In this document: positions 1 to 64,000 of the stretch, in pieces | How positions within the stretch are numbered: the first letter of the stretch is position 1 | How the letters are laid out: every line of letters starts with the position of its first letter | NCBI GenBank assembly: GCA_002699145.1 | Contig: PABK01000022.1 | Location: 1 to 64,000 of the forward strand | Source: Halioglobus sp. | GTDB taxonomy: Bacteria > Pseudomonadota > Gammaproteobacteria > Pseudomonadales > Halieaceae | Reading direction: 5' to 3' | DNA length: 64,000 bases | The notes under the pieces: model-generated | What the model was told of the DNA's origin: nothing | The model's input: the letters and a program-made list of their open reading frames with translations, nothing else | Database searches by the model: none | Position numbers and translations under genes: made by a program

Positions 1-20
1 TCGAGTCGACCAGGAAAGAG

Positions 21-96
21 AACCTCCCGCGGGGGAAGTGTCCCGGGGAGGGAGTCTGCTTTTCGACCGACCGGGACACTTCCCCCGCGGGAGGTT
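21..96. repeat. Perfect 26-bp inverted repeat with 24-nt loop
   Basis: Bases 21-46 and 71-96 are exact reverse complements (26 bp each), separated by 24 nt. The structure lies past the 3' end of the minus-strand gene ending at 287. Its right arm runs directly into the first 33-bp tandem unit. It could act as a transcript-ending or RNA-stabilising hairpin or as a mobile palindromic element. There is no T tract, so a classical intrinsic terminator is not shown. Confidence 0.85.
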
Positions 97-270
97 CGGC
101 TAGGCCCAAAAACTACCCCGCGGAAGGTTCGGCCAGGCCCAAAAACTACCCCGCGGAAGGTTCGGCCAGGCCCAAGAACTACCCCGCGGCAGGTTCGGCC
201 AGGCCCAAGAACGACCCCGCCGGAGGTTCGGTTGGGCCCAAGAACGACCCCGCGGTAGGCTCGCCCAGGC
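83..270. repeat. 33-bp tandem repeat, five full units plus a partial sixth
   Basis: The octamer ccccgcgg, or a one-base variant, recurs at 83, 116, 149, 182, 215 and 248, giving an exact 33-bp period. Units differ by a few substitutions and the copy nearest the gene is most diverged. Because 33 is a multiple of 3, plus-strand frame 1 stays open from base 1 to a TAG at 256-258 and would encode an 11-residue repeat. No start codon is visible, so coding status is unknown. Confidence 0.9.
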
Positions 271-286
271 CGGCCGTCGCGCCCGT

Positions 287-1957
287 TCAGAAGAAGCGGT
301 CCAGTTGCAACTCGATGTAGTCGTCGTCGCGGAAGTCGTGCAGCGGGTCGTCTTCGTCGGTGTTGAAGAAGGTGCGCGCCTCCACCGTGATGGTCCAGGA
401 CTCGCCCAGGCGGCGCGCCGCCTCGACGTTGCCGAAGGTCGAGCCGTTGTCCAGGTCGACGGTGAAGCCCGCCAGCAGGCGCGACCCGGCGATGTCGTTG
501 CCGCTCAGGCGCAGGCCGGTGTACAGGTCGTTCTGCAACGCTTCCTGCGGGTTCTCGCCGCGCTCGTCGTAGTGGTATTCCAGCAGCCAGCCCAGGTCCG
601 CCGCCGAGTCGGCGATGCCGAAGCGGGTGTACTCGAAGCCGCCCACCGCGGCGAAATAGTCCTCCACCTTGTTGTCGTTGTAGATGGCTTCCAGTTTCCA
701 CAGCCAGGCGCCCCGGGTGGCCTGCAGGTCCAAACTCGTCTGGTCGATCTGCAGGTACAGCGGGCGCAGGGTGGGGCGCTGCGGCGTGCCGCCGGGGATT
801 AGCAAAGGCTCCCGCGCGGTGCCGGAAAAATGCGCCAGGCCGATGTCCCAGTCGCCGATGTAGTGGCTCCAGCGCAGGGCCAGGTCGACATGTTCCTCCT
901 CGTCGCCGGAATCCCACAGCGGGTCGTCCGTATCCACCGCTGGATTCACGCGCAGGCGTCCGTCCTCGCCGGGAAAGGTGCGCTCGCGAAACCACGGCAA
1001 CACCCAGGCCTGCCAGGTCCCGGCGCTGTCGCTGAGGTAGTCCACGTTGAGCATGAGCTGGCCCAGCTTGTCCTCGCGGTCGATGTTTTCCACCCGGTCG
1101 GTCTGGTTGATGATATCCACCAGGTGGCGCGACTCGGCCACGCCCCAGAACACCACGTCCACGCCGGCCTTGAACACCCAGCGGTCCTGTTCCAGCCGCC
1201 AGTAGAATTCGCGCAGGTCCGCGTGGCTGCGCTCGTCGTCGTTGGCGTCGACGCGGCCGAAGGCGCGCATGGCGAAGCGCTGGCGGCCGCCGTCCCAGTC
1301 CAGGTAGTACTCCGGTTCGATGGCCAGGGACAGGTTCTGCTCGTCCTGGCCGTCGAAGGCCGGTCCCTGCGGGAACAGGCGGGTCTGCAGGCTGATGGAG
1401 CCGGACCACTCGCCGGCGGCATCGCCCATGGGGTTGGGCAGGCGCGTGGCGTCCTCCGGCGTAATGGTCGGCGGTGTGCGCAGCGGCCGCACCTGTTCGG
1501 TCTGGGGCGCGGGAGCCGCTGCCGGCGCCTGCGCGGTGACGGCCTGCGCCGGGTAGAGGTCCAGTACCACCCGGTGGCCGCGATCCTGGTTGGGTGGCAG
1601 GTCGAAGACCCGCGGTTGCACCGGCTGGCGCAGGTCGAACACGTAGCGCAGGGTGCCGTCCGGTTGCAGGGCGGAGCGCACCCGCGCCACCGGCGTGCCG
1701 CGCAGGGGGATTTGCCGGTAGTTGAAGCGGCTGATGGCAGCGGGGAAATCCAGCACCACCCGCGGCGGGTTGTCCAGGGTCAGCAGGCGGTAAGCGCCGG
1801 CGGCGTCGAGGTCGAACACCAGGCGTGTCCGCTGTGGGTCCAGGCCCACGCGAATGCCGCGCACCTCACCCACCGTGGCCGCCGCGCCGGGCTCGCCCAG
1901 TGCCGGCAATCCCTGCAGCGTCAACAGCAGGCCCAGTGCTAACAGCTTGCGCTTCAC
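287..1957 (-). CDS. AMIN-domain protein fused to an outer-membrane beta-barrel
   Basis: The 556-residue protein has an N-terminal signal peptide (about residues 1-21) and then an AMIN-like domain (about 30-135, with FDLD, VVLDFP and VVLDLYP strands), a fold that binds peptidoglycan or targets envelope machines. The remaining 350 residues are rich in alternating aromatic strands and end in ...LQLDRFF. A C-terminal Phe is the usual BAM recognition residue of outer-membrane barrels. The start is GTG at 1957, preceded by a good GGGGAGAA ribosome site. It is last in a minus-strand operon, 33 bp after the LolA-like gene and following the RND exporter. An envelope lipid or hydrophobe export role for the trio is inference. 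Confidence 0.75.
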   Translation of the reverse strand: MKRKLLALGLLLTLQGLPALGEPGAAATVGEVRGIRVGLDPQRTRLVFDLDAAGAYRLLTLDNPPRVVLDFPAAISRFNYRQIPLRGTPVARVRSALQPDGTLRYVFDLRQPVQPRVFDLPPNQDRGHRVVLDLYPAQAVTAQAPAAAPAPQTEQVRPLRTPPTITPEDATRLPNPMGDAAGEWSGSISLQTRLFPQGPAFDGQDEQNLSLAIEPEYYLDWDGGRQRFAMRAFGRVDANDDERSHADLREFYWRLEQDRWVFKAGVDVVFWGVAESRHLVDIINQTDRVENIDREDKLGQLMLNVDYLSDSAGTWQAWVLPWFRERTFPGEDGRLRVNPAVDTDDPLWDSGDEEEHVDLALRWSHYIGDWDIGLAHFSGTAREPLLIPGGTPQRPTLRPLYLQIDQTSLDLQATRGAWLWKLEAIYNDNKVEDYFAAVGGFEYTRFGIADSAADLGWLLEYHYDERGENPQEALQNDLYTGLRLSGNDIAGSRLLAGFTVDLDNGSTFGNVEAARRLGESWTITVEARTFFNTDEDDPLHDFRDDDYIELQLDRFF

Positions 1958-1990
1958 GCGTTCTCCCCCGGCACCGGCGCCGTCAGCGCC

Positions 1991-2800
1991 TCAGCGGATG
2001 CGCGCCAGCGCCGCGCGGCTGAAGTCCCTGTCCTGCAGTCCGCTGCGGAAGCGGTAATTGGCGAACAGTAACAGGGTGCTCCTGCCGCTCTGGTGATTGA
2101 CCATATGCATTTCATCCGCGCGCCAGTATTTCTGCAAGTACTGACGGTAACCGCCCAGGGTCATGGTCTTTAGCAGGTCGCCCTTGCGGTCGTAGTAGTC
2201 GACACGCCGCAGTCGGTATTCCTGCTGGTCGATCCAGGTGACCTGGCGCGAGTAGCCGGATTTTTCGTCGACCGGGATGCGCTCGACGACGAAGCACGGC
2301 TCGCCATCCACTGCCTCGTCGCGCAGGTAGCGGTAGCGGTATTTTTCGACCTCCTGGGAGGCGAGATCCTCGTAGGCGAACTCGCTGCCCATGAACGGCC
2401 CCGACTTGTCCGCCGAGGAGATGCGCTTGACGCGCTTCAGGGCGGGCAGGTACAGCCACTGGTCGTCGTGACCGACCTTGTGGGTGAAGGTCAGGATCGC
2501 GGTGCCGGCGAGATCTCGCGGGCGGTCGAACACCATGATGCTCTTGTCGCCGTCGTCCTCCACCTCGAGGATCATCTGGCGCATGCTGCGCTCGATGCGA
2601 TCATCGGCAGACAGCTGCAATACCATCGTGAGATCGGCGCTGGAGTCGACGAAACCACTGTCGCGGCGATCGGCTTCCTCGGCAATGGCCAGGCCGCGGG
2701 CCGCGGCGTCCGCAGCGTCCGCCTGTTGTGCCAGTCCCGGCGTGGCGGCGAGCAGCAGGCTCGCCAACAGCGCCCGCGCCCATTGCGCAGCGATAGTCAT
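1991..2800 (-). CDS. Outer membrane lipoprotein-sorting protein (LolA-like fold)
   Basis: This 269-residue periplasmic protein begins with a signal peptide (MTIAAQWARALLASLLLAA, cleavage near GLAQQ). The body matches the outer-membrane lipoprotein-sorting family often encoded beside RND/MMPL exporters: DQWLYLPALKRVKRI, a GSEFAYEDL segment and a C-terminal YRFRSGLQDRDFS. The family is related to LolA and is expected to carry hydrophobic cargo across the periplasm. ATG at 2800 was chosen because it directly precedes the signal peptide. An in-frame ATG at 2830 would add ten residues. It lies 53 bp after the exporter gene, consistent with one operon. Confidence 0.82.
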   Translation of the reverse strand: MTIAAQWARALLASLLLAATPGLAQQADAADAAARGLAIAEEADRRDSGFVDSSADLTMVLQLSADDRIERSMRQMILEVEDDGDKSIMVFDRPRDLAGTAILTFTHKVGHDDQWLYLPALKRVKRISSADKSGPFMGSEFAYEDLASQEVEKYRYRYLRDEAVDGEPCFVVERIPVDEKSGYSRQVTWIDQQEYRLRRVDYYDRKGDLLKTMTLGGYRQYLQKYWRADEMHMVNHQSGRSTLLLFANYRFRSGLQDRDFSRAALARIR

Positions 2801-2853
2801 GCTCGACAAGGTTCGCCTCTCCCGTGCCATCGCTCGCGGTCCCTGATTCCCTG

Positions 2854-5166
2854 TCACCCGCGCGCCGCGGGCGCGCCGCCGGGCAGCAGGCGCTCGACCC
2901 GCATGAGCAGGGTCGGCAGGAACAGCAGGTCCAGCACGATGGCGATGCTGATGGTCATCGCCACCAGCAGCCCGGAGGTGGAGTTGACCGAAAAGTCTGA
3001 TTGTACAAGGGCGAGAAAGCCAATGGCCAGCACAATGGTGGTGCTGACCAGCGCGCCGCCCACCGCGTCGAAGGTGTAGCGGATGGCGTCGGCGGCGCAC
3101 AGGCCGCGCTCGCGCCTGGCCTCGATGAACTTGACCAGGAAATGGGTGGTGTCGTCGACAATGATGCCCAGGGTGAGGCTGAACACAACCGATGCGGCGA
3201 TATTGACCTCGCCCACCAGCCAGCCCCACAGGCCCAGCGCGACGCAGGCGGGGAACAGGTTGGGCACCAGGCTGACCAGGCCGAAGCGCGCCGAGCGGAA
3301 GGCCAGCACCAGGCAGGCGGAAATGAACAGCACGGCGAACAGCGAGCCGCCCAGCATGCTGCGGATATTGCGCAGGCCGACGTTGGCGAAGCTGATCGAC
3401 TGTCCCGCGCCCGGCGTGGCCAGTTGCGGCGCGTGGGCCGCCAGCCACTCCCGGCAGCGTTGCTCGAAGCCCAGGATGCCGCGCGACTTCAGGTTGCGCA
3501 GGGTGGCGCTGACCTTCAGCGCGGACTTGTCGGCGCTGACCAGGTGGGTCACGTCCTGTCCGTAGGGCACCGATATCTCGTACAGCAGGGTGTACTGGGC
3601 CGCCATCGCGCGTGATTCGGGCAGGCGGTGCCAGGCGGGGTCATCCTCGTGCAGCACCTCGTTCAGGCGCTTGAGTACGTCGGTGAACACCTCGACATTG
3701 ACCACCTCCGGTTGCTGGCGCAGCCAGCCGGCGAAGGCGTCGACGTCGGCCAGGTAGGCGGGGTCGGTGACGCCGTCGCGTTCGCCCGAGTCCAGGGAAA
3801 AATGCAGGCTCTGTACGCCGGACAGGCGCTCCTCGACAACGTCCAGGGCGCGCTTGAGGGGCACCTCGCGGGAGAAGTAACCGCTGGGGTCGTCGTTCAG
3901 CTCGATGCGTGACAACCCGCCCAGCGCCAGCGCGATGCAACCCAGGGACAGCCAGAACAGCACGCGGTGGCGCCGCACGACGAATTCCGCCAGTGCCGCC
4001 ATGGGCAGGCCGGGGGCGCGGCGCTGGTCGGCGCGGAACGGCAGCAGCAGGGCCAGTCCCGGCAGCACAGTGACCGAGACCCACAGCGCGCCGATGACGC
4101 CGACCGCGGCGATGTTGCCCAGCTCGCGGAACGGCGGCGACTCGCTGAAGTTCATGCTGAGAAAGCCCAGCGCGGTGGTCACGCTGGTGAGGAACACCGG
4201 GTAGAGGGTCTGGTCCAGGGCGCGCGTCATCGCCGCGCGTTTGTCCGGCCTGGCGCGCAGTTCGCGCAGGAATGCGCTGAGGATGTGGATGCAGTCGGCG
4301 ACGGCCAGGGTGAGGATGATGGTCGGCGCCGAGATGTTGACGCTGTTCAGCCCGGTTCCCGTCCATCCCGCGTACCCCATGCCGGTGGCGATGCTCAGTG
4401 CGATGACGATGACGGTGCACAGGGCGGCCAGGGCGGAGCGCAGCAGCAGCGCCAGCAGCAGCAACACCAGCAGGAACAGCGCCGGCATCAACGTGGCCGA
4501 GTCCTGCGCGGTCACTTCCGCCAGGGTCTGCTCGGTGATCGCCCAGCCGGCCAGGTGGATGCGCAGCCCGGTATGCTCGGCGCTGACACGCGCGCTCAGT
4601 TCGCGGGCGTAGCTTACGGCGGCGGCGATGGCCTGGGGTGTGTCGTCGTCGGGCAGCAGCAGGTTGACGTTCACGCCGGCGACGTCCAGTTCGCGGCCCA
4701 GCAGGCGTCCCAGCAGGGCCTGCTCGGCCGCGGCGATGTCGCGCACGCGTGCGCGCCCGGGCGCGTTCAGGGCGGCGGCGTCCTCCACCAGCGGGGCAAT
4801 GCGGATGTCGTCCCCGGCCACCGTGGGGTACAGGTAATTGGTGAGGGAGTCGACGCGTCGCGCCGAGGGCATGCGCCAGGATTCCTCGGTCAGGGTTTCG
4901 ATGGCGGCCAGGGTGGACGGGTGAAAAACGCCCAGCTCGCCGCTGTCGACCACGAACAGGATGTTGTCCTCGCGGCCATAGGTGGCCTTCAGGCGCTGCT
5001 CGGCGAGCAGGTGTGGGTCGTCCGCGGCGAAAAAGATATCGATGCCGGAGTCCACGTACAGGCGGGTAACGCCCGCACCCAGGGCCAGCACCAGCAGCAG
5101 GCTGGCCAGCAGCAGCGCGTGGGGGTGGCGGAGGATCAGTCCTGTCAGGTCGTTGCGCGCAGCCAT
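2854..5166 (-). CDS. RND superfamily (MMPL / HAE3-type) exporter
   Basis: This 770-residue inner-membrane protein has the two-fold RND layout: one N-terminal membrane helix (about 14-34), a periplasmic loop, a helix cluster (about 225-370), a second lone helix (about 395-415), a second periplasmic loop and a final cluster (about 620-750). Repeated acidic motifs within helices (VADCIHIL and VDDTTHFLVKF) match the proton-relay positions of MMPL/HAE3 proteins. The length fits HAE3 exporters rather than the roughly 1000-residue AcrB type. It heads the minus-strand operon with the LolA-like and AMIN-barrel genes, which could form an export path to the outer membrane. The substrate is unknown; lipids or hydrophobic compounds are usual for the family. 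Confidence 0.85.
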   Translation of the reverse strand: MAARNDLTGLILRHPHALLLASLLLVLALGAGVTRLYVDSGIDIFFAADDPHLLAEQRLKATYGREDNILFVVDSGELGVFHPSTLAAIETLTEESWRMPSARRVDSLTNYLYPTVAGDDIRIAPLVEDAAALNAPGRARVRDIAAAEQALLGRLLGRELDVAGVNVNLLLPDDDTPQAIAAAVSYARELSARVSAEHTGLRIHLAGWAITEQTLAEVTAQDSATLMPALFLLVLLLLALLLRSALAALCTVIVIALSIATGMGYAGWTGTGLNSVNISAPTIILTLAVADCIHILSAFLRELRARPDKRAAMTRALDQTLYPVFLTSVTTALGFLSMNFSESPPFRELGNIAAVGVIGALWVSVTVLPGLALLLPFRADQRRAPGLPMAALAEFVVRRHRVLFWLSLGCIALALGGLSRIELNDDPSGYFSREVPLKRALDVVEERLSGVQSLHFSLDSGERDGVTDPAYLADVDAFAGWLRQQPEVVNVEVFTDVLKRLNEVLHEDDPAWHRLPESRAMAAQYTLLYEISVPYGQDVTHLVSADKSALKVSATLRNLKSRGILGFEQRCREWLAAHAPQLATPGAGQSISFANVGLRNIRSMLGGSLFAVLFISACLVLAFRSARFGLVSLVPNLFPACVALGLWGWLVGEVNIAASVVFSLTLGIIVDDTTHFLVKFIEARRERGLCAADAIRYTFDAVGGALVSTTIVLAIGFLALVQSDFSVNSTSGLLVAMTISIAIVLDLLFLPTLLMRVERLLPGGAPAARG

Positions 5167-5299
5167 CCGGGGAGACGTCGCCGGTCCGGGAGGAGTGTTC
5201 GCCTAATGTCGGGAAATCGTCGGGCCTTGTCAATCCGGCCTGTCCGGCGGGTCGCCGCTGGAGGGGGCGGTGCGCGCGGCGCATCCCCTCCCAGGGTGT

Positions 5300-5319
5300 T
5301 TGTCGCAAATTGGCGACAA
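5300..5319. promoter_or_regulatory. 20-bp palindrome upstream of the acyltransferase, operator-like
   Basis: TTGTCGC and GCGACAA (7 bp, perfect) flank an AAATTG core, making a 20-bp dyad. It lies 111 bp before the first possible start at 5430 and just upstream of a TATAAC (5335-5340) that could be a -10 box. It could be a repressor or activator site for the acyltransferase or for the divergent exporter operon. The binding protein is unknown. Confidence 0.5.
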
Positions 5320-5367
5320 GCTATCTCGTTGATTTATAACCAAAATGGGTCAAGGCGGTGTGAGGGC

Positions 5368-5385
5368 GTCGCAAATTGCCCACAA
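5368..5385. promoter_or_regulatory. Second, imperfect copy of the operator-like sequence
   Basis: GTCGCAAATTGCCCACAA here matches the right-hand 18 bp of the palindrome at 5302-5319 at 16 of 18 positions. The two copies are 66 bp apart in direct orientation, which suggests paired operator sites. This copy has lost the perfect dyad. Confidence 0.4.
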
Positions 5386-5429
5386 AATGACGAAATAATA
5401 GCGGTATTTTCTCGCTTTTTTTCAGGCCT

Positions 5430-6092
5430 GTGTCATCTTGTGTTTGTAACGTATTGAATTTAAGAGATTTGATTCAGGCTGGACTACTTCTTGCTAACAT
5501 ATTCCTGGGGCGCCTGAACACGGTGCGATTTAATAGCAAAAAGGGGTATCCACCGTTGTCGATCCAGTTTGAAGTGAGCCAAGATCCCGAGCACCTGGAA
5601 CAATACTACTCACTGCGGCAACGCTGCTTCCGACGCGAACTGGACCTGCCGGACTTCGACGGGACCGAGGAGGAGCAGGACCGTCACGGACACATCCTGC
5701 TGGCGCTGTACGACGGCCAGTGCATCGGCGGGGCGCGCATCTCCCGCCACGTGACCTGGACCAGCCAGATGGGCACGCTGGGGCTGGAAGCCGAGAGTTG
5801 CTGCATGTGGGAGCGCTTCGCCATCGATCCGCGTGTGCGCACCCTGCAAATGTTCCAGGAGTTCTGCGCCAATCTCATCACCGCCTCGCTGCAGGCGGGC
5901 TACCGGCACGCAATGGTGCTCAGCTCGATGCGCAACGCGCGTTTCTACCGTCGCTGCCACTCGGCCCTGGGGGTCGATTTCAGGATTCACCGCCAGGTTC
6001 CCCACCTCGCCCAGGGCATTTTTGCCGGCCTTGAGCACTACCTCTCAGTCTCCTACCTGGAAGACGCGGCGCCGCTGCAAATCGCCATCTGA
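5430..6092 (+). CDS. FeeM-like / exosortase-associated acyltransferase (GNAT fold)
   Basis: The core FEVSQDPEHLEQYYSLRQRC, the SCCMWERFAID segment and YRHAMVLSSMRNARFYRR resemble N-acyl amino acid synthases (FeeM type) and the PEP-CTERM/exosortase-associated acyltransferases, which are GNAT-fold relatives of LuxI. Such enzymes transfer a fatty acyl group to an amine, and the substrate here is unknown. The start is uncertain. ATG at 5430 gives 220 residues, but the first 30 lie in AT-rich promoter-like sequence. In-frame GTG at 5523 or TTG at 5556 (preceded by AGGGG) would begin just before the conserved core. The gene stands alone between the divergent exporter operon and prsT. Confidence 0.65.
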   Translation: MSSCVCNVLNLRDLIQAGLLLANIFLGRLNTVRFNSKKGYPPLSIQFEVSQDPEHLEQYYSLRQRCFRRELDLPDFDGTEEEQDRHGHILLALYDGQCIGGARISRHVTWTSQMGTLGLEAESCCMWERFAIDPRVRTLQMFQEFCANLITASLQAGYRHAMVLSSMRNARFYRRCHSALGVDFRIHRQVPHLAQGIFAGLEHYLSVSYLEDAAPLQIAI

Positions 6093-6142
6093 CACCCCCG
6101 CGCGCGATATAATGTGTGCGCGGCGATTGCCGCGGTCCGGTT

Positions 6143-6171
6143 TTCGGGCATAATATAGTCATTAGTATAAT
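6143..6171 (+). promoter_or_regulatory. Probable promoter of prsT
   Basis: A perfect TATAAT at 6166-6171 sits in an AT-rich patch 73 bp before the prsT start. The -35 side is weak (TTCGGG at 6143-6148, 17-bp spacing). The call rests mainly on the -10 box and the local base composition. Confidence 0.4.
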
Positions 6172-6243
6172 TCTAAACGTGGCTCCTCCATGCCGTTCAA
6201 CATCCAGTTTGAATGGTAGCGGAGGTGGAGTGTCAGACCCGGT

Positions 6244-9024
6244 ATGATAGGTATAACCCGAACCGTCCTGGTGTTGCTGCTGGGTGTCCTGCTGGTCGCC
6301 TGTGGCGAGGATATGAGCAGCGAACAGCACCTGGCGAATGCGCGTCAGCTGCTCGCCCAGGACAACTACCCGCCGGCGATCGTCGAACTCAAGGCGGCGC
6401 TGAACAAGGACGCGCGGCTCGGCGAGGCCCGCGCGCTGCTCGGTCGCGCTTACTACGAGATCGGCGACGTTAACGGCGCGGAAAAGGAGTTGTCCCGCGC
6501 GCTGGAAGCCGGCAGCGAGGTGGACCGCAATCTCGTGGTACCCATCCTGGCGCAAACGCTGTTGCACATCGGTGATTACGACCGCCTGGAAGACCTCGAA
6601 CTGGAGGGCCTCAGCGGGGAGAGCCGCTCCACCACGCTGGCCGCCAAGGGGCTGGCGGTACTGTTTCGCGGTGATGTGGTGGTGGCGGAGGACATATTGC
6701 GCACCGCCACCAGCATCGAGCCGCCGTCGGCCTACGCCCGCGTGGCCGTGGCGCGACTTTCCATGGCGCGCGAGGAGTACGATCTCGCGCGCGAACAGCT
6801 GGACGCGCTGCTGGAGGAAGCGCCGGGGTACGCGCCGGCCTGGAATCTCGTCGGCGATATCGAAGCGGCCCGCCGTCGGCCAAAAAAGGCGGAAGTCGCC
6901 TATTCGCGTATCCTGAAAATAAAGCCCAATGCCTTCGATGCGCGGCTCAACCGCGCGATGATGCGCATCTACCAGAAGAACTTCAAGGGCGCGCGCAGCG
7001 ATCTCAAGGCGTTGCGGGCGCGCCAGGGCGCCGCGGCGCGCAATCATCCGGGAGTCACCTTCGCCGAGGGTATCGTGCAGATGCAGGCGGGCCTGCTGCA
7101 ACAGGCGCGCAAGTCGTTCGAGAAAACCGCGGATTTCTCCTATGTCTACCCCCTGGCCTACTACTACATGGCGGTGATAGACCTGCGCCAGGGGCAGCAC
7201 CAGCGCGCACTGACCGAGGTCTACCGTTTTCTTGCGCTGGCCCCGGAGAGTATCGCCGGACCGAAACTGGCAGCGCGGCTGGAGCTGGAACAGGAGGGTT
7301 ACGTCGCGGCCGAGACGCTGTTATTGCCCATCGTCGAGGCCTATCCCAACGATGTCGATTCGCTGAACCTGCTGGCCAGCGCACTGCTGGGCCAGGGACG
7401 GGGGGGAGAGGGCGTCGAACTGCTCGCCAGGATCGTGGAGCTGGAGCCGGACTCGGTACGCGCCAAGGCGCGGTTGGGAGCGGGTTACTTCGCCGCCGGC
7501 GAGTGGGACTCCGGTATCGCCGTGTTGCAGGACACCGTGCGTGCCAACCCCAGGTTTGAGACGGCCGACATTCTCATCGTGCTCAACCACCTGCGGCGCA
7601 ATGAAATCTACGCGGCGGTGCAGGCGGCGGAGGAATACCGCAAGCGCAAACCGGGCAGCGTCACCTCCTACAACCTGCTGGGCCGCGCCTATGTTGCCGC
7701 GGGAAAGCTGCAGCAGGCCGGCGAGGCGTTTCGCAAGGCGCTGGAGATCAGCCCGGTAGACCCCGCGGCGCGCCACGGCCTGGCCGAGATCGCCCTGCAG
7801 AAGAAACGCTTCGAGCAGGCGCGGCAGTATTACCGGCAGGTGCTCAGGTACCGCGAAAACCGCCTGGAGACCCAGCTCAAGATCGCCGCCTCCTACGCCC
7901 TGGAGGGACGCGAGCAGGAAATGATCAACTACCTGCAGCTGGCCATCGACCTGCACCCGGAGGCGACGGAGCCCGTGCTGATGCTGGCGCGCTACTACAT
8001 CGGTACGGGCCAGTTGCAGGCGGCGGAACCCCTGTTCGCCGGCTTCTCGGATACGCAACGGGAACAGCCGGATGTGCTGGCGACCCTGGCCAGCTTCCAG
8101 CTCGCCAGCAACCGCTACAACCAGGCCTTGCTGACCCTGGAGACCCTGATCGAAATCCGGCCGGGCGTTGCCCAGTACCACTACATGCGCTCCAAGGCCT
8201 ACGCCGGGCTGGGTGACAACGAGCAGATTTTCCGGGAACTGCAGCAGGCGGTGAAACTGGACCCCGACCATTTCTACGCGAAAATCGCCCTGGCCCGGCT
8301 CGCCCTGGTGTCGGGTCGCAAGGAGTTGTTCGCCGAGCGCCTGGCGGAACTGAAGGAGATGGCGCCCGAGAATCACGACGTGTTGCAGCTCGAGGTCGCC
8401 CAGGCGCAGTCCAACGGCGACCACAAGTACGCGGCCTTCCTGCTCGGCGTGATGTACCAGCAGGCGCCGACCACCAGCAACGCCATCGCCCTGGCGGAGC
8501 ACCGGCGCAAAACCGGCGAGTATCGCCTGGCGTTGAAACTCATGGAAGAGTGGGTAAAGGATCACCCGGCGGATGTGAGGGCGCGGGAAAAACTCGCCGA
8601 GCTGTACGCGCAAAAGGGCCACATGCAGTGGGTGATCGACCAGTACAGGGCGGTCGTGGAACTGGAGTCGGACAACGTGGTAGCGCTGAACAATCTCGCC
8701 TGGTACCTGCTACAGAAGGAGCCGGCGGAGGCCCTGAAGTACGCCGAGCGCGCCTACGTGCTGTCACCGCAGTCGGCATCGGTGCTGGATACGCTGGCCA
8801 TGGCCGAGTTGCACAATGGGCGGACGGTCGAGGCCCGGCGCTACCTGGAGCGCGCACTGGAACTGCTGCCGGACAATCCCGGCATCCGCTTTCACGAGGC
8901 GCAGTTGATGCTCGCCGAAGGGCGCAGCGAGGGCGCGCGGCGCACACTGTCCGAGGTGCTGCGACAGCACGGGGAATTCACCGAGCGCGACGAGGCCGAG
9001 GCCCTGCTGGAGAGCCTGCGCTAG
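6244..9024 (+). CDS. prsT: PEP-CTERM system TPR-repeat lipoprotein PrsT
   Basis: The 926-residue protein starts with a lipoprotein signal (lipobox L17-V18-A19-Cys20) and is then filled with tetratricopeptide repeats to the C terminus, visible as recurrent A..L(L)G.AY and ALE..P motifs. Length and composition match PrsT, the long TPR lipoprotein encoded with PrsK and PrsR in exosortase A genomes. It is probably anchored in the envelope as a protein-protein scaffold for EPS or PEP-CTERM export; its exact role is not established. An AGGTGGAG stretch at 6223-6230 is the likely ribosome site, somewhat far from ATG 6244. It converges with prsR, with 25 bp between the stops. Confidence 0.9.
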   Translation: MIGITRTVLVLLLGVLLVACGEDMSSEQHLANARQLLAQDNYPPAIVELKAALNKDARLGEARALLGRAYYEIGDVNGAEKELSRALEAGSEVDRNLVVPILAQTLLHIGDYDRLEDLELEGLSGESRSTTLAAKGLAVLFRGDVVVAEDILRTATSIEPPSAYARVAVARLSMAREEYDLAREQLDALLEEAPGYAPAWNLVGDIEAARRRPKKAEVAYSRILKIKPNAFDARLNRAMMRIYQKNFKGARSDLKALRARQGAAARNHPGVTFAEGIVQMQAGLLQQARKSFEKTADFSYVYPLAYYYMAVIDLRQGQHQRALTEVYRFLALAPESIAGPKLAARLELEQEGYVAAETLLLPIVEAYPNDVDSLNLLASALLGQGRGGEGVELLARIVELEPDSVRAKARLGAGYFAAGEWDSGIAVLQDTVRANPRFETADILIVLNHLRRNEIYAAVQAAEEYRKRKPGSVTSYNLLGRAYVAAGKLQQAGEAFRKALEISPVDPAARHGLAEIALQKKRFEQARQYYRQVLRYRENRLETQLKIAASYALEGREQEMINYLQLAIDLHPEATEPVLMLARYYIGTGQLQAAEPLFAGFSDTQREQPDVLATLASFQLASNRYNQALLTLETLIEIRPGVAQYHYMRSKAYAGLGDNEQIFRELQQAVKLDPDHFYAKIALARLALVSGRKELFAERLAELKEMAPENHDVLQLEVAQAQSNGDHKYAAFLLGVMYQQAPTTSNAIALAEHRRKTGEYRLALKLMEEWVKDHPADVRAREKLAELYAQKGHMQWVIDQYRAVVELESDNVVALNNLAWYLLQKEPAEALKYAERAYVLSPQSASVLDTLAMAELHNGRTVEARRYLERALELLPDNPGIRFHEAQLMLAEGRSEGARRTLSEVLRQHGEFTERDEAEALLESLR

Positions 9025-9049
9025 CGCCCTGCCGCGAGTCGGGCCCGGA

Positions 9050-10405
9050 TCAGGATTTCAGCCCCAGCCGCTCCAGCAGGTTGTACAGGGTGGGGCGGGT
9101 GATGCCCAGGACGTTGGCCGCGTCGGTAATATTCTGGTTGCAGTGATTCATGGCGCGCAGCACGGCGCGGCGCTCCGCTTCCTCGCGCACTTCCTTGAGG
9201 TTCAGCGGCATGGGTTCGGCCTCGCTCGGCGCCAGTTCCATATCCTGCGCGCCGACCTGGCTGCCATCGGCCATGATCACGCCGCGCTTGACCTTGCTTT
9301 CCAGTTCGCGCACGTTGCCGGGCCACTCGTAGGCTTCCATCGCGGCGATGGCGTCCGGCGCGAAATCCTTGACCGAGCTGTTGTACTCCTTGGCCAGCGT
9401 GTTGAGGAAGGACTTGGCCAGTACCACCACGTCGCCGTCGCGATCCTTCAACGGCGGAATCTCGATGACGATCTCGCTGATGCGGTAGTACAGGTCCTCG
9501 CGGAACTGCCCCTGTTCGATCAGCCGCTGCAGGTCCTGGTGGGTGGCGCACAGTATGCGTACGTCCACCGGTATCTCCTTGCGCCCGCCGATTCGCTCCA
9601 CCACGCGCTCCTGCAGGAAGCGCAACAGCTTCGCCTGCAGTTCCATGGGCAGGTCGCCGATCTCGTCCAGGAACAGCGTGCCGCCGTCGGCGTACTCGAT
9701 CTTCCCGGGCGTTTGCTTGGCGGCCCCGGTGAACGCGCCTTTCTCGTAGCCGAACAGTTCGGACTCGAGCAGGTTTTCCGGTATCGCCGCGCAGTTGATG
9801 GCGATCAGGGGGCCGTCGGCGCGCGGGCTCAGCTCGTGCAGTGCCTGTGCGCAGCGTTCCTTGCCGGTGCCGCTGGCGCCCAGCAACAGGGTGGTGATAT
9901 TGGAAGGGGCGATCTTCTCGATGGTCGAGCAGACCTTGAGCATTTGCGGGCTGGCGGTGATGATGCCGCGCAGCGGCATGTGCTGGTCGGTCTGCTGCAG
10001 CCGGCGATTGTCGCGTTCCAGTTCGTAGACGTGTTGCGCCCGGTCGACCAGCAGCGCCAGCAGTTCCGCGTCCGCCGGTTTCTGGTGGAAATCGTAGGCG
10101 CCCATGGCGATGGCCCTGACCGCGTTGGCGCGGTCGTCGTCGCCGGTAACGATGATGACCTTGGTTTCCGGGGCAAGGGCGAGGATTTCCGACAGCGTGG
10201 CCAGGCCCTCGCTGACGCCCCCCGGGTCCGGGGGCAGGCCCAGGTCCAGCAGCACAACGCCGGGTTGCACGCGGCGGAACTGGTTGATGGCCTCCGCCCG
10301 GTCGCCGGCGATCTCCACCTCGAAGTCCTCGAAGGCCCAGCGTAGCTGGCTCTGCAGACCCTTGTCGTCCTCGACGACCAGCAGGTACCTTTTGTCGTTT
10401 TTCAC
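9050..10405 (-). CDS. prsR: PrsR, sigma-54-dependent response regulator
   Basis: This 451-residue NtrC-family regulator has a receiver domain (about 1-125, phosphoacceptor Asp54 in VVLLDLG), a sigma-54-interacting AAA+ domain (Walker A GASGTGKE, the GAFTGA loop that contacts sigma-54, and TLFLDEIGD) and a Fis-type helix-turn-helix at the C terminus (ITDAANVLGITRPTLYNLL). The start is GTG at 10405 with AGGGTGGGA upstream. It lies 35 bp after prsK in the same operon. PrsR is the cognate regulator of PEP-CTERM gene transcription with RpoN in exosortase bacteria, and a sigma-54 promoter is present before the PEP-CTERM gene at 56590. Confidence 0.93.
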   Translation of the reverse strand: MKNDKRYLLVVEDDKGLQSQLRWAFEDFEVEIAGDRAEAINQFRRVQPGVVLLDLGLPPDPGGVSEGLATLSEILALAPETKVIIVTGDDDRANAVRAIAMGAYDFHQKPADAELLALLVDRAQHVYELERDNRRLQQTDQHMPLRGIITASPQMLKVCSTIEKIAPSNITTLLLGASGTGKERCAQALHELSPRADGPLIAINCAAIPENLLESELFGYEKGAFTGAAKQTPGKIEYADGGTLFLDEIGDLPMELQAKLLRFLQERVVERIGGRKEIPVDVRILCATHQDLQRLIEQGQFREDLYYRISEIVIEIPPLKDRDGDVVVLAKSFLNTLAKEYNSSVKDFAPDAIAAMEAYEWPGNVRELESKVKRGVIMADGSQVGAQDMELAPSEAEPMPLNLKEVREEAERRAVLRAMNHCNQNITDAANVLGITRPTLYNLLERLGLKS

Positions 10406-10440
10406 GCTATTCCCACCCTGGATATCCCTTCTGTCATGTG

Positions 10441-12564
10441 TCAGACCGCCCCGTTCATGTCCGGTATGCGTACGCTGAACAGCGACCCCTGTCCCGGGGC
10501 GCTGCGCACGCTGATGTCCCCCCCCAGGCTGCGAATGAAGTCGCGGCTCTCGAAGGCCCCTATACCCATGCCGGTCAGGCCCTTGGTGGAGTCAAAGGGC
10601 TTGAACAGGCGGTTCTGTATGAACTGCTCGTCCATACCTTCGCCATCGTCCTCGATGTCCACCACCGCACAGCCGTTGTGCCTGCGCAGGCTCACGGAGA
10701 CCTTGCCCTCCTTGCCGGTAGCGTCCTGGGCGTTGTGAATCAGGTGTCCGAAGACCGCATGCAGGCGCTCGCGGTTGCACAGCAGTCGATACCCGTCATG
10801 CTGCGGCGTGTAGCTCGGCGCGGGATCGCGCACCTTGCACTCCGCCACGACCTCGCCCAGCAGCTCGGACAGGTCGAACTCCTGCTGCTCGGCCTGGCCT
10901 GCGCCACTGCGCAGTTGCGCCATCAGTTTGGTCATGCGGGTGACGGAATTGCTCACCGTGCCGACCATGTCCTCGATGAACTCCGGATTGTGCTTGTGTT
11001 TTTCCGCGTTGGCGACCATTAGTGACAGTTGTGCAAGGATATTTTTCAGGTCGTGGATCACGTAGGCGGAAAGGCGGTTGAAGGCCTCGAACTGCCGCGA
11101 CTCCACCAGGGCCTGGTCTGACTGGTACTGCGCCAGGTGGGTCGCGGCCTGGCGACCCGCCACCTTGAGCAGGTCGCGGTCCTCCCAGTTGAGCTCACGC
11201 AACAGTTCGGATTCGCGCAGCAGCACGATGCCTTCCAGGCGTTCGCCGAACAGCAGGGGAATGATCAGCCAGCTGCGGGGAACCCGCGTTATCAGCTTTG
11301 GCAATTCGAGGTTGCGATAGAGGTCCGGTGACTGTCGCCATTCGCGCAGGTCGATGATCCACTGGTGTTGCGCCAGCCACTGGGGCAGCGTGCCCAGGCC
11401 GGCGTTCTCGCCCGGGTCCGGCATTTCCCAGCGCGCCGCCAGCGAGTAATGATTGCCCTCGCTCCTGGCCCACAACAGCCCCGCGGGGCTCTTCGCCAGG
11501 TCGGCAATCGCGCAGGTGATGTTCAGCGGCACGTCGGCGTCGCCGCTGGCCAGCGTCTGGGTGAACTGCAACCACTCCATGCGGTAGTCGTACTTGTAAC
11601 TGAAAAAGTTCTTGCTCAGCCAGACACGCGTGCGCGCGCGAATCTGGCCGGAAAACAGCAGCACAGCGAGCACCAGTCCGGCGGCGCAGAGGAACGCGAT
11701 TTGCAGTACGCCGCCCCAACTGCCGCCCAGGTAGCGTATGAAGTAGGCGGCGAGCGCCATGCAGATGAGGTAGATCCCGGAGGCCATCAGCGTCAGTGAA
11801 TGGAAGGCGACGTGGCGCGACAGGTAGAGGCTGCGTGTCGCCGGCTGGGGCTCCTCGCGCTCCGTGCGGCTCAGGCTTACCGCCATGAGGATCGCGCCCA
11901 TGGTGATCACCACGCCGCGCGCCTGCCAGAGGTTGGCGTCCAGTTGTCGAAACAGCAGCGCCTCGGCATACATAAAGAAGTCGTAAGCGAACAGGATGCC
12001 CAGGCCGACGCACAGGTGTTTGCTGGACCACAGTTCGTTTTCGTTGCTGTTGCGGAAAAATTGTTCCAGCAACAGCAGGCCCAGTACGCTCATCGCCAGC
12101 CAGGCGCTGAAGGTGAGGTTCAGCGAGGTGCCCAGCGACAGCCCCAGGGCATAGGCGAAGGGGCCCGCCGCCAGCAGCAGGGCGGTCAGCAGGGCGAAAC
12201 CGACCAGGAACAGCGGCACCCAGCGCGACCCCGCCAGGATGTGGCGGGTGCCCTGCAGGCGCAGGCCAACCAGTCGCAACAGCGCGTAGGTCCAGCCGGC
12301 GTTGCGCCCGAGTTCGGTCAGCTGCATGAGTGCTACCAGTGGCTCGGCGAGCAGTGTGGATGCGGTGACCGCACCGGCCCACAGCGCGGTCAGGGCGGCC
12401 GCGCAGAGCAGGGCGTTGCCGGCCGGGTGGTAGCGCCTGTTGAACAGGGCGATGCCGGTGAGCGCGATGTAGGCGAGCAGGGCTGCACCGTAGCTGTACA
12501 AGCCGATATTGGTGAGAATGCTGGTGTCTGCCCCTGGTGCCAAAGTATCCAAAGCGTGTACCAA
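10441..12564 (-). CDS. prsK: PrsK, PEP-CTERM system histidine kinase
   Basis: The 707-residue kinase has a multi-helix membrane domain (about 25-320), a GAF-like segment (about 340-480), a dimerisation/H-box region with the PrsK-type HDLKN motif (YVIHDLKNILAQL) and a C-terminal ATPase domain (IHNAQDAT N box, DDGEGMDE and GMGIGAFESR G boxes). This architecture matches the PEP-CTERM-associated kinase PrsK. It should phosphorylate PrsR, encoded 35 bp downstream. The start is uncertain: TTG at 12564 is used here, with GTG at 12561 as an alternative. The gene diverges from the wbpP-like gene across a 146-bp AT-rich region that probably holds both promoters. Confidence 0.9.
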   Translation of the reverse strand: MVHALDTLAPGADTSILTNIGLYSYGAALLAYIALTGIALFNRRYHPAGNALLCAAALTALWAGAVTASTLLAEPLVALMQLTELGRNAGWTYALLRLVGLRLQGTRHILAGSRWVPLFLVGFALLTALLLAAGPFAYALGLSLGTSLNLTFSAWLAMSVLGLLLLEQFFRNSNENELWSSKHLCVGLGILFAYDFFMYAEALLFRQLDANLWQARGVVITMGAILMAVSLSRTEREEPQPATRSLYLSRHVAFHSLTLMASGIYLICMALAAYFIRYLGGSWGGVLQIAFLCAAGLVLAVLLFSGQIRARTRVWLSKNFFSYKYDYRMEWLQFTQTLASGDADVPLNITCAIADLAKSPAGLLWARSEGNHYSLAARWEMPDPGENAGLGTLPQWLAQHQWIIDLREWRQSPDLYRNLELPKLITRVPRSWLIIPLLFGERLEGIVLLRESELLRELNWEDRDLLKVAGRQAATHLAQYQSDQALVESRQFEAFNRLSAYVIHDLKNILAQLSLMVANAEKHKHNPEFIEDMVGTVSNSVTRMTKLMAQLRSGAGQAEQQEFDLSELLGEVVAECKVRDPAPSYTPQHDGYRLLCNRERLHAVFGHLIHNAQDATGKEGKVSVSLRRHNGCAVVDIEDDGEGMDEQFIQNRLFKPFDSTKGLTGMGIGAFESRDFIRSLGGDISVRSAPGQGSLFSVRIPDMNGAV

Positions 12565-12710
12565 GTCACGTTCCGCGATGGCGGTGTTAATGGATAAACA
12601 CTATACTTTGGCCACTTTAGAGTAAATGCCGGCCGGCGATAAGTGGGATGCGCTGCACAAAATAACTGGCGCACCCGGAAGGGGCACCGTTCAAGGAATC
12701 ACACACCTGT

Positions 12711-13742
12711 ATGTCCGCCTACAAGGCTCTCGAAACCCGACTTGAGAAAAGTCCAAAGTGCTGGGTCGTCACCGGTGCGGCCGGCTTTATCGGCTCACAC
12801 CTGGTGGAGAAACTCCTGCGCCTGGGGCAGCAGGTTGTCGGCCTCGACAGTTTCGCCACCGGCTATCGCGCCAACCTCGACGCCGTGCGCGCCAGCGTCG
12901 GCGAACAGTGTTGGGCGGACTTCCGTTTCGTCGAGGCAGATATCACCGATCCCCAGGCCTGCGCCAGTGTCGCGCAGGGCGCGGATTTCATCCTCCACCA
13001 GGCGGCCCTGGGTAGCGTGCCGCGCTCCCTGGAAGACCCCGTTACCACCAATCGCGCCAATGTCGACGGTTTCCTGAACATGCTGGTCGCCGCGCGTGAC
13101 GCGGGGGTGTCGCGCTTCGTCTACGCGGCCTCGTCCTCCACCTACGGCGACCATCCGGGCCTGCCCAAGGTCGAGGACAGGATCGGCAGGCCCAGGTCAC
13201 CCTACGCGGTAACCAAGTACGTCAACGAACTCTATGCCCAGGTGTTTGCCAGCAGCTATGGTATGGACTGCATCGGCCTGCGTTACTTCAACGTGTTCGG
13301 GCCGCGGCAGGATCCCAATGGCGCCTATGCGGCAGTTATCCCGCGCTGGTTCGGCGAGCTGTGTCGCGGCGATGTGCCGCGCATCAATGGCGATGGCGAG
13401 ACCTCGCGGGATTTCTGTTACGTCGACAACGCGGTGCAGGCGAACCTGCTGGCCGCCACCGTGGACGACGCACAGGCCTGCAACAAGGTGTACAACGTCG
13501 CGGTGGGGGATCGCACCACGCTGAACGAATTGTTCGCCGCCATCCGCACCCTGCTCGCCGGGTCCAATCCCGAGCTGGCCTCCGTGGAGGCGGTGCACGG
13601 TGAAACGCGCGCCGGCGACGTGCGTCACTCCCAGGCGGATATCTCGCGCGCGCGCGAACTGCTGGGCTACGCGCCCAGCCACACGGTCCACCAGGGGCTG
13701 GCGGAGACCTGCCGCTGGTTCCTGCAGGAACGCCAGGAATAG
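12711..13742 (+). CDS. wbpP: UDP-N-acetylglucosamine 4-epimerase, WbpP/TviC type
   Basis: This 343-residue extended short-chain dehydrogenase has the NAD-binding TGAAGFIG (residues 21-28) and the catalytic pair Tyr165-xxx-Lys169 in [22 protein letters not shown]...SPYAVTKY and [23 protein letters not shown] are signatures of the WbpP/TviC branch, which interconverts UDP-GlcNAc and UDP-GalNAc, or their uronic acids. It lies 36 bp before the 6-dehydrogenase, the standard pairing for making UDP-GalNAcA or UDP-GlcNAcA for surface polysaccharide. Which order of steps is used cannot be told from sequence. Confidence 0.9.
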
Positions 13743-13778
13743 CTTACGGGTGCAATCAGGGGGCAGAGCTGAATCACC

Positions 13779-15089
13779 ATGAATAATGACAAGACAGTGG
13801 CGATCGTCGGGTTGGGTTATGTCGGCCTGCCGCTGGCGGTGGCCTTCGGGCGGCAGCGCCCGACCATCGGCCTGGACCTGAACGAGGAAAAACTGGCGCA
13901 TTACCGCGCCGGTCGCGACCCCAGCGGGGAAGTCGACGGGCAGCAACTCGCCGCCGCCACACAACTGGAGTTCACCAGCGACGCCGCGCGCCTGGCCGAG
14001 GCCGCGGTGATCATCGTGGTCGTGCCCACGCCGATCGACGCCGCACGCCGTCCGGACCTGCGTCCCCTGGAGGGCGCCTGTCGCGCGGTCGGCGCCAATA
14101 TGAGCGCGGGCGCCACGGTGGTCTTCGAGTCCACCGTGTATCCGGGTTGCACCGAGGAGATCTGCGTGCCGTTGCTGGAGGAACACTCCGGTATGACCTG
14201 GGCGGCGCGTGAGGGCGCATCGGGCGCGGGCTTCAACGTCGGCTATTCGCCGGAGCGCATCAATCCCGGCGACAAGGAACATCGCCTGGAGACCATCATC
14301 AAGGTGGTATCCGGGGACACGCCGCAAACCCTGGAGCGGCTCGCCGGACTCTACGGCGAGGTCGTCCGGGCGGGCACCCACCGGGCGGCCAGTATCAAGG
14401 TCGCCGAGGCGGCGAAGGTGATCGAGAACACCCAGCGCGACCTGAACATCGCGTTGATGAACGAACTGGCGCTGATCTTCGACCGGCTGGATATCGATAC
14501 CCTGGACGTGCTGGAGGCGGCGGGCACCAAGTGGAACTTCCTGCCCTTCCGGCCGGGGCTGGTCGGCGGGCATTGTATTGGCGTCGACCCTTACTACCTC
14601 ACCTTCAAGGCGGAGGCGGTGGGTCACCACCCGCAGGTGATCCTGGCCGGGCGCAAGACCAACGATAACATGGGCAAGTTTGTCGCCGAGCAGACGGTCA
14701 AGCACCTGGTGCGCCAGGGGCACCGCGTCAGCGGCGCCCGGGTCGCCATCCTCGGCCTGACCTTCAAGGAGAATTGCCCGGACCTGCGCAACTCCCGTGT
14801 CGTGGACATCATCGCGGAGCTGCGCGAGTACTGCTGTGACGTGCTCGTGCACGACCCCCTGGCCGATGCAGCGGAGGCGCGGCACGAATACGCTATCGAC
14901 CTGTGCGAGCGCGGCGACCTGAGCGATTGCCAGGCGGTGATCCTGGCCGTGCCGCACGCCGAGTACCTGGCCTGGGGTGTCGAGGAATTCGCCGCCATGA
15001 TGGATACCGGCGCCACACTGGTCGATATCAAGTCGGTGCTCGATCGCGCGGCCCTGGACGCCGCCGGCCTGGGTTACTGGCGCGTCTGA
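13779..15089 (+). CDS. tviB: UDP-N-acetyl-hexosamine 6-dehydrogenase, TviB/WbpO type
   Basis: This 436-residue enzyme has an N-terminal NAD-binding motif GLGYVG (11-16), the TVYPGCTEE segment and the catalytic Cys266 in GGHCIGVDPYYL. The C-terminal UDP-binding domain includes GLTFKENCPDLRNSRV. These mark nucleotide-sugar 6-dehydrogenases of the Vi antigen/WbpO group, which oxidise UDP-HexNAc twice to the uronate. It should work with the preceding 4-epimerase to give UDP-HexNAcA for the EPS. It converges with the nucleotidyltransferase gene, whose stop lies 12 bp away. Confidence 0.92.
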   Translation: MNNDKTVAIVGLGYVGLPLAVAFGRQRPTIGLDLNEEKLAHYRAGRDPSGEVDGQQLAAATQLEFTSDAARLAEAAVIIVVVPTPIDAARRPDLRPLEGACRAVGANMSAGATVVFESTVYPGCTEEICVPLLEEHSGMTWAAREGASGAGFNVGYSPERINPGDKEHRLETIIKVVSGDTPQTLERLAGLYGEVVRAGTHRAASIKVAEAAKVIENTQRDLNIALMNELALIFDRLDIDTLDVLEAAGTKWNFLPFRPGLVGGHCIGVDPYYLTFKAEAVGHHPQVILAGRKTNDNMGKFVAEQTVKHLVRQGHRVSGARVAILGLTFKENCPDLRNSRVVDIIAELREYCCDVLVHDPLADAAEARHEYAIDLCERGDLSDCQAVILAVPHAEYLAWGVEEFAAMMDTGATLVDIKSVLDRAALDAAGLGYWRV

Positions 15090-15101
15090 ACCCCGCCGCG
15101 G

Positions 15102-16199
15102 CTACGCCTGGGTTTCTTCCGGGTCGCCGTCGCCGCGGCGCATCCACGCCTTGCGCAGCAGGTGCGGCAGCAGCAGGTACAGCGGCATGCGCAGGTAGTG
15201 GGAACGGATGTAGAGCATGTTCAGCGCGGCCGCGGTCAGCGGCAGCCGGCAGTCCGGGTGATCGGGGCGGAAGGCGCGCAGGAACAGGAAGTCCATCAGC
15301 GGGCGCCGCAGCCGCTGCGCCAGCGTGGTGGCGCGCTCCATGACCCGCCCCGGTACCGGTGTGCCGAACACCAGCTGCGCGTACACCAGCCCGTGAAACA
15401 GCGATTCCTGTAGTTCCAGTTGCCTGGCGCGCTCCACCAGGCCGTCCCAGAAATCCGCCTGCTCGGCGGGGAACTGGCGCAGCATCCGGTCCAGGTCCCA
15501 CAGGTCGCGCAGGCCGTGGTAAAACTCCCCCTCGTGAAACAGGTGGGTCGCGCTGTGGATCACCATGTCCTGCAGGGACAGTGTGAACACGCCGGGCCGC
15601 GCCGTGCGCAGCCGCTCGAACAGCAGGCTGGCGTCGACGTTCGGGCCGGCGGTTGGCGGCAGTATATTGTGGTGCAGGTCCAGGGTGGTGCCGCGTTTGC
15701 AATGTACGAGCGCGGGTGTCTCGTGACTCCAGCGCCGGTAGTAGCTCTCGTTGTAAGGGTCCAGCTTGCTGCTTTCCCAGCCGTGGGCATTCAGCGCCTG
15801 CTCCGCCGCCTCGATGCGCTCGCGCGGCACGATGATATCGATATCGGTGATGAGTCGACCGCGCGCTACCGGCAGCTCCGCCTGCAGGTAGGCGCCGCCC
15901 TTGAGCAACACCAGCTTTTCGCCCACCGACTCCAGCGCCGCGCGGATCGATTCGCAGTCATAGGCCAGGTCCTGCTTTTGCTTTTCGTACACCAGCACCG
16001 CGGAGTCCAGGTGACGTCGCACCGCCGGGTCCACGCGCTCGAGGTCGCCGCTGTCCTGCATTGCCATGGCGAGGGAGGCGAGCAGGCGGCTGACGCGCGC
16101 CTGGCTGACCACGCGCGCCGCGCCGGCCATGTCCATGCCGGGCAGCGCGCCGGGGTCGAGCAGCGCGGTGAGCAGTTCGAAGTCCGGCGCCCGTCTCAT
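15102..16199 (-). CDS. Nucleotidyltransferase-family protein of the HPr-rel-A cluster
   Basis: The 365-residue protein belongs to the uncharacterised nucleotidyltransferase family (PF14907 type). It has LVLLKGGAYL, the metal-binding RLITDIDIIVP acid triad region and LDLHHNI. The family recurs beside HprK-like kinases and PqqD-like proteins, including in lasso-peptide tailoring clusters. Its substrate here is unknown. ATG at 16199 was chosen because it overlaps the kinase stop by 4 bp (ATGA), showing translational coupling; a longer upstream frame inside the kinase gene is a shadow. It is last in its operon. Confidence 0.8.
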   Translation of the reverse strand: MRRAPDFELLTALLDPGALPGMDMAGAARVVSQARVSRLLASLAMAMQDSGDLERVDPAVRRHLDSAVLVYEKQKQDLAYDCESIRAALESVGEKLVLLKGGAYLQAELPVARGRLITDIDIIVPRERIEAAEQALNAHGWESSKLDPYNESYYRRWSHETPALVHCKRGTTLDLHHNILPPTAGPNVDASLLFERLRTARPGVFTLSLQDMVIHSATHLFHEGEFYHGLRDLWDLDRMLRQFPAEQADFWDGLVERARQLELQESLFHGLVYAQLVFGTPVPGRVMERATTLAQRLRRPLMDFLFLRAFRPDHPDCRLPLTAAALNMLYIRSHYLRMPLYLLLPHLLRKAWMRRGDGDPEETQA

Positions 16200-17101
16200 G
16201 CCAGCACCTTCTCCATGGCCTGCACCGCCCAGTCGAGGTCGCGGTAGACCAGGTCGTAGCAGGGTACGGAGGACACCAGGTGGCGCATGGCGTGGAAACC
16301 GGCCTCGCCCATGAGACTGTAATTGAACGAGTGGTAGGCGGCGATGATGAAGCTTTCGCTGCGCGGGCGCGGGCGCAGGTACTGGCCGTCCCCGGCGCTG
16401 TAGCGCGGAAAGACCAGCGCGCGGGCGGGCAGGGGGGCCGGGTCGTGGCTGTCCGTTGTCAGGTCGGCCTTCATATGGCAGACCACGCCCTTGTGCGTTT
16501 CCAGGCTGACCGGCCCGAACACCGCGTCCCGGGAAAAGGCGCGCACGACATCGATACTCGCGTTTTTCAGGCTGACCGGCCGGCACAGTGGCACCAGGTC
16601 GGTGGTGTGCGGCACCACCAGGGCGTGTTCATCCGAGAGAATGCGCCAGCCCTGCAGTCCGAGGGCGGCGCACAGGGTGCTTTTCCCCGCGCCGGGGGTG
16701 CCGGGAAGAATGACGCCGGCGCCTTCCCTGGCCACGACCGCGGCGTGCAGCTTCAGGTACTCGTTGGCGTGGAGCGAGACGCACCAGTTCATGCCCCACT
16801 CCAGGAACGCGTAGGCCTGGCCAGCGGGAATGGTTTCGAAAGGACTGGCCCTGTCGAAGAGGAATTCGGCCCGGCCGCGCAGGCGTTGCAGGGGCGAGCC
16901 GCGCACCAGGGCGACGTCGTAGTCGACGAACTGCTGCGGTGTGGCCAGGAGAAAATCGCCGTACAACGCGCGCAGGCCCTGCGCCACCGCCGGCAGGTCG
17001 CTGTGGATGTTGTAGACATAGGGGCCGACGCGTACCGGCAGGTCGCCGGCGGCCAGCCGCCGGTGGAAGTCGCTTGTGGACAGCTCCCCCAGGCGTTGCA
17101 T
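16196..17101 (-). CDS. HprK-related kinase A
   Basis: The 301-residue protein has a P-loop at residues 134-142 (GTPGAGKST) within a domain resembling the C-terminal half of HPr Ser kinase/phosphorylase: LKLHAAVVAREGAG..LPGTPGAGKST and RILSDEHALVV. It lacks the normal HPr partner context and matches HprK-related kinase A, which is always found with a PqqD-like protein. The target may be a peptide, a small protein or a sugar; this is unknown. ATG 17101 overlaps the stop of the PqqD-like gene by one base. The longer frame to 17158 would overlap that gene and is less likely. Confidence 0.85.
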   Translation of the reverse strand: MQRLGELSTSDFHRRLAAGDLPVRVGPYVYNIHSDLPAVAQGLRALYGDFLLATPQQFVDYDVALVRGSPLQRLRGRAEFLFDRASPFETIPAGQAYAFLEWGMNWCVSLHANEYLKLHAAVVAREGAGVILPGTPGAGKSTLCAALGLQGWRILSDEHALVVPHTTDLVPLCRPVSLKNASIDVVRAFSRDAVFGPVSLETHKGVVCHMKADLTTDSHDPAPLPARALVFPRYSAGDGQYLRPRPRSESFIIAAYHSFNYSLMGEAGFHAMRHLVSSVPCYDLVYRDLDWAVQAMEKVLA

Positions 17102-17370
17102 CAGGCCTGTTGCACCACATCCAGGGCGACCAGTTCCGCCATCACCTCGTTCACCCATTCCTCCAGCCCTGTCGATTCGGCCGGGTCGATGACGTCGGCG
17201 GCGCGCGCGACCAGCGCGCCGGTGTCCAGCGGCCCCTCGGCCAGCTGCTCTATCAAATAGGCGGCAAAGCTGCTGATCAGGTGGGTATCCCCGCTGCGCC
17301 GGTCGAAGTAAATCACGGAGCTCTCACCGGCATCGTATATGTGCCCCGCGGCCTGCACCCGCCATTTCAT
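17101..17370 (-). CDS. HPr-rel-A system PqqD-family peptide chaperone
   Basis: This 89-residue protein has the winged-helix PqqD/RRE-like pattern: an early beta sheet (IYDAGESSVIYFDRRSGDTHLIS) followed by helices (SFAAYLIEQLAEG...VNEVMAELVALDVV). PqqD-like domains bind leader peptides and deliver them to modifying enzymes. Its tight coupling to the HprK-like kinase and the nucleotidyltransferase suggests that the cluster acts on a peptide or small protein. The gene just upstream at 17455-17853 is the nearest candidate substrate. That link is inference. Confidence 0.82.
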   Translation of the reverse strand: MKWRVQAAGHIYDAGESSVIYFDRRSGDTHLISSFAAYLIEQLAEGPLDTGALVARAADVIDPAESTGLEEWVNEVMAELVALDVVQQA

Positions 17371-17454
17371 AGCACTGGAGCTTGTTCCGGAGTGGGAAGG
17401 TATTATTTCAGAAGGCGCCGGGCGTCGCTACCGCCGGGCGTCCCGGGCGGCAGG

Positions 17455-17853
17455 TCAGTCGGGACAACGACCCTTGACCAGGCAGACGCCGTCGAACGAA
17501 TCCGGATCCTCGCAGACCCGCCACCTGCCGTCGCGGCCGATATAGTCCGGCGGGTCGCCGATGCGGTGGATGGCCGCGGCGAGTTCCTCGTTGTGATCCG
17601 GGCGACCGGCGGGGGCCGAGATGAACATGCCCGTCTCGGGGTTGAAGGAATTTACCGTCATCACCGACATACAGCCCGCGATCTGGGTGCCTCCGCCCCA
17701 GGCGGCGCGGTTGCCAAGCGAGAAGATGACGGCGCCACCAGCGACCGCGGCGCGTGAAAAGCGGCGACGGGAGAGATTGGCCGGAGGCGTGTGAACAGGT
17801 TCACCTGGGCTGCCAGCGGCTCCTTCGCGGCGATGTTCGTCTGATCTGTCCAA
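17455..17853 (-). CDS. Small protein with Tat-like signal and Cys-containing tail, possible HPr-rel-A substrate
   Basis: Not recognised as a named family. The frame encodes a twin-arginine-like segment NLSRRRFSRAAVAGGAVIFS, then a roughly 75-residue domain with four cysteines (AGCMS, RVCED, DGVCLVKGRC) ending in RCPD. It could be exported folded by Tat or act as a precursor peptide. The start is uncertain: TTG at 17853 has GGGGG upstream, while GTG at 17886 would add 11 residues. It is first in the minus-strand run, 84 bp before the PqqD-like gene. A CRP-like palindrome lies 150 bp upstream. A substrate role is a guess from position and Cys content. Confidence 0.55.
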   Translation of the reverse strand: MDRSDEHRREGAAGSPGEPVHTPPANLSRRRFSRAAVAGGAVIFSLGNRAAWGGGTQIAGCMSVMTVNSFNPETGMFISAPAGRPDHNEELAAAIHRIGDPPDYIGRDGRWRVCEDPDSFDGVCLVKGRCPD

Positions 17854-18215
17854 GTCAACCCCCAATAAAACTGTCCACCGCAACACGGGTTTGCGCCCGG
17901 CTGCTCACTACCCGGTGGAGAGACATTGCCTCCCTGTCATGGTAGCCGATACCGATGACTTTACCACCGTCACCGCACCACTGACACCTGCTTGTCCGGT
18001 GTCTGTGACCCGAATCACAGTTGCGTGGAGGGCGGTGCTGCGTATGGAGATGCAAGTTGCATACCCAAATTGGAAATAAGTCTTTATAGACAAGGGGTTA
18101 CGAAATTCCGTCATGTCAGCCGATATGCCCTGCAGGCATAACTGTGCCGGGTTTGTAAAGAAACCTGACGAGGCCTGGCGGGGCGGGGCGCCCCGGCCGT
18201 GTGTGAAAGTGTGGA
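17854..18215. other. Non-coding region before the HPr-rel-A operon
   Basis: These 362 bp hold no convincing gene. They are less GC-rich than their surroundings and contain the CRP-like palindrome at 18003-18020. A GGGGCGCCCC palindrome at 18185-18194 lies just past the stop of the small membrane protein at 18216. Confidence 0.6.
18003..18020. promoter_or_regulatory. CRP/Vfr-like palindrome
   Basis: CTGTGACCCGAATCACAG contains the exact TGTGA-N6-TCACA consensus of CRP-family regulators. It lies about 150 bp upstream of the HPr-rel-A operon start on the minus strand. Two further sites with the same half-sites occur at 20839 and 56329. Confidence 0.6.
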
Positions 18216-18419
18216 TTATTCCCGGTGGCGGGCGGCCATTTCCTCCAGTTTCAGCAGGCACGCGAACACCATGACCCCCACGCCCACGTTGAACAGGGTG
18301 GTGGACTGGTACCCGAGCACGTAGTAATACCCGGCGATGCGCGCCAGGCCGGCCAGGAAGCACAGGACGGCTCCCATAATCCCGACAATCGAGCCAAGAA
18401 AGACCAGGTTCTTATTCAT
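18216..18419 (-). CDS. Small two-helix membrane protein
   Basis: The 67-residue protein has two predicted membrane helices (about 5-27 and 36-55) and a charged C terminus (KLEEMAARHRE). The start ATG at 18419 has a strong GGGGAG ribosome site 8 bp upstream, which supports a real gene. No family is recognised. It diverges from the AAA-OmpA gene. A helper role in the EPS envelope complex is possible but not shown. Confidence 0.65.
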   Translation of the reverse strand: MNKNLVFLGSIVGIMGAVLCFLAGLARIAGYYYVLGYQSTTLFNVGVGVMVFACLLKLEEMAARHRE

Positions 18420-18596
18420 TAACTTTTCTCCCCGGTAACCGAACGCAGCCGGGACGGCCCCGGCCCCGCGATTCGGTGCATGGTTCCCAGTTTAGACAAA
18501 ATTCACCCCCAGGGTAACTCCAATGTCACTTGCAAAGGGTATTGAACTCTGTAAAGCTCTGATTTGCCTCTAATTTAGCCGAGGGCGCGGGTCCGG

Positions 18597-20783
18597 ATGT
18601 ACGAGGTGTTCTACAATCTAAAGGCTGAACCGTTCCGGTTGAGTCCCGATCACCGCTTCTGTTACGAACACAAGGGTTATGCCCGGGCGCGTGCCTATAT
18701 GGCCTACGCCTTCATGCGCGCCGAGGGGTTCGTCATGATCACCGGGCGTCCCGGCACCGGCAAGACCACGCTGATCGGCGAACTGGTGGAGAGCCTGGCG
18801 CGGGACAACGTGCATACCGCCAACCTCGTGTGTACCCAACTGCAGGCGGACGACCTGTTGCGCACGGTGGCCTACAGCTTCGGTGTCGGCGCCGACGGCG
18901 TCGACAAGGCGGAACTGCTACAGCGCCTCAATGTGCAGTTTCACCGCTGGCACCGCGACGGGCGCCGCGCCCTGCTCATCGTCGACGAGGCCCAGGACCT
19001 GTCGCCCTCGGCGATGGAGGAACTGCGCCTGCTGACCAATATCCAGCAGAACGGGCAGCCGTTGTTGCAGATCTTCCTGCTCGGGCAGCCGGAGCTGCGC
19101 GACCTGGTGCTGTCGCCGGAAATGGAACAGGTCCACCAGCGCATCGTCGCCGCCAGCCACCTGGACGGGCTGGAGGAGGACGAGGTCGAGACCTATGTGC
19201 TGCACCGCCTGAGAAAGGTCGGCTGGCGCGGTGACCCGGCGATCAGTCGCGGCGTGTTTCCCCTGCTGCACAAGTTCAGCGAGGGCGTGCCGCGACGCAT
19301 CAACCTGATCTGCAGTCGTCTCTTCCTGCACGGCGGGGTGGAGCAGCGCCATGCCATCGAGATCGACGATGTGCGGGTGGTCATCAGCGAGCTGCAGGCG
19401 GAGAACCTGGCGGCGGGTACGCGCATCACCGAGGATGACTTCGCCAGTGCCAGGCATACCGGTTGGGCCGAAGTGCCGCGCGACCCGGCCGAGGCAACGG
19501 TCGCGCCTGCCGAACCGCCGCCGCAACCGCAACCACCGCCGGCGGAGGACAAACCGCGTGCCGGCGTACGGCTGCGCGCGGTGGGTGGTGAAACTGCCGG
19601 CCATGGCGATGCTCCCCGGCCCCCTTCCAGCGAGGGGCCGGCAAAAAAAAAAGAAGTAAGCCCCGCGCGCCCACAGACGCGCCCGACCGGGACGGCAGCT
19701 GAGGCCCGCGCGGTTCCGCTGCGCGAAGCGGATACCGACACCACGCCCGACCCCCGCCTGGCGGCTGAGCCGCGGGACGATGTGGCGCCGGTGGATTTTC
19801 CGCCGGCAGATCCCGCACCGGCCAACGATCCTGTGCAGGCGGCCTCCGCCGGACGCGCGACGGATGGCACGGCCCGGCCCGCTGCGGCCGCGGCGCGGGC
19901 CGGGGGGCCGCGGTCGGCGCATCGCGCCGCGAGTTCGCGGCGCACCGCCACCCTGATCGCCTTCGCGCTGATACTGCTATTGGGCCTGGCCGGCGTTTTC
20001 CTGCCGCCGTTGCTGCTCGACAACAGCGATCCCTGGAGTGACCCGGACAACCTGCTGCCGCCGCGCGAGGAATTCGAGCCCTTGGGCGAGACCACCCCGG
20101 AAGCGACCCCGCCCGCGCAGGAAAGCGGCGACCCGGCATCGCCGGCAAACGCCGCGGCCGAGGCGCCTGCAGCGCCTGCCACTGTCGGTGAGTCCGCGGC
20201 CGCGATCGCCGGCGCCGGCGCGCTGGATGAGCAGGCGGACGCCGTGGAGCCGGGCGCCGCGCGGTATGACGGCGGCGTGTCGTCCACTCCCGCTGCCGGG
20301 CAGGGGGTTCCGCCGCTGGCCGGAGAAACCCCACCGCGGGCGAGCACGGCCGACGCGGATGGCGACGTGGCGCCGCTCGATGTCCCGGCGTCCCCGGCGC
20401 CCGCTGCCGCGGAGCCAGCGGCCGGTGACCTGACCTTGCTGGTGCGCTTTTCCTTTGACAGCGCCGAGCTCGATGAACGCGCCATGGCCGTGCTGGACGA
20501 GGCCGGCCGTATCATGGCGCGCGAAACGGGCAGCCGGGCGACGATTACCGGCTACTCGGATAGCGTGGGAGAAGATACGTACAACGTCGACCTGTCCCTG
20601 CAGCGGGCGCGCGCGGTGGAGCGGTACCTGGCCGCCGCGGGGCTGGCCGCCGGACGACTCGAGGTGGCGCAGGGCGGGTTCCCGTCCAGCGCAGACTACC
20701 CGGCCGCGGACGGCCGCGGCACAGACATGGCGCCGCAGCGTATCGTGCGGATCACGATAGATCGAGGCGGGGAGCGGGAGTAA
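18597..20783 (+). CDS. XrtA-associated AAA ATPase fused to an OmpA-type domain
   Basis: The first 280 residues are an ExeA-like AAA ATPase of the exosortase A-associated family: the characteristic MYEVFYNLKAEPFRLSPD start, Walker A GRPGTGKTT (50-58) and Walker B LLIVDEAQ (Asp130, Glu131). A long Pro/Ala-rich linker follows, then a membrane helix (about 448-472), another low-complexity linker and a C-terminal OmpA-like peptidoglycan-binding domain (about 610-728; VRFSFDSAELDERA, ITGYSDSVGEDTYNVDLSLQRA). At 728 residues it is about twice the usual family length. The layout places the ATPase in the cytoplasm and the OmpA domain in the periplasm. Confidence 0.88.
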   Translation: MYEVFYNLKAEPFRLSPDHRFCYEHKGYARARAYMAYAFMRAEGFVMITGRPGTGKTTLIGELVESLARDNVHTANLVCTQLQADDLLRTVAYSFGVGADGVDKAELLQRLNVQFHRWHRDGRRALLIVDEAQDLSPSAMEELRLLTNIQQNGQPLLQIFLLGQPELRDLVLSPEMEQVHQRIVAASHLDGLEEDEVETYVLHRLRKVGWRGDPAISRGVFPLLHKFSEGVPRRINLICSRLFLHGGVEQRHAIEIDDVRVVISELQAENLAAGTRITEDDFASARHTGWAEVPRDPAEATVAPAEPPPQPQPPPAEDKPRAGVRLRAVGGETAGHGDAPRPPSSEGPAKKKEVSPARPQTRPTGTAAEARAVPLREADTDTTPDPRLAAEPRDDVAPVDFPPADPAPANDPVQAASAGRATDGTARPAAAAARAGGPRSAHRAASSRRTATLIAFALILLLGLAGVFLPPLLLDNSDPWSDPDNLLPPREEFEPLGETTPEATPPAQESGDPASPANAAAEAPAAPATVGESAAAIAGAGALDEQADAVEPGAARYDGGVSSTPAAGQGVPPLAGETPPRASTADADGDVAPLDVPASPAPAAAEPAAGDLTLLVRFSFDSAELDERAMAVLDEAGRIMARETGSRATITGYSDSVGEDTYNVDLSLQRARAVERYLAAAGLAAGRLEVAQGGFPSSADYPAADGRGTDMAPQRIVRITIDRGGERE

Positions 20784-20838
20784 TGCGGGCGCCTTGCAGG
20801 CCGCGCCAGTGCTCGCTTTGACCGCCTCCGGGTATCTC

Positions 20839-20854
20839 TGTGACGTTGTTCACA
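20839..20854. promoter_or_regulatory. CRP/Vfr-like palindrome before the EPS export operon
   Basis: TGTGACGTTGTTCACA is an exact TGTGA-N6-TCACA dyad 91 bp before the export-protein start at 20945. It is one of three such sites in the window, each next to a transcription unit of the exosortase/EPS system. Confidence 0.65.
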
Positions 20855-20861
20855 ATGTTCA

Positions 20862-20886
20862 CCGGTGGCGCAATAGTGGCCACCGG
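20862..20886. promoter_or_regulatory. 8-bp inverted repeat in the leader of the export gene
   Basis: CCGGTGGC (20862-20869) and GCCACCGG (20879-20886) are exact reverse complements around a 9-nt spacer, directly downstream of the CRP-like site. It could be an operator or an RNA hairpin. A TGG-N11-GC pattern inside it weakly resembles a sigma-54 promoter, but the -12 side (TGGC) is poor. Confidence 0.4.
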
Positions 20887-20944
20887 CAGCGTGTTAGACT
20901 TTTGAAATAACAGGGCGCCTACCTGCCCCATAGGAGAGTAAAAG

Positions 20945-21598
20945 ATGACAGTTCATTCTGCGCAAATCGGTATCGGCATCCGGGTGAGGGGCGTCCTGTT
21001 CGCGGCGTTGGCCCTGTTGCTCAGCCTTGCGGTTGGGTGTGGTTCCACTCCCTACCCGCACGTGCCCGAGTCGCAGCGCAATGTCGACGTGGATTACGAC
21101 TATGTCCTGGGTCCCGGTGATACGGTGAGCATCTTCGTCTGGGGTAACGAAGAACTCAGCTCCAGTGGCACGGTACGACCGGACGGCAAGCTCACCACGC
21201 GCCTGGTGGAAGACCTGCAGGCGAGCGGCAAGACGTCGACGCAACTGGCGCGTGATATCGAGAGCGCGTATTCGGAGTATGTGCGCCAGCCCGTGGTCAG
21301 CGTCATCGTCAGCGGCTTTTCCGGTGTTCCGGACCAGACCGTGCGCGTGCTGGGCGAGGCGACCAACCCGAAACGCGTGCCGTACAAAAAGCACATGACG
21401 CTGCTGGACCTGATGATCGCGGTCGGTGGCCTCACGCCCTACGCGGACGGCAACGGGTCGGTGTTGGTGCGCATGGTCGAGGGCAAGCAGATGACCTACG
21501 CGCTGCGCCTGGACGACCTGGTTCGTGACGGCGACATCACCGCCGACCTGGCGCTGATGCCGGGCGACATTCTCATCATTGCCGAATCCTGGTTCTAG
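20945..21598 (+). CDS. XrtA/PEP-CTERM polysaccharide export lipoprotein (Wza/OPX family)
   Basis: The 217-residue protein has a lipoprotein signal with a VGCGS lipobox. A polysaccharide-export (Poly_export) domain begins at VDVDYDYVLGPGDTVSIFVWG, followed by SLBB-like segments (QTVRVLGEATNPKRVPYKK...TLLDLMIAVGG). This matches the export protein of exosortase A loci. It is shorter than Wza and so forms the periplasmic/outer-membrane collar that works with a separate barrel, perhaps the protein at 24404. AGGAGAG lies 8 bp before the ATG. It starts the core export operon. Confidence 0.9.
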   Translation: MTVHSAQIGIGIRVRGVLFAALALLLSLAVGCGSTPYPHVPESQRNVDVDYDYVLGPGDTVSIFVWGNEELSSSGTVRPDGKLTTRLVEDLQASGKTSTQLARDIESAYSEYVRQPVVSVIVSGFSGVPDQTVRVLGEATNPKRVPYKKHMTLLDLMIAVGGLTPYADGNGSVLVRMVEGKQMTYALRLDDLVRDGDITADLALMPGDILIIAESWF

Positions 21599-21635
21599 AC
21601 CAGGCCTGCGGGGGCAATCGGGGGTAAAGGGGTAA

Positions 21636-23252
21636 ATGCAGGAAGTTCTTGCTCAACTGTTTTCCTACGCCTGGGGCGTCTGGAAGCACCGCTGGCTGGC
21701 GCTCGCCGTGGCCTGGGTGGTCGCCATTGGTGGCTGGATCTGGGTATGGCAGCTTCCGGAGGCCTATGTCGCCAGCGCACGCGTCTACGTCGACACCAAC
21801 AGTGTGCTGCGCCCACTGCTGCAGGGCCTCGCCGTGCAGCCGAACGTGGAAAGTCGCATCGGGCTGCTCAGCCGTACCCTGCTGTCGCGGCCCAACCTGG
21901 AGAAGCTGATGCGCATGACCGACCTGGACCTGCAGGTGGTCACCGCAAAGGAAAAGGACCAGCTGCTCAACGACCTGCAGAAATCCATCCGGCTCTGGGC
22001 GAACCAGAAGGACAGGTCCCTGTATTCGATTTCCGTGCAGGACCCGGACCGCGACACGGCCAAGCGCATCGCCCAGGCGTTGATTACGGTGTTTATCGAG
22101 AGCTCCCTCAGCGGCAAGCGCGAGGACAGTTCCGGCGCACAGGACTTCCTCGACGAGCAGATCAAGGAGTACGAGGCTCGCCTGATTGCCGCGGAAACCC
22201 GTTCGGCCAACTTTCGCCAGAAACACATGAAAATTCTCGGCGGCAAGGGCGGTTACTACCGCAACCTGAACAGCGCCAGGACGCGCCTGCGCCAGGCGCA
22301 GCTCATGCTCAAGGAAGAGGAAAACCGGGTGGTGGACCTGCAGCGGCAGATCGACGGCGAGGATCCGCTGTACGTGCCGCCGCCGACGCCGCAGGTAGCC
22401 AGCCAGGCGCCGCGCACTATCAGCCGCGCGCCGACCGCTGTCGACCAGCAGATCATGTCGATCCAGGCGAACCTGGCGGACCTGCAGGTCAGGTACACCA
22501 ACCGCCATCCCGAGGTGCGACAGTTGCAATCGCTGCTGGCGGACCTGCAGGCAGAGAAAGCGGCGGAGGAGCGCGCCGCGATGGAGCGCCTGCGGCAGAT
22601 TAACGAAAAACGCCGGAAGGGCGAGCCCGTCGACCAGTTCGGGGACCTGTCGGGCATGGCCAACAGCCCGGTGTATCTCAACCTGAAAAAAATGCTGGCC
22701 GAGACCAAGTCGAAGGTCGCTGCGCTGAAAGTACGGGTGAAGGAATACCGCGAGCAGGTTGCGGAACTGGAAGAGAAGGTCAACACCATCCCCGAGGTGG
22801 AGGGCCAGTTGAAGCAGCTGGACCGCGATTACGGGGTTATCCGCAGCCAGCACGCGGCACTGCTGAAGCGGCGTGAAACGGCGCGCATGGGGCAGGATAT
22901 GGAGCAGAAGGCCACGGACGTCACCTTCCGTGTCATCGACCCGCCCTATGTGCCGCTCAAGCCCTCGGAGCCGAACAAGATCATGCTGAACGCGATCGTG
23001 CTTGCCGGCGCCCTGGTGGCGGGTATTGGCGTCTCGTTCCTGGTCTCACTGGTGTACCCGGTGTTCTTCGATTCCCGCACGCTGGCGGCGGTTACCGGCC
23101 TGCCGGTACTGGGATCGGTCACCATCAATTTGCAGAACGAACAGCGCAGGCGAGAGCGCTACGGGCTGGTTGCCTTTGCGTCATTGGCCGTGTGCTTGCT
23201 GTTCGCGTATGCGGGAATGACTCTTGGCGCCGGTGGTTTGCCGTGGAGCTGA
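21636..23252 (+). CDS. XrtA-associated chain-length determinant (Wzz/PCP family)
   Basis: This 538-residue protein has an N-terminal membrane helix (about 19-38), a Wzz domain containing [19 protein letters not shown], a long coiled-coil periplasmic region (about 160-400), a Pro-containing second Wzz segment ([16 protein letters not shown]) and a membrane helix near 450-475, with a further C-terminal hydrophobic segment. It matches the exosortase A family of polysaccharide co-polymerases that set chain length together with a tyrosine kinase. The kinase is the next gene, 60 bp downstream, as in split Wzz/Wzc systems. Confidence 0.9.
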
Positions 23253-23312
23253 AGGCGCAGGCAGCCGCGCCCATAATGATAAGCAGGGACGAATTGAACG
23301 TCGGGACTGGAC

Positions 23313-24407
23313 ATGAGCATCATTGAGAAAGCGGTCAGCGCGCTGGGCAAGGGCGGTGACGCGGAAAACAGCGCAAAGGACAGCACCGTTCCCGCGGCGC
23401 CATCGGCGGACGAGGCGAGTACCGTGGAGCGCGCCGCCGGTGATGCTGCCGAACCTGGCGTGGAGCCGGGTGCAGGCGCGAACGAGGCGGCGGAACAGGG
23501 GGCAGCAAGTGCGGTAGAGCGCGCGCCGGCGCCGGCAGCGCCTGTCATGCAGCCGCGCAGGCGCAGTGAAGCGGTGGAGGCCAACGCGCCCTACGGTGAC
23601 GGCAATCGTCGCCAGGATGTCGCCACCATTACGCGCGACAAGTACATCAAGCTGCATTTCGAGGACTTGCGCCAGATGGGCATCCTCACCCCGTCGGTAC
23701 CGCGTAGCGCTATCGCCGAGGAGTTTCGCACCATCAAGCGCCCGCTGCTGACCAATATCGCCGGCGACGACCTGACTCCCCCGATCAAGCAGGGTAACCT
23801 GATCATGGTCACCAGCGCGCTGGAGGGCGACGGCAAGACCTTCACCTCCATCAGCCTGGCCATCAGTATCGCCATGGAGCAGGACAAGACCGTACTTTTC
23901 GTGGACGCGGACACGGCCAAGGCCGAGGCAGGTCGCGTACTGGGCATTCCTTCCGACTGTCCGGGCCTGATCGATGTGCTGGAAGGCCGCGATACCCAGT
24001 TGTCGGATGTCATACTCCATACCAATATCGACAAGCTGCGCATACTGCCCGCGGGCGACCTGCACACGCATGCCAATGAATTGCTGGCCAGCGAGCGCAT
24101 GCGCCAGCTGATGATGGAGATGTCCGAGCACTACTCGGACCGCGTACTGGTGTTTGATTCGCCGCCCCTGCTGCTTACCACTGAAGCGTCCGTGCTGGCC
24201 AGTTTCATGGGCCAGATCGTGTTCGTGGTCAGCGCAGACATGACGCCGCAACACGCCGTCACCCAGGCCATCGAGCACATCGGCGAGGACAAGATGGTCG
24301 GCATGGTGTTGAACCGCGCGCGCCGTCGCACCAACCCATACTACTATACTTACGGCGAGGTCTATGGTTACGGTCGCGACCGGGATTCGGGAGGAGAGAT
24401 TGTATGA
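23313..24407 (+). CDS. XrtA-associated tyrosine autokinase (BY-kinase)
   Basis: The 364-residue cytoplasmic kinase has a variable Ala/Glu-rich N terminus (about 1-90), then a BY-kinase domain: EEFRTIKRPLL, Walker A (residues about 168-178, EGDGKTFTS), Walker A' (VLFVDADT) and Walker B (VLVFDSPPLLL). A C-terminal tyrosine cluster (YYYTYGEVYGYG) provides autophosphorylation sites. It should couple to the co-polymerase encoded just before it. The LMW-PTP domain encoded at 42826 is a possible opposing phosphatase. The stop overlaps the start of the next gene by 4 bp. Confidence 0.92.
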   Translation: MSIIEKAVSALGKGGDAENSAKDSTVPAAPSADEASTVERAAGDAAEPGVEPGAGANEAAEQGAASAVERAPAPAAPVMQPRRRSEAVEANAPYGDGNRRQDVATITRDKYIKLHFEDLRQMGILTPSVPRSAIAEEFRTIKRPLLTNIAGDDLTPPIKQGNLIMVTSALEGDGKTFTSISLAISIAMEQDKTVLFVDADTAKAEAGRVLGIPSDCPGLIDVLEGRDTQLSDVILHTNIDKLRILPAGDLHTHANELLASERMRQLMMEMSEHYSDRVLVFDSPPLLLTTEASVLASFMGQIVFVVSADMTPQHAVTQAIEHIGEDKMVGMVLNRARRRTNPYYYTYGEVYGYGRDRDSGGEIV

Positions 24408-25882
24408 TGTGCCCAGGCGGGCGGCAATCACGGCAGCTGAACGCGGCCCTCGCTGCGGTCATCGCCTCGTGCATGACGTCTGCTGCGAGCGCGGCGGAGT
24501 GGAGCACCCGCGCCAACGTGGCTCCCAGCGTGACCTACACGGATAATGTCTGCCTCACCAGCAGTAACAAGAAAAGCGACTGGGTGGGGACGCTGACGCC
24601 CTCCGGCGCGGTCAGCGCCAAGGGTCGCAAGGCCAGTCTTAATGTCAGCGGCTCGGTGCAGCTCAACTCGTTGACCAATTCCGCTCTGAAGAGCAAGGGT
24701 TGCAACGGTCTCTACGACGACCGCGAACAGTACAGCCCGGAAATCCGGGCGGCCCTGAACACCGTGCTGATTGATAACTGGATGAATCTGGAAGTGCTGG
24801 GCAAAGCCGACCAGAACGAGGTCACATCGCGGGTGTCCGGCGGTGGTGACGACCTCAACCGCACGGGCAACACCAACACCTATTACCGCTATTCGATCAC
24901 GCCGAAAATCAATCGCCGCTTCAAGGACTGGGTCAATCTGAGCGCCAGTTATACCTGGGACGAGCAGTTCAATTCCAATAGCGCCGTGCGCGACAGCAAC
25001 CGCCACAAGGTCAACATGAAGCTGAGTAACGCGACGCCGTCGAAGTGGACGCGCAGCATCCAGGGCCGTTACACGCGTGTGCAGTACGGTGAAAACTTCA
25101 ATGGTCTGTCGCGCAAGGACACGGAGCTGGCCAATGCGCGTCTCAATCTCGCTTACCGTTTCAGTCGCCGCTGGGCTGTCAACGGCTATATCGGCGAGGA
25201 GTGGAACGAGTACCAGACCACGCTTAACGGCGACAAGGACGGCAGCGCCTGGGATCTGGGCGTGCAGTGGACGCCGACGCAGCGAACCTCGATAAGCGTC
25301 GGCAGCGGCGACCGTTTCTTCGGCAGCACCCCGCGGGTCAACATCCAGCACACGCACAGGCGGCACCGTTTCAGTGCGAACTACCGCAAGGAGGTCACCT
25401 TCGAGCGCGACCTGCGTACGGACGACCTGGGCGGCTTCGAGGACAACATCGACAATCCCAGTGTGCTCAGTAACGGGCCGATCCTGGATGAACGTCTTGC
25501 CATGGGGTGGGTCTATACCGGCCGGCGCTCGACGTTGAGCGTCAACGGCAACTACTCCGAGCAAACGCGTTCCGAGGACGGCGAGCAATCGGTGTTCAAG
25601 AACATCAATGTCAATTTCAGCCCGCAGATACCGTCTGCGTTTTCCCTGTCATTCCTGGCGGGGTGGAACGAGGACGAACCGCGCGGGCGCATCGATGAGC
25701 TGCCGCAGTTCGATGACTCGTCCAAGTCAGAGTCCTGGAATTTCGGTATTTCGCTGGCGCGGCAGTTCAACAATCGCATCGGCCTGAGCCTGAACTGGAT
25801 GCACACGCTGCGTGATGGGAACAACGAATTCAACGATTATTCGGAAAACCGGGTAACCGCCACTCTCGGCATCGCCCTGTAA
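24404..25882 (+). CDS. Exosortase A-associated outer-membrane beta-barrel
   Basis: The 492-residue protein has a signal peptide ending near SAASAAEW and then repeated amphipathic strands rich in Tyr/Trp/Asn (SASYTWDEQFNSNSA, RLNLAYRFSRRWAVNGYIG, FSANYRKEVTFERD), ending ...VTATLGIAL. It matches the PEP-CTERM-system-associated barrel family found right after the tyrosine kinase in XrtA loci. It may be the outer-membrane channel for the polymer; that is inference from family context. ATG 24404 overlaps the kinase stop (ATGA), showing coupling. Confidence 0.88.
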   Translation: MMCPGGRQSRQLNAALAAVIASCMTSAASAAEWSTRANVAPSVTYTDNVCLTSSNKKSDWVGTLTPSGAVSAKGRKASLNVSGSVQLNSLTNSALKSKGCNGLYDDREQYSPEIRAALNTVLIDNWMNLEVLGKADQNEVTSRVSGGGDDLNRTGNTNTYYRYSITPKINRRFKDWVNLSASYTWDEQFNSNSAVRDSNRHKVNMKLSNATPSKWTRSIQGRYTRVQYGENFNGLSRKDTELANARLNLAYRFSRRWAVNGYIGEEWNEYQTTLNGDKDGSAWDLGVQWTPTQRTSISVGSGDRFFGSTPRVNIQHTHRRHRFSANYRKEVTFERDLRTDDLGGFEDNIDNPSVLSNGPILDERLAMGWVYTGRRSTLSVNGNYSEQTRSEDGEQSVFKNINVNFSPQIPSAFSLSFLAGWNEDEPRGRIDELPQFDDSSKSESWNFGISLARQFNNRIGLSLNWMHTLRDGNNEFNDYSENRVTATLGIAL

Positions 25883-25894
25883 GGACTGTCTCAC

Positions 25895-27019
25895 ATGGGG
25901 GCGAAATCAGGGTCCGGCCATATTCTCTGCGTCGTCGGCGCGCGTCCAAACTTCATGAAAATTGCGCCTATCATGCGCGCCTTTGCGGCACCTGAGTCGG
26001 CGCTTGAGGCGCGCCTGGTACACACCGGGCAGCACTATGACGAGGCCATGAAGCAGGCCTTTTTCGAGCAGCTGAACATTCCCGAGCCGGACATCGACCT
26101 GGAAGTGGGGTCCGGCAGTCACGCCCAGCAGACGGCTGAAATCATGAAGCGCTTCGAGCCCGTGCTGGACGAGGCGCCGCCCGCGGCGGTGCTGGTGGTG
26201 GGCGACGTCAATTCGACCATTGCCTGCGCACTGGTCGCGGTGAAGAAGGGCATACCGGTCATTCACGTCGAGGCCGGGCTGCGCAGCGGTGACCGCAGCA
26301 TGCCCGAGGAGATCAACCGTATTCTCACCGACCAGCTGTCCGACCTGCTGTTCCTGACCGAGGATGGGGCCCGCGAGAACCTGCGCCGGGAGGGCATCGC
26401 CGACGACAAGGCGCACTTCGTCGGCAATGTCATGATCGACACCCTGCTGTACAACCTGCGCGATGCCGTACCCGCGGTGCAAACCCTGGCCGCCGCCGGC
26501 GTCGAGGGGCCCTTCGGGCTGGTAACGCTGCACCGGCCGTCCAATGTGGATGAGCCCGCGGTGCTGCGCCGCCTGCTGGAGGTGCTGTCCGAGGCCAGTC
26601 ACAGTACGCCCCTGCTGTTCCCGATTCACCCGCGCACCGCAGCGCGGATCGAACAGGCCGGGCTGGGCTCCCTGCTGGAGAACGCCGCGATCACCACGCT
26701 GCCGCCGCTGGGCTACCTGGAGATGCTCGGCCTGATGAAAGAGGCGCGGGTGGTATTTACCGATTCCGGCGGCATCCAGGAAGAGACCACCGCGCTGGGC
26801 GTGCCGTGCATCACGCTACGCGAAAACACCGAGCGACCGATCACCGTGGAGGAGGGCACCAACTCGGTGGTCGGCACCGATCCCGCGGCTATCCTCGCCG
26901 CCTACCGCCAGGTGCTGGCGGACGGCGGCAAGCGTGGGCGCTCTCCCGAGTTGTGGGACGGCGCCGCGGCGCGGCGCATCGTCGGGGAAATCAACCGCTG
27001 GGTCGAGGCGCGCTCATGA
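25895..27019 (+). CDS. wecB: UDP-N-acetylglucosamine 2-epimerase (non-hydrolysing)
   Basis: The 374-residue GT-B-fold enzyme contains VVGARPNFMKIAPI near the N terminus, HTGQHYDEAMKQAFFEQL, HVEAGLRSGDRSMPEEINR, VGNVMID, LHRPSNVD and FTDSGGIQEETTALGVPCITLRENTERP, all diagnostic of WecB. It interconverts UDP-GlcNAc and UDP-ManNAc. ManNAc or its derivatives are common in such EPS units. The stop overlaps the deacetylase start by 4 bp. Confidence 0.95.
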   Translation: MGAKSGSGHILCVVGARPNFMKIAPIMRAFAAPESALEARLVHTGQHYDEAMKQAFFEQLNIPEPDIDLEVGSGSHAQQTAEIMKRFEPVLDEAPPAAVLVVGDVNSTIACALVAVKKGIPVIHVEAGLRSGDRSMPEEINRILTDQLSDLLFLTEDGARENLRREGIADDKAHFVGNVMIDTLLYNLRDAVPAVQTLAAAGVEGPFGLVTLHRPSNVDEPAVLRRLLEVLSEASHSTPLLFPIHPRTAARIEQAGLGSLLENAAITTLPPLGYLEMLGLMKEARVVFTDSGGIQEETTALGVPCITLRENTERPITVEEGTNSVVGTDPAAILAAYRQVLADGGKRGRSPELWDGAAARRIVGEINRWVEARS

Positions 27020-27885
27020 ACGCCGCGAACAGCGCCGCGATTTCGCCGCTCAATGCGATGACAGTGGATGTCGAGGACTACTTCCAGGTGTCGGCGTTCG
27101 AAGGGCATGTGACACGGCAACAGTGGCAGACCCTGCCGCACCGCGTGGACGACAATACCCGGCGCATTCTCGACCTGTTTGCCGAGCACGATCTGCGCGC
27201 GACGTTTTTCACCCTGGGCTGGGTGGCGGAGCAGTTTCCGGACCTGGTGCGCCAGGTGGCCGCGGCCGGGCACGAGGTGGCCAGTCACGGCTGGCAGCAC
27301 ACCCGGGTCAACACCCAGACGCCGGCGCAGTTCCGTGAGGATATAGAGCGCACCCGCGCCCTGCTGCAGGACCTCAGCGGCCAGCCGGTTTTCGGCTACC
27401 GCGCGGCCAGCTATTCCATCGGCCGCGAGCAGGCCTGGGCCTGGGACGAACTGGCCGCGGCGGGGTATCGCTACAGTTCCAGCATCGTGCCCATTCGGCA
27501 CGACCTGTACGGTATTCCCGATGCGCCGCGCTTCGCCTTCGATACCGCCGGTGGCCGCCTGCTGGAAATCCCGGTCACCACGGTGCCGCTCGCCGGCCGC
27601 AATATCAACTGTGGTGGTGGCGGCTGGTTCCGCCTGTTTCCCTACGCCTTCTCCCGCTGGGCGTTGCGCCGGGTGAACCACGGGGATGGCCAGTCCGGTA
27701 TTTTCTACTTTCACCCATGGGAGATCGACCCCGCACAGCCGCGGCCCGAGGGTCTGGGGGTGAAAACGCGTTTCCGCCATTACCTCAACCTGTCGCGGAC
27801 CTACGGGCGTCTGCAGAAGCTGTTGCGCGATTTCCGCTGGGGACGCATGGACGAGGTCTTCCTGGACAAGGACCTGTCGCAATGA
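27016..27885 (+). CDS. XrtA-associated polysaccharide deacetylase with DUF3473
   Basis: This 289-residue NodB-type deacetylase begins with TVDVEDYFQV (Asp18 and Asp21 region) and has HEVASHGWQHTRV supplying the metal His pair, RAASYSIG and a C-terminal DUF3473 segment with GGWFRLFP and FYFHPWEID. It matches the exosortase A-associated deacetylase family, expected to remove N-acetyl groups from EPS sugars. ATG 27016 overlaps the wecB stop; the longer frame starting inside wecB is a shadow. The stop overlaps the FemAB start by 4 bp. Confidence 0.92.
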   Translation: MNAANSAAISPLNAMTVDVEDYFQVSAFEGHVTRQQWQTLPHRVDDNTRRILDLFAEHDLRATFFTLGWVAEQFPDLVRQVAAAGHEVASHGWQHTRVNTQTPAQFREDIERTRALLQDLSGQPVFGYRAASYSIGREQAWAWDELAAAGYRYSSSIVPIRHDLYGIPDAPRFAFDTAGGRLLEIPVTTVPLAGRNINCGGGGWFRLFPYAFSRWALRRVNHGDGQSGIFYFHPWEIDPAQPRPEGLGVKTRFRHYLNLSRTYGRLQKLLRDFRWGRMDEVFLDKDLSQ

Positions 27886-28913
27886 GTATTGCCGTGCGCC
27901 TGCTCGACGACGCTGCGGCGCGGGACTGGGACCGCTATGTGGAGTCCGCTCCCACGGCGACGTTCTTTCACCGCGCTGGCTGGCGCCCGGTGTTGCGGCG
28001 CGCCTTCGGTCATCGCTGTCATTTCCTGTACGCCGTGGAAGAGGGCCGCATCGTCGGTGTGCTGCCCCTGGCGCAGGTGAAAAGCCTGTTGTTCGGCCAC
28101 TCCCTGTCCTCCACGCCGTTCTGCGTGTACGGGGGCATCGTCGCGGACAGTCCCGCGGCGGAGGAAGCCCTGCGCGAGGCGGCATGCGAGTTGGCGGAGG
28201 AACTGGGTGTGGGCGCACTGGAGTTACGCAACCGCAGCGCCAGCGGTGCCGGCTGGCCGGTCAAGGAGCTCTACTACACTTTCCGCAAGGAGATCGATCC
28301 CGACGACGAGGTCAATCTCAAGGCCATACCGAACCGGCAGCGGGCAATGGTGCGCAAGGGTATCAAGGAGGGGCTGCTCAGCGAGTGGGACGACGGCACC
28401 GAGCGCCTCTACCGGGTCTACGCCGAGAGCGTGCGCAATCTCGGCACGCCGGTTTTTTCGCGCGGCTACCTGGACATACTGCGCGAGGAATTCGGCGACG
28501 ATTGCAGCGTGCTGCTCATCACCCACAATGGCGAGGACATCGCCGCGGTGATGAACTTCTACTTCCGCGGCGAGGTAATCCCCTATTACGGCGGCAGTAC
28601 GGCGCTGGCGCGCACGGTAAAAGGCGTCAACCATTTCATGTACTGGGAGCTGATGCGCCGCTCGCGGGAGCGCGGCTGCACGCTGTTCGACTTCGGGCGC
28701 AGCAAGGCCGGCACCGGTCCGTACAGTTTCAAGAAAAACTTCGGTTTCACCCCCGAGCCCCTGCCCTACGAGTATTACCTGGTGAATGCCGACGCGGTAC
28801 CCGACGTCAACCCGTTGAACCCGAAGTACCGCCTGATGATCGCCACCTGGACACGCCTGCCCTTGCCGCTGGCCAACTTCCTGGGGCCCTTCCTGGCCCG
28901 GTCCCTGGGTTAG
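27882..28913 (+). CDS. XrtA-associated FemAB-family protein
   Basis: This 343-residue protein has a double GNAT-like FemAB fold: RDWDRYVESAPTATFFHRAGW at the start, GVLPLAQVKSLLFG, NRQRAMVRKGIKEGL and a C-terminal GCTLFDFGRSKAGTGPYSFKKNFGF. FemAB proteins transfer amino acids from aminoacyl-tRNA to amino groups. The exosortase-associated branch is thought to modify EPS or PEP-CTERM proteins, but the reaction is not established. It is translationally coupled to the deacetylase (ATGA), which would expose amino groups, a suggestive order. Confidence 0.9.
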   Translation: MSIAVRLLDDAAARDWDRYVESAPTATFFHRAGWRPVLRRAFGHRCHFLYAVEEGRIVGVLPLAQVKSLLFGHSLSSTPFCVYGGIVADSPAAEEALREAACELAEELGVGALELRNRSASGAGWPVKELYYTFRKEIDPDDEVNLKAIPNRQRAMVRKGIKEGLLSEWDDGTERLYRVYAESVRNLGTPVFSRGYLDILREEFGDDCSVLLITHNGEDIAAVMNFYFRGEVIPYYGGSTALARTVKGVNHFMYWELMRRSRERGCTLFDFGRSKAGTGPYSFKKNFGFTPEPLPYEYYLVNADAVPDVNPLNPKYRLMIATWTRLPLPLANFLGPFLARSLG

Positions 28914-28917
28914 GCCG

Positions 28918-30438
28918 GTGAGCGGCGCAGCGGGCACCGGCGTCACCGTGCGCAGCAGCCTGTGGGCGACCGCGCTGTTTGCGCTGTGCCTGCTGTTCCT
29001 CTACGGGCAGACGACCCTGTCCATGATCGCCATCTGGTCGCGCTCCGACACCTTCGCTCACGGCTTCCTCATCCTGCCCATCTCGCTGTGGTTGATATGG
29101 GAGCGCCGCGACTACCTGGCGCCGCTACGGCCCGCGCCGGCACCCTGGGTCGCCCTGTTGCTGGCGCCGGGGGCGCTGGGCTGGCTGCTGGCCTGGCTGG
29201 GTGATGTGCTGGTAGTGCAGCAGTTCGCCCTGGTCGGCATGCTGGTGGTCGGCGCCTGGGCCGTCCTCGGGCACCGCCTGGCCGCGGCCCTTGCGTTTCC
29301 CCTGTTGTTCCTGTTTTTCGCCGTACCCGTCGGCGAGGGGCTGATCGACCCGATGATGGAGTTCACCGCCACCAGTACGGTCTGGCTGATCCGGGCGACG
29401 GGCATCCCGGTATACCGCGAGGGCCTGTTCTTTACCCTGCCCACCGGCCAGTGGTCCGTGGTGGAGGCCTGCAGCGGGGTGCGCTACATCATCGCCTCGG
29501 TCACCGTGGGCACGCTATTCGCTTTCCAGACCTATGTGACCTGGTGGCGGCGCCTGTTGTTTATCATCGTGTCCGCCATTGTGCCGGTGTTCGCCAACAC
29601 CCTGCGCGCCTACATCATCGTCATGCTCGGTCACCACAGCGACATGACCATCGCCACCGGCGCCGACCACCTGGTCTACGGCTGGGTATTTTTCGGCCTG
29701 GTGGTGTTCATCCTGTTCTGGATCGGGTCGTTTTTCCGCGAGGACCTGCAACCGCCGCCGCCCCCCGGGGCCGCCGGCGCTGCCGTGGCGGGCTCGCGTG
29801 CCGCCCTGGGCTTAACCCTGGCGCTGGCCCTGGCGATAGCGGCGAGCGGCCCGCTGCTGGCCGAGCGGGTGCAACCTGGCGGCGGGCTGGCGCAGGCACC
29901 GGTACTGCCCGCGCCCACCGGGAACTGGCGCGCCCACGCCGGCCCGCTGCTGCCGTGGCAGCCGCCGGCCATGGTCGGCGGGCTGGCGCAGGCGATGTAC
30001 ACGCGTGGCAGTGAACCGCTGGCGCTGCAGGTGCAATTCGCCGACGGCCGTTTCGACTACGCCGAGGTGATCGGCAGCAACCGCCTGTTCGCCTGGCAGG
30101 ACGGTCCCTGGAAGGTGGTGGACAGCGACCACCCGCGGGTGCGTGTGGGCGGGCGCGAGATCGCCGTGCAGGAGGCCACCGTGCGCGGCCCGGCGGGCCA
30201 GTTCATCGCCTGGTCCTGGTACCAGGTCGGCCACGAAGCCACCGCCAACGACTACCTGGCCAAACTGCGCGAGGTCGCCGCTACCCTCGGCATGGCCCCC
30301 GCGGGGACCTGGCGCGTGCTGCTTGTCACGCCCTACGAACGCGCGGGCGAAACGGCGCGGCAGCGCTTGCAGGAATACCTGGAGGCGCACGGCGACGCGC
30401 TGGTCGAGTCACTGGCCAGCGCGGCGGAGACGCCGTGA
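28918..30438 (+). CDS. xrtA: Exosortase A (XrtA/EpsH) with C-terminal EpsI domain
   Basis: This 506-residue integral membrane protein has about eight helices in the first 290 residues and the exosortase catalytic set: Cys185 in VVEACSGVRYIIA, Arg230 in FANTLRAYI and His251 in GADHLVYGW. The C-terminal 200 residues form the soluble EpsI (DUF3485) domain usually fused to XrtA. It should cleave PEP-CTERM proteins at the inner membrane and pass them on, probably linked to polysaccharide. The start is GTG at 28918, 4 bp after the FemAB stop. One PEP-CTERM protein is encoded in the window (56590). Confidence 0.95.
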   Translation: MSGAAGTGVTVRSSLWATALFALCLLFLYGQTTLSMIAIWSRSDTFAHGFLILPISLWLIWERRDYLAPLRPAPAPWVALLLAPGALGWLLAWLGDVLVVQQFALVGMLVVGAWAVLGHRLAAALAFPLLFLFFAVPVGEGLIDPMMEFTATSTVWLIRATGIPVYREGLFFTLPTGQWSVVEACSGVRYIIASVTVGTLFAFQTYVTWWRRLLFIIVSAIVPVFANTLRAYIIVMLGHHSDMTIATGADHLVYGWVFFGLVVFILFWIGSFFREDLQPPPPPGAAGAAVAGSRAALGLTLALALAIAASGPLLAERVQPGGGLAQAPVLPAPTGNWRAHAGPLLPWQPPAMVGGLAQAMYTRGSEPLALQVQFADGRFDYAEVIGSNRLFAWQDGPWKVVDSDHPRVRVGGREIAVQEATVRGPAGQFIAWSWYQVGHEATANDYLAKLREVAATLGMAPAGTWRVLLVTPYERAGETARQRLQEYLEAHGDALVESLASAAETP

Positions 30439-31583
30439 AACCGCCGCTCGTCGCGCACCTCATCTACTCCCTGTCCACCGGCGGGCTGGAAAACGGCCTG
30501 GTGAATATCATCAACCGGCTGCCCCGGGGCGCCTACCGGCACGTGATTATCTGCATAACGAGCGCGGACGAGTTCGCCGCGAGGATAACCGCGCAGGATG
30601 TGCAGGTGATCCAGATGCACAAGCGCGAGGGGCATGACTGGCGCTTTTACCTGCGCCTGCGACGCCTGTTGCGCGAGCTGCGCCCGGACATCGTACACAG
30701 CCGTAACCTGGCGGCGCTGGAGGCGCAGCTCTGCGGCCTGGGCCTGGGCGCCCGCCGCCTGCACGGTGAACACGGTCGCGAGGTGGGCGACCTCGATGGC
30801 AGCAATCGCAAGTACCTGCTGCTGCGCCGCTGCATGCGATTTTTCATGCACCACTATATCGCGGTCAGCCGCGACCTGGAGCGCTGGCTGGTCGAGCGTG
30901 TCGGCGTGCGCGCCGCCCGTGTGACGCAGATCTACAATGGCGTCGATCACCGGCGTTTCAGTCCGGGAAGTGTGAAACCCTTGGCATTATTGCCGCAGCA
31001 GTGGCGCGAGGCAGGTGATATCTTGGTGGTCGGGACAGTGGGGCGCCTGACACCGGTGAAGGACCAGCAACTGCTGCTGCGCGCAGCCGCGCTGCTGCGC
31101 GCAGCGCAGCCGGCGCTGGCTCGGCGCCTGCGCGTACTGTTGGTCGGCGACGGGCCGCTGCGGGATTCGCTGCAGGCGCTCGCCGGCGAACTGGGTCTGC
31201 GCGATGTCCTGTGGATGGCGGGCGACCGCGATGACGTGCCCGAGCTGCTGCAACTCATGGACGTATTCGCGTTGCCGTCGTTGGGAGAGGGCATTTCCAA
31301 CACCGTGCTGGAGGCCATGGCCAGCGGATTGCCGGTGGTGGCTACCGCGGTGGGCGGCAACCTGGAACTGGTGGAGGAGGGCGTCAGCGGCTTGCTGGTG
31401 CCGTCCGGGGACGCGACGGCGCTGTGCGACGCGCTGGCGGCGCTGCTGGCCGACGACGGGTTGCGCGCGCGTTGCGGCGAGCGCGCACGGGAATCGGTCA
31501 GCGCCCGGTTCGACTGGGAGCGCACGGTGCGTGAATACAAGGGGGTTTACGACGGCCTGCTGGCGGCGGGCGTATCGGATTGA
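30435..31583 (+). CDS. Exosortase A-associated glycosyltransferase (GT4, TIGR03088 type)
   Basis: This 382-residue GT-B enzyme has an N-terminal HLIYSLSTGGLENGLVNII, a middle RLTPVKDQQLLLRA donor-domain start and the EGISNTVLEAMASGLPVVAT EX7E motif. It matches the PEP-CTERM/EpsH1-associated sugar transferase family that follows XrtA. It should add one sugar to the lipid-linked EPS unit. The start is GTG overlapping the XrtA stop (GTGA). Confidence 0.88.
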   Translation: MKPPLVAHLIYSLSTGGLENGLVNIINRLPRGAYRHVIICITSADEFAARITAQDVQVIQMHKREGHDWRFYLRLRRLLRELRPDIVHSRNLAALEAQLCGLGLGARRLHGEHGREVGDLDGSNRKYLLLRRCMRFFMHHYIAVSRDLERWLVERVGVRAARVTQIYNGVDHRRFSPGSVKPLALLPQQWREAGDILVVGTVGRLTPVKDQQLLLRAAALLRAAQPALARRLRVLLVGDGPLRDSLQALAGELGLRDVLWMAGDRDDVPELLQLMDVFALPSLGEGISNTVLEAMASGLPVVATAVGGNLELVEEGVSGLLVPSGDATALCDALAALLADDGLRARCGERARESVSARFDWERTVREYKGVYDGLLAAGVSD

Positions 31584-31586
31584 AGT

Positions 31587-33488
31587 ATGTGTGGAATAGC
31601 GGGGTTATTCGATTTGTCCGGCCAGGCGCAGTTCTCTCGCGACCTGTTGCACACCATGAACCAGACCCAGTTCCACCGCGGGCCGGACGAGGACGGCCTG
31701 TTCCTCGAGCCTGGCGTCGCGCTGGCCCACCGGCGGCTGTCCATTATCGACCTGTCCTCGGGTCAGCAGCCCATGCACAGCGCCGACGGCGAAATCACCG
31801 TCGTTTACAACGGCGAGATCTACAACTTCGGTGAGCTGGCGCGCGAACTGAAGGCGCTCGGCTACACCTTCCGCACGCGCTGTGACACCGAGGTTATTCT
31901 CTACGCCTGGCGCGAGTGGGGCGAGGCCTGCGTCGAGCGCTTTCGCGGCATGTTCGCCTTTGCCCTCTACGACAGGCAGCGCCAGAGCCTGTTCCTGGCC
32001 CGCGACCGGCTGGGGATCAAGCCCCTGTTCTACGCGGTACTGGCTGACGGCAGCCTGGCGTTCGGCTCGGAGTTGAAAGTCCTCAAGGCGCATCCGGGCC
32101 TGCCGCGGCAACTGGAGCCGCGCGCGGTCGAGGATTACTTCGCGCTCGGCTACATTCCCGAGCCGCGCACGATCTACCGCGGCGTCTACAAGCTGCGCCC
32201 CGGGCATACCCTGCTGGCGCAGCGCGGCAAGCCCCTGTCCGAACAGCATGAATACTGGGATATTCCCTTCCGGCCTGTCGCCACGGGCTCGGAGGCCGAC
32301 ACCTGCGAGGAACTGTTCGCGCGCATGCGCGAGGCGGTGGACATCCGCCTGGTCTCCGAGGTGCCGCTGGGGGCGTTCCTCTCCGGCGGCGTGGATTCCA
32401 GCGCCGTGGTGGCGGCCATGGCGCAGTTGCAGGATGACCCGGTCAACACCTGCGCCATCGGTTTTGACGTGCCGCAGTTCAACGAGACCGATTTCGCGCG
32501 CCAGGTCGCCCAGCGCTACGCCACCAACCACCTGGAACGCGTCGTCGCCAGCGACGACTTCGACCTGCTCGACACCCTGGCCGGCTTCTACGACGAGCCC
32601 TACGCGGACAGTTCCGCCATACCCACCTACCGCGTCTGCCAGCTGGCGCGCGAGCGCGTGACCGTGGCGCTGTCCGGTGACGGCGGCGACGAGAACTTCG
32701 CCGGCTACCGCCGTTACCGCTGGCACATGAACGAGGAGCGCCTGCGCGGCGCGCTGCCGCTGGGCATACGGCGCCCGGTGTTCGGCGCGCTGGGGCGCCT
32801 GTACCCCAAGCTCGACTGGGCGCCGCGCGTGTTTCGCGCCAAGACCACCTTCGAGTCGCTGGCGCGCAACTCCGTGGAGGCCTACCTGCACTCGGTGTCC
32901 CTGTCATCCGACGCCCAGCGCAAGGCGCTGTTCAGTCCTGCGCTGCAGCGCGAGCTACAGGGTTACCGCGCGCTGGAAACCTTCGAGCATCACGCCCGTC
33001 GCAGCCCCACCGACGACCCCCTGTCCCTGATCCAGTACCTGGACATGAAGACCTACCTGGTGGGCGATATCCTGACCAAGGTGGACCGCGCCAGCATGGC
33101 GCATTCCCTGGAGGTCCGCGTGCCGCTGCTGGATCACCCCTTCGTCGAGTGGGTCTCGGGCCTGCCGGTGAGTGACAAGCTGCGCGGGCAGGAGGGCAAG
33201 TACATCCTGAAGAAGGCACTGGAACCGCACCTGCCCCGCGACGTGCTGTACCGACCGAAAATGGGCTTTGGCGTGCCCCTGGGCAAGTGGTTCCGCGGCC
33301 CGCTGCGGCAGCGCCTGCGCGCGTCCCTGCTCGAGGGCGGCCTGGCGCAGACCGGTCTGTTCAACCGCGACTGCCTGGAACAGCTGGTCAACGACCACCA
33401 GTCCGGGCGGCGCGAGTACAGCGCGCCGCTGTGGTCGCTGATGATGTTCCAGGCGGCGATTGCCGGCGATGATTTCGCGCTGGGGTGA
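31587..33488 (+). CDS. Exosortase A-associated amidotransferase 1 (asparagine synthase family)
   Basis: The 633-residue enzyme has an intact N-terminal class II glutaminase (Cys2 in MCGIAG, VYNGEIYNF, FAFALYD) and an asparagine-synthase domain with the PP-loop SGGVDSS and ALSGDGGDENFAGYRRY. It matches the XrtA-associated AsnB family. It probably amidates a sugar carboxylate, for example HexNAcA from the wbpP/tviB pair, rather than making asparagine; this role is inference from context. It lies 3 bp after the glycosyltransferase. Confidence 0.92.
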   Translation: MCGIAGLFDLSGQAQFSRDLLHTMNQTQFHRGPDEDGLFLEPGVALAHRRLSIIDLSSGQQPMHSADGEITVVYNGEIYNFGELARELKALGYTFRTRCDTEVILYAWREWGEACVERFRGMFAFALYDRQRQSLFLARDRLGIKPLFYAVLADGSLAFGSELKVLKAHPGLPRQLEPRAVEDYFALGYIPEPRTIYRGVYKLRPGHTLLAQRGKPLSEQHEYWDIPFRPVATGSEADTCEELFARMREAVDIRLVSEVPLGAFLSGGVDSSAVVAAMAQLQDDPVNTCAIGFDVPQFNETDFARQVAQRYATNHLERVVASDDFDLLDTLAGFYDEPYADSSAIPTYRVCQLARERVTVALSGDGGDENFAGYRRYRWHMNEERLRGALPLGIRRPVFGALGRLYPKLDWAPRVFRAKTTFESLARNSVEAYLHSVSLSSDAQRKALFSPALQRELQGYRALETFEHHARRSPTDDPLSLIQYLDMKTYLVGDILTKVDRASMAHSLEVRVPLLDHPFVEWVSGLPVSDKLRGQEGKYILKKALEPHLPRDVLYRPKMGFGVPLGKWFRGPLRQRLRASLLEGGLAQTGLFNRDCLEQLVNDHQSGRREYSAPLWSLMMFQAAIAGDDFALG

Positions 33489-34579
33489 ATCGCATGCGTA
33501 CTGACGTCCTGCGCCTGGGCCTGGTCGGGCCGTTACCGCCGCCCAACGGCGGTATGGCCATGCAGACCTTGCAACTGTCGCGCCTGTTGCGCGAACAGGG
33601 CCTGAGTGTCGAGCTGGTGCAGACCAACGCGCCGTACCGGCCGCGCTGCGTCGCCGGCTGGCGCGGGCTGCGTGCGCTGTTCCGCCTGTTGCCCTACCTG
33701 TTGCGGGTCTGGCGCCTGGCCGGCCGCAGCGATGTCATACACCTGATGGCGAACTCCGGCTGGTCCTGGCAGTTGTTCGCCGCCCCGGTGCTGTGGCTGG
33801 CGCCGCTGCGCGGCACGCCGGTCATCGTCAACTACCGCGGCGGCGAGGCCCGCGACTACCTCGCGGCCTCGGCGCGCTGGGTCAAGCCCTCGCTGGCCAG
33901 GGCCGCCAGCCTGGTCGTGCCCAGCGGCTTCCTGCAGCAGGTGTTCGGCGAGCACGGCGTGTCCAGCCGGGTCATCCCCAATATCATCGACCTGCAGACG
34001 TTTTCACCCGCACAGGGCGGCGCCCCGGATGGTGCGTTCCGCCTGGTGATCACCCGCAACCTGGAACAGATCTACGGCCTGGACACGGCGCTTCGCGCCC
34101 TGGCGATCGCCAGCGAAGAGTTGCCTGGCCTGCAGTTGCACATCGCCGGCAGCGGCCCGCTGCTGGAGCCGCTGCAGTCCCTGGCGCGGGAGTTGGGTGT
34201 GGCGCAGCAGGTGCATTTCGTCGGTCGCCTGGAGCGCGACGAGGTGGTGGCGCTGTACCGCGACGCCGGCGCCATGCTCAATCCGGCGCGGGTCGACAAC
34301 ATGCCCAATTCCGTACTGGAAGCCCTGGCCTGCGGCCTGCCGGTCATTTCCACGGACGTCGGCGGTGTGCCCTTCATTGTCGAGGACGGCCGCACCGCGT
34401 TGCTGGTGCCGGTGGACGACCCGCAGGCGATGGCGCGCGCCATCCTGCGCCTGTGCGCCGATGCGCCGCTGCGCGAGTCGCTGCGCAGCAACGGTCGCGA
34501 GGAGGTGCGGCAGTACGCCTGGGAGCGGGTCGGCGCCCAGTGGCTTGAGTTGTACCGCCAGTGCGGGGAGGCGGCATGA
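33485..34579 (+). CDS. Glycosyltransferase family 4
   Basis: The 364-residue GT-B protein has LGLVGPLPPPNGGMAMQT near the start, VIHLMANSGWSWQ, and a GT4 donor domain (LVITRNLEQIYGLDTALRAL, DNMPNSVLEALACGLPVIST, GGVPFIVEDG). Acceptor and donor are unknown. GTG 33485 overlaps the amidotransferase stop (GTGA), and ATG 33494 is an alternative. It is followed by a 4-bp overlap with the CoA-ligase-like gene. Confidence 0.85.
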   Translation: MNRMRTDVLRLGLVGPLPPPNGGMAMQTLQLSRLLREQGLSVELVQTNAPYRPRCVAGWRGLRALFRLLPYLLRVWRLAGRSDVIHLMANSGWSWQLFAAPVLWLAPLRGTPVIVNYRGGEARDYLAASARWVKPSLARAASLVVPSGFLQQVFGEHGVSSRVIPNIIDLQTFSPAQGGAPDGAFRLVITRNLEQIYGLDTALRALAIASEELPGLQLHIAGSGPLLEPLQSLARELGVAQQVHFVGRLERDEVVALYRDAGAMLNPARVDNMPNSVLEALACGLPVISTDVGGVPFIVEDGRTALLVPVDDPQAMARAILRLCADAPLRESLRSNGREEVRQYAWERVGAQWLELYRQCGEAA

Positions 34580-35955
34580 GCCTGTACACGAAATTCGTCG
34601 CCTCGGCGCTGTTTCCCCTGCACGAACGACTCAAGGGGCACAGCAGCGCGGCGGCCCTGCGCGCCATGGAGCGCTCCCAGTGGCTGCCGCCGCAGGAACT
34701 GGAACAGCTGCAACTGCGCAACCTGCGCGCGTTTCTCCAGCGTATCGGCCGCGACGTTCCCTACTACCGGGAGTTGTTCGCGCGTCTGGATTTCGACCCG
34801 GCATCGCTGTCGACCCTGGCGGACCTGCAGGCCCTGCCGCTCACTGGCAAGGCGGATATCCGCGCCAACATGGACAGCCTGCGCGCGGACAATGCCGGCA
34901 GCCTGGAGCGCTTCAGCACCGGGGGGTCCAGTGGCGAGCCGCTGGTGTTCTACCGCGGCAAGGAGCGCGTCAGCCACGATGTTGCCGCCAAGTGGCGCGC
35001 CACGCGCTGGTGGGATGTCGATATCGGCGACCCGGAAATCGTCGTTTGGGGTTCGCCGATCGAGCTGGGCTCGCAGGACCGTATCCGCCTGTTGCGCGAC
35101 CGCCTGTTGCGCACGGAGCTGCTGTCGGCTTTCGAAATGTCCAACGCCAACATGCTGCAGTTCACCCAGCGCCTGCGCGCGTTCCGGCCGCGTATGCTGT
35201 TCGGGTACCCCTCGTCCCTGGCGCTGTTGGCGGACTATGTCAGCGCCAATGGTTACAAGGTCGACGACCTGGGTATCCGCGTCGTGTTCGTTACCTCCGA
35301 GCGGCTCTACGACCACCAGCGCGAGTCCATCGAGCGCGCCTTTGGCTGCCCGGTCGCCAACGGTTACGGTGGCCGCGATGCCGGCTTCATCGCCCACCAG
35401 TGCCCCAGCGGCGGCATGCATATCACCGCCGAGGATATCGTGGTTGAAATCGTCGGCGAGGATGGCCGGGTGTTACCAGCGGGCGAGCGTGGCGAGATCG
35501 TGGTGACGCACATGCGCACGGCGGATTTTCCCTTCCTGCGCTACCGCACCGGTGATATCGGCACCCTGACCCGGGAGAGCTGCCCCTGTGGCCGTGGACT
35601 GCCGCTGCTGGCGGAGATCGACGGCCGCACCACGGACTTCGTGCGCGCCGCCGACGGCACGGTGCTGCACGGCCTGGCGCTGATCTACGTGCTGCGCGAA
35701 CTGCCCCAGGTGGAGGAATTCAAGATCATCCAGGATTCCCTGACCCAGGTGACCGTACAGCTGGTGGCGGCGCCGGAGGAGCGGGCGTTGATCGAGTCGA
35801 CGGTCACGGAGCAGTTCCGCCGCCGCCTGGGCGACGCCCTGGTGGTACAATTCGACTATGTCGGCAGTATCCCGCGGGAAACGTCCGGCAAGTTTCGCTA
35901 CGTGGTATCCCGCCTGGAAGTCGGACAGGCGGCGGGGCAGGCAGCCGATGCGTGA
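34576..35955 (+). CDS. Phenylacetate-CoA-ligase / CapK-like AMP-forming enzyme
   Basis: This 459-residue member of the PaaK/CapK adenylating family has FSTGGSSGEPLVFY (P-loop-like), GYPSSLALLADYV, NGYGGRDAGFIAHQCP, YRTGDIG and GRTTDFVRAADG. CapK-type proteins recur in capsule loci, where they may activate an acyl or amino acid group for polymer decoration; the substrate is unproven. ATG 34576 overlaps the previous stop. A conserved Cys pair (ESCPCGRGLP) is present, as in the family. Confidence 0.82.
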   Translation: MSLYTKFVASALFPLHERLKGHSSAAALRAMERSQWLPPQELEQLQLRNLRAFLQRIGRDVPYYRELFARLDFDPASLSTLADLQALPLTGKADIRANMDSLRADNAGSLERFSTGGSSGEPLVFYRGKERVSHDVAAKWRATRWWDVDIGDPEIVVWGSPIELGSQDRIRLLRDRLLRTELLSAFEMSNANMLQFTQRLRAFRPRMLFGYPSSLALLADYVSANGYKVDDLGIRVVFVTSERLYDHQRESIERAFGCPVANGYGGRDAGFIAHQCPSGGMHITAEDIVVEIVGEDGRVLPAGERGEIVVTHMRTADFPFLRYRTGDIGTLTRESCPCGRGLPLLAEIDGRTTDFVRAADGTVLHGLALIYVLRELPQVEEFKIIQDSLTQVTVQLVAAPEERALIESTVTEQFRRRLGDALVVQFDYVGSIPRETSGKFRYVVSRLEVGQAAGQAADA

Positions 35956-37267
35956 CATAATTATTACCGTTGTGGTGCTGAGCACGTTGCCGTTCATCCT
36001 GCGCAATGCCTGGCTGGGTGTGCTTACCTGGTCCTGGCTCAGCTACATGAATCCGCACCGCCTCGCCTGGGGCTTTGCCTACACCATGCCGTTTGCGCAG
36101 ATTGTCGCCATTACCCTGCTGATCGCCATCGTCATCAGCCCGGAAAAAAAGCGCCTGCCCGGCAATAGCCTCGTCTGGGTATGGGGTCTGTTCCTGTTGT
36201 GGAACGTGGTATGCACGGTGCTGGCGATCTACCCGGAAAACGCCATGGAGCAGCTGGAAACGGTGCTCAAGATACAGCTGATCACGCTGGTGACACTGCT
36301 GTTGATGAACAATTTCGAGCGCATCAACCAGCTTGTCTGGGTTATCTGCTTCTCCATCGGCTTCTATAGCGTGAAAGGCGGTGCGTTTACCCTGCTCACC
36401 GGTGGCGCATTCCACGTGTACGGCCCGGACGGCACCTATATCCGCGAGAACAATACGCTGGCGGTTGCCGTGCTCATGATCATCCCGATGATGATCTATA
36501 TCTACCGCTTCCCGCCGCATGAACTGGTCAGGAAGGCCATGCCGGTGTGCATTTTTCTCAGCCTGATCTCGGTGGTGGGTTCGCAATCGCGCGGCGCACT
36601 GGTGGCGATTTTCGCCGTCGGCGCGTTTTTCTGGTGGCAGTCGAAAGCCAAGGCGGTTACCGCGATCGCCTTCATCGTCCTGGGTTTCTTCGGCTACATG
36701 TTCATGCCGCAAAGCTGGCATGACCGTATGGCGTCGATCAGCGATTACGAGGAGGACTCCTCGGCCATGGAACGGCTGTACGCCTGGGAGTACAGTTTCC
36801 ACATGGCCAACGACCGCCTGACCGGTGGCGGCTTCAACAACTGGTCGCGCGAAAACTACGCCAAGTACATGCCGATTGCCAAGCAGCCGTTCGTCGCACA
36901 CAGTATCTATTTCGGTGTGCTCGGCGAGTCAGGCTGGCCAGGGTTGGTGCTATTCCTGCTCGTACTGTTCCTGGTGTGGCGGCAGCTCAACCAGGTGATT
37001 GCCCTGACCCGCGATGATCCAGAGCGGGCGAACTTCACCTTCCTGGCGCGCATGCTGAAAATCAGCATCATCGCCTTCATGGCCGGCGGGGCGTTCCTCA
37101 GCCTGGCTTACTTCGACCTCGCCTGGCACATCATGGCCATTGCGGTGGCGATGACCCAGTTGACGCGCTCCGGGCAGGCGGCGGGCGAGGGTGCGCCCGC
37201 GCCCGCGCGCCGACCGCGGCGCCGGCCGCAATACGCGCGCGGTCGCAGGGCGCCGGGGAGAAGCTGA
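35948..37267 (+). CDS. XrtA-associated O-glycosylation ligase (O-antigen ligase/Wzy family)
   Basis: The 439-residue membrane protein has about ten helices, a large periplasmic loop (about residues 245-320) and the Wzy_C/O-antigen-ligase region GSQSRGALVAIFAVGAFF followed by MERLYAWEYSFHMANDRLTGGGF and HSIYFGVLGESGWPGL. It matches the exosortase A-associated putative O-glycosylation ligase family. It may polymerise EPS or transfer glycan to PEP-CTERM proteins. ATG 35948 lies inside the end of the CoA-ligase-like gene (8-bp overlap). The C terminus is Arg/Pro-rich. Confidence 0.88.
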   Translation: MRDIIITVVVLSTLPFILRNAWLGVLTWSWLSYMNPHRLAWGFAYTMPFAQIVAITLLIAIVISPEKKRLPGNSLVWVWGLFLLWNVVCTVLAIYPENAMEQLETVLKIQLITLVTLLLMNNFERINQLVWVICFSIGFYSVKGGAFTLLTGGAFHVYGPDGTYIRENNTLAVAVLMIIPMMIYIYRFPPHELVRKAMPVCIFLSLISVVGSQSRGALVAIFAVGAFFWWQSKAKAVTAIAFIVLGFFGYMFMPQSWHDRMASISDYEEDSSAMERLYAWEYSFHMANDRLTGGGFNNWSRENYAKYMPIAKQPFVAHSIYFGVLGESGWPGLVLFLLVLFLVWRQLNQVIALTRDDPERANFTFLARMLKISIIAFMAGGAFLSLAYFDLAWHIMAIAVAMTQLTRSGQAAGEGAPAPARRPRRRPQYARGRRAPGRS

Positions 37268-38250
37268 TGTCGTTCGTGCTGGACGCCCTGTCGCGTATCG
37301 TGCCGCTGGCGCTGAACACCGCCGGCCGGCAGCGCCTGGCCATTCTGATCTACCACCGCGTGGTGCCCGCGCCGGATGAGCTGCGCCCTGGAGAGCCGAC
37401 GGTCGACGAATTCGACTGGCAGATGCGGCTGTTACGCGATCACTTCAACCCGCTGTCACTGGCGGAGGGTGTGCAGCGCCTGCGCGAGGGGTCGCTGCCG
37501 CCGCGGGCGGTATGCGTCACCTTCGACGACGGCTACGCGGACAACGAGCGCTACGCCATGACGGTGTTGCGCCGCTACGGCGTCCCGGCCACGGTGTTCG
37601 TCAGCACGGGCTTCCTCAATGGCGGGCGCATGTTCAATGACACGGTCATAGAGACGGTGCGCACGCTGGATGAACCGACCCTGGACCTGCGCGACCTCGA
37701 ACTGGGCGTGCACAGCCTGGCGACGACCCAGCAGCGCCTCGCGGCGATCGCCGAGGTGCTGACGGCAGTGCGCTACATGGAACCCCAGGAGCGCGATGCC
37801 CGCGTCGCCGCCATCGCCGCGCTGTCCAGGGTGCCTCACGAACACCTGATGATGACGGACGAGCAGGTGCGCAACCTGGCGCGCAACCAGGTGACCGTGG
37901 GCGCCCACACGGTAAACCATCCGATGCTGGCGAGTGTCGCGGGGGAGGACGCGCGCAGGGAAATCAGCGACGGCAAGCGTTACCTGGAAAACCTGTTACA
38001 GCAGGACGTTGATTACTTTGCCTACCCCAACGGCAAGCCGTCTACGGACTACCGGCTCGAGCATCGCGACATGGTGCAGGCGCTGGGATTCCGCGCCGCC
38101 GTTTCCACCCACTGGGGAGTCGGCTGTGGCGACAGCGATCCCTACCAGTTGCCGCGTTTCACGCCCTGGGACCGGCGCCCGATGCGTTTTGCGTTGCGCC
38201 TACTGCTCAGTTACCGCCGCGTCGATCCCCTGGTCAGTGGTGGCCTGTGA
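37267..38250 (+). CDS. Polysaccharide deacetylase (NodB family)
   Basis: This 327-residue NodB-type protein has LAILIYHRVVPAPDELRPGEPTVD at the start, the metal motif VTFDDGYADNERYAM and a later VTVGAHTVNHPMLAS His pair. This subfamily differs from the DUF3473 one at 27016, so the locus has two deacetylases. ATG shares one base with the ligase stop. Its last 51 bp overlap the end of the convergent TPR gene. Confidence 0.88.
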   Translation: MSFVLDALSRIVPLALNTAGRQRLAILIYHRVVPAPDELRPGEPTVDEFDWQMRLLRDHFNPLSLAEGVQRLREGSLPPRAVCVTFDDGYADNERYAMTVLRRYGVPATVFVSTGFLNGGRMFNDTVIETVRTLDEPTLDLRDLELGVHSLATTQQRLAAIAEVLTAVRYMEPQERDARVAAIAALSRVPHEHLMMTDEQVRNLARNQVTVGAHTVNHPMLASVAGEDARREISDGKRYLENLLQQDVDYFAYPNGKPSTDYRLEHRDMVQALGFRAAVSTHWGVGCGDSDPYQLPRFTPWDRRPMRFALRLLLSYRRVDPLVSGGL

Positions 38251-39138
38251 GAGTGGGCCGGCCGTGGGGTCGTTGGGGTCTGCGGCCGCGGCCTGTTGCG
38301 CGGCGCCGGGGTCGTTGGGGTCCGCCAGCCCGCGCTGTTTGGCCGCCTGGCGTTCACGCAGGTAGGCGCGGTACTTTTCCTTGTCTTCCTCCGAGACCTC
38401 GGATTGCGACTGCCTGGCCTCCAGGTATTTGCGGTACTGCGCTTTCTCTTCCTCGGTAAATTCCCAGGCCCCGGCGCGGATCAGCTTGTTCTTCAGGCCC
38501 GGCAGGTCCAGGCCCGCATCGTAAAGCGGGCGCGCCATCTCCATCGCCTTCTTGTACTGTTTCACCTCGACCAGTAGCAGGCCCGTGTTGTAGCGCAGCA
38601 TGGCGTCATTGGGCAGCAGTTTCATCGCCTCGAGATTGGCCTGCAGGGCCAGTTTGTAGCGCTTTTTCTCGTGCAGGTAGTAGCCGTAGAGCTTGGCCGG
38701 GAAGGGATCGCGCGGGGCGAAATTGATCGCGCGCTGCAGGTAGCACTCCGCGGGCAGGCCCTTCTCGCCGGGTGGATAGCGCTTGTGGCGCAAACTGAAC
38801 GTGGTGGCGCTGTTCAGCGCGGGGTGGTGATTGGGAATGGCGCGCAGTACGAAATCGATATCCCCCATCGGTGTGCTCGAGCTGCCACGGATCAGCTTTG
38901 CCACCGACTCGGTGAAGTGGAACTCCTCGATCATGTTGTACAGCGTCTGGTGGCTTTTATTCAGGTAGTCATACGGCCCGTCGGTGGGGAAGCCGCCCTT
39001 GCAGGGGCCGCCATCGAGGCGCTTGCCCACCCACGGGGCGGGGCGGTCCTGCCGTGCCTGCGCCGAGGACAGGGTGAGCAGGCCGACCAGCACGGCAATG
39101 AAGATGCGTCTGACTGAAAGTCCTGGTCTGGCTGTCAT
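38200..39138 (-). CDS. Secreted TPR-like protein with repeated C-terminal motifs
   Basis: The 312-residue protein has a signal peptide (to about residue 29, SSAQARQ) and a helical TPR-like core (PFPAKLYGYYLHEKKRYKLALQANLEAMKLLPNDAMLRYN). The tail has two copies of an EE-x-K-x-x-YR-x-YL-x-x-RQ motif and two ADPNDP units. It is not matched to a named family, but TPR proteins of this kind recur in EPS loci as assembly factors. It is convergent with the deacetylase and overlaps it by 51 bp. Confidence 0.72.
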   Translation of the reverse strand: MTARPGLSVRRIFIAVLVGLLTLSSAQARQDRPAPWVGKRLDGGPCKGGFPTDGPYDYLNKSHQTLYNMIEEFHFTESVAKLIRGSSSTPMGDIDFVLRAIPNHHPALNSATTFSLRHKRYPPGEKGLPAECYLQRAINFAPRDPFPAKLYGYYLHEKKRYKLALQANLEAMKLLPNDAMLRYNTGLLLVEVKQYKKAMEMARPLYDAGLDLPGLKNKLIRAGAWEFTEEEKAQYRKYLEARQSQSEVSEEDKEKYRAYLRERQAAKQRGLADPNDPGAAQQAAAADPNDPTAGPLSQATTDQGIDAAVTEQ

Positions 39139-39204
39139 TGTCTACCTTCGCAAAGCGGTTGATTCGAGTATCGCATGCCGGGGGGGAGTAAAAAAGTGTC
39201 CCCG

Positions 39205-39987
39205 TCAGGCGCCTGCCGCCAGGCAGCGGGCGGCGCTGCGGGTCACGAGTGTTTCGCGCACGCGTTCCCAGGTCCGGGCGGCCCTGTCCACGAGTTCCTG
39301 CGGTACCGCCGCGCCGCCGTCCGCGCCGGTCTCGTGCGCGCGCTCGATACGGCCGCTGCGCAGCTCCCGGGAATTGTCGCCGTAACGGTCTGCGGCGGTC
39401 TTTTTCTGCACCTGGTAGTGGCTCGACAGGGGCGCTTCCAGTTGCAGCCAGTTGCCCAGCGCATCCAGGCATTGCGCGGTATCCTGCACCAGCGCGGGCG
39501 CGTCGAAGTAGAAGAATTCACGTTGCATGCCCAGCGCCAGGCGTTCCAGTTCCTCCAGGCGGGCGATGTAGTAGTCGGTGGCGAAGCCGGGCGTGGTGAA
39601 CGGGTGTTGCGGATCGACTTTAGCGTACAGCCGCAGGATGCTGGGCAGGGTGTGACGCGGGTGGCGCAGGCTGTACAGCGCCTGTACGCGCGGCATCTCC
39701 AGCAGCTGCGGCGCCATGTCGTGGTCGTTGTGCAGTATCTTGTCGAACATGCGGAACGGGCCCGCCTTGGGCGCCTCGTCGCGGAAATAGAGCAGCTTTT
39801 GCCGCACCAGGCTGCGCCAGCTATGGTAGCCGATGTGCATCTCGTAGTAGCCGCAGATGCCCGGGCTGGAACCCATGATATGGCCGCACAGGCTGGTGTA
39901 GGCGCGCATGTGGCTGAGCAGGAAGATGTGACGCCGCGGTCGCAGGGCGCGCGGATAGGCGAGAAGATTCTGGATAAGGCCCGGCAC
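39205..39987 (-). CDS. Sulfotransferase-family protein
   Basis: The protein has a sulfotransferase-like PAPS-binding start (HIFLLSHMRAYTSLCGHIMGSSP, in the position of the RSGT...L loop) and a second motif LYSLRHPRHTLPSILRLYA, like the 3'-phosphate site. GTG at 39987 gives 260 residues and begins 15 bp after the stop of the glycosyltransferase upstream. The longer frame to 40224 overlaps that gene and is rejected. The start is not certain. It would sulfate a sugar or a protein; the acceptor is unknown. Confidence 0.7.
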   Translation of the reverse strand: MPGLIQNLLAYPRALRPRRHIFLLSHMRAYTSLCGHIMGSSPGICGYYEMHIGYHSWRSLVRQKLLYFRDEAPKAGPFRMFDKILHNDHDMAPQLLEMPRVQALYSLRHPRHTLPSILRLYAKVDPQHPFTTPGFATDYYIARLEELERLALGMQREFFYFDAPALVQDTAQCLDALGNWLQLEAPLSSHYQVQKKTAADRYGDNSRELRSGRIERAHETGADGGAAVPQELVDRAARTWERVRETLVTRSAARCLAAGA

Positions 39988-40001
39988 GACGGCGCTGTCC
40001 G

Positions 40002-41015
40002 CTACGACGCGGATGAACCCGGAGCGTGGCGCTGCATCAGGCTTTTCATGCCCAGAAACAGCGTGTATCCCAGCCAGCGCAGGTTGAAGTTCACCAGCAG
40101 TGCCTCGCGGGCGTAGTAAGTGGCGGCCGCGTAATGCCCCCGCCCGGCGAGAATGGTAGCCATGTGCTTGAGCTCGTAGGTCTTGCCGCGGCGGCAGTAG
40201 TCCAGCACACAGCGCTGCCGGCAATGGCTGATGCCCTTGTCGTAAACGCGCATCTGGTAGAGCTTCTTGTCCAGGTCCGAGCCCACCGTGGACATGTTGT
40301 CCTTCTTGTTCACATCGGGGATGTTGTGCCGCGAGACGACACGGCGGTTGTACAGGATGTTGTCGGCCGCGTCGATGGCGCGGATGTAGACATCGCGGTC
40401 GTTCTCGTAGCGTATGCTCTCATCCATGCCATTGATGGCAGCGTAAAACTCGCGCCTGAAGATACTGCAGTTGAGGTGCGCGAAGCCGCCGCTGCGCAAC
40501 AGCAGGGCGGCGTCGACGCGGTAGCAGTCCGTCGCGACCGCCTGCTCCGGTGTCACCAGCTCGACCAGGTCTTCCAGCCATACCGGCTGGGTCTGTGGCT
40601 CGTCATCGGCGTAGTACGCTTTCTGGTTGCTGAAATGCATCTGCGCGCCCCCGCCGCCGGCCTCGATATTGGTGCGCGCGGCGCTGAGATAGGTCGCGTC
40701 TGTCCACTCGTCGTCGTCGTCGAGAAAACACAGGTACTGCCCGCGCGCCAGCGCCGCACCGACATTCATCGAGTAGCTCTGGCCGTGCCCGGCGGGTCGG
40801 TGGGGAAGGTACTGGAACTGGACCGCGGGTAACGAGGCCTCCAGTTCACGGTAGCGTTGCAGGTATTCCTCGTCGGAGCCGTCGACCACCGCGATCACTT
40901 CCTTTGCCGCACAGTCCTGCGCCAGCACCGAGTCCAGCGCGCGGCGAAACCAGACGGGCCGGTTGCGGGTCGGGATGATGATGGAAAAAAAAGGGTCGGT
41001 ACCGTTTTCAGACAT
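40002..41015 (-). CDS. Glycosyltransferase family 2
   Basis: The 337-residue GT-A enzyme has FFSIIIPTRNRPVWFRRALDSVLAQ, VVDGSDEE and the metal-binding LCFLDDDDEWTD, then NCSIFRREFYAAING and ENDRDVYIRAIDAAD. These fix it as GT2. ATG 41015 directly precedes the conserved start; the longer frame to 41309 is rejected. It reads away from the flippase gene. Confidence 0.88.
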   Translation of the reverse strand: MSENGTDPFFSIIIPTRNRPVWFRRALDSVLAQDCAAKEVIAVVDGSDEEYLQRYRELEASLPAVQFQYLPHRPAGHGQSYSMNVGAALARGQYLCFLDDDDEWTDATYLSAARTNIEAGGGGAQMHFSNQKAYYADDEPQTQPVWLEDLVELVTPEQAVATDCYRVDAALLLRSGGFAHLNCSIFRREFYAAINGMDESIRYENDRDVYIRAIDAADNILYNRRVVSRHNIPDVNKKDNMSTVGSDLDKKLYQMRVYDKGISHCRQRCVLDYCRRGKTYELKHMATILAGRGHYAAATYYAREALLVNFNLRWLGYTLFLGMKSLMQRHAPGSSAS

Positions 41016-41318
41016 CGTTGTTTTCACTGTAGGCCCGGACGTGGCACCGCGACGTCGGCGTGGCGCGCAGCCGGCGCTGGCCGGGCGGCCGCATGCCGAC
41101 TGGATTTCTATCATAGGAACCGCCCCAGCCCCGGTCAACAAGCGCGGCCGGCGCAGGGGCCAATTGTTTTGAAGGCGCTCACAAATTCGAGAGAATTCAG
41201 TGGATTGCTGGTACACTTGCTGGGATAAAAGCAAGAAATTGGGTGCGTACCGGCTGCTGGTCAGTTGCCCGGAAACCGCCGCCTGCGGCTCGCCCGTTTT
41301 TGGTGTCAAGGCCTACAG
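41016..41318. other. Divergent intergenic region, GT2 / flippase
   Basis: These 303 bp between oppositely directed genes hold no supported gene. They probably contain both promoters. A weak sigma-70-like pair (TTGAAG and GAGAAT, 16-bp spacing, near 41168-41195) faces the flippase. Confidence 0.45.
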
Positions 41319-42812
41319 ATGTCTCCACAACAGATTGATCAGTCGAACCTGGTGGACCGGGCGATGTCAGCATTCCGCTGGGTGGCGGCGCTGCGTTTCT
41401 TCGGCCAGCTGATCAGCTGGCTGTCCACGATTTTCGTCATCCGCTTCCTCGCCCCCGAGGATTACGGCGTGATCGCCCTGGCGGAAGTTTTTCGCACCTT
41501 CCTGGTACTGTTCTCCAACGTCGGTTTCAGCCAGGGCCTGATGAAGGTCGAGAACCTGACCAATCCGATCATCCGCAAGACCGTTGGCCTGCTGTTGTCG
41601 ATCAACGTGCTGTTGTTTCTCATCCAGTTTACCCTCGCGCCCTACGCCGCCGAGTTCTACGACAACAAGGACCTGGAGTACGTGCTGCGGGTGCTCTCTT
41701 TCACCTACCTGCTGATACCCTGGTCAGCCGTGCCCTCGTCGCTGGTGGCGCGCAACCTGGAACACAAGAAGACGTCCAAGATCACCTTCTTCACCGACGT
41801 GCTGGCCTCCTGCCTGAGCCTGCTGCTGGCGTACCTGGGCTATGGCTACTGGGCGCTGGTGTCGGCGATCGTCTTCACCGCGGTGTTCAACTGTTTCTGG
41901 TTCAATCGCCTGATCGACTATCCGCGCCTGCCCCTGTTCAACTTCCGCAGCATGGACGGCCTGTTCAAGTTCGGCGCGTTCGTGGCCCTGTCCGAGGTCC
42001 TGTTCGTCGCCTATAACCGGGTGGACGTCGTGGTGGCGGGCAAGTTTTTCGATATCGCCCAGATCGGCCTGTACGGCGTGGCCATACAGCTTGCCACCAT
42101 GCTCATGGCCAAGAGTGTGCCGCTGTTCAATGTCGTCGCGTTTCCCGCGTTCGCGCGCATGAACGCGCTCTCGGGCAGCAGTAACGACTACCTGGTGACG
42201 ACTCTGCGTTTCGCCAGTACGTTTATCTTCCCGGTGTTCTTTGGCGTCGCCATGGTCGGGCATGAACTGATCGTGCTGGTGCTCGGCGAAAAGTGGTCCG
42301 AGATCTACGTGCTGTTCGCGATTCTCGTGATCAGCGTGCCGCTGCGGATCATCGCCTACATCATCTCCCCGGCAATGCTCGCCGCGGGAGGTGCCCGGGT
42401 GAACATGGTCAACGCCTTCCTCACCCTGCTGTTTCTCACCGCGGCCCTGTTCGCCCTGATGCCGTTGGGTCTCAACGGCGTGGCCCTGGCCTGGAGCCTG
42501 GCCTCCGTCTGTATCTTCGCACTCACCCTGGTCCGCGGTGGGCGCCTGCTGGCAGTGCCGATGCGCGATTTTCTCGCGGCGTTCCTGCCCGGCCTGTGCG
42601 TTTCTGCGCTGATGTGCGCGGCGTTGCACGCGGCGGACCTGGCCATGCCGTGGATCGAGGGCGCCTGGGGGCTGTACAAGATCCCCCTGGGGATGCTGCT
42701 CTACGCCGCGCTGTTCTGGTGCCTGTTCCGCGCGCGCAGCAGGGAGGTGATCCACGTGTTGAAGCGGCTGACCGGCCGCGGCGCGGACAGTGAGGGAATG
42801 GCGTCGACGTGA
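41319..42812 (+). CDS. Lipopolysaccharide/EPS repeat-unit flippase (Wzx/WzxC family)
   Basis: The 497-residue membrane protein has 12-14 predicted helices. FGQLISWLSTIFVIRFLAPEDYGVIALAEVF and FSNVGFSQGLMK are typical of the WzxC/polysaccharide transporter (MOP) family. It would flip lipid-linked repeat units to the periplasm. ATG 41319 was chosen (MSPQQID). Its stop lies 13 bp before the ATP-grasp/phosphatase fusion. Confidence 0.9.
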   Translation: MSPQQIDQSNLVDRAMSAFRWVAALRFFGQLISWLSTIFVIRFLAPEDYGVIALAEVFRTFLVLFSNVGFSQGLMKVENLTNPIIRKTVGLLLSINVLLFLIQFTLAPYAAEFYDNKDLEYVLRVLSFTYLLIPWSAVPSSLVARNLEHKKTSKITFFTDVLASCLSLLLAYLGYGYWALVSAIVFTAVFNCFWFNRLIDYPRLPLFNFRSMDGLFKFGAFVALSEVLFVAYNRVDVVVAGKFFDIAQIGLYGVAIQLATMLMAKSVPLFNVVAFPAFARMNALSGSSNDYLVTTLRFASTFIFPVFFGVAMVGHELIVLVLGEKWSEIYVLFAILVISVPLRIIAYIISPAMLAAGGARVNMVNAFLTLLFLTAALFALMPLGLNGVALAWSLASVCIFALTLVRGGRLLAVPMRDFLAAFLPGLCVSALMCAALHAADLAMPWIEGAWGLYKIPLGMLLYAALFWCLFRARSREVIHVLKRLTGRGADSEGMAST

Positions 42813-42825
42813 GAGAGCCGAAGAC

Positions 42826-44571
42826 ATGAACAGCAGCGGGCAATTGCGTGTGCTGGTGCTGGACGCGGACCTGGTGCCGGCGCTGACCATCAGCCGCTCA
42901 CTGGCGCGGCGCGGCTGCCGCGTCGATGTCGCCGCCCATACCGCGGACCCGCTGGCGGCCACCTCGCGCGTGATCAGCGCGCGGTACCGTTATCCCGACC
43001 CGCTGGCACCGGGGCCGGAGTTCGTCGACTGGCTGGTGGCGCACTGCCGGGAGACGGCCTACGACCTGGTGGTGCCGGTGACCGAGCGCACCCTGGTGCC
43101 CCTGTCGCGGCGGCGTGAGGACTGCGCGGATATCCGCCTGGCCATGCCCGCGGCCGCCAGCCTGGAGCCGGTGCTGGACAAGTCACGCACGCTGGCGCTG
43201 GCGCAGGAACTGGACGTGCCCATCCCGCGCAGCATAACCGTCACCACGCTGGAGGAACTGGCGGAACATACCGGGTCGCTGCGCTACCCGGTGGTGATGA
43301 AGCCGGCGCGCTCCATCGGTTCACGCGACGGCGGCTCCAGTCACCTGCAGGTCAGCTACGCCTTCGACCCGATCGGCCTGGTGACCGGCTGCGGGCACGC
43401 GCTGCGGTTCGGCGCCGTGGTATTGCAGGAATTTTTCCGTGGCGACGGCGTGGGGGTGGAACTGATCGCCACGCAGGGCGAGATTCTCTACGCCTTCCAG
43501 CACCGGCGGCTGCACGAGGTGCCGCTGACCGGCGGCGGCAGCAGCCTGCGCGTGAGCGAACCGGTCAATGCGCAGTTGCTGGAGGCCTCGCGGCGCCTGG
43601 TGCGGGCCCTGGACTGGCACGGGGTGGCCATGGTCGAGTTCAAACTGGACCGGGCCAGCGGCGAGTTCTGCCTGATGGAGATCAATGGCCGCTTCTGGGG
43701 TTCCCTGCCGCTGGCCGACGCGGCGGGGGCGGATTTTCCCGGCATGCTGCTGGAGCTGGAAACCCGCGGCGAACTGGGTCCCACGCGTCCCTATCGCAAC
43801 GGCATCTACTGCCGCCTGCTGTCGCGGGACCTGATGTGGTACGAGTCCCTGCTGCGCGGCGCCGGCGACGATCGCCTCAACCGCGTGCCGGGCCGCGGCG
43901 AGGCGCTGCGCCACCTGGCGCTGTTCCTGCACCCGCGTCACCGACTGGATGTGCAGTCCCTGCGCGACCCGCGGCCGGGGCTGGTGGATATACGCAGGAT
44001 TCTCGGTGTCTACCGCCGGCGGCTGGGCTCCTTGCTGCAGCACAAGCGCTTCCTGCGCCGCCAGCTGCGCGCCTGGCGCAAGGGCCGGGTGGCGGCCGCC
44101 ATGGCCGAGGCGCAGAGCGTGTTGTTCCTGTGCTACGGCAATATCAATCGCAGCGCGCTCGCCGACGCCATGGTGCGCGGCTACGCGGAGGATGCGGGCA
44201 TGACGGTCTACTCGGCGGGCTTTCATCCCGAGGGCGGCCGGCCGGCCGACCCGGTGATGGTCGAGATTGCCGCGGACCAGGGCCTGGACATGTCCGGCAA
44301 TCGCTCCAGTGTGCTCGACGAGGATCTGCTGCAGCGCAGTGATATCATTTTCCTCATGGAAAAAAGCCACCACGACCGCCTGTTGTTCCGCTTCCCGGAC
44401 GTCGCCGATCGCGTCTTCCTGCTCGGCGCCCACCCGGCGGACAGCGTCCAGTCGCCGGAGATCGATGATCCCTTCGGCCTGCCCCGCGGGGCCTACCTGG
44501 CCTGTTACGGGCGTATTGCGCAGGCGATGGACCACATCAAGGGCATGATCGCCCTGCGCAACAATTTCTAG
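42826..44571 (+). CDS. ATP-grasp enzyme fused to a low-molecular-weight tyrosine phosphatase
   Basis: The 581-residue protein joins an ATP-grasp ligase (about 1-400: LDKSRTLALAQELDVPIP, YPVVMKPARSIGSRDGG, FKLDRASGEFCLMEINGRFWGSLP) to a C-terminal LMW-PTP domain (about 430-581). The phosphatase motif C436-x5-R442 (LCYGNINRSA) and the DDPF general-acid region are intact. The phosphatase could reverse the BY-kinase at 23313; the ligase could join an amino acid or similar group to a sugar. The fusion is unusual. ATG 42826 starts the conserved region. Confidence 0.87.
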   Translation: MNSSGQLRVLVLDADLVPALTISRSLARRGCRVDVAAHTADPLAATSRVISARYRYPDPLAPGPEFVDWLVAHCRETAYDLVVPVTERTLVPLSRRREDCADIRLAMPAAASLEPVLDKSRTLALAQELDVPIPRSITVTTLEELAEHTGSLRYPVVMKPARSIGSRDGGSSHLQVSYAFDPIGLVTGCGHALRFGAVVLQEFFRGDGVGVELIATQGEILYAFQHRRLHEVPLTGGGSSLRVSEPVNAQLLEASRRLVRALDWHGVAMVEFKLDRASGEFCLMEINGRFWGSLPLADAAGADFPGMLLELETRGELGPTRPYRNGIYCRLLSRDLMWYESLLRGAGDDRLNRVPGRGEALRHLALFLHPRHRLDVQSLRDPRPGLVDIRRILGVYRRRLGSLLQHKRFLRRQLRAWRKGRVAAAMAEAQSVLFLCYGNINRSALADAMVRGYAEDAGMTVYSAGFHPEGGRPADPVMVEIAADQGLDMSGNRSSVLDEDLLQRSDIIFLMEKSHHDRLLFRFPDVADRVFLLGAHPADSVQSPEIDDPFGLPRGAYLACYGRIAQAMDHIKGMIALRNNF

Positions 44572-44636
44572 GCGGGACAGCTGATGCAGCGCGCGATACA
44601 GTTCAAGCGGCGCCCGCGCCGTGCAGGGTGGCGCTG

Positions 44637-45410
44637 ATGGCGCGCGGGCGGCTCGTGATCGGCCTGGGCTCGGGACGCTCGGGTACGGCCTCGTTGACGG
44701 CGCTGCTGGACCGCCAGCACGGCGGTATCTGCTTCCACGAGATGAACCCCGCCGGGGCCGTGTTCGAGGGCAACCCGCAGCCGCACCTCAATGCCGTGCG
44801 CGAGTTCCAGGCCATCCTCGACGGCGGCGCGCGCAACCGGCTGGCCATCGATTACTCCCGGCCCAGTTCGGTGGCCACGTACAAGCGCCTGCAGTCGATG
44901 CCCCAGGTGAACCTGATCGGCGACATCGCCTACTACTACCTGAACTACGTGGATGAGCTGGTGGCGGCGGCGCCGCAGTGCACGTTCGTGTGCCTGCGCC
45001 GTGACCGGGCGCAGACCGTGGCCAGCTGGATGAAGAAGTCGGCGATCAATCGCTGGCCGTCCCTGTGGTGGGGCGACCGTATCAAGTCATTGCTCACGCG
45101 CACGCCATTCCATACCCAGTACAACTACTGGCAGGAGCACGACGGCAGCGTCTACCGCAAGGACCCGGTCTGGGACAGCTGCTTTCCCAAGTTCGAGGCC
45201 GTCAGCAAGGAGGAGGCGGTGGGCATGTACTGGGACTACTACTACCTGGAGGCGGATCGTCTGCAGCGCAAGTACCCGCACTGCTTCCGCGTATTCGACG
45301 TGGCGCAGCTGAGTAGCGCGCAGGGCCAGGACGGCATCCTCGATTTCATCGGCGTTGCCCCCGGCGAGCGCGTCAGCGGCGGCGAGGTGCACCTGCACCG
45401 GTCCGGCTAG
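44637..45410 (+). CDS. Sulfotransferase-family protein (second)
   Basis: The 257-residue protein has the 5'-PAPS loop GLGSGRSGTASL and a 3'-phosphate motif CLRRDRAQTVASWMKK. ATG 44637 has CAGGGTGG about 8 bp upstream; GTG at 44628 would add three residues. Together with the gene at 39205 it suggests a sulfated EPS or glycoprotein. It converges with the GNAT gene, 11 bp apart. Confidence 0.82.
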   Translation: MARGRLVIGLGSGRSGTASLTALLDRQHGGICFHEMNPAGAVFEGNPQPHLNAVREFQAILDGGARNRLAIDYSRPSSVATYKRLQSMPQVNLIGDIAYYYLNYVDELVAAAPQCTFVCLRRDRAQTVASWMKKSAINRWPSLWWGDRIKSLLTRTPFHTQYNYWQEHDGSVYRKDPVWDSCFPKFEAVSKEEAVGMYWDYYYLEADRLQRKYPHCFRVFDVAQLSSAQGQDGILDFIGVAPGERVSGGEVHLHRSG

Positions 45411-45421
45411 CGCGCCGCTCG

Positions 45422-46648
45422 CTACGGCGCCGCGCCGCTGTCGGCCTGGTCCGCGCCGCGTCGCAGCAGCGCGTTGCGCAGCGAGCGCGCCAGCCACTGT
45501 GCCGCGCCGCTTGCCGTGCGTGGGTTGTAGGCCGCGATGCCGCGGCGCTCGCGGCGGCGGCTCATCCAGTCTTTCTTGTAGGCATCGTCACCCGAGCCGT
45601 AGTCGATAGCCTCGACGCCGTCGCGGCTGATGACGTACTCCATCAGGTGCGCACTCAACACCGTTCCCGGCGACAGCTCGGCGAAATCGCCGTGATAGGC
45701 GAGCTTGAAGATGTGCGCCACGCCGCCGCTGACCAGCCAGGCCTGGGCGGCCACGGGCCTGCCGTCGTAGCGGGCGATGCCCAGGCGCAGCCAGCCGCGC
45801 CGCGCCGCCAGGCGCAGCAGTTCGGGCATGAAACGCGGGTAGGGCTCCGGGCGTTTCCAGCTGTTGTTGTAGATGGCGGTGAAGGCGCTGATGGCGTCTT
45901 CCAGTTCGTCGCCCGCGCACAGCACCGCCAGTTCGCCCCGTCCATCGCGCAGGAAGCGCCGTGTGCGGCGGGTCACGGTGTTCCTCACGCGCGAGGACAG
46001 CGAGGCGAGATAGGTCTCCCAGTCCGCGCCGTCCAGCGGGTGGTACCAGTTGCCGAAACAGCTGTAGCCGTGCAGGCCGCGCCACCCGGCCGCGTAGAGG
46101 GCGCGCGTGAGCGTCTGGAAGTGCGGGGTGTCGGCCGCCAGCGGCGACAGCGTCAGCGCCACCCGGCGGCGCTGGCTGGCCAGATGGCGAAACAGCGCGG
46201 TGTACAGCGCCGCGGTGTTTGTCGTTGTTTCCAGCGGCGCGTACAGGGATGTGTAGAAGTTGGCCAGCGCATGGGCGCTGCGGTCGCGTCCCTCGCGCAT
46301 GGGCAGGCAGACGCGTTCGCCGGTGGGTGCGGTTGCGGTGTACAGCACCGCCTCGTCCCCGGGATCCAGGGCGTGCTGCGCCAGGTTGCGCAGCCAGTCC
46401 AGGCCGAGCTGCGGGTTGTGCGTCTCCTGGCGCGCGAAGGCGTCGAGCAGGTCCGCCGGCAGTTGCGCCCCCGCCAGCGGCAGCCTGTCGATGCGGATAG
46501 TGTGGGGTGGCTCGGCCACGGCAACCCTGCCGAATGTGAAATGCGTCCCACTATCGGGGAATTGCCCCGCCAAGGCAATAGTTCCGCTGCCGCGTAGCGG
46601 CAGTTTCGCCTTGAGCGCGCCAGCGTGCAGGGTTAGCATTGAAGGCAT
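45422..46648 (-). CDS. GNAT-family acetyltransferase (BioF2-like / CelD-like)
   Basis: This protein of about 408 residues has a C-terminal acetyltransferase domain (about 230-385: WETYLASLSSRVRNTVTRRTRRFLRD, YNNSWKRPEPYPRFMPELLRLAARRGWLRLG, GTVLSAHLMEYVISRDGVEAIDYGSGDDAYKKDWMS). These match the GNAT domain seen in cellulose and EPS loci. The start is uncertain, ATG 46648 or 46639. It diverges from hydrolase 2. Acetyl or aminoacyl transfer to the EPS is inferred. Confidence 0.8.
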   Translation of the reverse strand: MPSMLTLHAGALKAKLPLRGSGTIALAGQFPDSGTHFTFGRVAVAEPPHTIRIDRLPLAGAQLPADLLDAFARQETHNPQLGLDWLRNLAQHALDPGDEAVLYTATAPTGERVCLPMREGRDRSAHALANFYTSLYAPLETTTNTAALYTALFRHLASQRRRVALTLSPLAADTPHFQTLTRALYAAGWRGLHGYSCFGNWYHPLDGADWETYLASLSSRVRNTVTRRTRRFLRDGRGELAVLCAGDELEDAISAFTAIYNNSWKRPEPYPRFMPELLRLAARRGWLRLGIARYDGRPVAAQAWLVSGGVAHIFKLAYHGDFAELSPGTVLSAHLMEYVISRDGVEAIDYGSGDDAYKKDWMSRRRERRGIAAYNPRTASGAAQWLARSLRNALLRRGADQADSGAAP

Positions 46649-46802
46649 GCGCCATCGCGGTTTGGCCCGGTGTTTTACCGTGTGGCGCCGCACCATCCAC
46701 TCCTGCCAAGGCCTCTACCGACATGCAGCGGCAACCAGATGAAATTATCAGCGCGCAAGGTGTGCGCCGCGACCTGTCGCGGGCGCCCGGGCTGCCCGCT
46801 GC

Positions 46803-47612
46803 ATGACTTCCCACCGCTATACCATGCAGCCGGACTTTCTCGAACACGCCGGGCGGCGCCTGTTCCACCTGCTGTTGCGTCCGGTCGGCGAGGCGCGGGG
46901 CAGTGTGCTGTTCCTGCACGCGTTCGCCGAAGAGATGCACATGAGCCGGCGCAACGTCGCCGCCACGGCGCGGGCGCTGGCGACCGCCGGCTGCAATGTC
47001 ATGCTGCTGGATCTGAGCGGCTGTGGCGACGGGGCGGGTGACTTTGTCGACGCCGACTGGAACACCTGGCGCGAGGACGCGCGCGGCGCCCTCGCCGCTC
47101 TGCGCGCACTGGACGCTGTCCCCGTCGCGCTGTGGGGCATGCGGCTGGGCGCGCTGCTGGCCACCGACACGGCGGTGAACGAGGCGGACATTGCGCGCCT
47201 GCTGCTGTGGCAGCCGGTGCTGAACGGCGAGCAGCAGATCGACCAGTTCCTGCGCCTGAAGTCCGTCGCCGGCGCCATGGGGCCCGGCGCGGGGTTTGAT
47301 CGCAAGCACCTGTGGGGCCAGTTGCGCGACGGTCACGCGCTGGAGGTCGCCGGCTACGAATTGTCCGCGCGCATGGCGCAGGAGATCGCACGTGTGCGAC
47401 TGGCGGACCTGCTGCCCCCCTGTCCGGTGCACTGGCTCGAGGTCAGCGCCGGCGGCGAGCTGGCGCGCCCCGGCGGCAATGTGCGCGGCCGCTGGAGTGA
47501 GCAGGGCGTGCGCGTGAGCACCGGGGTGGTCCCGGGTCCGGCGTTCTGGCGCAACCACGACGCCCCGCTCAACGACGCCTTGTGCGCCGCCACCCTGGAA
47601 GCGCTGCTGTGA
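46803..47612 (+). CDS. Exosortase A-associated hydrolase 2 (alpha/beta fold)
   Basis: The 269-residue protein has LFLHAFAEEMHMSRRN and MLLDLSGCGDGAGD, the usual alpha/beta-hydrolase start, and the elbow WGMRLGALLA. Arg114 stands where a nucleophile Ser is normal, so catalysis by the usual Ser triad is not supported; the site matches this exosortase-associated family. The start is uncertain (ATG 46803 or 46824). The stop overlaps hydrolase 1 by 4 bp (GTGA). Confidence 0.85.
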   Translation: MTSHRYTMQPDFLEHAGRRLFHLLLRPVGEARGSVLFLHAFAEEMHMSRRNVAATARALATAGCNVMLLDLSGCGDGAGDFVDADWNTWREDARGALAALRALDAVPVALWGMRLGALLATDTAVNEADIARLLLWQPVLNGEQQIDQFLRLKSVAGAMGPGAGFDRKHLWGQLRDGHALEVAGYELSARMAQEIARVRLADLLPPCPVHWLEVSAGGELARPGGNVRGRWSEQGVRVSTGVVPGPAFWRNHDAPLNDALCAATLEALL

Positions 47613-48526
47613 GTGCGGCGGGCTGGCGCGAGCAGGGTGTGGTCTTCGACAGCGCGGGCCAGCGCCTGGTCGGGATACTCGCGCTGCCGGATGCGCCCGC
47701 GGACAGCGCCGTACTGATCACGGTGGGCGGCCCCCAGTACCGTGTCGGCAGCCACCGCCAGTTCACCCTGCTGGCGCGCGAGCTGGCGGCGCAGGGGATA
47801 GCCTCGCTGCGCTTCGATTACACGGGCATGGGCGACAGCGAGGGCGAAGCCGGGGGCTTCAGCGCTACGGACACGGACCTCGGCGCCGCCCTGGACACGC
47901 TCGCCGCGGCGCTGCCGGGACTGCGCGAGGTGGTGCTCTGGGGGCTGTGCGACGCGGCCTCGTCGGCCATGATGTTCGCCCACCGGCATCCGCGTATCGG
48001 CGGCCTGGTGCTGCTCAACCCCTGGGTCCACGGCGACGAGTACTCGTCGCGGGTGAAGGTGTCGCAGTACTACGGGCCGCTGCTGGCCGGGCGCGAGAAC
48101 TGGCGCCGGCTGTTTTCCGGCGGCGTCCGGCTGCTGCCGGCCCTGCGCGATTTCGCGCTCAGCGCGGCGCGCGTCGTCGGCGGCTGGTTCGGCCTGTCCG
48201 GCGGCGCCTCGCGACACTCCTTCGTGCGCCAGATGCTGGAGGGCTTCGAGCGTTTCGGCGGCGACACGCTGGTCATCCTCAGTGAAGACGACCTTACCGC
48301 CAGTGAGTACCGCGACCTGCTCGAGAGCGACCGGCGCTGGCGTCGCGCATTGCAGGGCGAGCGCGTGACCACCTGCGAGGTGGCCGGCGCGGATCACACG
48401 TTTTCCAGCAAGGCGTGGAAAGCCGAGGTGGTGGCACTGACGGCGGACTGGGTCAGGCGTCGCCAGGCGCCTTCTCGTAGACCCCCACCAGGCAGTACTC
48501 CGGGTAGCGCCGACCCCAGCGATTGA
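47609..48526 (+). CDS. Exosortase A-associated hydrolase 1 (alpha/beta fold)
   Basis: The 305-residue hydrolase has LITVGGPQYRVGSHRQF, SLRFDYTGMGDSEGE and the elbow WGLCDAASSAM, with Cys114 in the nucleophile place and ADHTF giving the His. A Cys nucleophile is consistent with its family. It starts at GTG 47609, coupled to hydrolase 2. The last 74 bp overlap the convergent methyltransferase gene, and the Pro/Arg-rich tail is read from that overlap. Confidence 0.85.
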   Translation: MSAAGWREQGVVFDSAGQRLVGILALPDAPADSAVLITVGGPQYRVGSHRQFTLLARELAAQGIASLRFDYTGMGDSEGEAGGFSATDTDLGAALDTLAAALPGLREVVLWGLCDAASSAMMFAHRHPRIGGLVLLNPWVHGDEYSSRVKVSQYYGPLLAGRENWRRLFSGGVRLLPALRDFALSAARVVGGWFGLSGGASRHSFVRQMLEGFERFGGDTLVILSEDDLTASEYRDLLESDRRWRRALQGERVTTCEVAGADHTFSSKAWKAEVVALTADWVRRRQAPSRRPPPGSTPGSADPSD

Positions 48527-49247
48527 GCAGGCGGCGCAGCGCCAGCTCGGCCCAGGCCAGGGGGCGAAAGCCGCTGAAGGTGCGGCAGTCGTCCAGGCGC
48601 AGGAACAGGCGCTCCCTGAAACCGTGGCGCGCGAACAGGTCCAGCAGGGTCTGCTGGGTGTTCATGCGGAAGCAGGTGGGGAAGGTGTCCTCCGGCTCGG
48701 TGCCCCAGAGAATGCGTTTGACGGGGTTGTGCAGGCTGAAGGGCACCAGGTTGGTGATCAGCGGCACCGGCGAGTACCTGTACACCGTATAGACCACCAC
48801 GCGGCCGCCGTCCGCGGTCACCCGGGTCAGCGACTGCATCAGTTCCTCCGGCCTGGCCACGTGTTCGGCCACCATGCGCATGGTGACGAGATCGAACTGC
48901 CGGTCGTCGGCGAAGTCCTCCATCGTGCCCAGCACCTTTTCGTGCACGTAGGGGTTGTCGTTCAGCGTCTCGTCCGGGTCCACGCCCACCAGCAGCCGCG
49001 CGCGATCGGCCAGGGTCTGCGACAATCCCTGGTTGGAGGGGAAGATATTGCGCCCGCAGCCCACGTCCAGCCAGCGCGTGTCGGCGCCGACCAGTTTCTC
49101 CAGCAGCGCCTCGTAGACGTCGTCCGGGTTGAAATAGCCGAATTTCCAGCGCAGCGCCGGCGACCAGTTGAGCTGGTCCACGGGGCCGTACTTGCCGGTA
49201 AATACCGTCACCAGTTCCTCGTGGCTGGGGGGGCTCAGGCTGTCCAT
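48453..49247 (-). CDS. SAM-dependent methyltransferase
   Basis: The 264-residue class I methyltransferase has RWLDVGCGRNIFPS (motif I), LVGVDPDE and FDLVTMRMVAEHVARPEELMQSL, and resembles small-molecule or sugar methyltransferases. ATG 49247 has AAGGA upstream and overlaps the stop of the AsnB-like gene by 13 bp, so the two are coupled. It may methylate an EPS sugar. Confidence 0.82.
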   Translation of the reverse strand: MDSLSPPSHEELVTVFTGKYGPVDQLNWSPALRWKFGYFNPDDVYEALLEKLVGADTRWLDVGCGRNIFPSNQGLSQTLADRARLLVGVDPDETLNDNPYVHEKVLGTMEDFADDRQFDLVTMRMVAEHVARPEELMQSLTRVTADGGRVVVYTVYRYSPVPLITNLVPFSLHNPVKRILWGTEPEDTFPTCFRMNTQQTLLDLFARHGFRERLFLRLDDCRTFSGFRPLAWAELALRRLLNRWGRRYPEYCLVGVYEKAPGDA

Positions 49248-51103
49248 GTGGCGTCCTTGTCCTCGTTCGCGGACATCCACAGCTCGAACACGGTGAAAAT
49301 CCACACCAGTTCCCCGTAGTACGCCGCGTGCTCGCTCTGGTGCATCTGGATCGCCTGGTCGATGAACTCAGGCCGGATAAAGCCCCGCGCCTTGAGTTTC
49401 AGCAGGTTGTCGTAGGCCAGTTCCTGCAGTGGGCGGTAGGTGCGCATCCATACGCCGAAGGGCAGGCCGAAGCCCTGCTTGGTCTTGCTGATCGTCGCGT
49501 CCGGCAGCCAGCCGCGCAGGGACTGTTTGTAAAAATGCCGCAGGTCGGAGTCCCTGATTTTCCACCGCGGCGGTACCCGCGTGGAAAACTCGATCAGCCC
49601 GTCGTCGAGCATGGGGTAGGTAACGTCGACGCCGGCCACCGCACACATGTGGCTGACCTTGCGCAGGTCGTTGTCCGCCAGCGTGATCTGCCAGTCGAGG
49701 TAGAGCATGCGGTCGAGGTCGTCCGCGCCGGCGGGGCGGTTGTAGATGTCCCGCAACAGGGCCAGTGGCTCGCCGCGATCGACCTGCGCCAGCAGGTCCG
49801 CGCTGAACATTTCTTCCGCGGCGTGGCGGTGCAGGAAATTGTAGCTCTGCAGACGGTCGGGCAGAGGCGTGTTGGCCTGGTCGATGTAGCTGTTGGCCTT
49901 GGCGACCAGGGGCAGGGAGCGCGGCAGGTGGCGCAGCAACGCTTCGAGCATGCCGCGGCGCAGGAAACCGGGCAGCCGCTGGTAGTGCTCGAATACCTCC
50001 TGCCGCAGGTAGCGCTCATTGCCGGCGAACAGTTCGTCGCCGCCGTCACCGGCGAGCAGTGTGGTGACGCCGTTGTCCGCGGCCATGCGCGCGCAGAAGT
50101 AGGCGGGCAGGGCGGAGGAGTTGCCGAAGGGTTCGTCGTAGCTGGTGGCGATCAGCGGCAGTGCGTCGACCACGTCCTCCGGTGTCACGTAGTACTCGTT
50201 CAGGTGCACGCCGAAGTGTTTCGCCGTGGTCCGCGCGTAGGCCATCTCGTCGTAGCCCTCGGCGGAAAAACCGATGGCATAGGCCTGCGCGCCGGCGTCG
50301 GCGACCTCGGACATGACGCCGACCACCGTGGAACTGTCCAGTCCGCCGCTGAGAAACGCGCCGTAGGCGCCCTCGCGCGGCAGGCTGTTGCGCACGGCGC
50401 ATCGCAGCAGTTCGCGCAGTTCCTCGCCCAGTGAGTCGAAGCTCTTCTCGCCCGCCTGGAAGCGTGGGCACCAGTAATTGACCACGCGACAGCTGCCGCC
50501 GCTGAATTCCAGGTAGTGGGCGGCGGGCAGTTTACGCAGCTTGTCGAACACCGTGCCGGGAGCGGGCACCATGTGGAAGTAGACGTAGTTGTAAACGCCC
50601 TGGGCCTGCAGCGCGGGCGCGCCCTCGGCGCAGCGCATCGCCGCGCCCGCCTCGGGGCCAAAGGCGATGCCCCGGTCGTCGACGCGGTAGTGCAGGGCAT
50701 GTTGCCCGCTGCGGTCGATGGCGGCCAGCAGGCGTTGCTGCGCGGTGTCCACGATGCAGCAGGCGAAGGCGCCGGCCAGGCGCGCGAAAATGCCGCTGTC
50801 CTGCTCGGCGTAGCCGCGCGCCAGCGCCTGCGCGCAGCCTTCCGCTGCGGCCAGTTGCGCCAGTTCCGCGTCGAGGAAGCGCGGGCTGCCGGCCACGGCG
50901 ACGGCGCCGCCGCCGGGCAGGTCGCAGGTCGACCCGGTGCCGGCGATCGCGAAGCCGGGGCCTTGCCGGCTCGCGCACGGCAGGCCGGTGCGCAGCGCCG
51001 ACGCCGTGTCGTCCGGCCCGGACTGTGCGCCATACCAGCCGATGACGCCGTGCCGCCGCAACCCCTGGTGAGCGTTGTTGTCCCTGTCCCCGCCCTGGGC
51101 CAT
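49235..51103 (-). CDS. Asparagine-synthase-like protein with degenerate glutaminase
   Basis: The 622-residue protein has the AsnB layout, with an intact synthetase part (AFLSGGLDSSTVVG, LLAGDGGDELFAGNERY). The N terminus reads RRHGVIGWYG and lacks the Cys2 of normal MCG, so glutamine hydrolysis is unlikely; it may use ammonia or another amine, as lasso cyclases do with no glutaminase. It differs from the intact enzyme at 31587. The start is uncertain: ATG 51103 has no well-spaced ribosome site. It is coupled to the methyltransferase. Confidence 0.8.
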   Translation of the reverse strand: MAQGGDRDNNAHQGLRRHGVIGWYGAQSGPDDTASALRTGLPCASRQGPGFAIAGTGSTCDLPGGGAVAVAGSPRFLDAELAQLAAAEGCAQALARGYAEQDSGIFARLAGAFACCIVDTAQQRLLAAIDRSGQHALHYRVDDRGIAFGPEAGAAMRCAEGAPALQAQGVYNYVYFHMVPAPGTVFDKLRKLPAAHYLEFSGGSCRVVNYWCPRFQAGEKSFDSLGEELRELLRCAVRNSLPREGAYGAFLSGGLDSSTVVGVMSEVADAGAQAYAIGFSAEGYDEMAYARTTAKHFGVHLNEYYVTPEDVVDALPLIATSYDEPFGNSSALPAYFCARMAADNGVTTLLAGDGGDELFAGNERYLRQEVFEHYQRLPGFLRRGMLEALLRHLPRSLPLVAKANSYIDQANTPLPDRLQSYNFLHRHAAEEMFSADLLAQVDRGEPLALLRDIYNRPAGADDLDRMLYLDWQITLADNDLRKVSHMCAVAGVDVTYPMLDDGLIEFSTRVPPRWKIRDSDLRHFYKQSLRGWLPDATISKTKQGFGLPFGVWMRTYRPLQELAYDNLLKLKARGFIRPEFIDQAIQMHQSEHAAYYGELVWIFTVFELWMSANEDKDATWTA

Positions 51104-51275
51104 TCCTCAGGTCCATCAGTTGTTATTCAACCTGGCATGCTATCACCACGACCCTGCAGGCGTAAGTTACCCGGCGCGGAATCTGGCCTTAATCCTGCCC
51201 GAGATGTGAAGTGGTTCTACTCCAGGGGTGCCCTTGCTATGCTGTCCGCGCTTATTCGCAGCGCACCGGGAACAC

Positions 51276-52859
51276 ATGACTGTTGCACACAGACACCTCT
51301 TGCTTGCCCTGACGTGGCTGGTGGCGGGTGCGGCCCCGGGCCTTGTCATGGCGGCTGCGCCGTCGGTCGCGCCCACTGCGCCACAGGTGGCCAGCGTGTG
51401 GGACAAGTACAAGCGCATCCGCCAGGGCGAAAGCAGTGTGGATGCGCAGGAAGAGGAGGAGCCGCCGGCGCCCGCGGCCACTCCCGCGCCCCCGCCTGCG
51501 CCCCCGCCTGCGCCCGCGGCGCCAGCGCCGCGCCCGGCGCCGGCCACTCCCGCGGCCGGGCAGCCGCCGGTAGCGGCGGCGCGGGAGCCCGCTACCAAAC
51601 GCCAGGGACGCGTCAGCGCCAGGCCGGTCAGCGCGCCCGCGCAGCCGGTGGCGGCGGGTAGCTGGTGGGCGTTTTACGCCGGCACCCTCGACATCGACGC
51701 CAGACCGTTCTACGGACCCTACGGGGTGGACTTCCAGTGGGCCTACGCGCGCAGCGAGCCGCTGCCGCCGGACCCGCGCATCGTCGTGTCCCTGCACGAC
51801 GCGGGCGACGGGGAGATGGGGGTGTTCGCGCCGGACGCGGCGGGCGATATCGAACTGCGCACCCAGGATGCCGGCGTCTACCGCCAGGACTGGCGCGAAG
51901 GGTGGAGCCTGGGCGCCGACGGCCAGCCCTATCCCGGTCGGCGTATCGCCGCCACGCTACAGTTTCTTGCGCAGCGCTACGCGCTTGAGCCGGGCGGGCG
52001 GGGCATTGTTGTGCAGGGCGCGGGCATGGGCGGCAGCGGCGCGCTGTTGCAAACCCTGCTGCTGCCGCAACCCTGGCGTGCGCGCATTGCCTACGTGTCG
52101 GCGCAGGCGGGCGGCGCGCTGCCGCGACAGGTCGCGCGCAAGCAGCCGCAGCAGTTTGCCAACCTGCCGCCGGACAGCGGCGCCGGCCGCCAGGTCTGGG
52201 ACAGGCTGGATTTCCAGCAGCAGGCGCCGGTGGACCCGGTGCTGCGCGGTATGCATTACCGGCAGGTCTTCAGCAGCGACGACCCGTCCGCGGAAGGACC
52301 GCGCGGCAATACCCAGCTCGCGTTCGTCAACCTGCTGGAGACGCAGCGTATCGGCGCGGCGTTCGCCTGGGTCAAGGCGGGCCGCGGCACTTACGAACGC
52401 GGCGTGCGCATGCCCGACCTGTCGCGCTTCGAGGTGCCCGAGCAGGATGTCACCCTCGATCGCGCCCACCCGGCCATTACCCGCTCGACGGGCAACTACC
52501 CGCCGAGCGCGCGCCAGCGCGTGGACGGGCGCGCGTTTCCACGCGGGCATTACAACCTCGGCATCACCTGGGACCACGCCGGCATCGTCGACCGCCCCGG
52601 GGAGATCGTCTTCCCGCTGCGCTATACCGCGCGCCGTAACCTGGGCCAGGGCCTGCCCGACCAGCCGCGCCACATCACGGTCAGCGTCACACCGCGGCGC
52701 CCGCGCCACTTCGAATTGCGCGACGGCGAGACCCTGAACTGGAGCTGGGACGGTGGCGCCCTGACTGGCAGCGCCACGGTGCGCGGCGATAGCGTGACCA
52801 TCGACGGTATCCCGCTGGAGTCGGGACAGCCCTATCGCAGGCTGAGAATCTACCGCTGA
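51276..52859 (+). CDS. Secreted protein with Pro-rich linker and hydrolase-like domain, function unknown
   Basis: The 527-residue protein has a signal peptide (to about 25, LVMAAAPS), a Pro/Ala-rich linker (about 65-110), then a 400-residue domain with a GAGMGGSGALL turn that looks like an alpha/beta-hydrolase nucleophile elbow (Ser in G-x-S-x-G form) in GIVVQGAGMGGSGALLQTLLLP. Known esterase families were not recognised. A TGCTATGCT extended -10 box lies at about 51234. The gene diverges from the AsnB-like gene. Its role could be EPS de-esterification; this is a guess. Confidence 0.6.
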   Translation: MTVAHRHLLLALTWLVAGAAPGLVMAAAPSVAPTAPQVASVWDKYKRIRQGESSVDAQEEEEPPAPAATPAPPPAPPPAPAAPAPRPAPATPAAGQPPVAAAREPATKRQGRVSARPVSAPAQPVAAGSWWAFYAGTLDIDARPFYGPYGVDFQWAYARSEPLPPDPRIVVSLHDAGDGEMGVFAPDAAGDIELRTQDAGVYRQDWREGWSLGADGQPYPGRRIAATLQFLAQRYALEPGGRGIVVQGAGMGGSGALLQTLLLPQPWRARIAYVSAQAGGALPRQVARKQPQQFANLPPDSGAGRQVWDRLDFQQQAPVDPVLRGMHYRQVFSSDDPSAEGPRGNTQLAFVNLLETQRIGAAFAWVKAGRGTYERGVRMPDLSRFEVPEQDVTLDRAHPAITRSTGNYPPSARQRVDGRAFPRGHYNLGITWDHAGIVDRPGEIVFPLRYTARRNLGQGLPDQPRHITVSVTPRRPRHFELRDGETLNWSWDGGALTGSATVRGDSVTIDGIPLESGQPYRRLRIYR

Positions 52860-52867
52860 CGCTGCGT

Positions 52868-52917
52868 CGCCGCGCGCCGCGGCCTCGGTGTGCCGCGCCT
52901 GCCCCCGGCGCGCGGCG
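52868..52917. terminator. 12-bp perfect inverted repeat between convergent genes
   Basis: CGCCGCGCGCCG (52868-52879) and its exact reverse complement (52906-52917) flank 26 nt, between the stops of the secreted protein gene (52859) and glrR (52939). It may act as a two-way transcription end, but no T tract is present. Confidence 0.4.
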
Positions 52918-52938
52918 TGGCGAGGGCGCGGCGGGCCC

Positions 52939-54282
52939 CTAGGGCCGCTTCTCCTTGAAACGCTCCGGGTTGATGTTCTGCCGCTTGAGCAGTTTGTAGA
53001 AGTCGGTGCGATTGCGCTGCGCGAGCATGGCCGCCTCGGCGACGGAGCCGTTGGTGAGCCGCAGTACCTTGACCAGGTAGTCGTGTTCGAACTGCTCCCG
53101 CGCCTGGCTGAGCGAGGGCAGGAACTGGTCCTGCACCGTCAGTGCCTCGCGCACCAGCGCCTCGGGAATCACCGGCGTGGTCGACAGGGCGGCGGTGCGC
53201 TGCACGACGTTCTCCAGTTGCCGCACGTTGCCCGGCCACGGGGCGCTGATCATGACCTCCATCGCCGCGGGGGCGAAACTGGTGACCTGGCCCATCTGGT
53301 GGGCGCCGGTGGCGCGCAGGAAATAGTTCGCCAGCAGCGGAATGTCCTCCACCCGCTCCGCCAGGGAGGGCAGGTGGAAGTTCACCACGTTCAGGCGGTA
53401 GAACAGGTCGTCGCGGAACAGCCCCTCGCGCATGTCGTGTTCCAGGTCGCGGTTGGTCGCGGAGATAATGCGCACGTCGACGGGTATGCTTTCGGTGCTG
53501 CCGATGGGGCGTATGCGCCGCTCCTGCAGGGCGCGCAGCAGCTTGACCTGTAGCGGCGGCGGGATATCGCCGATCTCGTCCAGGAACAGGGTGCCGCCGC
53601 TGGCGGCGCGGAACAGGCCGGTGTGTTCGCTGATCGCCCCGGTGAACGCGCCCTTGACGTGGCCGAACAGTTCGGACTCCAGCAACTGCTCCGGCAGGGC
53701 GCCGCAGTTGACCGCGACCATGGGGCCCTGGCGCTTGTCGTCCGCCTCGTGCAGGGCGCGGGCGAGCATCTCCTTGCCGCTGCCGCTGTCGCCGGTGATA
53801 AGCACGCTGACGTCGGACCCGGCGATTTGTTTCACCTGGTTGAGAATGCGCTCCATCATCGGGCTGCGCGTGACGAAATGCTCGCGCCAGCTGTCGAAGA
53901 TCTCGTTCTGGCTGCCGCCGGACTGTTGCAGGGCGGAGCGTATCGTCGACAGCAGCTGGTTCTTCTCCACCGGCTTGGTGAGAAACTCGAAGACACCTTT
54001 CTGCGTCGCGGACACCGCCTCCGGAATGGTGCCCTGGGCCGACATGATGATCACCGGCAGGCCCGGGTAGAAGTGGCGCACCTGCTCGAACAGGTCCATG
54101 CCGCTGGCGCCCTCCATGCGCAGGTCGGTGATGACCAGGTCGGCGGGGTTGTTGCGCAGGCAGACCAGCGCCTCCTCGGCCGAGGGCGCGGTCTCCACCG
54201 CGTAGCCCTCCGCCTCCAGGCGGATGGCCAGGAGTTTCAGCAAACTGGTGTCGTCATCGACCAGTAGTATTCGATCCTGCAA
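52939..54282 (-). CDS. glrR: GlrR/QseF-type sigma-54-dependent response regulator
   Basis: The 447-residue NtrC-family protein has a receiver domain (phosphoacceptor Asp53), an AAA+ sigma-54 domain (GDSGSGKE, VKGAFTGA, TLFLDEIGD) and a Fis-like C terminus (GSVAEAAMLAQRNRTDFYKLL). FEFLTKPVEKNQLLSTI and the DNA-binding end match GlrR. The start is TTG at 54282, with AGAGGA upstream. It is the last of three genes that form the classic glrK-qseG-glrR unit. It gives the locus a second sigma-54 regulator besides PrsR. Confidence 0.9.
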   Translation of the reverse strand: MQDRILLVDDDTSLLKLLAIRLEAEGYAVETAPSAEEALVCLRNNPADLVITDLRMEGASGMDLFEQVRHFYPGLPVIIMSAQGTIPEAVSATQKGVFEFLTKPVEKNQLLSTIRSALQQSGGSQNEIFDSWREHFVTRSPMMERILNQVKQIAGSDVSVLITGDSGSGKEMLARALHEADDKRQGPMVAVNCGALPEQLLESELFGHVKGAFTGAISEHTGLFRAASGGTLFLDEIGDIPPPLQVKLLRALQERRIRPIGSTESIPVDVRIISATNRDLEHDMREGLFRDDLFYRLNVVNFHLPSLAERVEDIPLLANYFLRATGAHQMGQVTSFAPAAMEVMISAPWPGNVRQLENVVQRTAALSTTPVIPEALVREALTVQDQFLPSLSQAREQFEHDYLVKVLRLTNGSVAEAAMLAQRNRTDFYKLLKRQNINPERFKEKRP

Positions 54283-54286
54283 GGGG

Positions 54287-54802
54287 TTATTCCTCTTTGC
54301 GCGTGCTGATGACCGCCTCGAGGTCGGTCAGTGCCTGGATTTTCTCCTCGAGTAGCTGTCGCTCGGCTTCGGTCTCTTCCAGCCTGCCCTGCAGCGCGTC
54401 GTGCTCGCCCGCCAGCTCCTGGTTGCGCATATACCAGTTGATACGCGCCTGGTTGAACTCGAGTTGCATCTGCAGCAGTTGCTGTTGTTGCCGCGACAGC
54501 ACGGCAGTGTCCGCCAGTGTCTTGAAACTGTCTCGCGCCTGTACCCAGGCGCCCAGTGAGCGCAACTGCTGGTTGAGCAGGCCGTAGTAGTAGAGCTGGT
54601 CGGAGTCCTGCGGGCGGTCGATGTCCACCAGCGCCGCCACCAGCTGTTCCTCGTCCAGTTCCCGCACCTGTGCCTGCAACTGCAACCACTGTTCCACCGG
54701 GTCCGAGCGCGGCGCCGGCGGCGGCTGCGGCGCCCGGCTCGGGGCGATCTGGCAGGCCGCGAGCAGCGCCGCCAGTATCAGTGTGCCGAGTGCGCGGGAC
54801 AT
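54287..54802 (-). CDS. QseG-like lipoprotein
   Basis: The 171-residue protein begins with MSRALGTLILAALLAACQ, a lipoprotein signal with a lipobox ending in Cys17, and continues as a coiled-coil helix rich in Gln/Glu (EELV/LQLQAQ..., ARINWYMRNQELAGEHDALQGRLEETEAERQLLEEK). Position between glrK and glrR fits QseG, an outer-membrane lipoprotein that modulates the kinase. ATG 54802 overlaps the end of glrK by 25 bp. Confidence 0.75.
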   Translation of the reverse strand: MSRALGTLILAALLAACQIAPSRAPQPPPAPRSDPVEQWLQLQAQVRELDEEQLVAALVDIDRPQDSDQLYYYGLLNQQLRSLGAWVQARDSFKTLADTAVLSRQQQQLLQMQLEFNQARINWYMRNQELAGEHDALQGRLEETEAERQLLEEKIQALTDLEAVISTRKEE

Positions 54803-56220
54803 GTCAGGCGAAAGCAGATCGGCAGGGTGGGGTGGTCGACCAGGGACAGCGTGCCGCCCTGGGCCTCGATGCACTCGCGGGCGACACTCAGGCCGATGCC
54901 GGAGCCCTTGATGGGCCCGGTGCGTTTGGCCGCGCTCTGGAAAAACGGTTCGAACACGCGCTGCGCATCCTCGCTCGGTATCGGTTCGCCCGAGTTGGCG
55001 ACATCGATCACCAGATTACCACCCTGCTGGCGGCATACAACCACGATGCGGCCCCCCTCGGGCGTATAGTTGACGGCGTTGGACAGCAGATTGTCCAGCG
55101 ACGTGCGCAGGCGATCGCGGTCGGCGACCCAGTGCTCGACAGCGCATTCCCGGGACAGGCGCAGGGCCTTCTTGTCCAGGCTCAACTGGTAGTTGTTCAG
55201 CAGCTCGTCCCATAACGCGTCCAGGGCGAAGCGCTCGCAGTTCAGTTCCTGCGCCGGCAAGCGGTTGTAGTCGATCAGGTTTTCGATCAGGCGCTGCAGT
55301 TCTATCCCGTTCTGGCGCACGATCTGCACGATCTCCAGTTGCGTCTGCGACAGGTGGCCCGGGACCTGGTCGGCGAGCAGGTCCGCTCCCTCGCGCAGGC
55401 TGGCCAGGGGCGTCTTCAGCTCGTGGGAGATGTGGCGCAGGAACTGTTCCTTCTGCTGCTCGGACTCGTGCAGGCTCTGGCGCAGCCACTCCAGCTCCGA
55501 GCCCAGGGCCTGCAGCTCCAGCGGCCCGGAGATCTCGATGGAGTGGCTCAGGCCGGCGGTGCCCAGCTGGTGAATCTCCTTGGTCAGGTCGCGCACGGGC
55601 TTGTTGATCCACCAGGCCAGCAACAGGAGCAGCGCCAGGGTCGCCGCCGCCAGCAGCGACAGCTGCAGGCTCAGGTTGTCGATCAGCGACTGCGCCTCGC
55701 GCGAGCTGCCGCGCAGCAACTGGTCCACCGACGACTGCAGCCAGGTGCGCACGGCGCGGCTCTGCTCGTTGATGACCGCGAACTCGTGATCCAGGCGTTC
55801 GCGCCCGGAGCGCAGGGCCGCGGCGGGGTCCTCGCCGTCCCCGGCCGCCGCGGGCAGCTGCAGTTGCCCCAGGGAGCCGCGCAGGCCGACGATATCCGGG
55901 CTGTTCGAGGGCAGCGCCGCCTGCAGCGCATCGAGCTTGTCCTGCAGCCTGTCGCGCTCGCGGTCGAACAGCTGCGCCAGCTCGATATCGGCCAGGGCCA
56001 GGTACTGCCGCGCGCGGCGCTCCAGGTCCAGCACGTCGCGCTGGATCTCCTGCCCCAGGCGCGTCGCATCCACCACCGCCTGTCCCACGGCGCGGTTCTT
56101 GTCCGACAGCTCGCCCAGGGTCTGCACGGTAAACAGAATCGCCAGGCACAGCGGCGCCAGGGCCGCGAAAAAACTGACCAGGACGAGTTGCTGCAGCGAC
56201 CGGGGCTGCCAGAATGACAT
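54778..56220 (-). CDS. glrK: GlrK/QseE-type sensor histidine kinase
   Basis: The 480-residue kinase has two membrane helices (about 12-32 and 187-205) flanking a helical periplasmic domain, a HAMP segment, an H-box (phosphoacceptor His266 in RHISHELKTPLA) and an ATPase domain (NLLSNAVNYTPEGG, GSGIGLSVARECIEAQGG). It matches GlrK/QseE. It should control GlrR. Its promoter lies in the 369-bp region shared with the PEP-CTERM gene. Confidence 0.9.
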   Translation of the reverse strand: MSFWQPRSLQQLVLVSFFAALAPLCLAILFTVQTLGELSDKNRAVGQAVVDATRLGQEIQRDVLDLERRARQYLALADIELAQLFDRERDRLQDKLDALQAALPSNSPDIVGLRGSLGQLQLPAAAGDGEDPAAALRSGRERLDHEFAVINEQSRAVRTWLQSSVDQLLRGSSREAQSLIDNLSLQLSLLAAATLALLLLLAWWINKPVRDLTKEIHQLGTAGLSHSIEISGPLELQALGSELEWLRQSLHESEQQKEQFLRHISHELKTPLASLREGADLLADQVPGHLSQTQLEIVQIVRQNGIELQRLIENLIDYNRLPAQELNCERFALDALWDELLNNYQLSLDKKALRLSRECAVEHWVADRDRLRTSLDNLLSNAVNYTPEGGRIVVVCRQQGGNLVIDVANSGEPIPSEDAQRVFEPFFQSAAKRTGPIKGSGIGLSVARECIEAQGGTLSLVDHPTLPICFRLTCPAHSAH

Positions 56221-56328
56221 GTTCAGGGTGCGGTCCGCGCTGGAATGTGCGCCGATTGTAGCGTGCGCCCGGCACGCGGCAAACAGCGGTAGACCGGGGC
56301 GGGGCAGGTCGCAGCACCGGCGGGTAAA

Positions 56329-56346
56329 CTGTGACCCGCATCACAG
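56329..56346. promoter_or_regulatory. CRP/Vfr-like palindrome
   Basis: CTGTGACCCGCATCACAG carries TGTGA-N6-TCACA and differs from the site at 18003 by a single base. It lies 99 bp upstream of the sigma-54 -24 element and 109 bp before glrK on the other strand. Confidence 0.6.
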
Positions 56347-56443
56347 CTTTGCCACGTACGCGGTCAGCATTTTTTACAGCGCGGGCATCTGCGTGTGGAG
56401 TGTGGCAATGTAACCAGCTGAAAAGACAGGGTTAACGGTTTTT

Positions 56444-56458
56444 TGGCCTGAAACTTGC
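56444..56458 (+). promoter_or_regulatory. Sigma-54 promoter of the PEP-CTERM gene
   Basis: TTGGCCTGAAACTTGC has the invariant -24 GG (56445-56446) and -12 GC (56457-56458) with exactly 10 bp between them, the required sigma-54 spacing. The start site would be near 56470, 120 bp before the gene at 56590. PrsR and GlrR are both sigma-54 activators encoded in the window. Confidence 0.75.
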
Positions 56459-56589
56459 GCGTATATGGGCAGGTGTGCGTCCGCGGCAGGGCCCGCCACG
56501 CAGCGGCGATAGCCGGGCGAGGGCCCCGCGACGAGACGCCAAACAACCAGTGGCATAGCCAGTGGTACAGATAGATAGGAAATGACGGT

Positions 56590-57228
56590 ATGTGGTACAG
56601 CACTAGAAAGCTCTTGAAAACAATGGCGGCAACGGCACTGCTGGCGGCTGCGCCGGCCACGAGCTGGGCCATCGCCATTACCGACGTCAGCTTCGCCATT
56701 CCGCCGGCGGCAGCGGTCAACGCCGATGCGGCCATTTTGCAGCCCGGCAACCACAACGAGGCCGATATCAACGCGCTGGCCGGACTGTTCGCCGGCGACC
56801 CCTGGTCCCTGCTGGACAAGACCGACGAGGGTTCCTCGGTATTCAATGGGGTGACCTTCGAGCTGACGGCGGATGTGGATGCCCAGGGTGGTGACTGGGA
56901 GTTGAGCTGGAGCGGCCCGGGCCTGCCGCTGACCATGGACTTTATCTTCGTCACCAAGGCCGCCAACGACTGGGCCGCCTACCTGTTCCAGGACATTGAG
57001 TTCCTGTCTTCACCCAATGTGGGTGAGGGGACTTTCACAATCACCTGGCTCAACAACGGCGGCAAGGTGCCGGGGCTGAGCCATGCCGGTATTTACGGTC
57101 GCATCGCCGGCGACCCGCCGCGGGACGATCCGCCCCAGGACGATCCGCCGGAAGTGCCGGTACCCGGCACACTGATGCTGCTCGGGCTCGGCCTGCTGGG
57201 CCTGGCCCGGCGTCGCCGCACGTCCTGA
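56590..57228 (+). CDS. PEP-CTERM exosortase substrate protein
   Basis: The 212-residue protein has a signal peptide (to about 27, TSWAIA), a secreted domain with a DFIFVTKAANDWAAYLFQDIEFLS region, a Pro/Asp linker with repeated DDPP and a C-terminal exosortase signal: VPVPGTLMLLGLG...LARRRRTS. The signal has VPVPG in place of the canonical VPEPG, then a hydrophobic helix and an Arg cluster. XrtA at 28918 should cleave it. A sigma-54 promoter precedes it. Confidence 0.9.
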   Translation: MWYSTRKLLKTMAATALLAAAPATSWAIAITDVSFAIPPAAAVNADAAILQPGNHNEADINALAGLFAGDPWSLLDKTDEGSSVFNGVTFELTADVDAQGGDWELSWSGPGLPLTMDFIFVTKAANDWAAYLFQDIEFLSSPNVGEGTFTITWLNNGGKVPGLSHAGIYGRIAGDPPRDDPPQDDPPEVPVPGTLMLLGLGLLGLARRRRTS

Positions 57229-57247
57229 GCCGCTTTTTATGCGACGG

Positions 57248-57267
57248 CGGCCCGCTGCGGCGGGCCG
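57248..57267. terminator. Hairpin between convergent genes
   Basis: CGGCCCGC and GCGGGCCG (8-bp exact arms, TGCG loop) lie between the PEP-CTERM stop (57228) and the fusion-gene stop (57268). A T run (CTTTTTATG) precedes it on the plus strand and no T run follows on either strand, so intrinsic termination is uncertain. Confidence 0.4.
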
Positions 57268-58488
57268 TCAGTCGCGCGTCGCCGCCAGGTGTCGCCTGAC
57301 CGTCTCCAGTAGTTCGCCGGGCGCGACCCGGTAGGCCGCCAGCCCCGCCGCCTTGCCCGCTTCCACATCTTTTTCCGCGTCGCCGAACATGGCGCTGCGC
57401 GCCGTATCGGGTTGCCACTGCGCCAGCAGGCTGTCGAGCATGCCGGTGGCGGGCTTGCGGCAGCCGCAGCGCACCGCCAGCGCCGGCACGCTGCCCTCGG
57501 GGTGGTGCGGGCAGTAGCGGATATCGTCCACGTGCGCGCCGTCCGCCGCGAGATCGGCGCGCAGCCAGCGGTGCAGCGTCTCGACCTCCCCGGGGCCGTA
57601 GTAGCCGCGCGCAATGCCGGCCTGGTTGGTGACGATGAACACCAGGTAGCCGGCGTCATTGAGCAGCCGGATGGCGGCCTTCGCGCCGTCGATCCAGCGG
57701 AAGTCCTGCACACGATGCGTGTAGCCCGCATCGTGGTTCAGCGTGCCGTCGCGGTCGAGGAAGGCGGCGGGGCGGCGCAGGTGTCGGGCGAGGGTGTCGC
57801 GCGCCCGCTGCAGGTCGCCGGGAATGCCGATATCGATGAAGAAACCTTCGTAGCTGCGCCCGACCAGGCGGCGCGCGGCGGCGAGTTGTGGAAAGACATC
57901 CTGCTCCAGTGAGCAGGGGCCTGGCCCGATGAAGTCCAGCACCTCGCGGCGCAGCCAGTACACGCCGCTGTTGATCAGGCCCGATTCGGGCCGCCGCGGT
58001 TTTTCGCGGAACGCGCTGACGACAGAACCGTCCAGCTCGACGAAACCGTAGCGTGTGGCGTTCTCCACCGGCAGCAGGGCCACCCGGCCGAGCCAGTCCG
58101 CCGGTTCCTGCGCGTGTTCGCAGTTGCACAGCTCCAGGTAGTTGAAGTCGAAGATGGAGTCGCCGTTGAGCAGCAGGAAACGCTCCTGCAGCTGATCCGC
58201 GGCGAAGGCCAGGGCGCCGGCGGTGCCCAGTGGCTGCGGTTCCACCATCACGGTGACGCGGGCGTCGAGCTCACCGGGGAAGGGCGCGCCGGGTCCGTAG
58301 CGTTCGCGCACCACCTCGGCGCGGTAGCCCGCCAGCAGCAGGAAGTCGGTGAAACCGAAGCGGCGCAGGTTGAGCATCAGGTGTTCGACGAAGGGCCGTC
58401 CGGCGACCTCCAGCAGTGGTTTGGGCGTGTCGCTGACGGCGGCGCCGAGGCGGGTGCCCCGGCCCCCGATCAAAATGGCGGCTTGCAT
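57268..58488 (-). CDS. Nucleotidyltransferase-heptose bisphosphate phosphatase fusion (HddC-GmhB)
   Basis: The 406-residue protein joins a sugar-1-phosphate nucleotidyltransferase (about 1-235: ILIGGRGTRLG, TPKPLLEVAGRPF, LLNGDSIFDF) to an HAD-IIIA phosphatase of the GmhB type (about 240-400: Asp245 and Asp247 in FLDRDGTLNHD, IVTNQAGI, and a zinc site Cys326/His328/Cys341/Cys343). This links steps 3 and 4 of nucleotide-heptose synthesis. ATG 58488 was chosen; the frame upstream of it is a shadow of the glycosyltransferase on the other strand. Confidence 0.9.
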   Translation of the reverse strand: MQAAILIGGRGTRLGAAVSDTPKPLLEVAGRPFVEHLMLNLRRFGFTDFLLLAGYRAEVVRERYGPGAPFPGELDARVTVMVEPQPLGTAGALAFAADQLQERFLLLNGDSIFDFNYLELCNCEHAQEPADWLGRVALLPVENATRYGFVELDGSVVSAFREKPRRPESGLINSGVYWLRREVLDFIGPGPCSLEQDVFPQLAAARRLVGRSYEGFFIDIGIPGDLQRARDTLARHLRRPAAFLDRDGTLNHDAGYTHRVQDFRWIDGAKAAIRLLNDAGYLVFIVTNQAGIARGYYGPGEVETLHRWLRADLAADGAHVDDIRYCPHHPEGSVPALAVRCGCRKPATGMLDSLLAQWQPDTARSAMFGDAEKDVEAGKAAGLAAYRVAPGELLETVRRHLAATRD

Positions 58489-58545
58489 CACAGATTTCAC
58501 GGAAATTGGGTTCGTGCCGCCCCGAAGCGCTTTATCTGGCCCGGT

Positions 58546-58575
58546 TTGACCTTTAGTATCAGGGCTCAATATAAC
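58546..58575 (+). promoter_or_regulatory. Probable sigma-70 promoter of the glycosyltransferase/heptose operon
   Basis: TTGACC (58546-58551) and TATAAC (58570-58575) are spaced by 18 bp, 75 bp before the gene at 58651. Confidence 0.55.
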
Positions 58576-58650
58576 TGCGCCCCCGGGGACCGGCAAGTGA
58601 CTTTGCACGCAGCAGGTGCGCGCAAACTGCAGCTCCTGGCACAAGGCAAA

Positions 58651-59862
58651 ATGAAAAAACTGCTGTACCTCGTCCATCGCCTGCCCTATCCCCCGAACAA
58701 GGGCGACAAGATTTCCTCGAACAACATGCTCAACTATTTTTCCGCCCGTTGGCGGGTGCACCTGGGCACGTTTGTCGACGACCCCGAGGACTGGCAGTAC
58801 GTGGAGCGGGTGCGCGAGCGCTGCGAGGACAGCTGCATCGTCGGCCTGCCGCGTGCGCGCAAGATCACCGGCAGCATCGCCGGTCTGCTTGGCGGCGAGG
58901 CGCTCAGCCTGAGCTACTACGGCAACGACGAGTTGCAGGCCTGGGTGCGCGACACGATTGCACGCGAGATGCCCGACGCGGTGCTGGTGTTCAGTGGCGT
59001 CATGGGGCGTTTCGTGCGCGACCTGCTGCCGCCGGAAGTGCCGGTGGTGTTCGACGCCGAGGATGTGGACAGCGAGAAGTGGCGCAGTTACGCCCGGGCC
59101 AGGCGCTGGCCGCTGTCCTGGTTGTACCGGCGCGAGGCGGACAAGCTGCTGGCCTACGAACGCGCCATGGCCGCCGCCACCGACGTGAGTATTTTCGTCT
59201 CCGCCGAGGAGGCCGAACTGTTCAGGCAGCTCGCGCCGGAGAGCGCCGACAAGGTACATTTTCGCACCCAGGGCGTGGACAGCGCGCTGTTCGACCCGGA
59301 CCTGGACTACGACAACCCCTACGAGCCCGGGCAAAAGGTGCTGGTGTTCACCGGCGCCATGGATTACTGGCCGAACATCGAGGCGGTGAAATGGTTTTGC
59401 GACCACGTGCTGGAGGCGCTGCGCGCGCAGGTGCCGGAGCTGCTGTTCTGCATCGTCGGCATGAAACCGGCGGACGAGGTGCGGCAACTGGAGAAGCTGC
59501 CCGGCGTGCGCGTGACCGGCGCGGTGCCGGACGTGCGCCCCTACCTGGCGCACGCGCTGGCCGCCTGCCTGCCGCTGCAACTGGCGCGCGGCATCCAGAA
59601 CAAGGCGCTGGAGGCCATGGCCATGGGCCTGCCGGTGCTGGCCACGCCCGACGCGCTGCTCGGCATCATCCGCTATCCCGGCGCGCTGTGTCACGAGGCG
59701 GCCGATGCACAGTCGATGGTCGCCGCCGCAGTGGATATACTGTCGCGCCCGCGCCAGTATAACGGCGCCGGCCGCGACTGCGTCCTCGAACACTATAACT
59801 GGGATACCAACCTCAGGCGTATGGAAGCTTTTCTACTGCAGGAAGAAGGGGGACAGGACTAG
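58651..59862 (+). CDS. Exosortase A-associated glycosyltransferase (TIGR03087 type)
   Basis: The 403-residue GT4-like protein has [29 protein letters not shown] at the start, [33 protein letters not shown] and [19 protein letters not shown], matching the PEP-CTERM/XrtA-associated GT family. AAGG lies 5 bp before ATG 58651. The following gene starts within its stop codon. Confidence 0.88.
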
Positions 59863-61076
59863 TGCGTGTCCTGCATGTACTCGATCATTCCATTCCCCTG
59901 CAGAGTGGCTACACCTTCAGGAGTCGCGCCATCATCCGCGAGCAGCACGCGCTGGGCTGGGAGACCTGCCAGGTCACCGGGCCCAAGCACAACCCCGACG
60001 CCGCGGCGCCGGCGCAGGAGGAGGTCGACGGCATCACCTTCTACCGCTGCCCGCCGGTGGGCGGCCTGCTGGCGAAGCTGCCGCTGCTGGGACAGCTGGC
60101 GGTGATCCGCGCGCTCACCCGGCGCGTGCTCGAGGTGGCGCGGCGCGAGCGCCCGGATGTCATCCACGCGCACTCCCCGGCGCTCAACGGCGTCGCCGCG
60201 ATTCGCGCCGGGCGCCGGCTGGGCATCCCCGTGGTGTACGAGGTGCGCGGCTTCTGGGAGGACGCCGCGGTCAGTCACGGCACCAGCAGCGAGGGCGGCC
60301 TGCGCTACCGCCTGACCCGCGCGCTGGAGACCTGGGTGCTGCGGCGCGCGGACGCGGTGACCTGCATCTGCGAGGGTATCCGCGGCGACCTCGTGGCGCG
60401 CGGGGTGCCGGCGCAGAAAATCACCATCGTCGCCAACGCGGTGGACGCCGCGCGCTTCCAGCCGGTGGGCGCGCGCGACGCCGACATCGAGGCGCGCTAC
60501 GACCTGGCCGGCAAGAAGGTGATCGCCTTTATCGGCTCGTTCTACGCCTACGAGGGACTGGACCTGCTGGTCGCGGCGATGCCGCGCCTGTTGCAGGCCC
60601 GGGACGACGTGCGCCTGCTGCTGGTCGGCGGCGGCCAGGTGGCGCAGGAGCTGGCGCAGCAGGTGCGCGAACTGGGCATCGCCGACAAGGTGGTGATGAC
60701 CGGGCGTGTGCCCCACGAGGAGGTGGAGGCCTACTACTCGGTGACCGATATACTCGTCTACCCGCGCAAGGCCATGCGCCTCACCGACCTGGTGACGCCG
60801 TTGAAACCACTGGAGGCGATGGCACAGAAGAGCATGTTTGTCGCCTCGGATGTCGGCGGGCACCGGGAACTGGTGCGCGATGGCATTACCGGGACACTGT
60901 TCCGCGCCGACGACCTCGACGACCTGGTGCGTTGCCTGCTGGAGTTGCTCGCGGCGGAGGAACGCTGGCCCGCGATCCGCGCGGCCGGGCGCGCCTTCGT
61001 CGAGGACGAGCGCAACTGGCGCAACAGCGTCGCCAACCTCAAACCCGTCTACCAGCGTCTCGCCCCGGGGGGATAA
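59862..61076 (+). CDS. Exosortase A-associated glycosyltransferase family 4
   Basis: The 404-residue GT4 enzyme has [50 protein letters not shown] and [22 protein letters not shown]. It matches the exosortase-associated family. GTG 59862 overlaps the previous stop by one base. It is likely that this enzyme transfers heptose or a related sugar, since heptose synthesis genes follow; this is inference. Confidence 0.86.
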
Positions 61077-61081
61077 TCGTT

Positions 61082-62113
61082 ATGCTCATCAGGTCCAAGG
61101 CGCCCCTGCGGCTGGGACTGGCAGGGGGTGGCTCCGACGTCGCTCCCTACTGCGACCTCTACGGTGGCGCCGTACTCAACGCCACCATCAACCTCAGTTC
61201 CTACTGCACCATCGAACCCCTGGACGACGGCAAGGTGCACTTCCAGGCACAGGACCGCCAGGAGACCTTCAGTGCCGACTGCGCGCAGAGTTACGCGTAC
61301 GACGGCCTGCTGGACCTGCACAAGGGCGTGTACAACCGCGTGGTGCGCGATTTCAACGACGGCCAGCCGCTGTCGCTGCGCATCAGCACCTGGTCGGACG
61401 CCCCGGCGGGTTCCGGGCTGGGTTCCTCGTCGACCATGGTGGTGGCCATTCTCACCGCCTTCGCCGAAATGCTGCGCCTGCCCCTGGGGGAGTATGACGT
61501 CGCCCACCTGGCCTTCGAAATCGAACGCCAGGACATCGGCCTGCGCGGCGGTGCGCAGGACCAGTACGCCGCGACCTTCGGCGGCGTCAATTTCATGGAG
61601 TTCCACGAGCAGACGCGGGTCACGGTCAACCCCCTGCGCGTGAAGCAGTGGATCCTCAGCGAGCTGGAGGCCTCCACCGTCCTGTATTACACCGGCGTGT
61701 CGCGGTCCTCCGATCGCATCATCGCGCAGCAGATCGAGAGTTACCGCAGCGGGCAGGGCAAGTCCGTGGAGGCGGTGCACCAGCTCAAGGCCGACGCCAG
61801 CGCCATGAAGGAGGCGCTGCTGCGCGGCAACATCCGCCGCTTCGGGGAAATTCTCGGGCGCAGCTGGGAGGCCAAGCGCAACCTGGCGGACCAGATCAGC
61901 AATGCGCAGATCGACCAGGTCATGGAGGCCGCCCGCGGCGCCGGCGCCTGGGCGGGCAAGGTGTCGGGTGCGGGCGGTGGCGGTTTCATCGTGTTCATCG
62001 TCGACCCGGTGGACCGGGTGCAACTGGTGCGGGCATTGAATAAGCTGGACGGGGATGTGGTACCGTTCCAGTTCGAACCACACGGAGCATCGGCATGGAT
62101 CGTCCCGAACTGA
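61082..62113 (+). CDS. hddA: GHMP kinase, D-glycero-D-manno-heptose 7-phosphate kinase-like (HddA)
   Basis: The 343-residue GHMP kinase has [24 protein letters not shown] at the N terminus, an ATP loop [18 protein letters not shown] and [13 protein letters not shown] near the end. This pattern is that of HddA, which makes heptose-1,7-bisphosphate. Its neighbours are GmhA and an HddC-GmhB fusion, which complete the pathway. It overlaps gmhA by 19 bp. Confidence 0.87.
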
Positions 62114-62721
62114 CACGCGGCGCACAGCAGCGTCCCGGCCTCGACTACGTGATCAGCGAGTTCCAGGCCTCGGTCGCGGTCAAGCAGCGCCTGCTGGACG
62201 ATGCGTCGCTGCTGCGCCAGGTGGACGCCATGGGCCAGTTGCTGATCGACCGTTACCTGGCGGGGAACAAGCTGCTGGTGGCGGGCAACGGCGGCAGCGC
62301 CGCGGACGCCCAGCACATCGCGGCGGAGTTCGTCAGCCGTTTCAACTACGACCGCCCCGGCCTGCCGGCGCTGGCGCTGACCACGGATACCTCGATCCTC
62401 ACCGCCGTGGGCAACGACTACGGCTACCAGGAGTTGTTCGCGCGCCAGGTGCAGGCCAACGCGGTGGCCGGCGACGTGTTCCTGGGGATATCCACCTCGG
62501 GCAACAGCGAGAACGTGCTGCGCGCCCTGCACGCCTGTCGCGACAAGGGCGTGACCAGCTTCGGTCTCACCGGCCGCAGCGGCGGCGCCATGCGCGAGTT
62601 GTGCGATTACTGCCTGTGCGTGCCCAGCGACGAGACGCCGCGCATCCAGGAAGCGCATATCCTGGTCGGGCATACCCTGTGTGCGATGGTGGAGCTGGCC
62701 CTGTTCGAGGATCCGCGCTAG
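62095..62721 (+). CDS. gmhA: Sedoheptulose 7-phosphate isomerase (SIS family, GmhA)
   Basis: The 208-residue SIS-domain protein has [62 protein letters not shown] and [16 protein letters not shown], all typical of GmhA. It makes D-glycero-D-manno-heptose 7-phosphate. ATG 62095 overlaps hddA and shows coupling. Confidence 0.92.
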
Positions 62722-62731
62722 CGGCCAGTGA

Positions 62732-63985
62732 CTAGCTGCGCGCGTCCTCGGCGACCTTGCCGCCGGGATTGCCGCGCAGCGCCGCCAGGGCGCTGTCCTG
62801 GCGCTGTTTGAGGACCTGTTCCAGCGTTTTCAGTTGCGCCAGTGATTCCTCGGTGCGCCGGCGCAGTTCCGCGCAGGCGTTTTCCATACTGGTTTCGTTG
62901 CGCTCGCAACGTTCGTTGATCTCGCGCTCGCGCGCTTCCAGCGCCTCCAGCTCTTCCTGGTGAGCCTGGCGCAGTGCCTGTTCCTGTTGCTGCAGTGCGT
63001 CCGCCGCCTCCTCGGCGCTGTGCCGCGCCGCCTGCAGTTGCGCCGCCAGTTCCCGCTGCCGCTCTTCGCCGGCGGCGCGCGCCTGCGCCTGCTGTTCATC
63101 GAGCTCGGCGATCTCGTGCTCGCAGCGGTTTTTCTGCGCGGTCAGCGCCAGTTCCAGTTCGTTGATGTCGATTTCCGCCTGGTGACGCGCCGCGGCGAGC
63201 TGTTGCTCCAGTTGCTCGATCTCTTCCTGCGACTTGCGCGTCACCTCGGCCAGCCTGTCCTCGATGTCGCGCACCGCGTCCTGTTCCGCCGCAAGCCGTT
63301 CTTCCTGCGCCGCGTGCAGGCGCTGCAGCTCTTCCTCCGCCTCGGCCTCGCAGGCCTGCGCCAGTTCTTCCAGGCGCTTCACTTCCGCATCCGCGGTGCT
63401 GCGTGTTTCCTCGACCTGCGCCTGCAGCTCGAGAATCTCTGTCTCGGTCTGTTGCGTGGATGCCTGGCGGCTCTGCTGTACCTCGGCGATGTCGTCCGCC
63501 GCCTGTTCCTCCAGCCGCGCCTGGCAGCGGCGCAGCTTGGAGATCTCGCGCACGGCTTCCTCGCGCACCTGGGTCGCCTGGGCTTCCAGTCGCGCCAGTT
63601 CCTTGCCGGTGCTGGTGAGGATGAGATTGGCGCGCGTGGCGGTGAAGCCGCCGTTGGCGGCGCCCTGGGTCGCGCCGGTGGCGCTGCCGTTGGGTTTGCC
63701 GCCGGCGCTGCCCTTGGCCGCGTCCTGCGCCTCGTCATTGGCGGCGGCCGGCTCGGCGCGCATTTGTGCCGCGGCCAGGTCGACCACGGGGGCCTCCTTG
63801 ATGCGCTGGCGCCGCGCGCTGCTGACCGGCCACAACTGGTCGGTGCCCCCCAGGCTATGACGCACCGCTTCCTCATCCGCCGCGTCCGCGTCCCCCTCGC
63901 GGATGATGCGCGCCGGCGAACCGTTGGCCGTGCTCAGCACCGCCACGGCGCCCGACACCGTACTGTGTCGCTTGTCGGAGGGCAC
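62732..63985 (-). CDS. Long coiled-coil protein, probably cut by the window edge
   Basis: At least 417 residues. Residues about 120-410 form an almost unbroken Glu/Gln/Ala-rich coiled coil (KELARLEAQATQVREEAVREISKLRRC...). The N-terminal part (GTDQLWPVSSARRQRIKEAPVVDLAAA) is unlike it. The listed start is GTG 63985, but the frame stays open to 64000 and the protein may begin outside. No family is recognised; it could be a scaffold or filament-like protein. It converges with gmhA. Confidence 0.65.
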   Translation of the reverse strand: MPSDKRHSTVSGAVAVLSTANGSPARIIREGDADAADEEAVRHSLGGTDQLWPVSSARRQRIKEAPVVDLAAAQMRAEPAAANDEAQDAAKGSAGGKPNGSATGATQGAANGGFTATRANLILTSTGKELARLEAQATQVREEAVREISKLRRCQARLEEQAADDIAEVQQSRQASTQQTETEILELQAQVEETRSTADAEVKRLEELAQACEAEAEEELQRLHAAQEERLAAEQDAVRDIEDRLAEVTRKSQEEIEQLEQQLAAARHQAEIDINELELALTAQKNRCEHEIAELDEQQAQARAAGEERQRELAAQLQAARHSAEEAADALQQQEQALRQAHQEELEALEAREREINERCERNETSMENACAELRRRTEESLAQLKTLEQVLKQRQDSALAALRGNPGGKVAEDARS

Positions 63986-64000
63986 CAGCGAGGCCTCGCC

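Follow-up and report, generated by a model that had tools for sequence, protein, structure and literature searches.

We analysed a window of 64,000 nucleotides from Halioglobus sp. (the whole stretch of contig PABK01000022.1 that was examined), in which four adjacent genes on the reverse strand are found between PEP-CTERM regulators and an exopolysaccharide locus:

6244..12564, mixed strands, PEP-CTERM regulators PrsT (+), PrsR and PrsK (-) (NCBIfam matches)
15102..16199, - strand, nucleotidyltransferase (PF14907, E 3.4e-51)
about 16196..17101, - strand, HprK-related kinase A (TIGR04352, 330.9 bits against a cut-off of 200)
17101..17370, - strand, PqqD-like RiPP recognition element, RRE (TIGR04353, 41.9 bits against a cut-off of 35)
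17455..17886, - strand, Tat-signal precursor, candidate substrate (ORF of 143 aa from GTG 17886; the one place in the genome matched by profile A5)
17647..17673, - strand, C72-x-S74-x5-S80 following the signal, putative region of the acceptor Ser (invariant in 20/20 rows of alignment A2)
17695..17772, - strand, twin-arginine signal SRRRFSRAAVAGGAVIFSLGNRAAWG, read from the sequence (R40 and R41 invariant in A2, whose rows were selected to have an RR signal)
18597..38250, + strand, XrtA/PEP-CTERM exopolysaccharide locus (NCBIfam matches)

The kinase and the adjacent PqqD_rel_X protein both exceed their NCBIfam cut-offs, and are thus members of HPr-rel-A; the nucleotidyltransferase, which adjoins the kinase here, we take to be the third gene of this cassette. 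A preliminary description of the window had placed the three genes back to back with overlaps of 1-4 bp, and the coordinates agree: the PqqD stop overlaps the HprK start by 1 bp (TGATG), and the HprK stop overlaps the nucleotidyltransferase start by 4 bp (ATGA). The PqqD start lies 84 bp beyond the stop of the Tat-signal protein gene. A scan for sigma-70 promoters and terminators gave no signal exceeding that of shuffled sequences. The catalytic residues of both enzymes are intact. Kinase residues H138, K159, D176 and E177 (P0003 numbering) are invariant in 133/133 sequences, as are K100, G101, D119 and D121 of the nucleotidyltransferase in 157/157, with D174 present in all 154 sequences aligned at that position. 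A PDB sequence search with the nucleotidyltransferase returned chance-level matches only.

The precursor is likely to start at TTG 17853, which by eye fits the starts of its orthologues better than GTG 17886. It carries the sequence SRRRFSR, a run of hydrophobic residues and four Cys (C72, C125, C135 and C141 in ORF numbering), so that the twin-arginine-like signal and the four Cys previously ascribed to the upstream gene are both present. By reading, it shows the pattern of a Tat substrate, with a twin-arginine, a hydrophobic stretch and small residues where cleavage is likely, and TatC is encoded in the genome. The protein ends in CPD, without a hydrophobic C-terminal sorting helix. When the window precursor and ten others were scanned with Pfam and NCBIfam, no family exceeded its cut-off; the Tat signal models of both collections also stayed below cut-off on the members scanned. 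Profile A5 was built without the window's own type of precursor, and its one match in this genome is the window precursor gene.

To establish how regularly such a protein accompanies the cassette, we counted both. The kinase was found in 41 of 369 genomes of the class, and a Tat-signal precursor is encoded directly upstream in 40 of these (38 by profile, two by inspection); in the remaining one the contig starts too near the cassette to judge. With profile A3, both were found in 38 of the 369 genomes, the precursor only in 6, the kinase only in 3 and neither in 322 (Fisher p 8e-42; the rows of A3 overlap the test sets, 15 coming from tested class genomes and 30 from named loci). Among the named loci, 80 in all, the precursor adjoins the cassette in 78, lying upstream in 65 and downstream of the nucleotidyltransferase in 13; most of the loci that had appeared to lack a precursor turned out to have it downstream. 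The two exceptions are L126, whose contig stops shortly past the nucleotidyltransferase, and L133, where the kinase is present and a PqqD gene was not recognised. A search of the L126 genome gave two precursor-like places on another contig plus one large frame, and that of L133 one match at a contig start, without the signal part. Among loci of the same family, the precursor was seen by eye upstream in 28/28 with upstream sequence, the window included; 30 had been fetched, and L016 and L032 were dropped, for a contig end and for a sub-cut-off match with a different PqqD. In another kinase set, 2/30 loci (L045 and L054) have no precursor ORF, with just 443 and 49 bases preceding the kinase. The gene arrangement is far beyond chance. 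The preliminary description had proposed the upstream protein as substrate from its position, and had named failure of the 17455 protein to co-occur with the three genes as the observation that would speak against it. That comparison was run and co-occurrence held; the substrate role that we infer now has strong comparative support (40/41 genomes, 78/80 loci, two gene orders).

All precursor types share the signal followed by a nearly invariant Cys and then Ser. In A5, C58, S61, S65 and C76 are invariant in 43/43 rows at a mean column identity of 21%, and the first three are the counterparts of C72, S74 and S80 in the window; the rows of A2, in which that stretch is also invariant, come from the family genomes tested with A2 or from the window. 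The motif following the signal reads C-x-x-S-G-x-x-S-G-N-x-S in many species and C-x-S-x5-S in the window. The Cys is the most conserved residue of the mature part (109 of 112 precursors, a set that includes L090, a mispicked ORF whose true precursors lie downstream), and is found 25-50 residues from the twin-Arg (median 29). On inspection, the variable spacing between signal and Cys led us to reject a lipobox reading. Precursor ORFs are 74-302 aa long, all but one at least 127. The model of precursor L120 has a mean pLDDT of 77.7 with a high-scoring C-terminal part that forms a confident domain; it matched no PDB fold below E 4. A PDB sequence search with the precursor gave chance-level matches only, and a literature text search on its motifs (PGYWK and similar) found unrelated papers only. 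We also identified 13 short Tat peptides with a related leader (57-87 aa, from nine loci). Gly-Ser directly follows the signal in 13/13 of them, and some are without any Cys. An HprK-like kinase was seen in five of the nine loci, and none in the stretch fetched for the other four.

The PqqD-like protein is predicted with a pLDDT of 95, and the model has the winged-helix fold of an RRE. Its top three PDB matches in Foldseek are lasso B1 RREs (probability 1.00, TM 0.64-0.71, E 3.6e-3 to 7.8e-3, none below 1e-3), and the best of these folds are B1 proteins bound to a leader peptide. A PDB sequence search with the same protein gave designed helical proteins as best matches, while lasso B1 proteins scored no better than E 0.12. 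Since the fold resembles a leader-binding RRE, a peptide substrate is implied.

We therefore consider it rather probable that HPr-rel-A is a four-part system in which the Tat-signal protein is the missing part, phosphorylated and elaborated before Tat export. The PqqD-like RRE would bind the precursor in the cytoplasm and present it to the two enzymes; the kinase would phosphorylate at least one conserved Ser following the signal, near the mature N-terminus, and the nucleotidyltransferase would add a nucleotidyl or sugar group onto the Ser phosphate. After leaving via the Tat pathway, the modified precursor would act together with exopolysaccharide on the cell surface, possibly in the role of anchor or primer. 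In other words, the cassette probably decorates an exported Tat protein before it leaves the cell, and the site looks like the conserved Ser after the signal, rather than the Cys of the tail. Gene association, family conservation, the RRE-like model fold, the intact catalytic residues and the link to exosortase A genomes are directly supported; substrate role, site, step order, final group, export and surface role we infer.

This proposal can be set beside known systems. The locus had been presented as possibly undescribed, and that stands in part: NCBIfam already names the cassette HPr-rel-A, but its family names give no substrate and the Tat-signal partner is missing there. A literature search found no paper naming HPr-rel-A. 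The linear polyphosphorylated peptides (LPP) of Bacillota, reported in 2026, likewise combine a discrete RRE, an HprK-like kinase and an NTP transferase in polysaccharide loci, with Ser near the mature N-terminus (PMC13381572). There, LppK phosphorylates Ser3 past the leader cleavage site, deletion of the nucleotidyltransferase caused no visible change, and the machinery includes a SpI-like leader peptidase, an MsbA-like transporter and a YxxP leader (PMC13381572). By contrast, the cassette described here is found in Proteobacteria, with a Tat signal and mostly larger precursors; neither the peptidase nor the transporter is among the four operon genes, and [Y/W]xxP, to which the RREs of lasso and LPP systems bind, occurs in just 2/112 precursors (up to 45 residues before the RR). 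The likeness to paeninodin clusters noted earlier holds for the tailoring types, while LPP are at least as close among studied relatives. Paeninodin and pseudomycoidin clusters share the HprK-like kinase, nucleotidyltransferase and PqqD-like B1, and in pseudomycoidin a Ser is phosphorylated and then given a hexose by PsmK and PsmN (PMC9266682). That Ser is C-terminal, whereas Asp is the last residue of the window precursor. For lasso kinases, a His-Lys-Asp-Asp motif has been reported (PMC9266682), which as a list of residues stands against the invariant His, Lys, Asp and Glu here.

Could the substrate of the two enzymes instead be a small molecule destined for exopolysaccharide, such as a sugar or lipid, with the Tat protein serving as a functional partner only? 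The cassette of the window does lie within an XrtA exopolysaccharide locus, and XrtA exceeds its cut-off in 35/41 cassette genomes against 38/328 others; the window locus and most cassette genomes are thus common to HPr-rel-A and the PEP-CTERM/exosortase A system (PMC1569441), as are sigma-54-type sites preceding many of the precursor genes; the window precursor differs in having no sorting helix. The placement inside an exopolysaccharide locus, proposed earlier, fits the window, but other cassettes sit away from recognisable genes of this kind. In 53 loci the sequence extends 9 kb or more to either side; of these, 31 have an exopolysaccharide marker when the unspecific PrsR is counted and 22 without it, and XrtA itself is in none of these stretches. 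In the downstream gene order, 12/13 loci have no marker besides PrsR in the stretch examined (some short). Considering also the leader-binding RRE-like fold, the presence of the precursor in two gene orders, and sister loci in which the partner is merely a short Tat peptide, we regard a small-molecule substrate as unlikely. Somewhat more doubtful is that the precursor is modified at another place or by another chemistry, either on the conserved Cys or through nucleotidylation with no preceding phosphorylation. The conservation of the post-signal Cys would fit this, but the described lasso and LPP kinases target Ser (PMC9266682, PMC13381572), and the short sister peptides retain Gly-Ser even where Cys is lacking.

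That a core is cut from the precursor, in a RiPP pathway of lasso type or for another small peptide, is highly improbable, even though the PqqD-like, HprK-like and NTP transferase proteins constitute the paeninodin-type tailoring set (PMC13381572, PMC9266682). A lasso cluster was rejected because B2 protease and cyclase are lacking. The absence of a lasso protease, remarked on previously, extends to the whole genome (no PF13471 match), and no Asn-synthetase-like cyclase is among the four operon genes. The only Asn-synthetase-like gene of the 20 window proteins scanned (31587-33488) is the XrtA amidotransferase (1064 bits), which scores 245 with the lasso cyclase model, below the cut-off of 525. 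The size of the precursors and the confident C-terminal domain of the modelled one also speak against a small core. Finally, a chance adjacency of the four genes, for which we found no supporting point, is refuted by the co-occurrence counts and can practically be dismissed.

With phosphorylation of the Tat precursor as the preferred reading, a cassette named in NCBIfam without a substrate gains one consistent candidate and candidate acceptor residues. If correct, RiPP-type leader recognition works on whole Tat-exported proteins, and cytoplasmic phosphate chemistry is tied to folded-protein export. It would also offer a handle on the unexplained link of such kinases with polysaccharide loci in Bacillota and Proteobacteria. 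It is tempting to speculate, as a tentative possibility, that HPr-rel-A, guided by its RRE, equips Ser in the early part of Tat proteins with a phospho-sugar or phospho-nucleotide while they are still inside the cell, enabling them to carry, prime or anchor exopolysaccharide. HPr-rel-A and the short Gly-Ser Tat peptides would then represent a class of exported peptides and proteins that are phospho-modified and coupled to Tat; our literature searches found no description of such a class.

No sigma-54 site was found within 1 mismatch upstream of the window precursor gene. Sigma-54-type sites precede many precursor genes (L090 was left out of these counts and of the twin-Arg-to-Cys distances).

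The arrangement in question consists of four consecutive genes on the minus strand:

17886-17455, minus strand, Tat-signal protein (the precursor, our candidate substrate)
17370-17101, minus strand, PqqD-like protein, above the TIGR04353 cut-off
17101-16196, minus strand, HprK-like kinase, above the TIGR04352 cut-off
16199-15102, minus strand, nucleotidyltransferase (PF14907)

The last three, the HPr-rel-A cassette, overlap by 1 bp (PqqD-like/kinase) and 4 bp (kinase/nucleotidyltransferase), which on minus-strand coordinates bears out the four-gene order and the 1-4 bp overlaps of the preliminary description. NCBIfam names TIGR04352 "HprK-related kinase A" and TIGR04353 "HPr-rel-A system PqqD family peptide chaperone", while the window's precursor scored above no family cut-off in the Pfam and NCBIfam scans. 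The cassette had also been placed inside an EPS locus, and the NCBIfam matches agree: in the window it is set in an exosortase A (XrtA)/PEP-CTERM exopolysaccharide locus with PrsT, PrsR, PrsK, exosortase A, export and chain-length genes. In the same surroundings, a single ORF at 18597-20783 joins an XrtA-associated ATPase (TIGR03015, 312.5 bits, just under the cut-off of 324.5) to an OmpA-like C-terminal region. Adjoining the cassette on the opposite strand, 12711-15089 encodes a sugar-nucleotide epimerase and a dehydrogenase, whose best NCBIfam matches, TviC and TviB, are below cut-off.

HPr-rel-A regularly includes the proposed substrate as a fourth component. Within the same family we searched 140 genomes: 40 had a TIGR04353 match, above cut-off in 27, and 53 had a TIGR04352 match, above cut-off in 34. 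We fetched 30 loci from the TIGR04353 search, one of them the window; 28 contained a TIGR04353-type gene with sufficient sequence ahead of it, and in all 28 inspection by eye showed a short ORF immediately upstream that bears a twin-arginine signal. The precursor was likewise present in 28 of 30 loci from the TIGR04352 search, while in the other two the sequence starts just 443 and 49 bases ahead of the kinase. A profile of 20 Halieaceae-type precursors taken from these genomes (A2) gave 24 matches in 23 of the 140, 23 of them at a cassette and one, weak, elsewhere; precursor types of other genera in the family are beyond its reach.

In the class, the kinase exceeded the TIGR04352 cut-off in 41 of 369 genomes. 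A broader profile of 45 precursors (A3), with 15 rows from these genomes and 30 from the named loci described below, gave 54 matches, of which 38 lay less than 2.5 kb from an over-cut-off kinase, on the same strand and always on its upstream side; at E <1e-20, 29 of 30 were so placed. We read individually the three kinase genomes that gave no match: two had a divergent Tat precursor upstream, and in the third the contig begins 265 bp before the PqqD gene. Profile and reading together thus place the precursor upstream of the cassette in 40 of the 41. Counting signal-containing A3 matches, 38 genomes had both precursor and kinase, 6 the precursor only, 3 the kinase only and 322 neither (Fisher p 8e-42). 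Other A3 matches, in frames reaching 1352 residues, did not include the signal, indicating that the precursor's C-terminal domain is also found elsewhere; bigger frames carrying it away from a cassette were seen at G154:C37 (L225), G219:C1 and G223:C6 (genome and contig handles).

Searching the species collection with 16 kinases as queries returned at least 586 confirmed relatives, and 80 loci, mostly from Proteobacteria by title, were kept. In 78 of these 80 loci, which themselves supplied 30 A3 rows, a precursor lies next to the cassette: 65 times upstream, always at A3 E 1e-5 or better, and 13 times downstream of the nucleotidyltransferase. One downstream case, L117, is a 75-residue ORF with a weak match only, and three loci of this order hold two precursor copies each. 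Some cassettes lacking the upstream precursor neighbour apparent prmC or hslV genes, identified by eye rather than by family search. Across the 10898 ORFs of the 80 loci, A3 gave 79 matches at E up to 1e-5, 78 beside the cassette; the one exception, in L121, was assigned elsewhere solely through an overlong reading of its kinase ORF. The precursor gene switches sides and yet is kept, which argues for a functional tie to the cassette. Of the 169 loci we examined in total, 157 have a recognisable PqqD-like ORF, and 165 have a nucleotidyltransferase close to the kinase and on its strand. The preliminary description had proposed the substrate role from position and had set co-occurrence with TIGR04352/TIGR04353 genes as its check; the co-occurrence held in both the class and the named loci.

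To characterize the family we assembled 112 non-redundant precursors, picked for an RR signal, so that RR counts are by construction (one, from L090, was a wrong pick). A Cys follows the signal in 109 of the 112, and a Ser stands 11 residues beyond it (numbering of the L168 precursor) in 98. An alignment of 43 named-locus precursors (A5; 21% mean column identity) has as invariant columns one signal Arg, C58, S61, S65 and C76; A2 keeps C72, S74, S80 and C135 besides signal residues. Many precursors read C-x-x-S-G-x-x-S-G-N-x-S, followed by a Pro-Gly-Tyr-Trp-Lys stretch that the window's type lacks; the signal and the Cys-Ser stretch are common to all types. A5, which contains neither the window's precursor nor those of the close loci L062-L071, gave a single match when run against the window's whole genome: the window's precursor, at 17659-17802 (E 4.7e-5). 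For the L120 precursor, the model is of high confidence in the helical C-terminal part, and no PDB relative was found. A precursor of 74 residues ahead of an HPr-rel-A cassette (L165:787-1011, L223) would have a mature part of about a dozen residues, ending in SACISCNASLI.

The kinase and the nucleotidyltransferase keep their catalytic residues. Kinase His138, Lys159, Asp176 and Glu177 are invariant in 133 of 133 sequences, and a sequence search of the PDB relates the kinase to HPr kinase (E 0.0026). All 157 nucleotidyltransferases have K100-G101 and D119-x-D121, and all 154 that are aligned at D174 have this residue too. The window's PqqD model (pLDDT 95) found as its first PDB fold matches lasso B1 proteins solved with a leader peptide (probability 1.00; TM 0.64-0.71 for the first three; best E 3.6e-3), followed by enzymes from further RiPP pathways, heterocyclases among them, which carry RRE domains. 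The window's own genome also holds a second HprK-like kinase in a 404-residue frame (L002, G000:C4:291693-292205; TIGR04352 44.6 bits).

Following up the weak A3 matches brought to light 13 Tat peptides of 57-87 residues (L210-L218, L226-L229), spread over nine loci that account for the 6 precursor-only class genomes. Each has a Tat signal, a Gly-Ser within a few residues (13 of 13, by eye) and a variable tail. In the fetched stretches, five of the nine loci have an HprK-like kinase below the TIGR04352 cut-off and four gave no kinase; three have a PqqD protein (PF05402) and one a PF14907 protein. These loci are a sister system with peptide-sized precursors. A profile of the short peptides (A7) matched in 22 of the 369 class genomes and also, weakly, the large precursors beside HPr-rel-A cassettes (e.g. 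those of genomes G325, G477 and G261), so the leaders of the two kinds look related. An enzymatic role is hardly to be expected of peptides this short; they lend weight to the substrate role and favour Ser as the site.

A lasso cluster can be dismissed, as the whole genome has no match to the leader protease PF13471. A studied relative at least as close as paeninodin is found in the linear polyphosphorylated peptides (LPP) of Bacillota. Their clusters, first seen in capsule loci, encode an RRE, an HprK-like kinase, an NTP transferase, an SpI-like peptidase and a transporter, and LppK phosphorylates Ser3 after the cleavage site (PMC13381572). HPr-rel-A shares the first three of these working parts, and its target site is probably like that of LPP. 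We nevertheless do not file it as LPP, because the [Y/W]xxP motif occurs in only 2 of the 112 precursors, the operon has a Tat signal where LPP has peptidase and transporter, and the precursors are mostly larger. The candidate substrate would most likely be modified on Ser, by phosphate and then by a further group. The open-access literature yielded no paper naming HPr-rel-A, TIGR04352, TIGR04353, "HprK-related kinase" or "PqqD family peptide chaperone"; among the papers listed there on exosortase, PqqD, HPr kinase, RiPP and Tat, none gave an account of the system.

The exopolysaccharide link extends beyond the window. XrtA was over cut-off in 35 of the 41 cassette genomes vs 38 of the 328 others (Fisher p 1e-22), and EPS markers other than PrsR lay near the cassette in 22 of the 53 loci that had 9 kb or more of sequence on either side. 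At G000:C47:4443-5210 the window's genome encodes another exosortase-like protein, which scores below the cut-off for XrtA. Finally, we looked for the sigma-54-type motif TGGCAC-N5-TTGC, allowing at most one mismatch. At this threshold none was found for the window's precursor gene; 30 of 110 precursor genes have such a site within 300 bp before the RR codons (for example L006, L042 and L095), whereas the controls gave 0 on the opposite strand, 4 within the kinase gene and 1.0 on average in shuffles.
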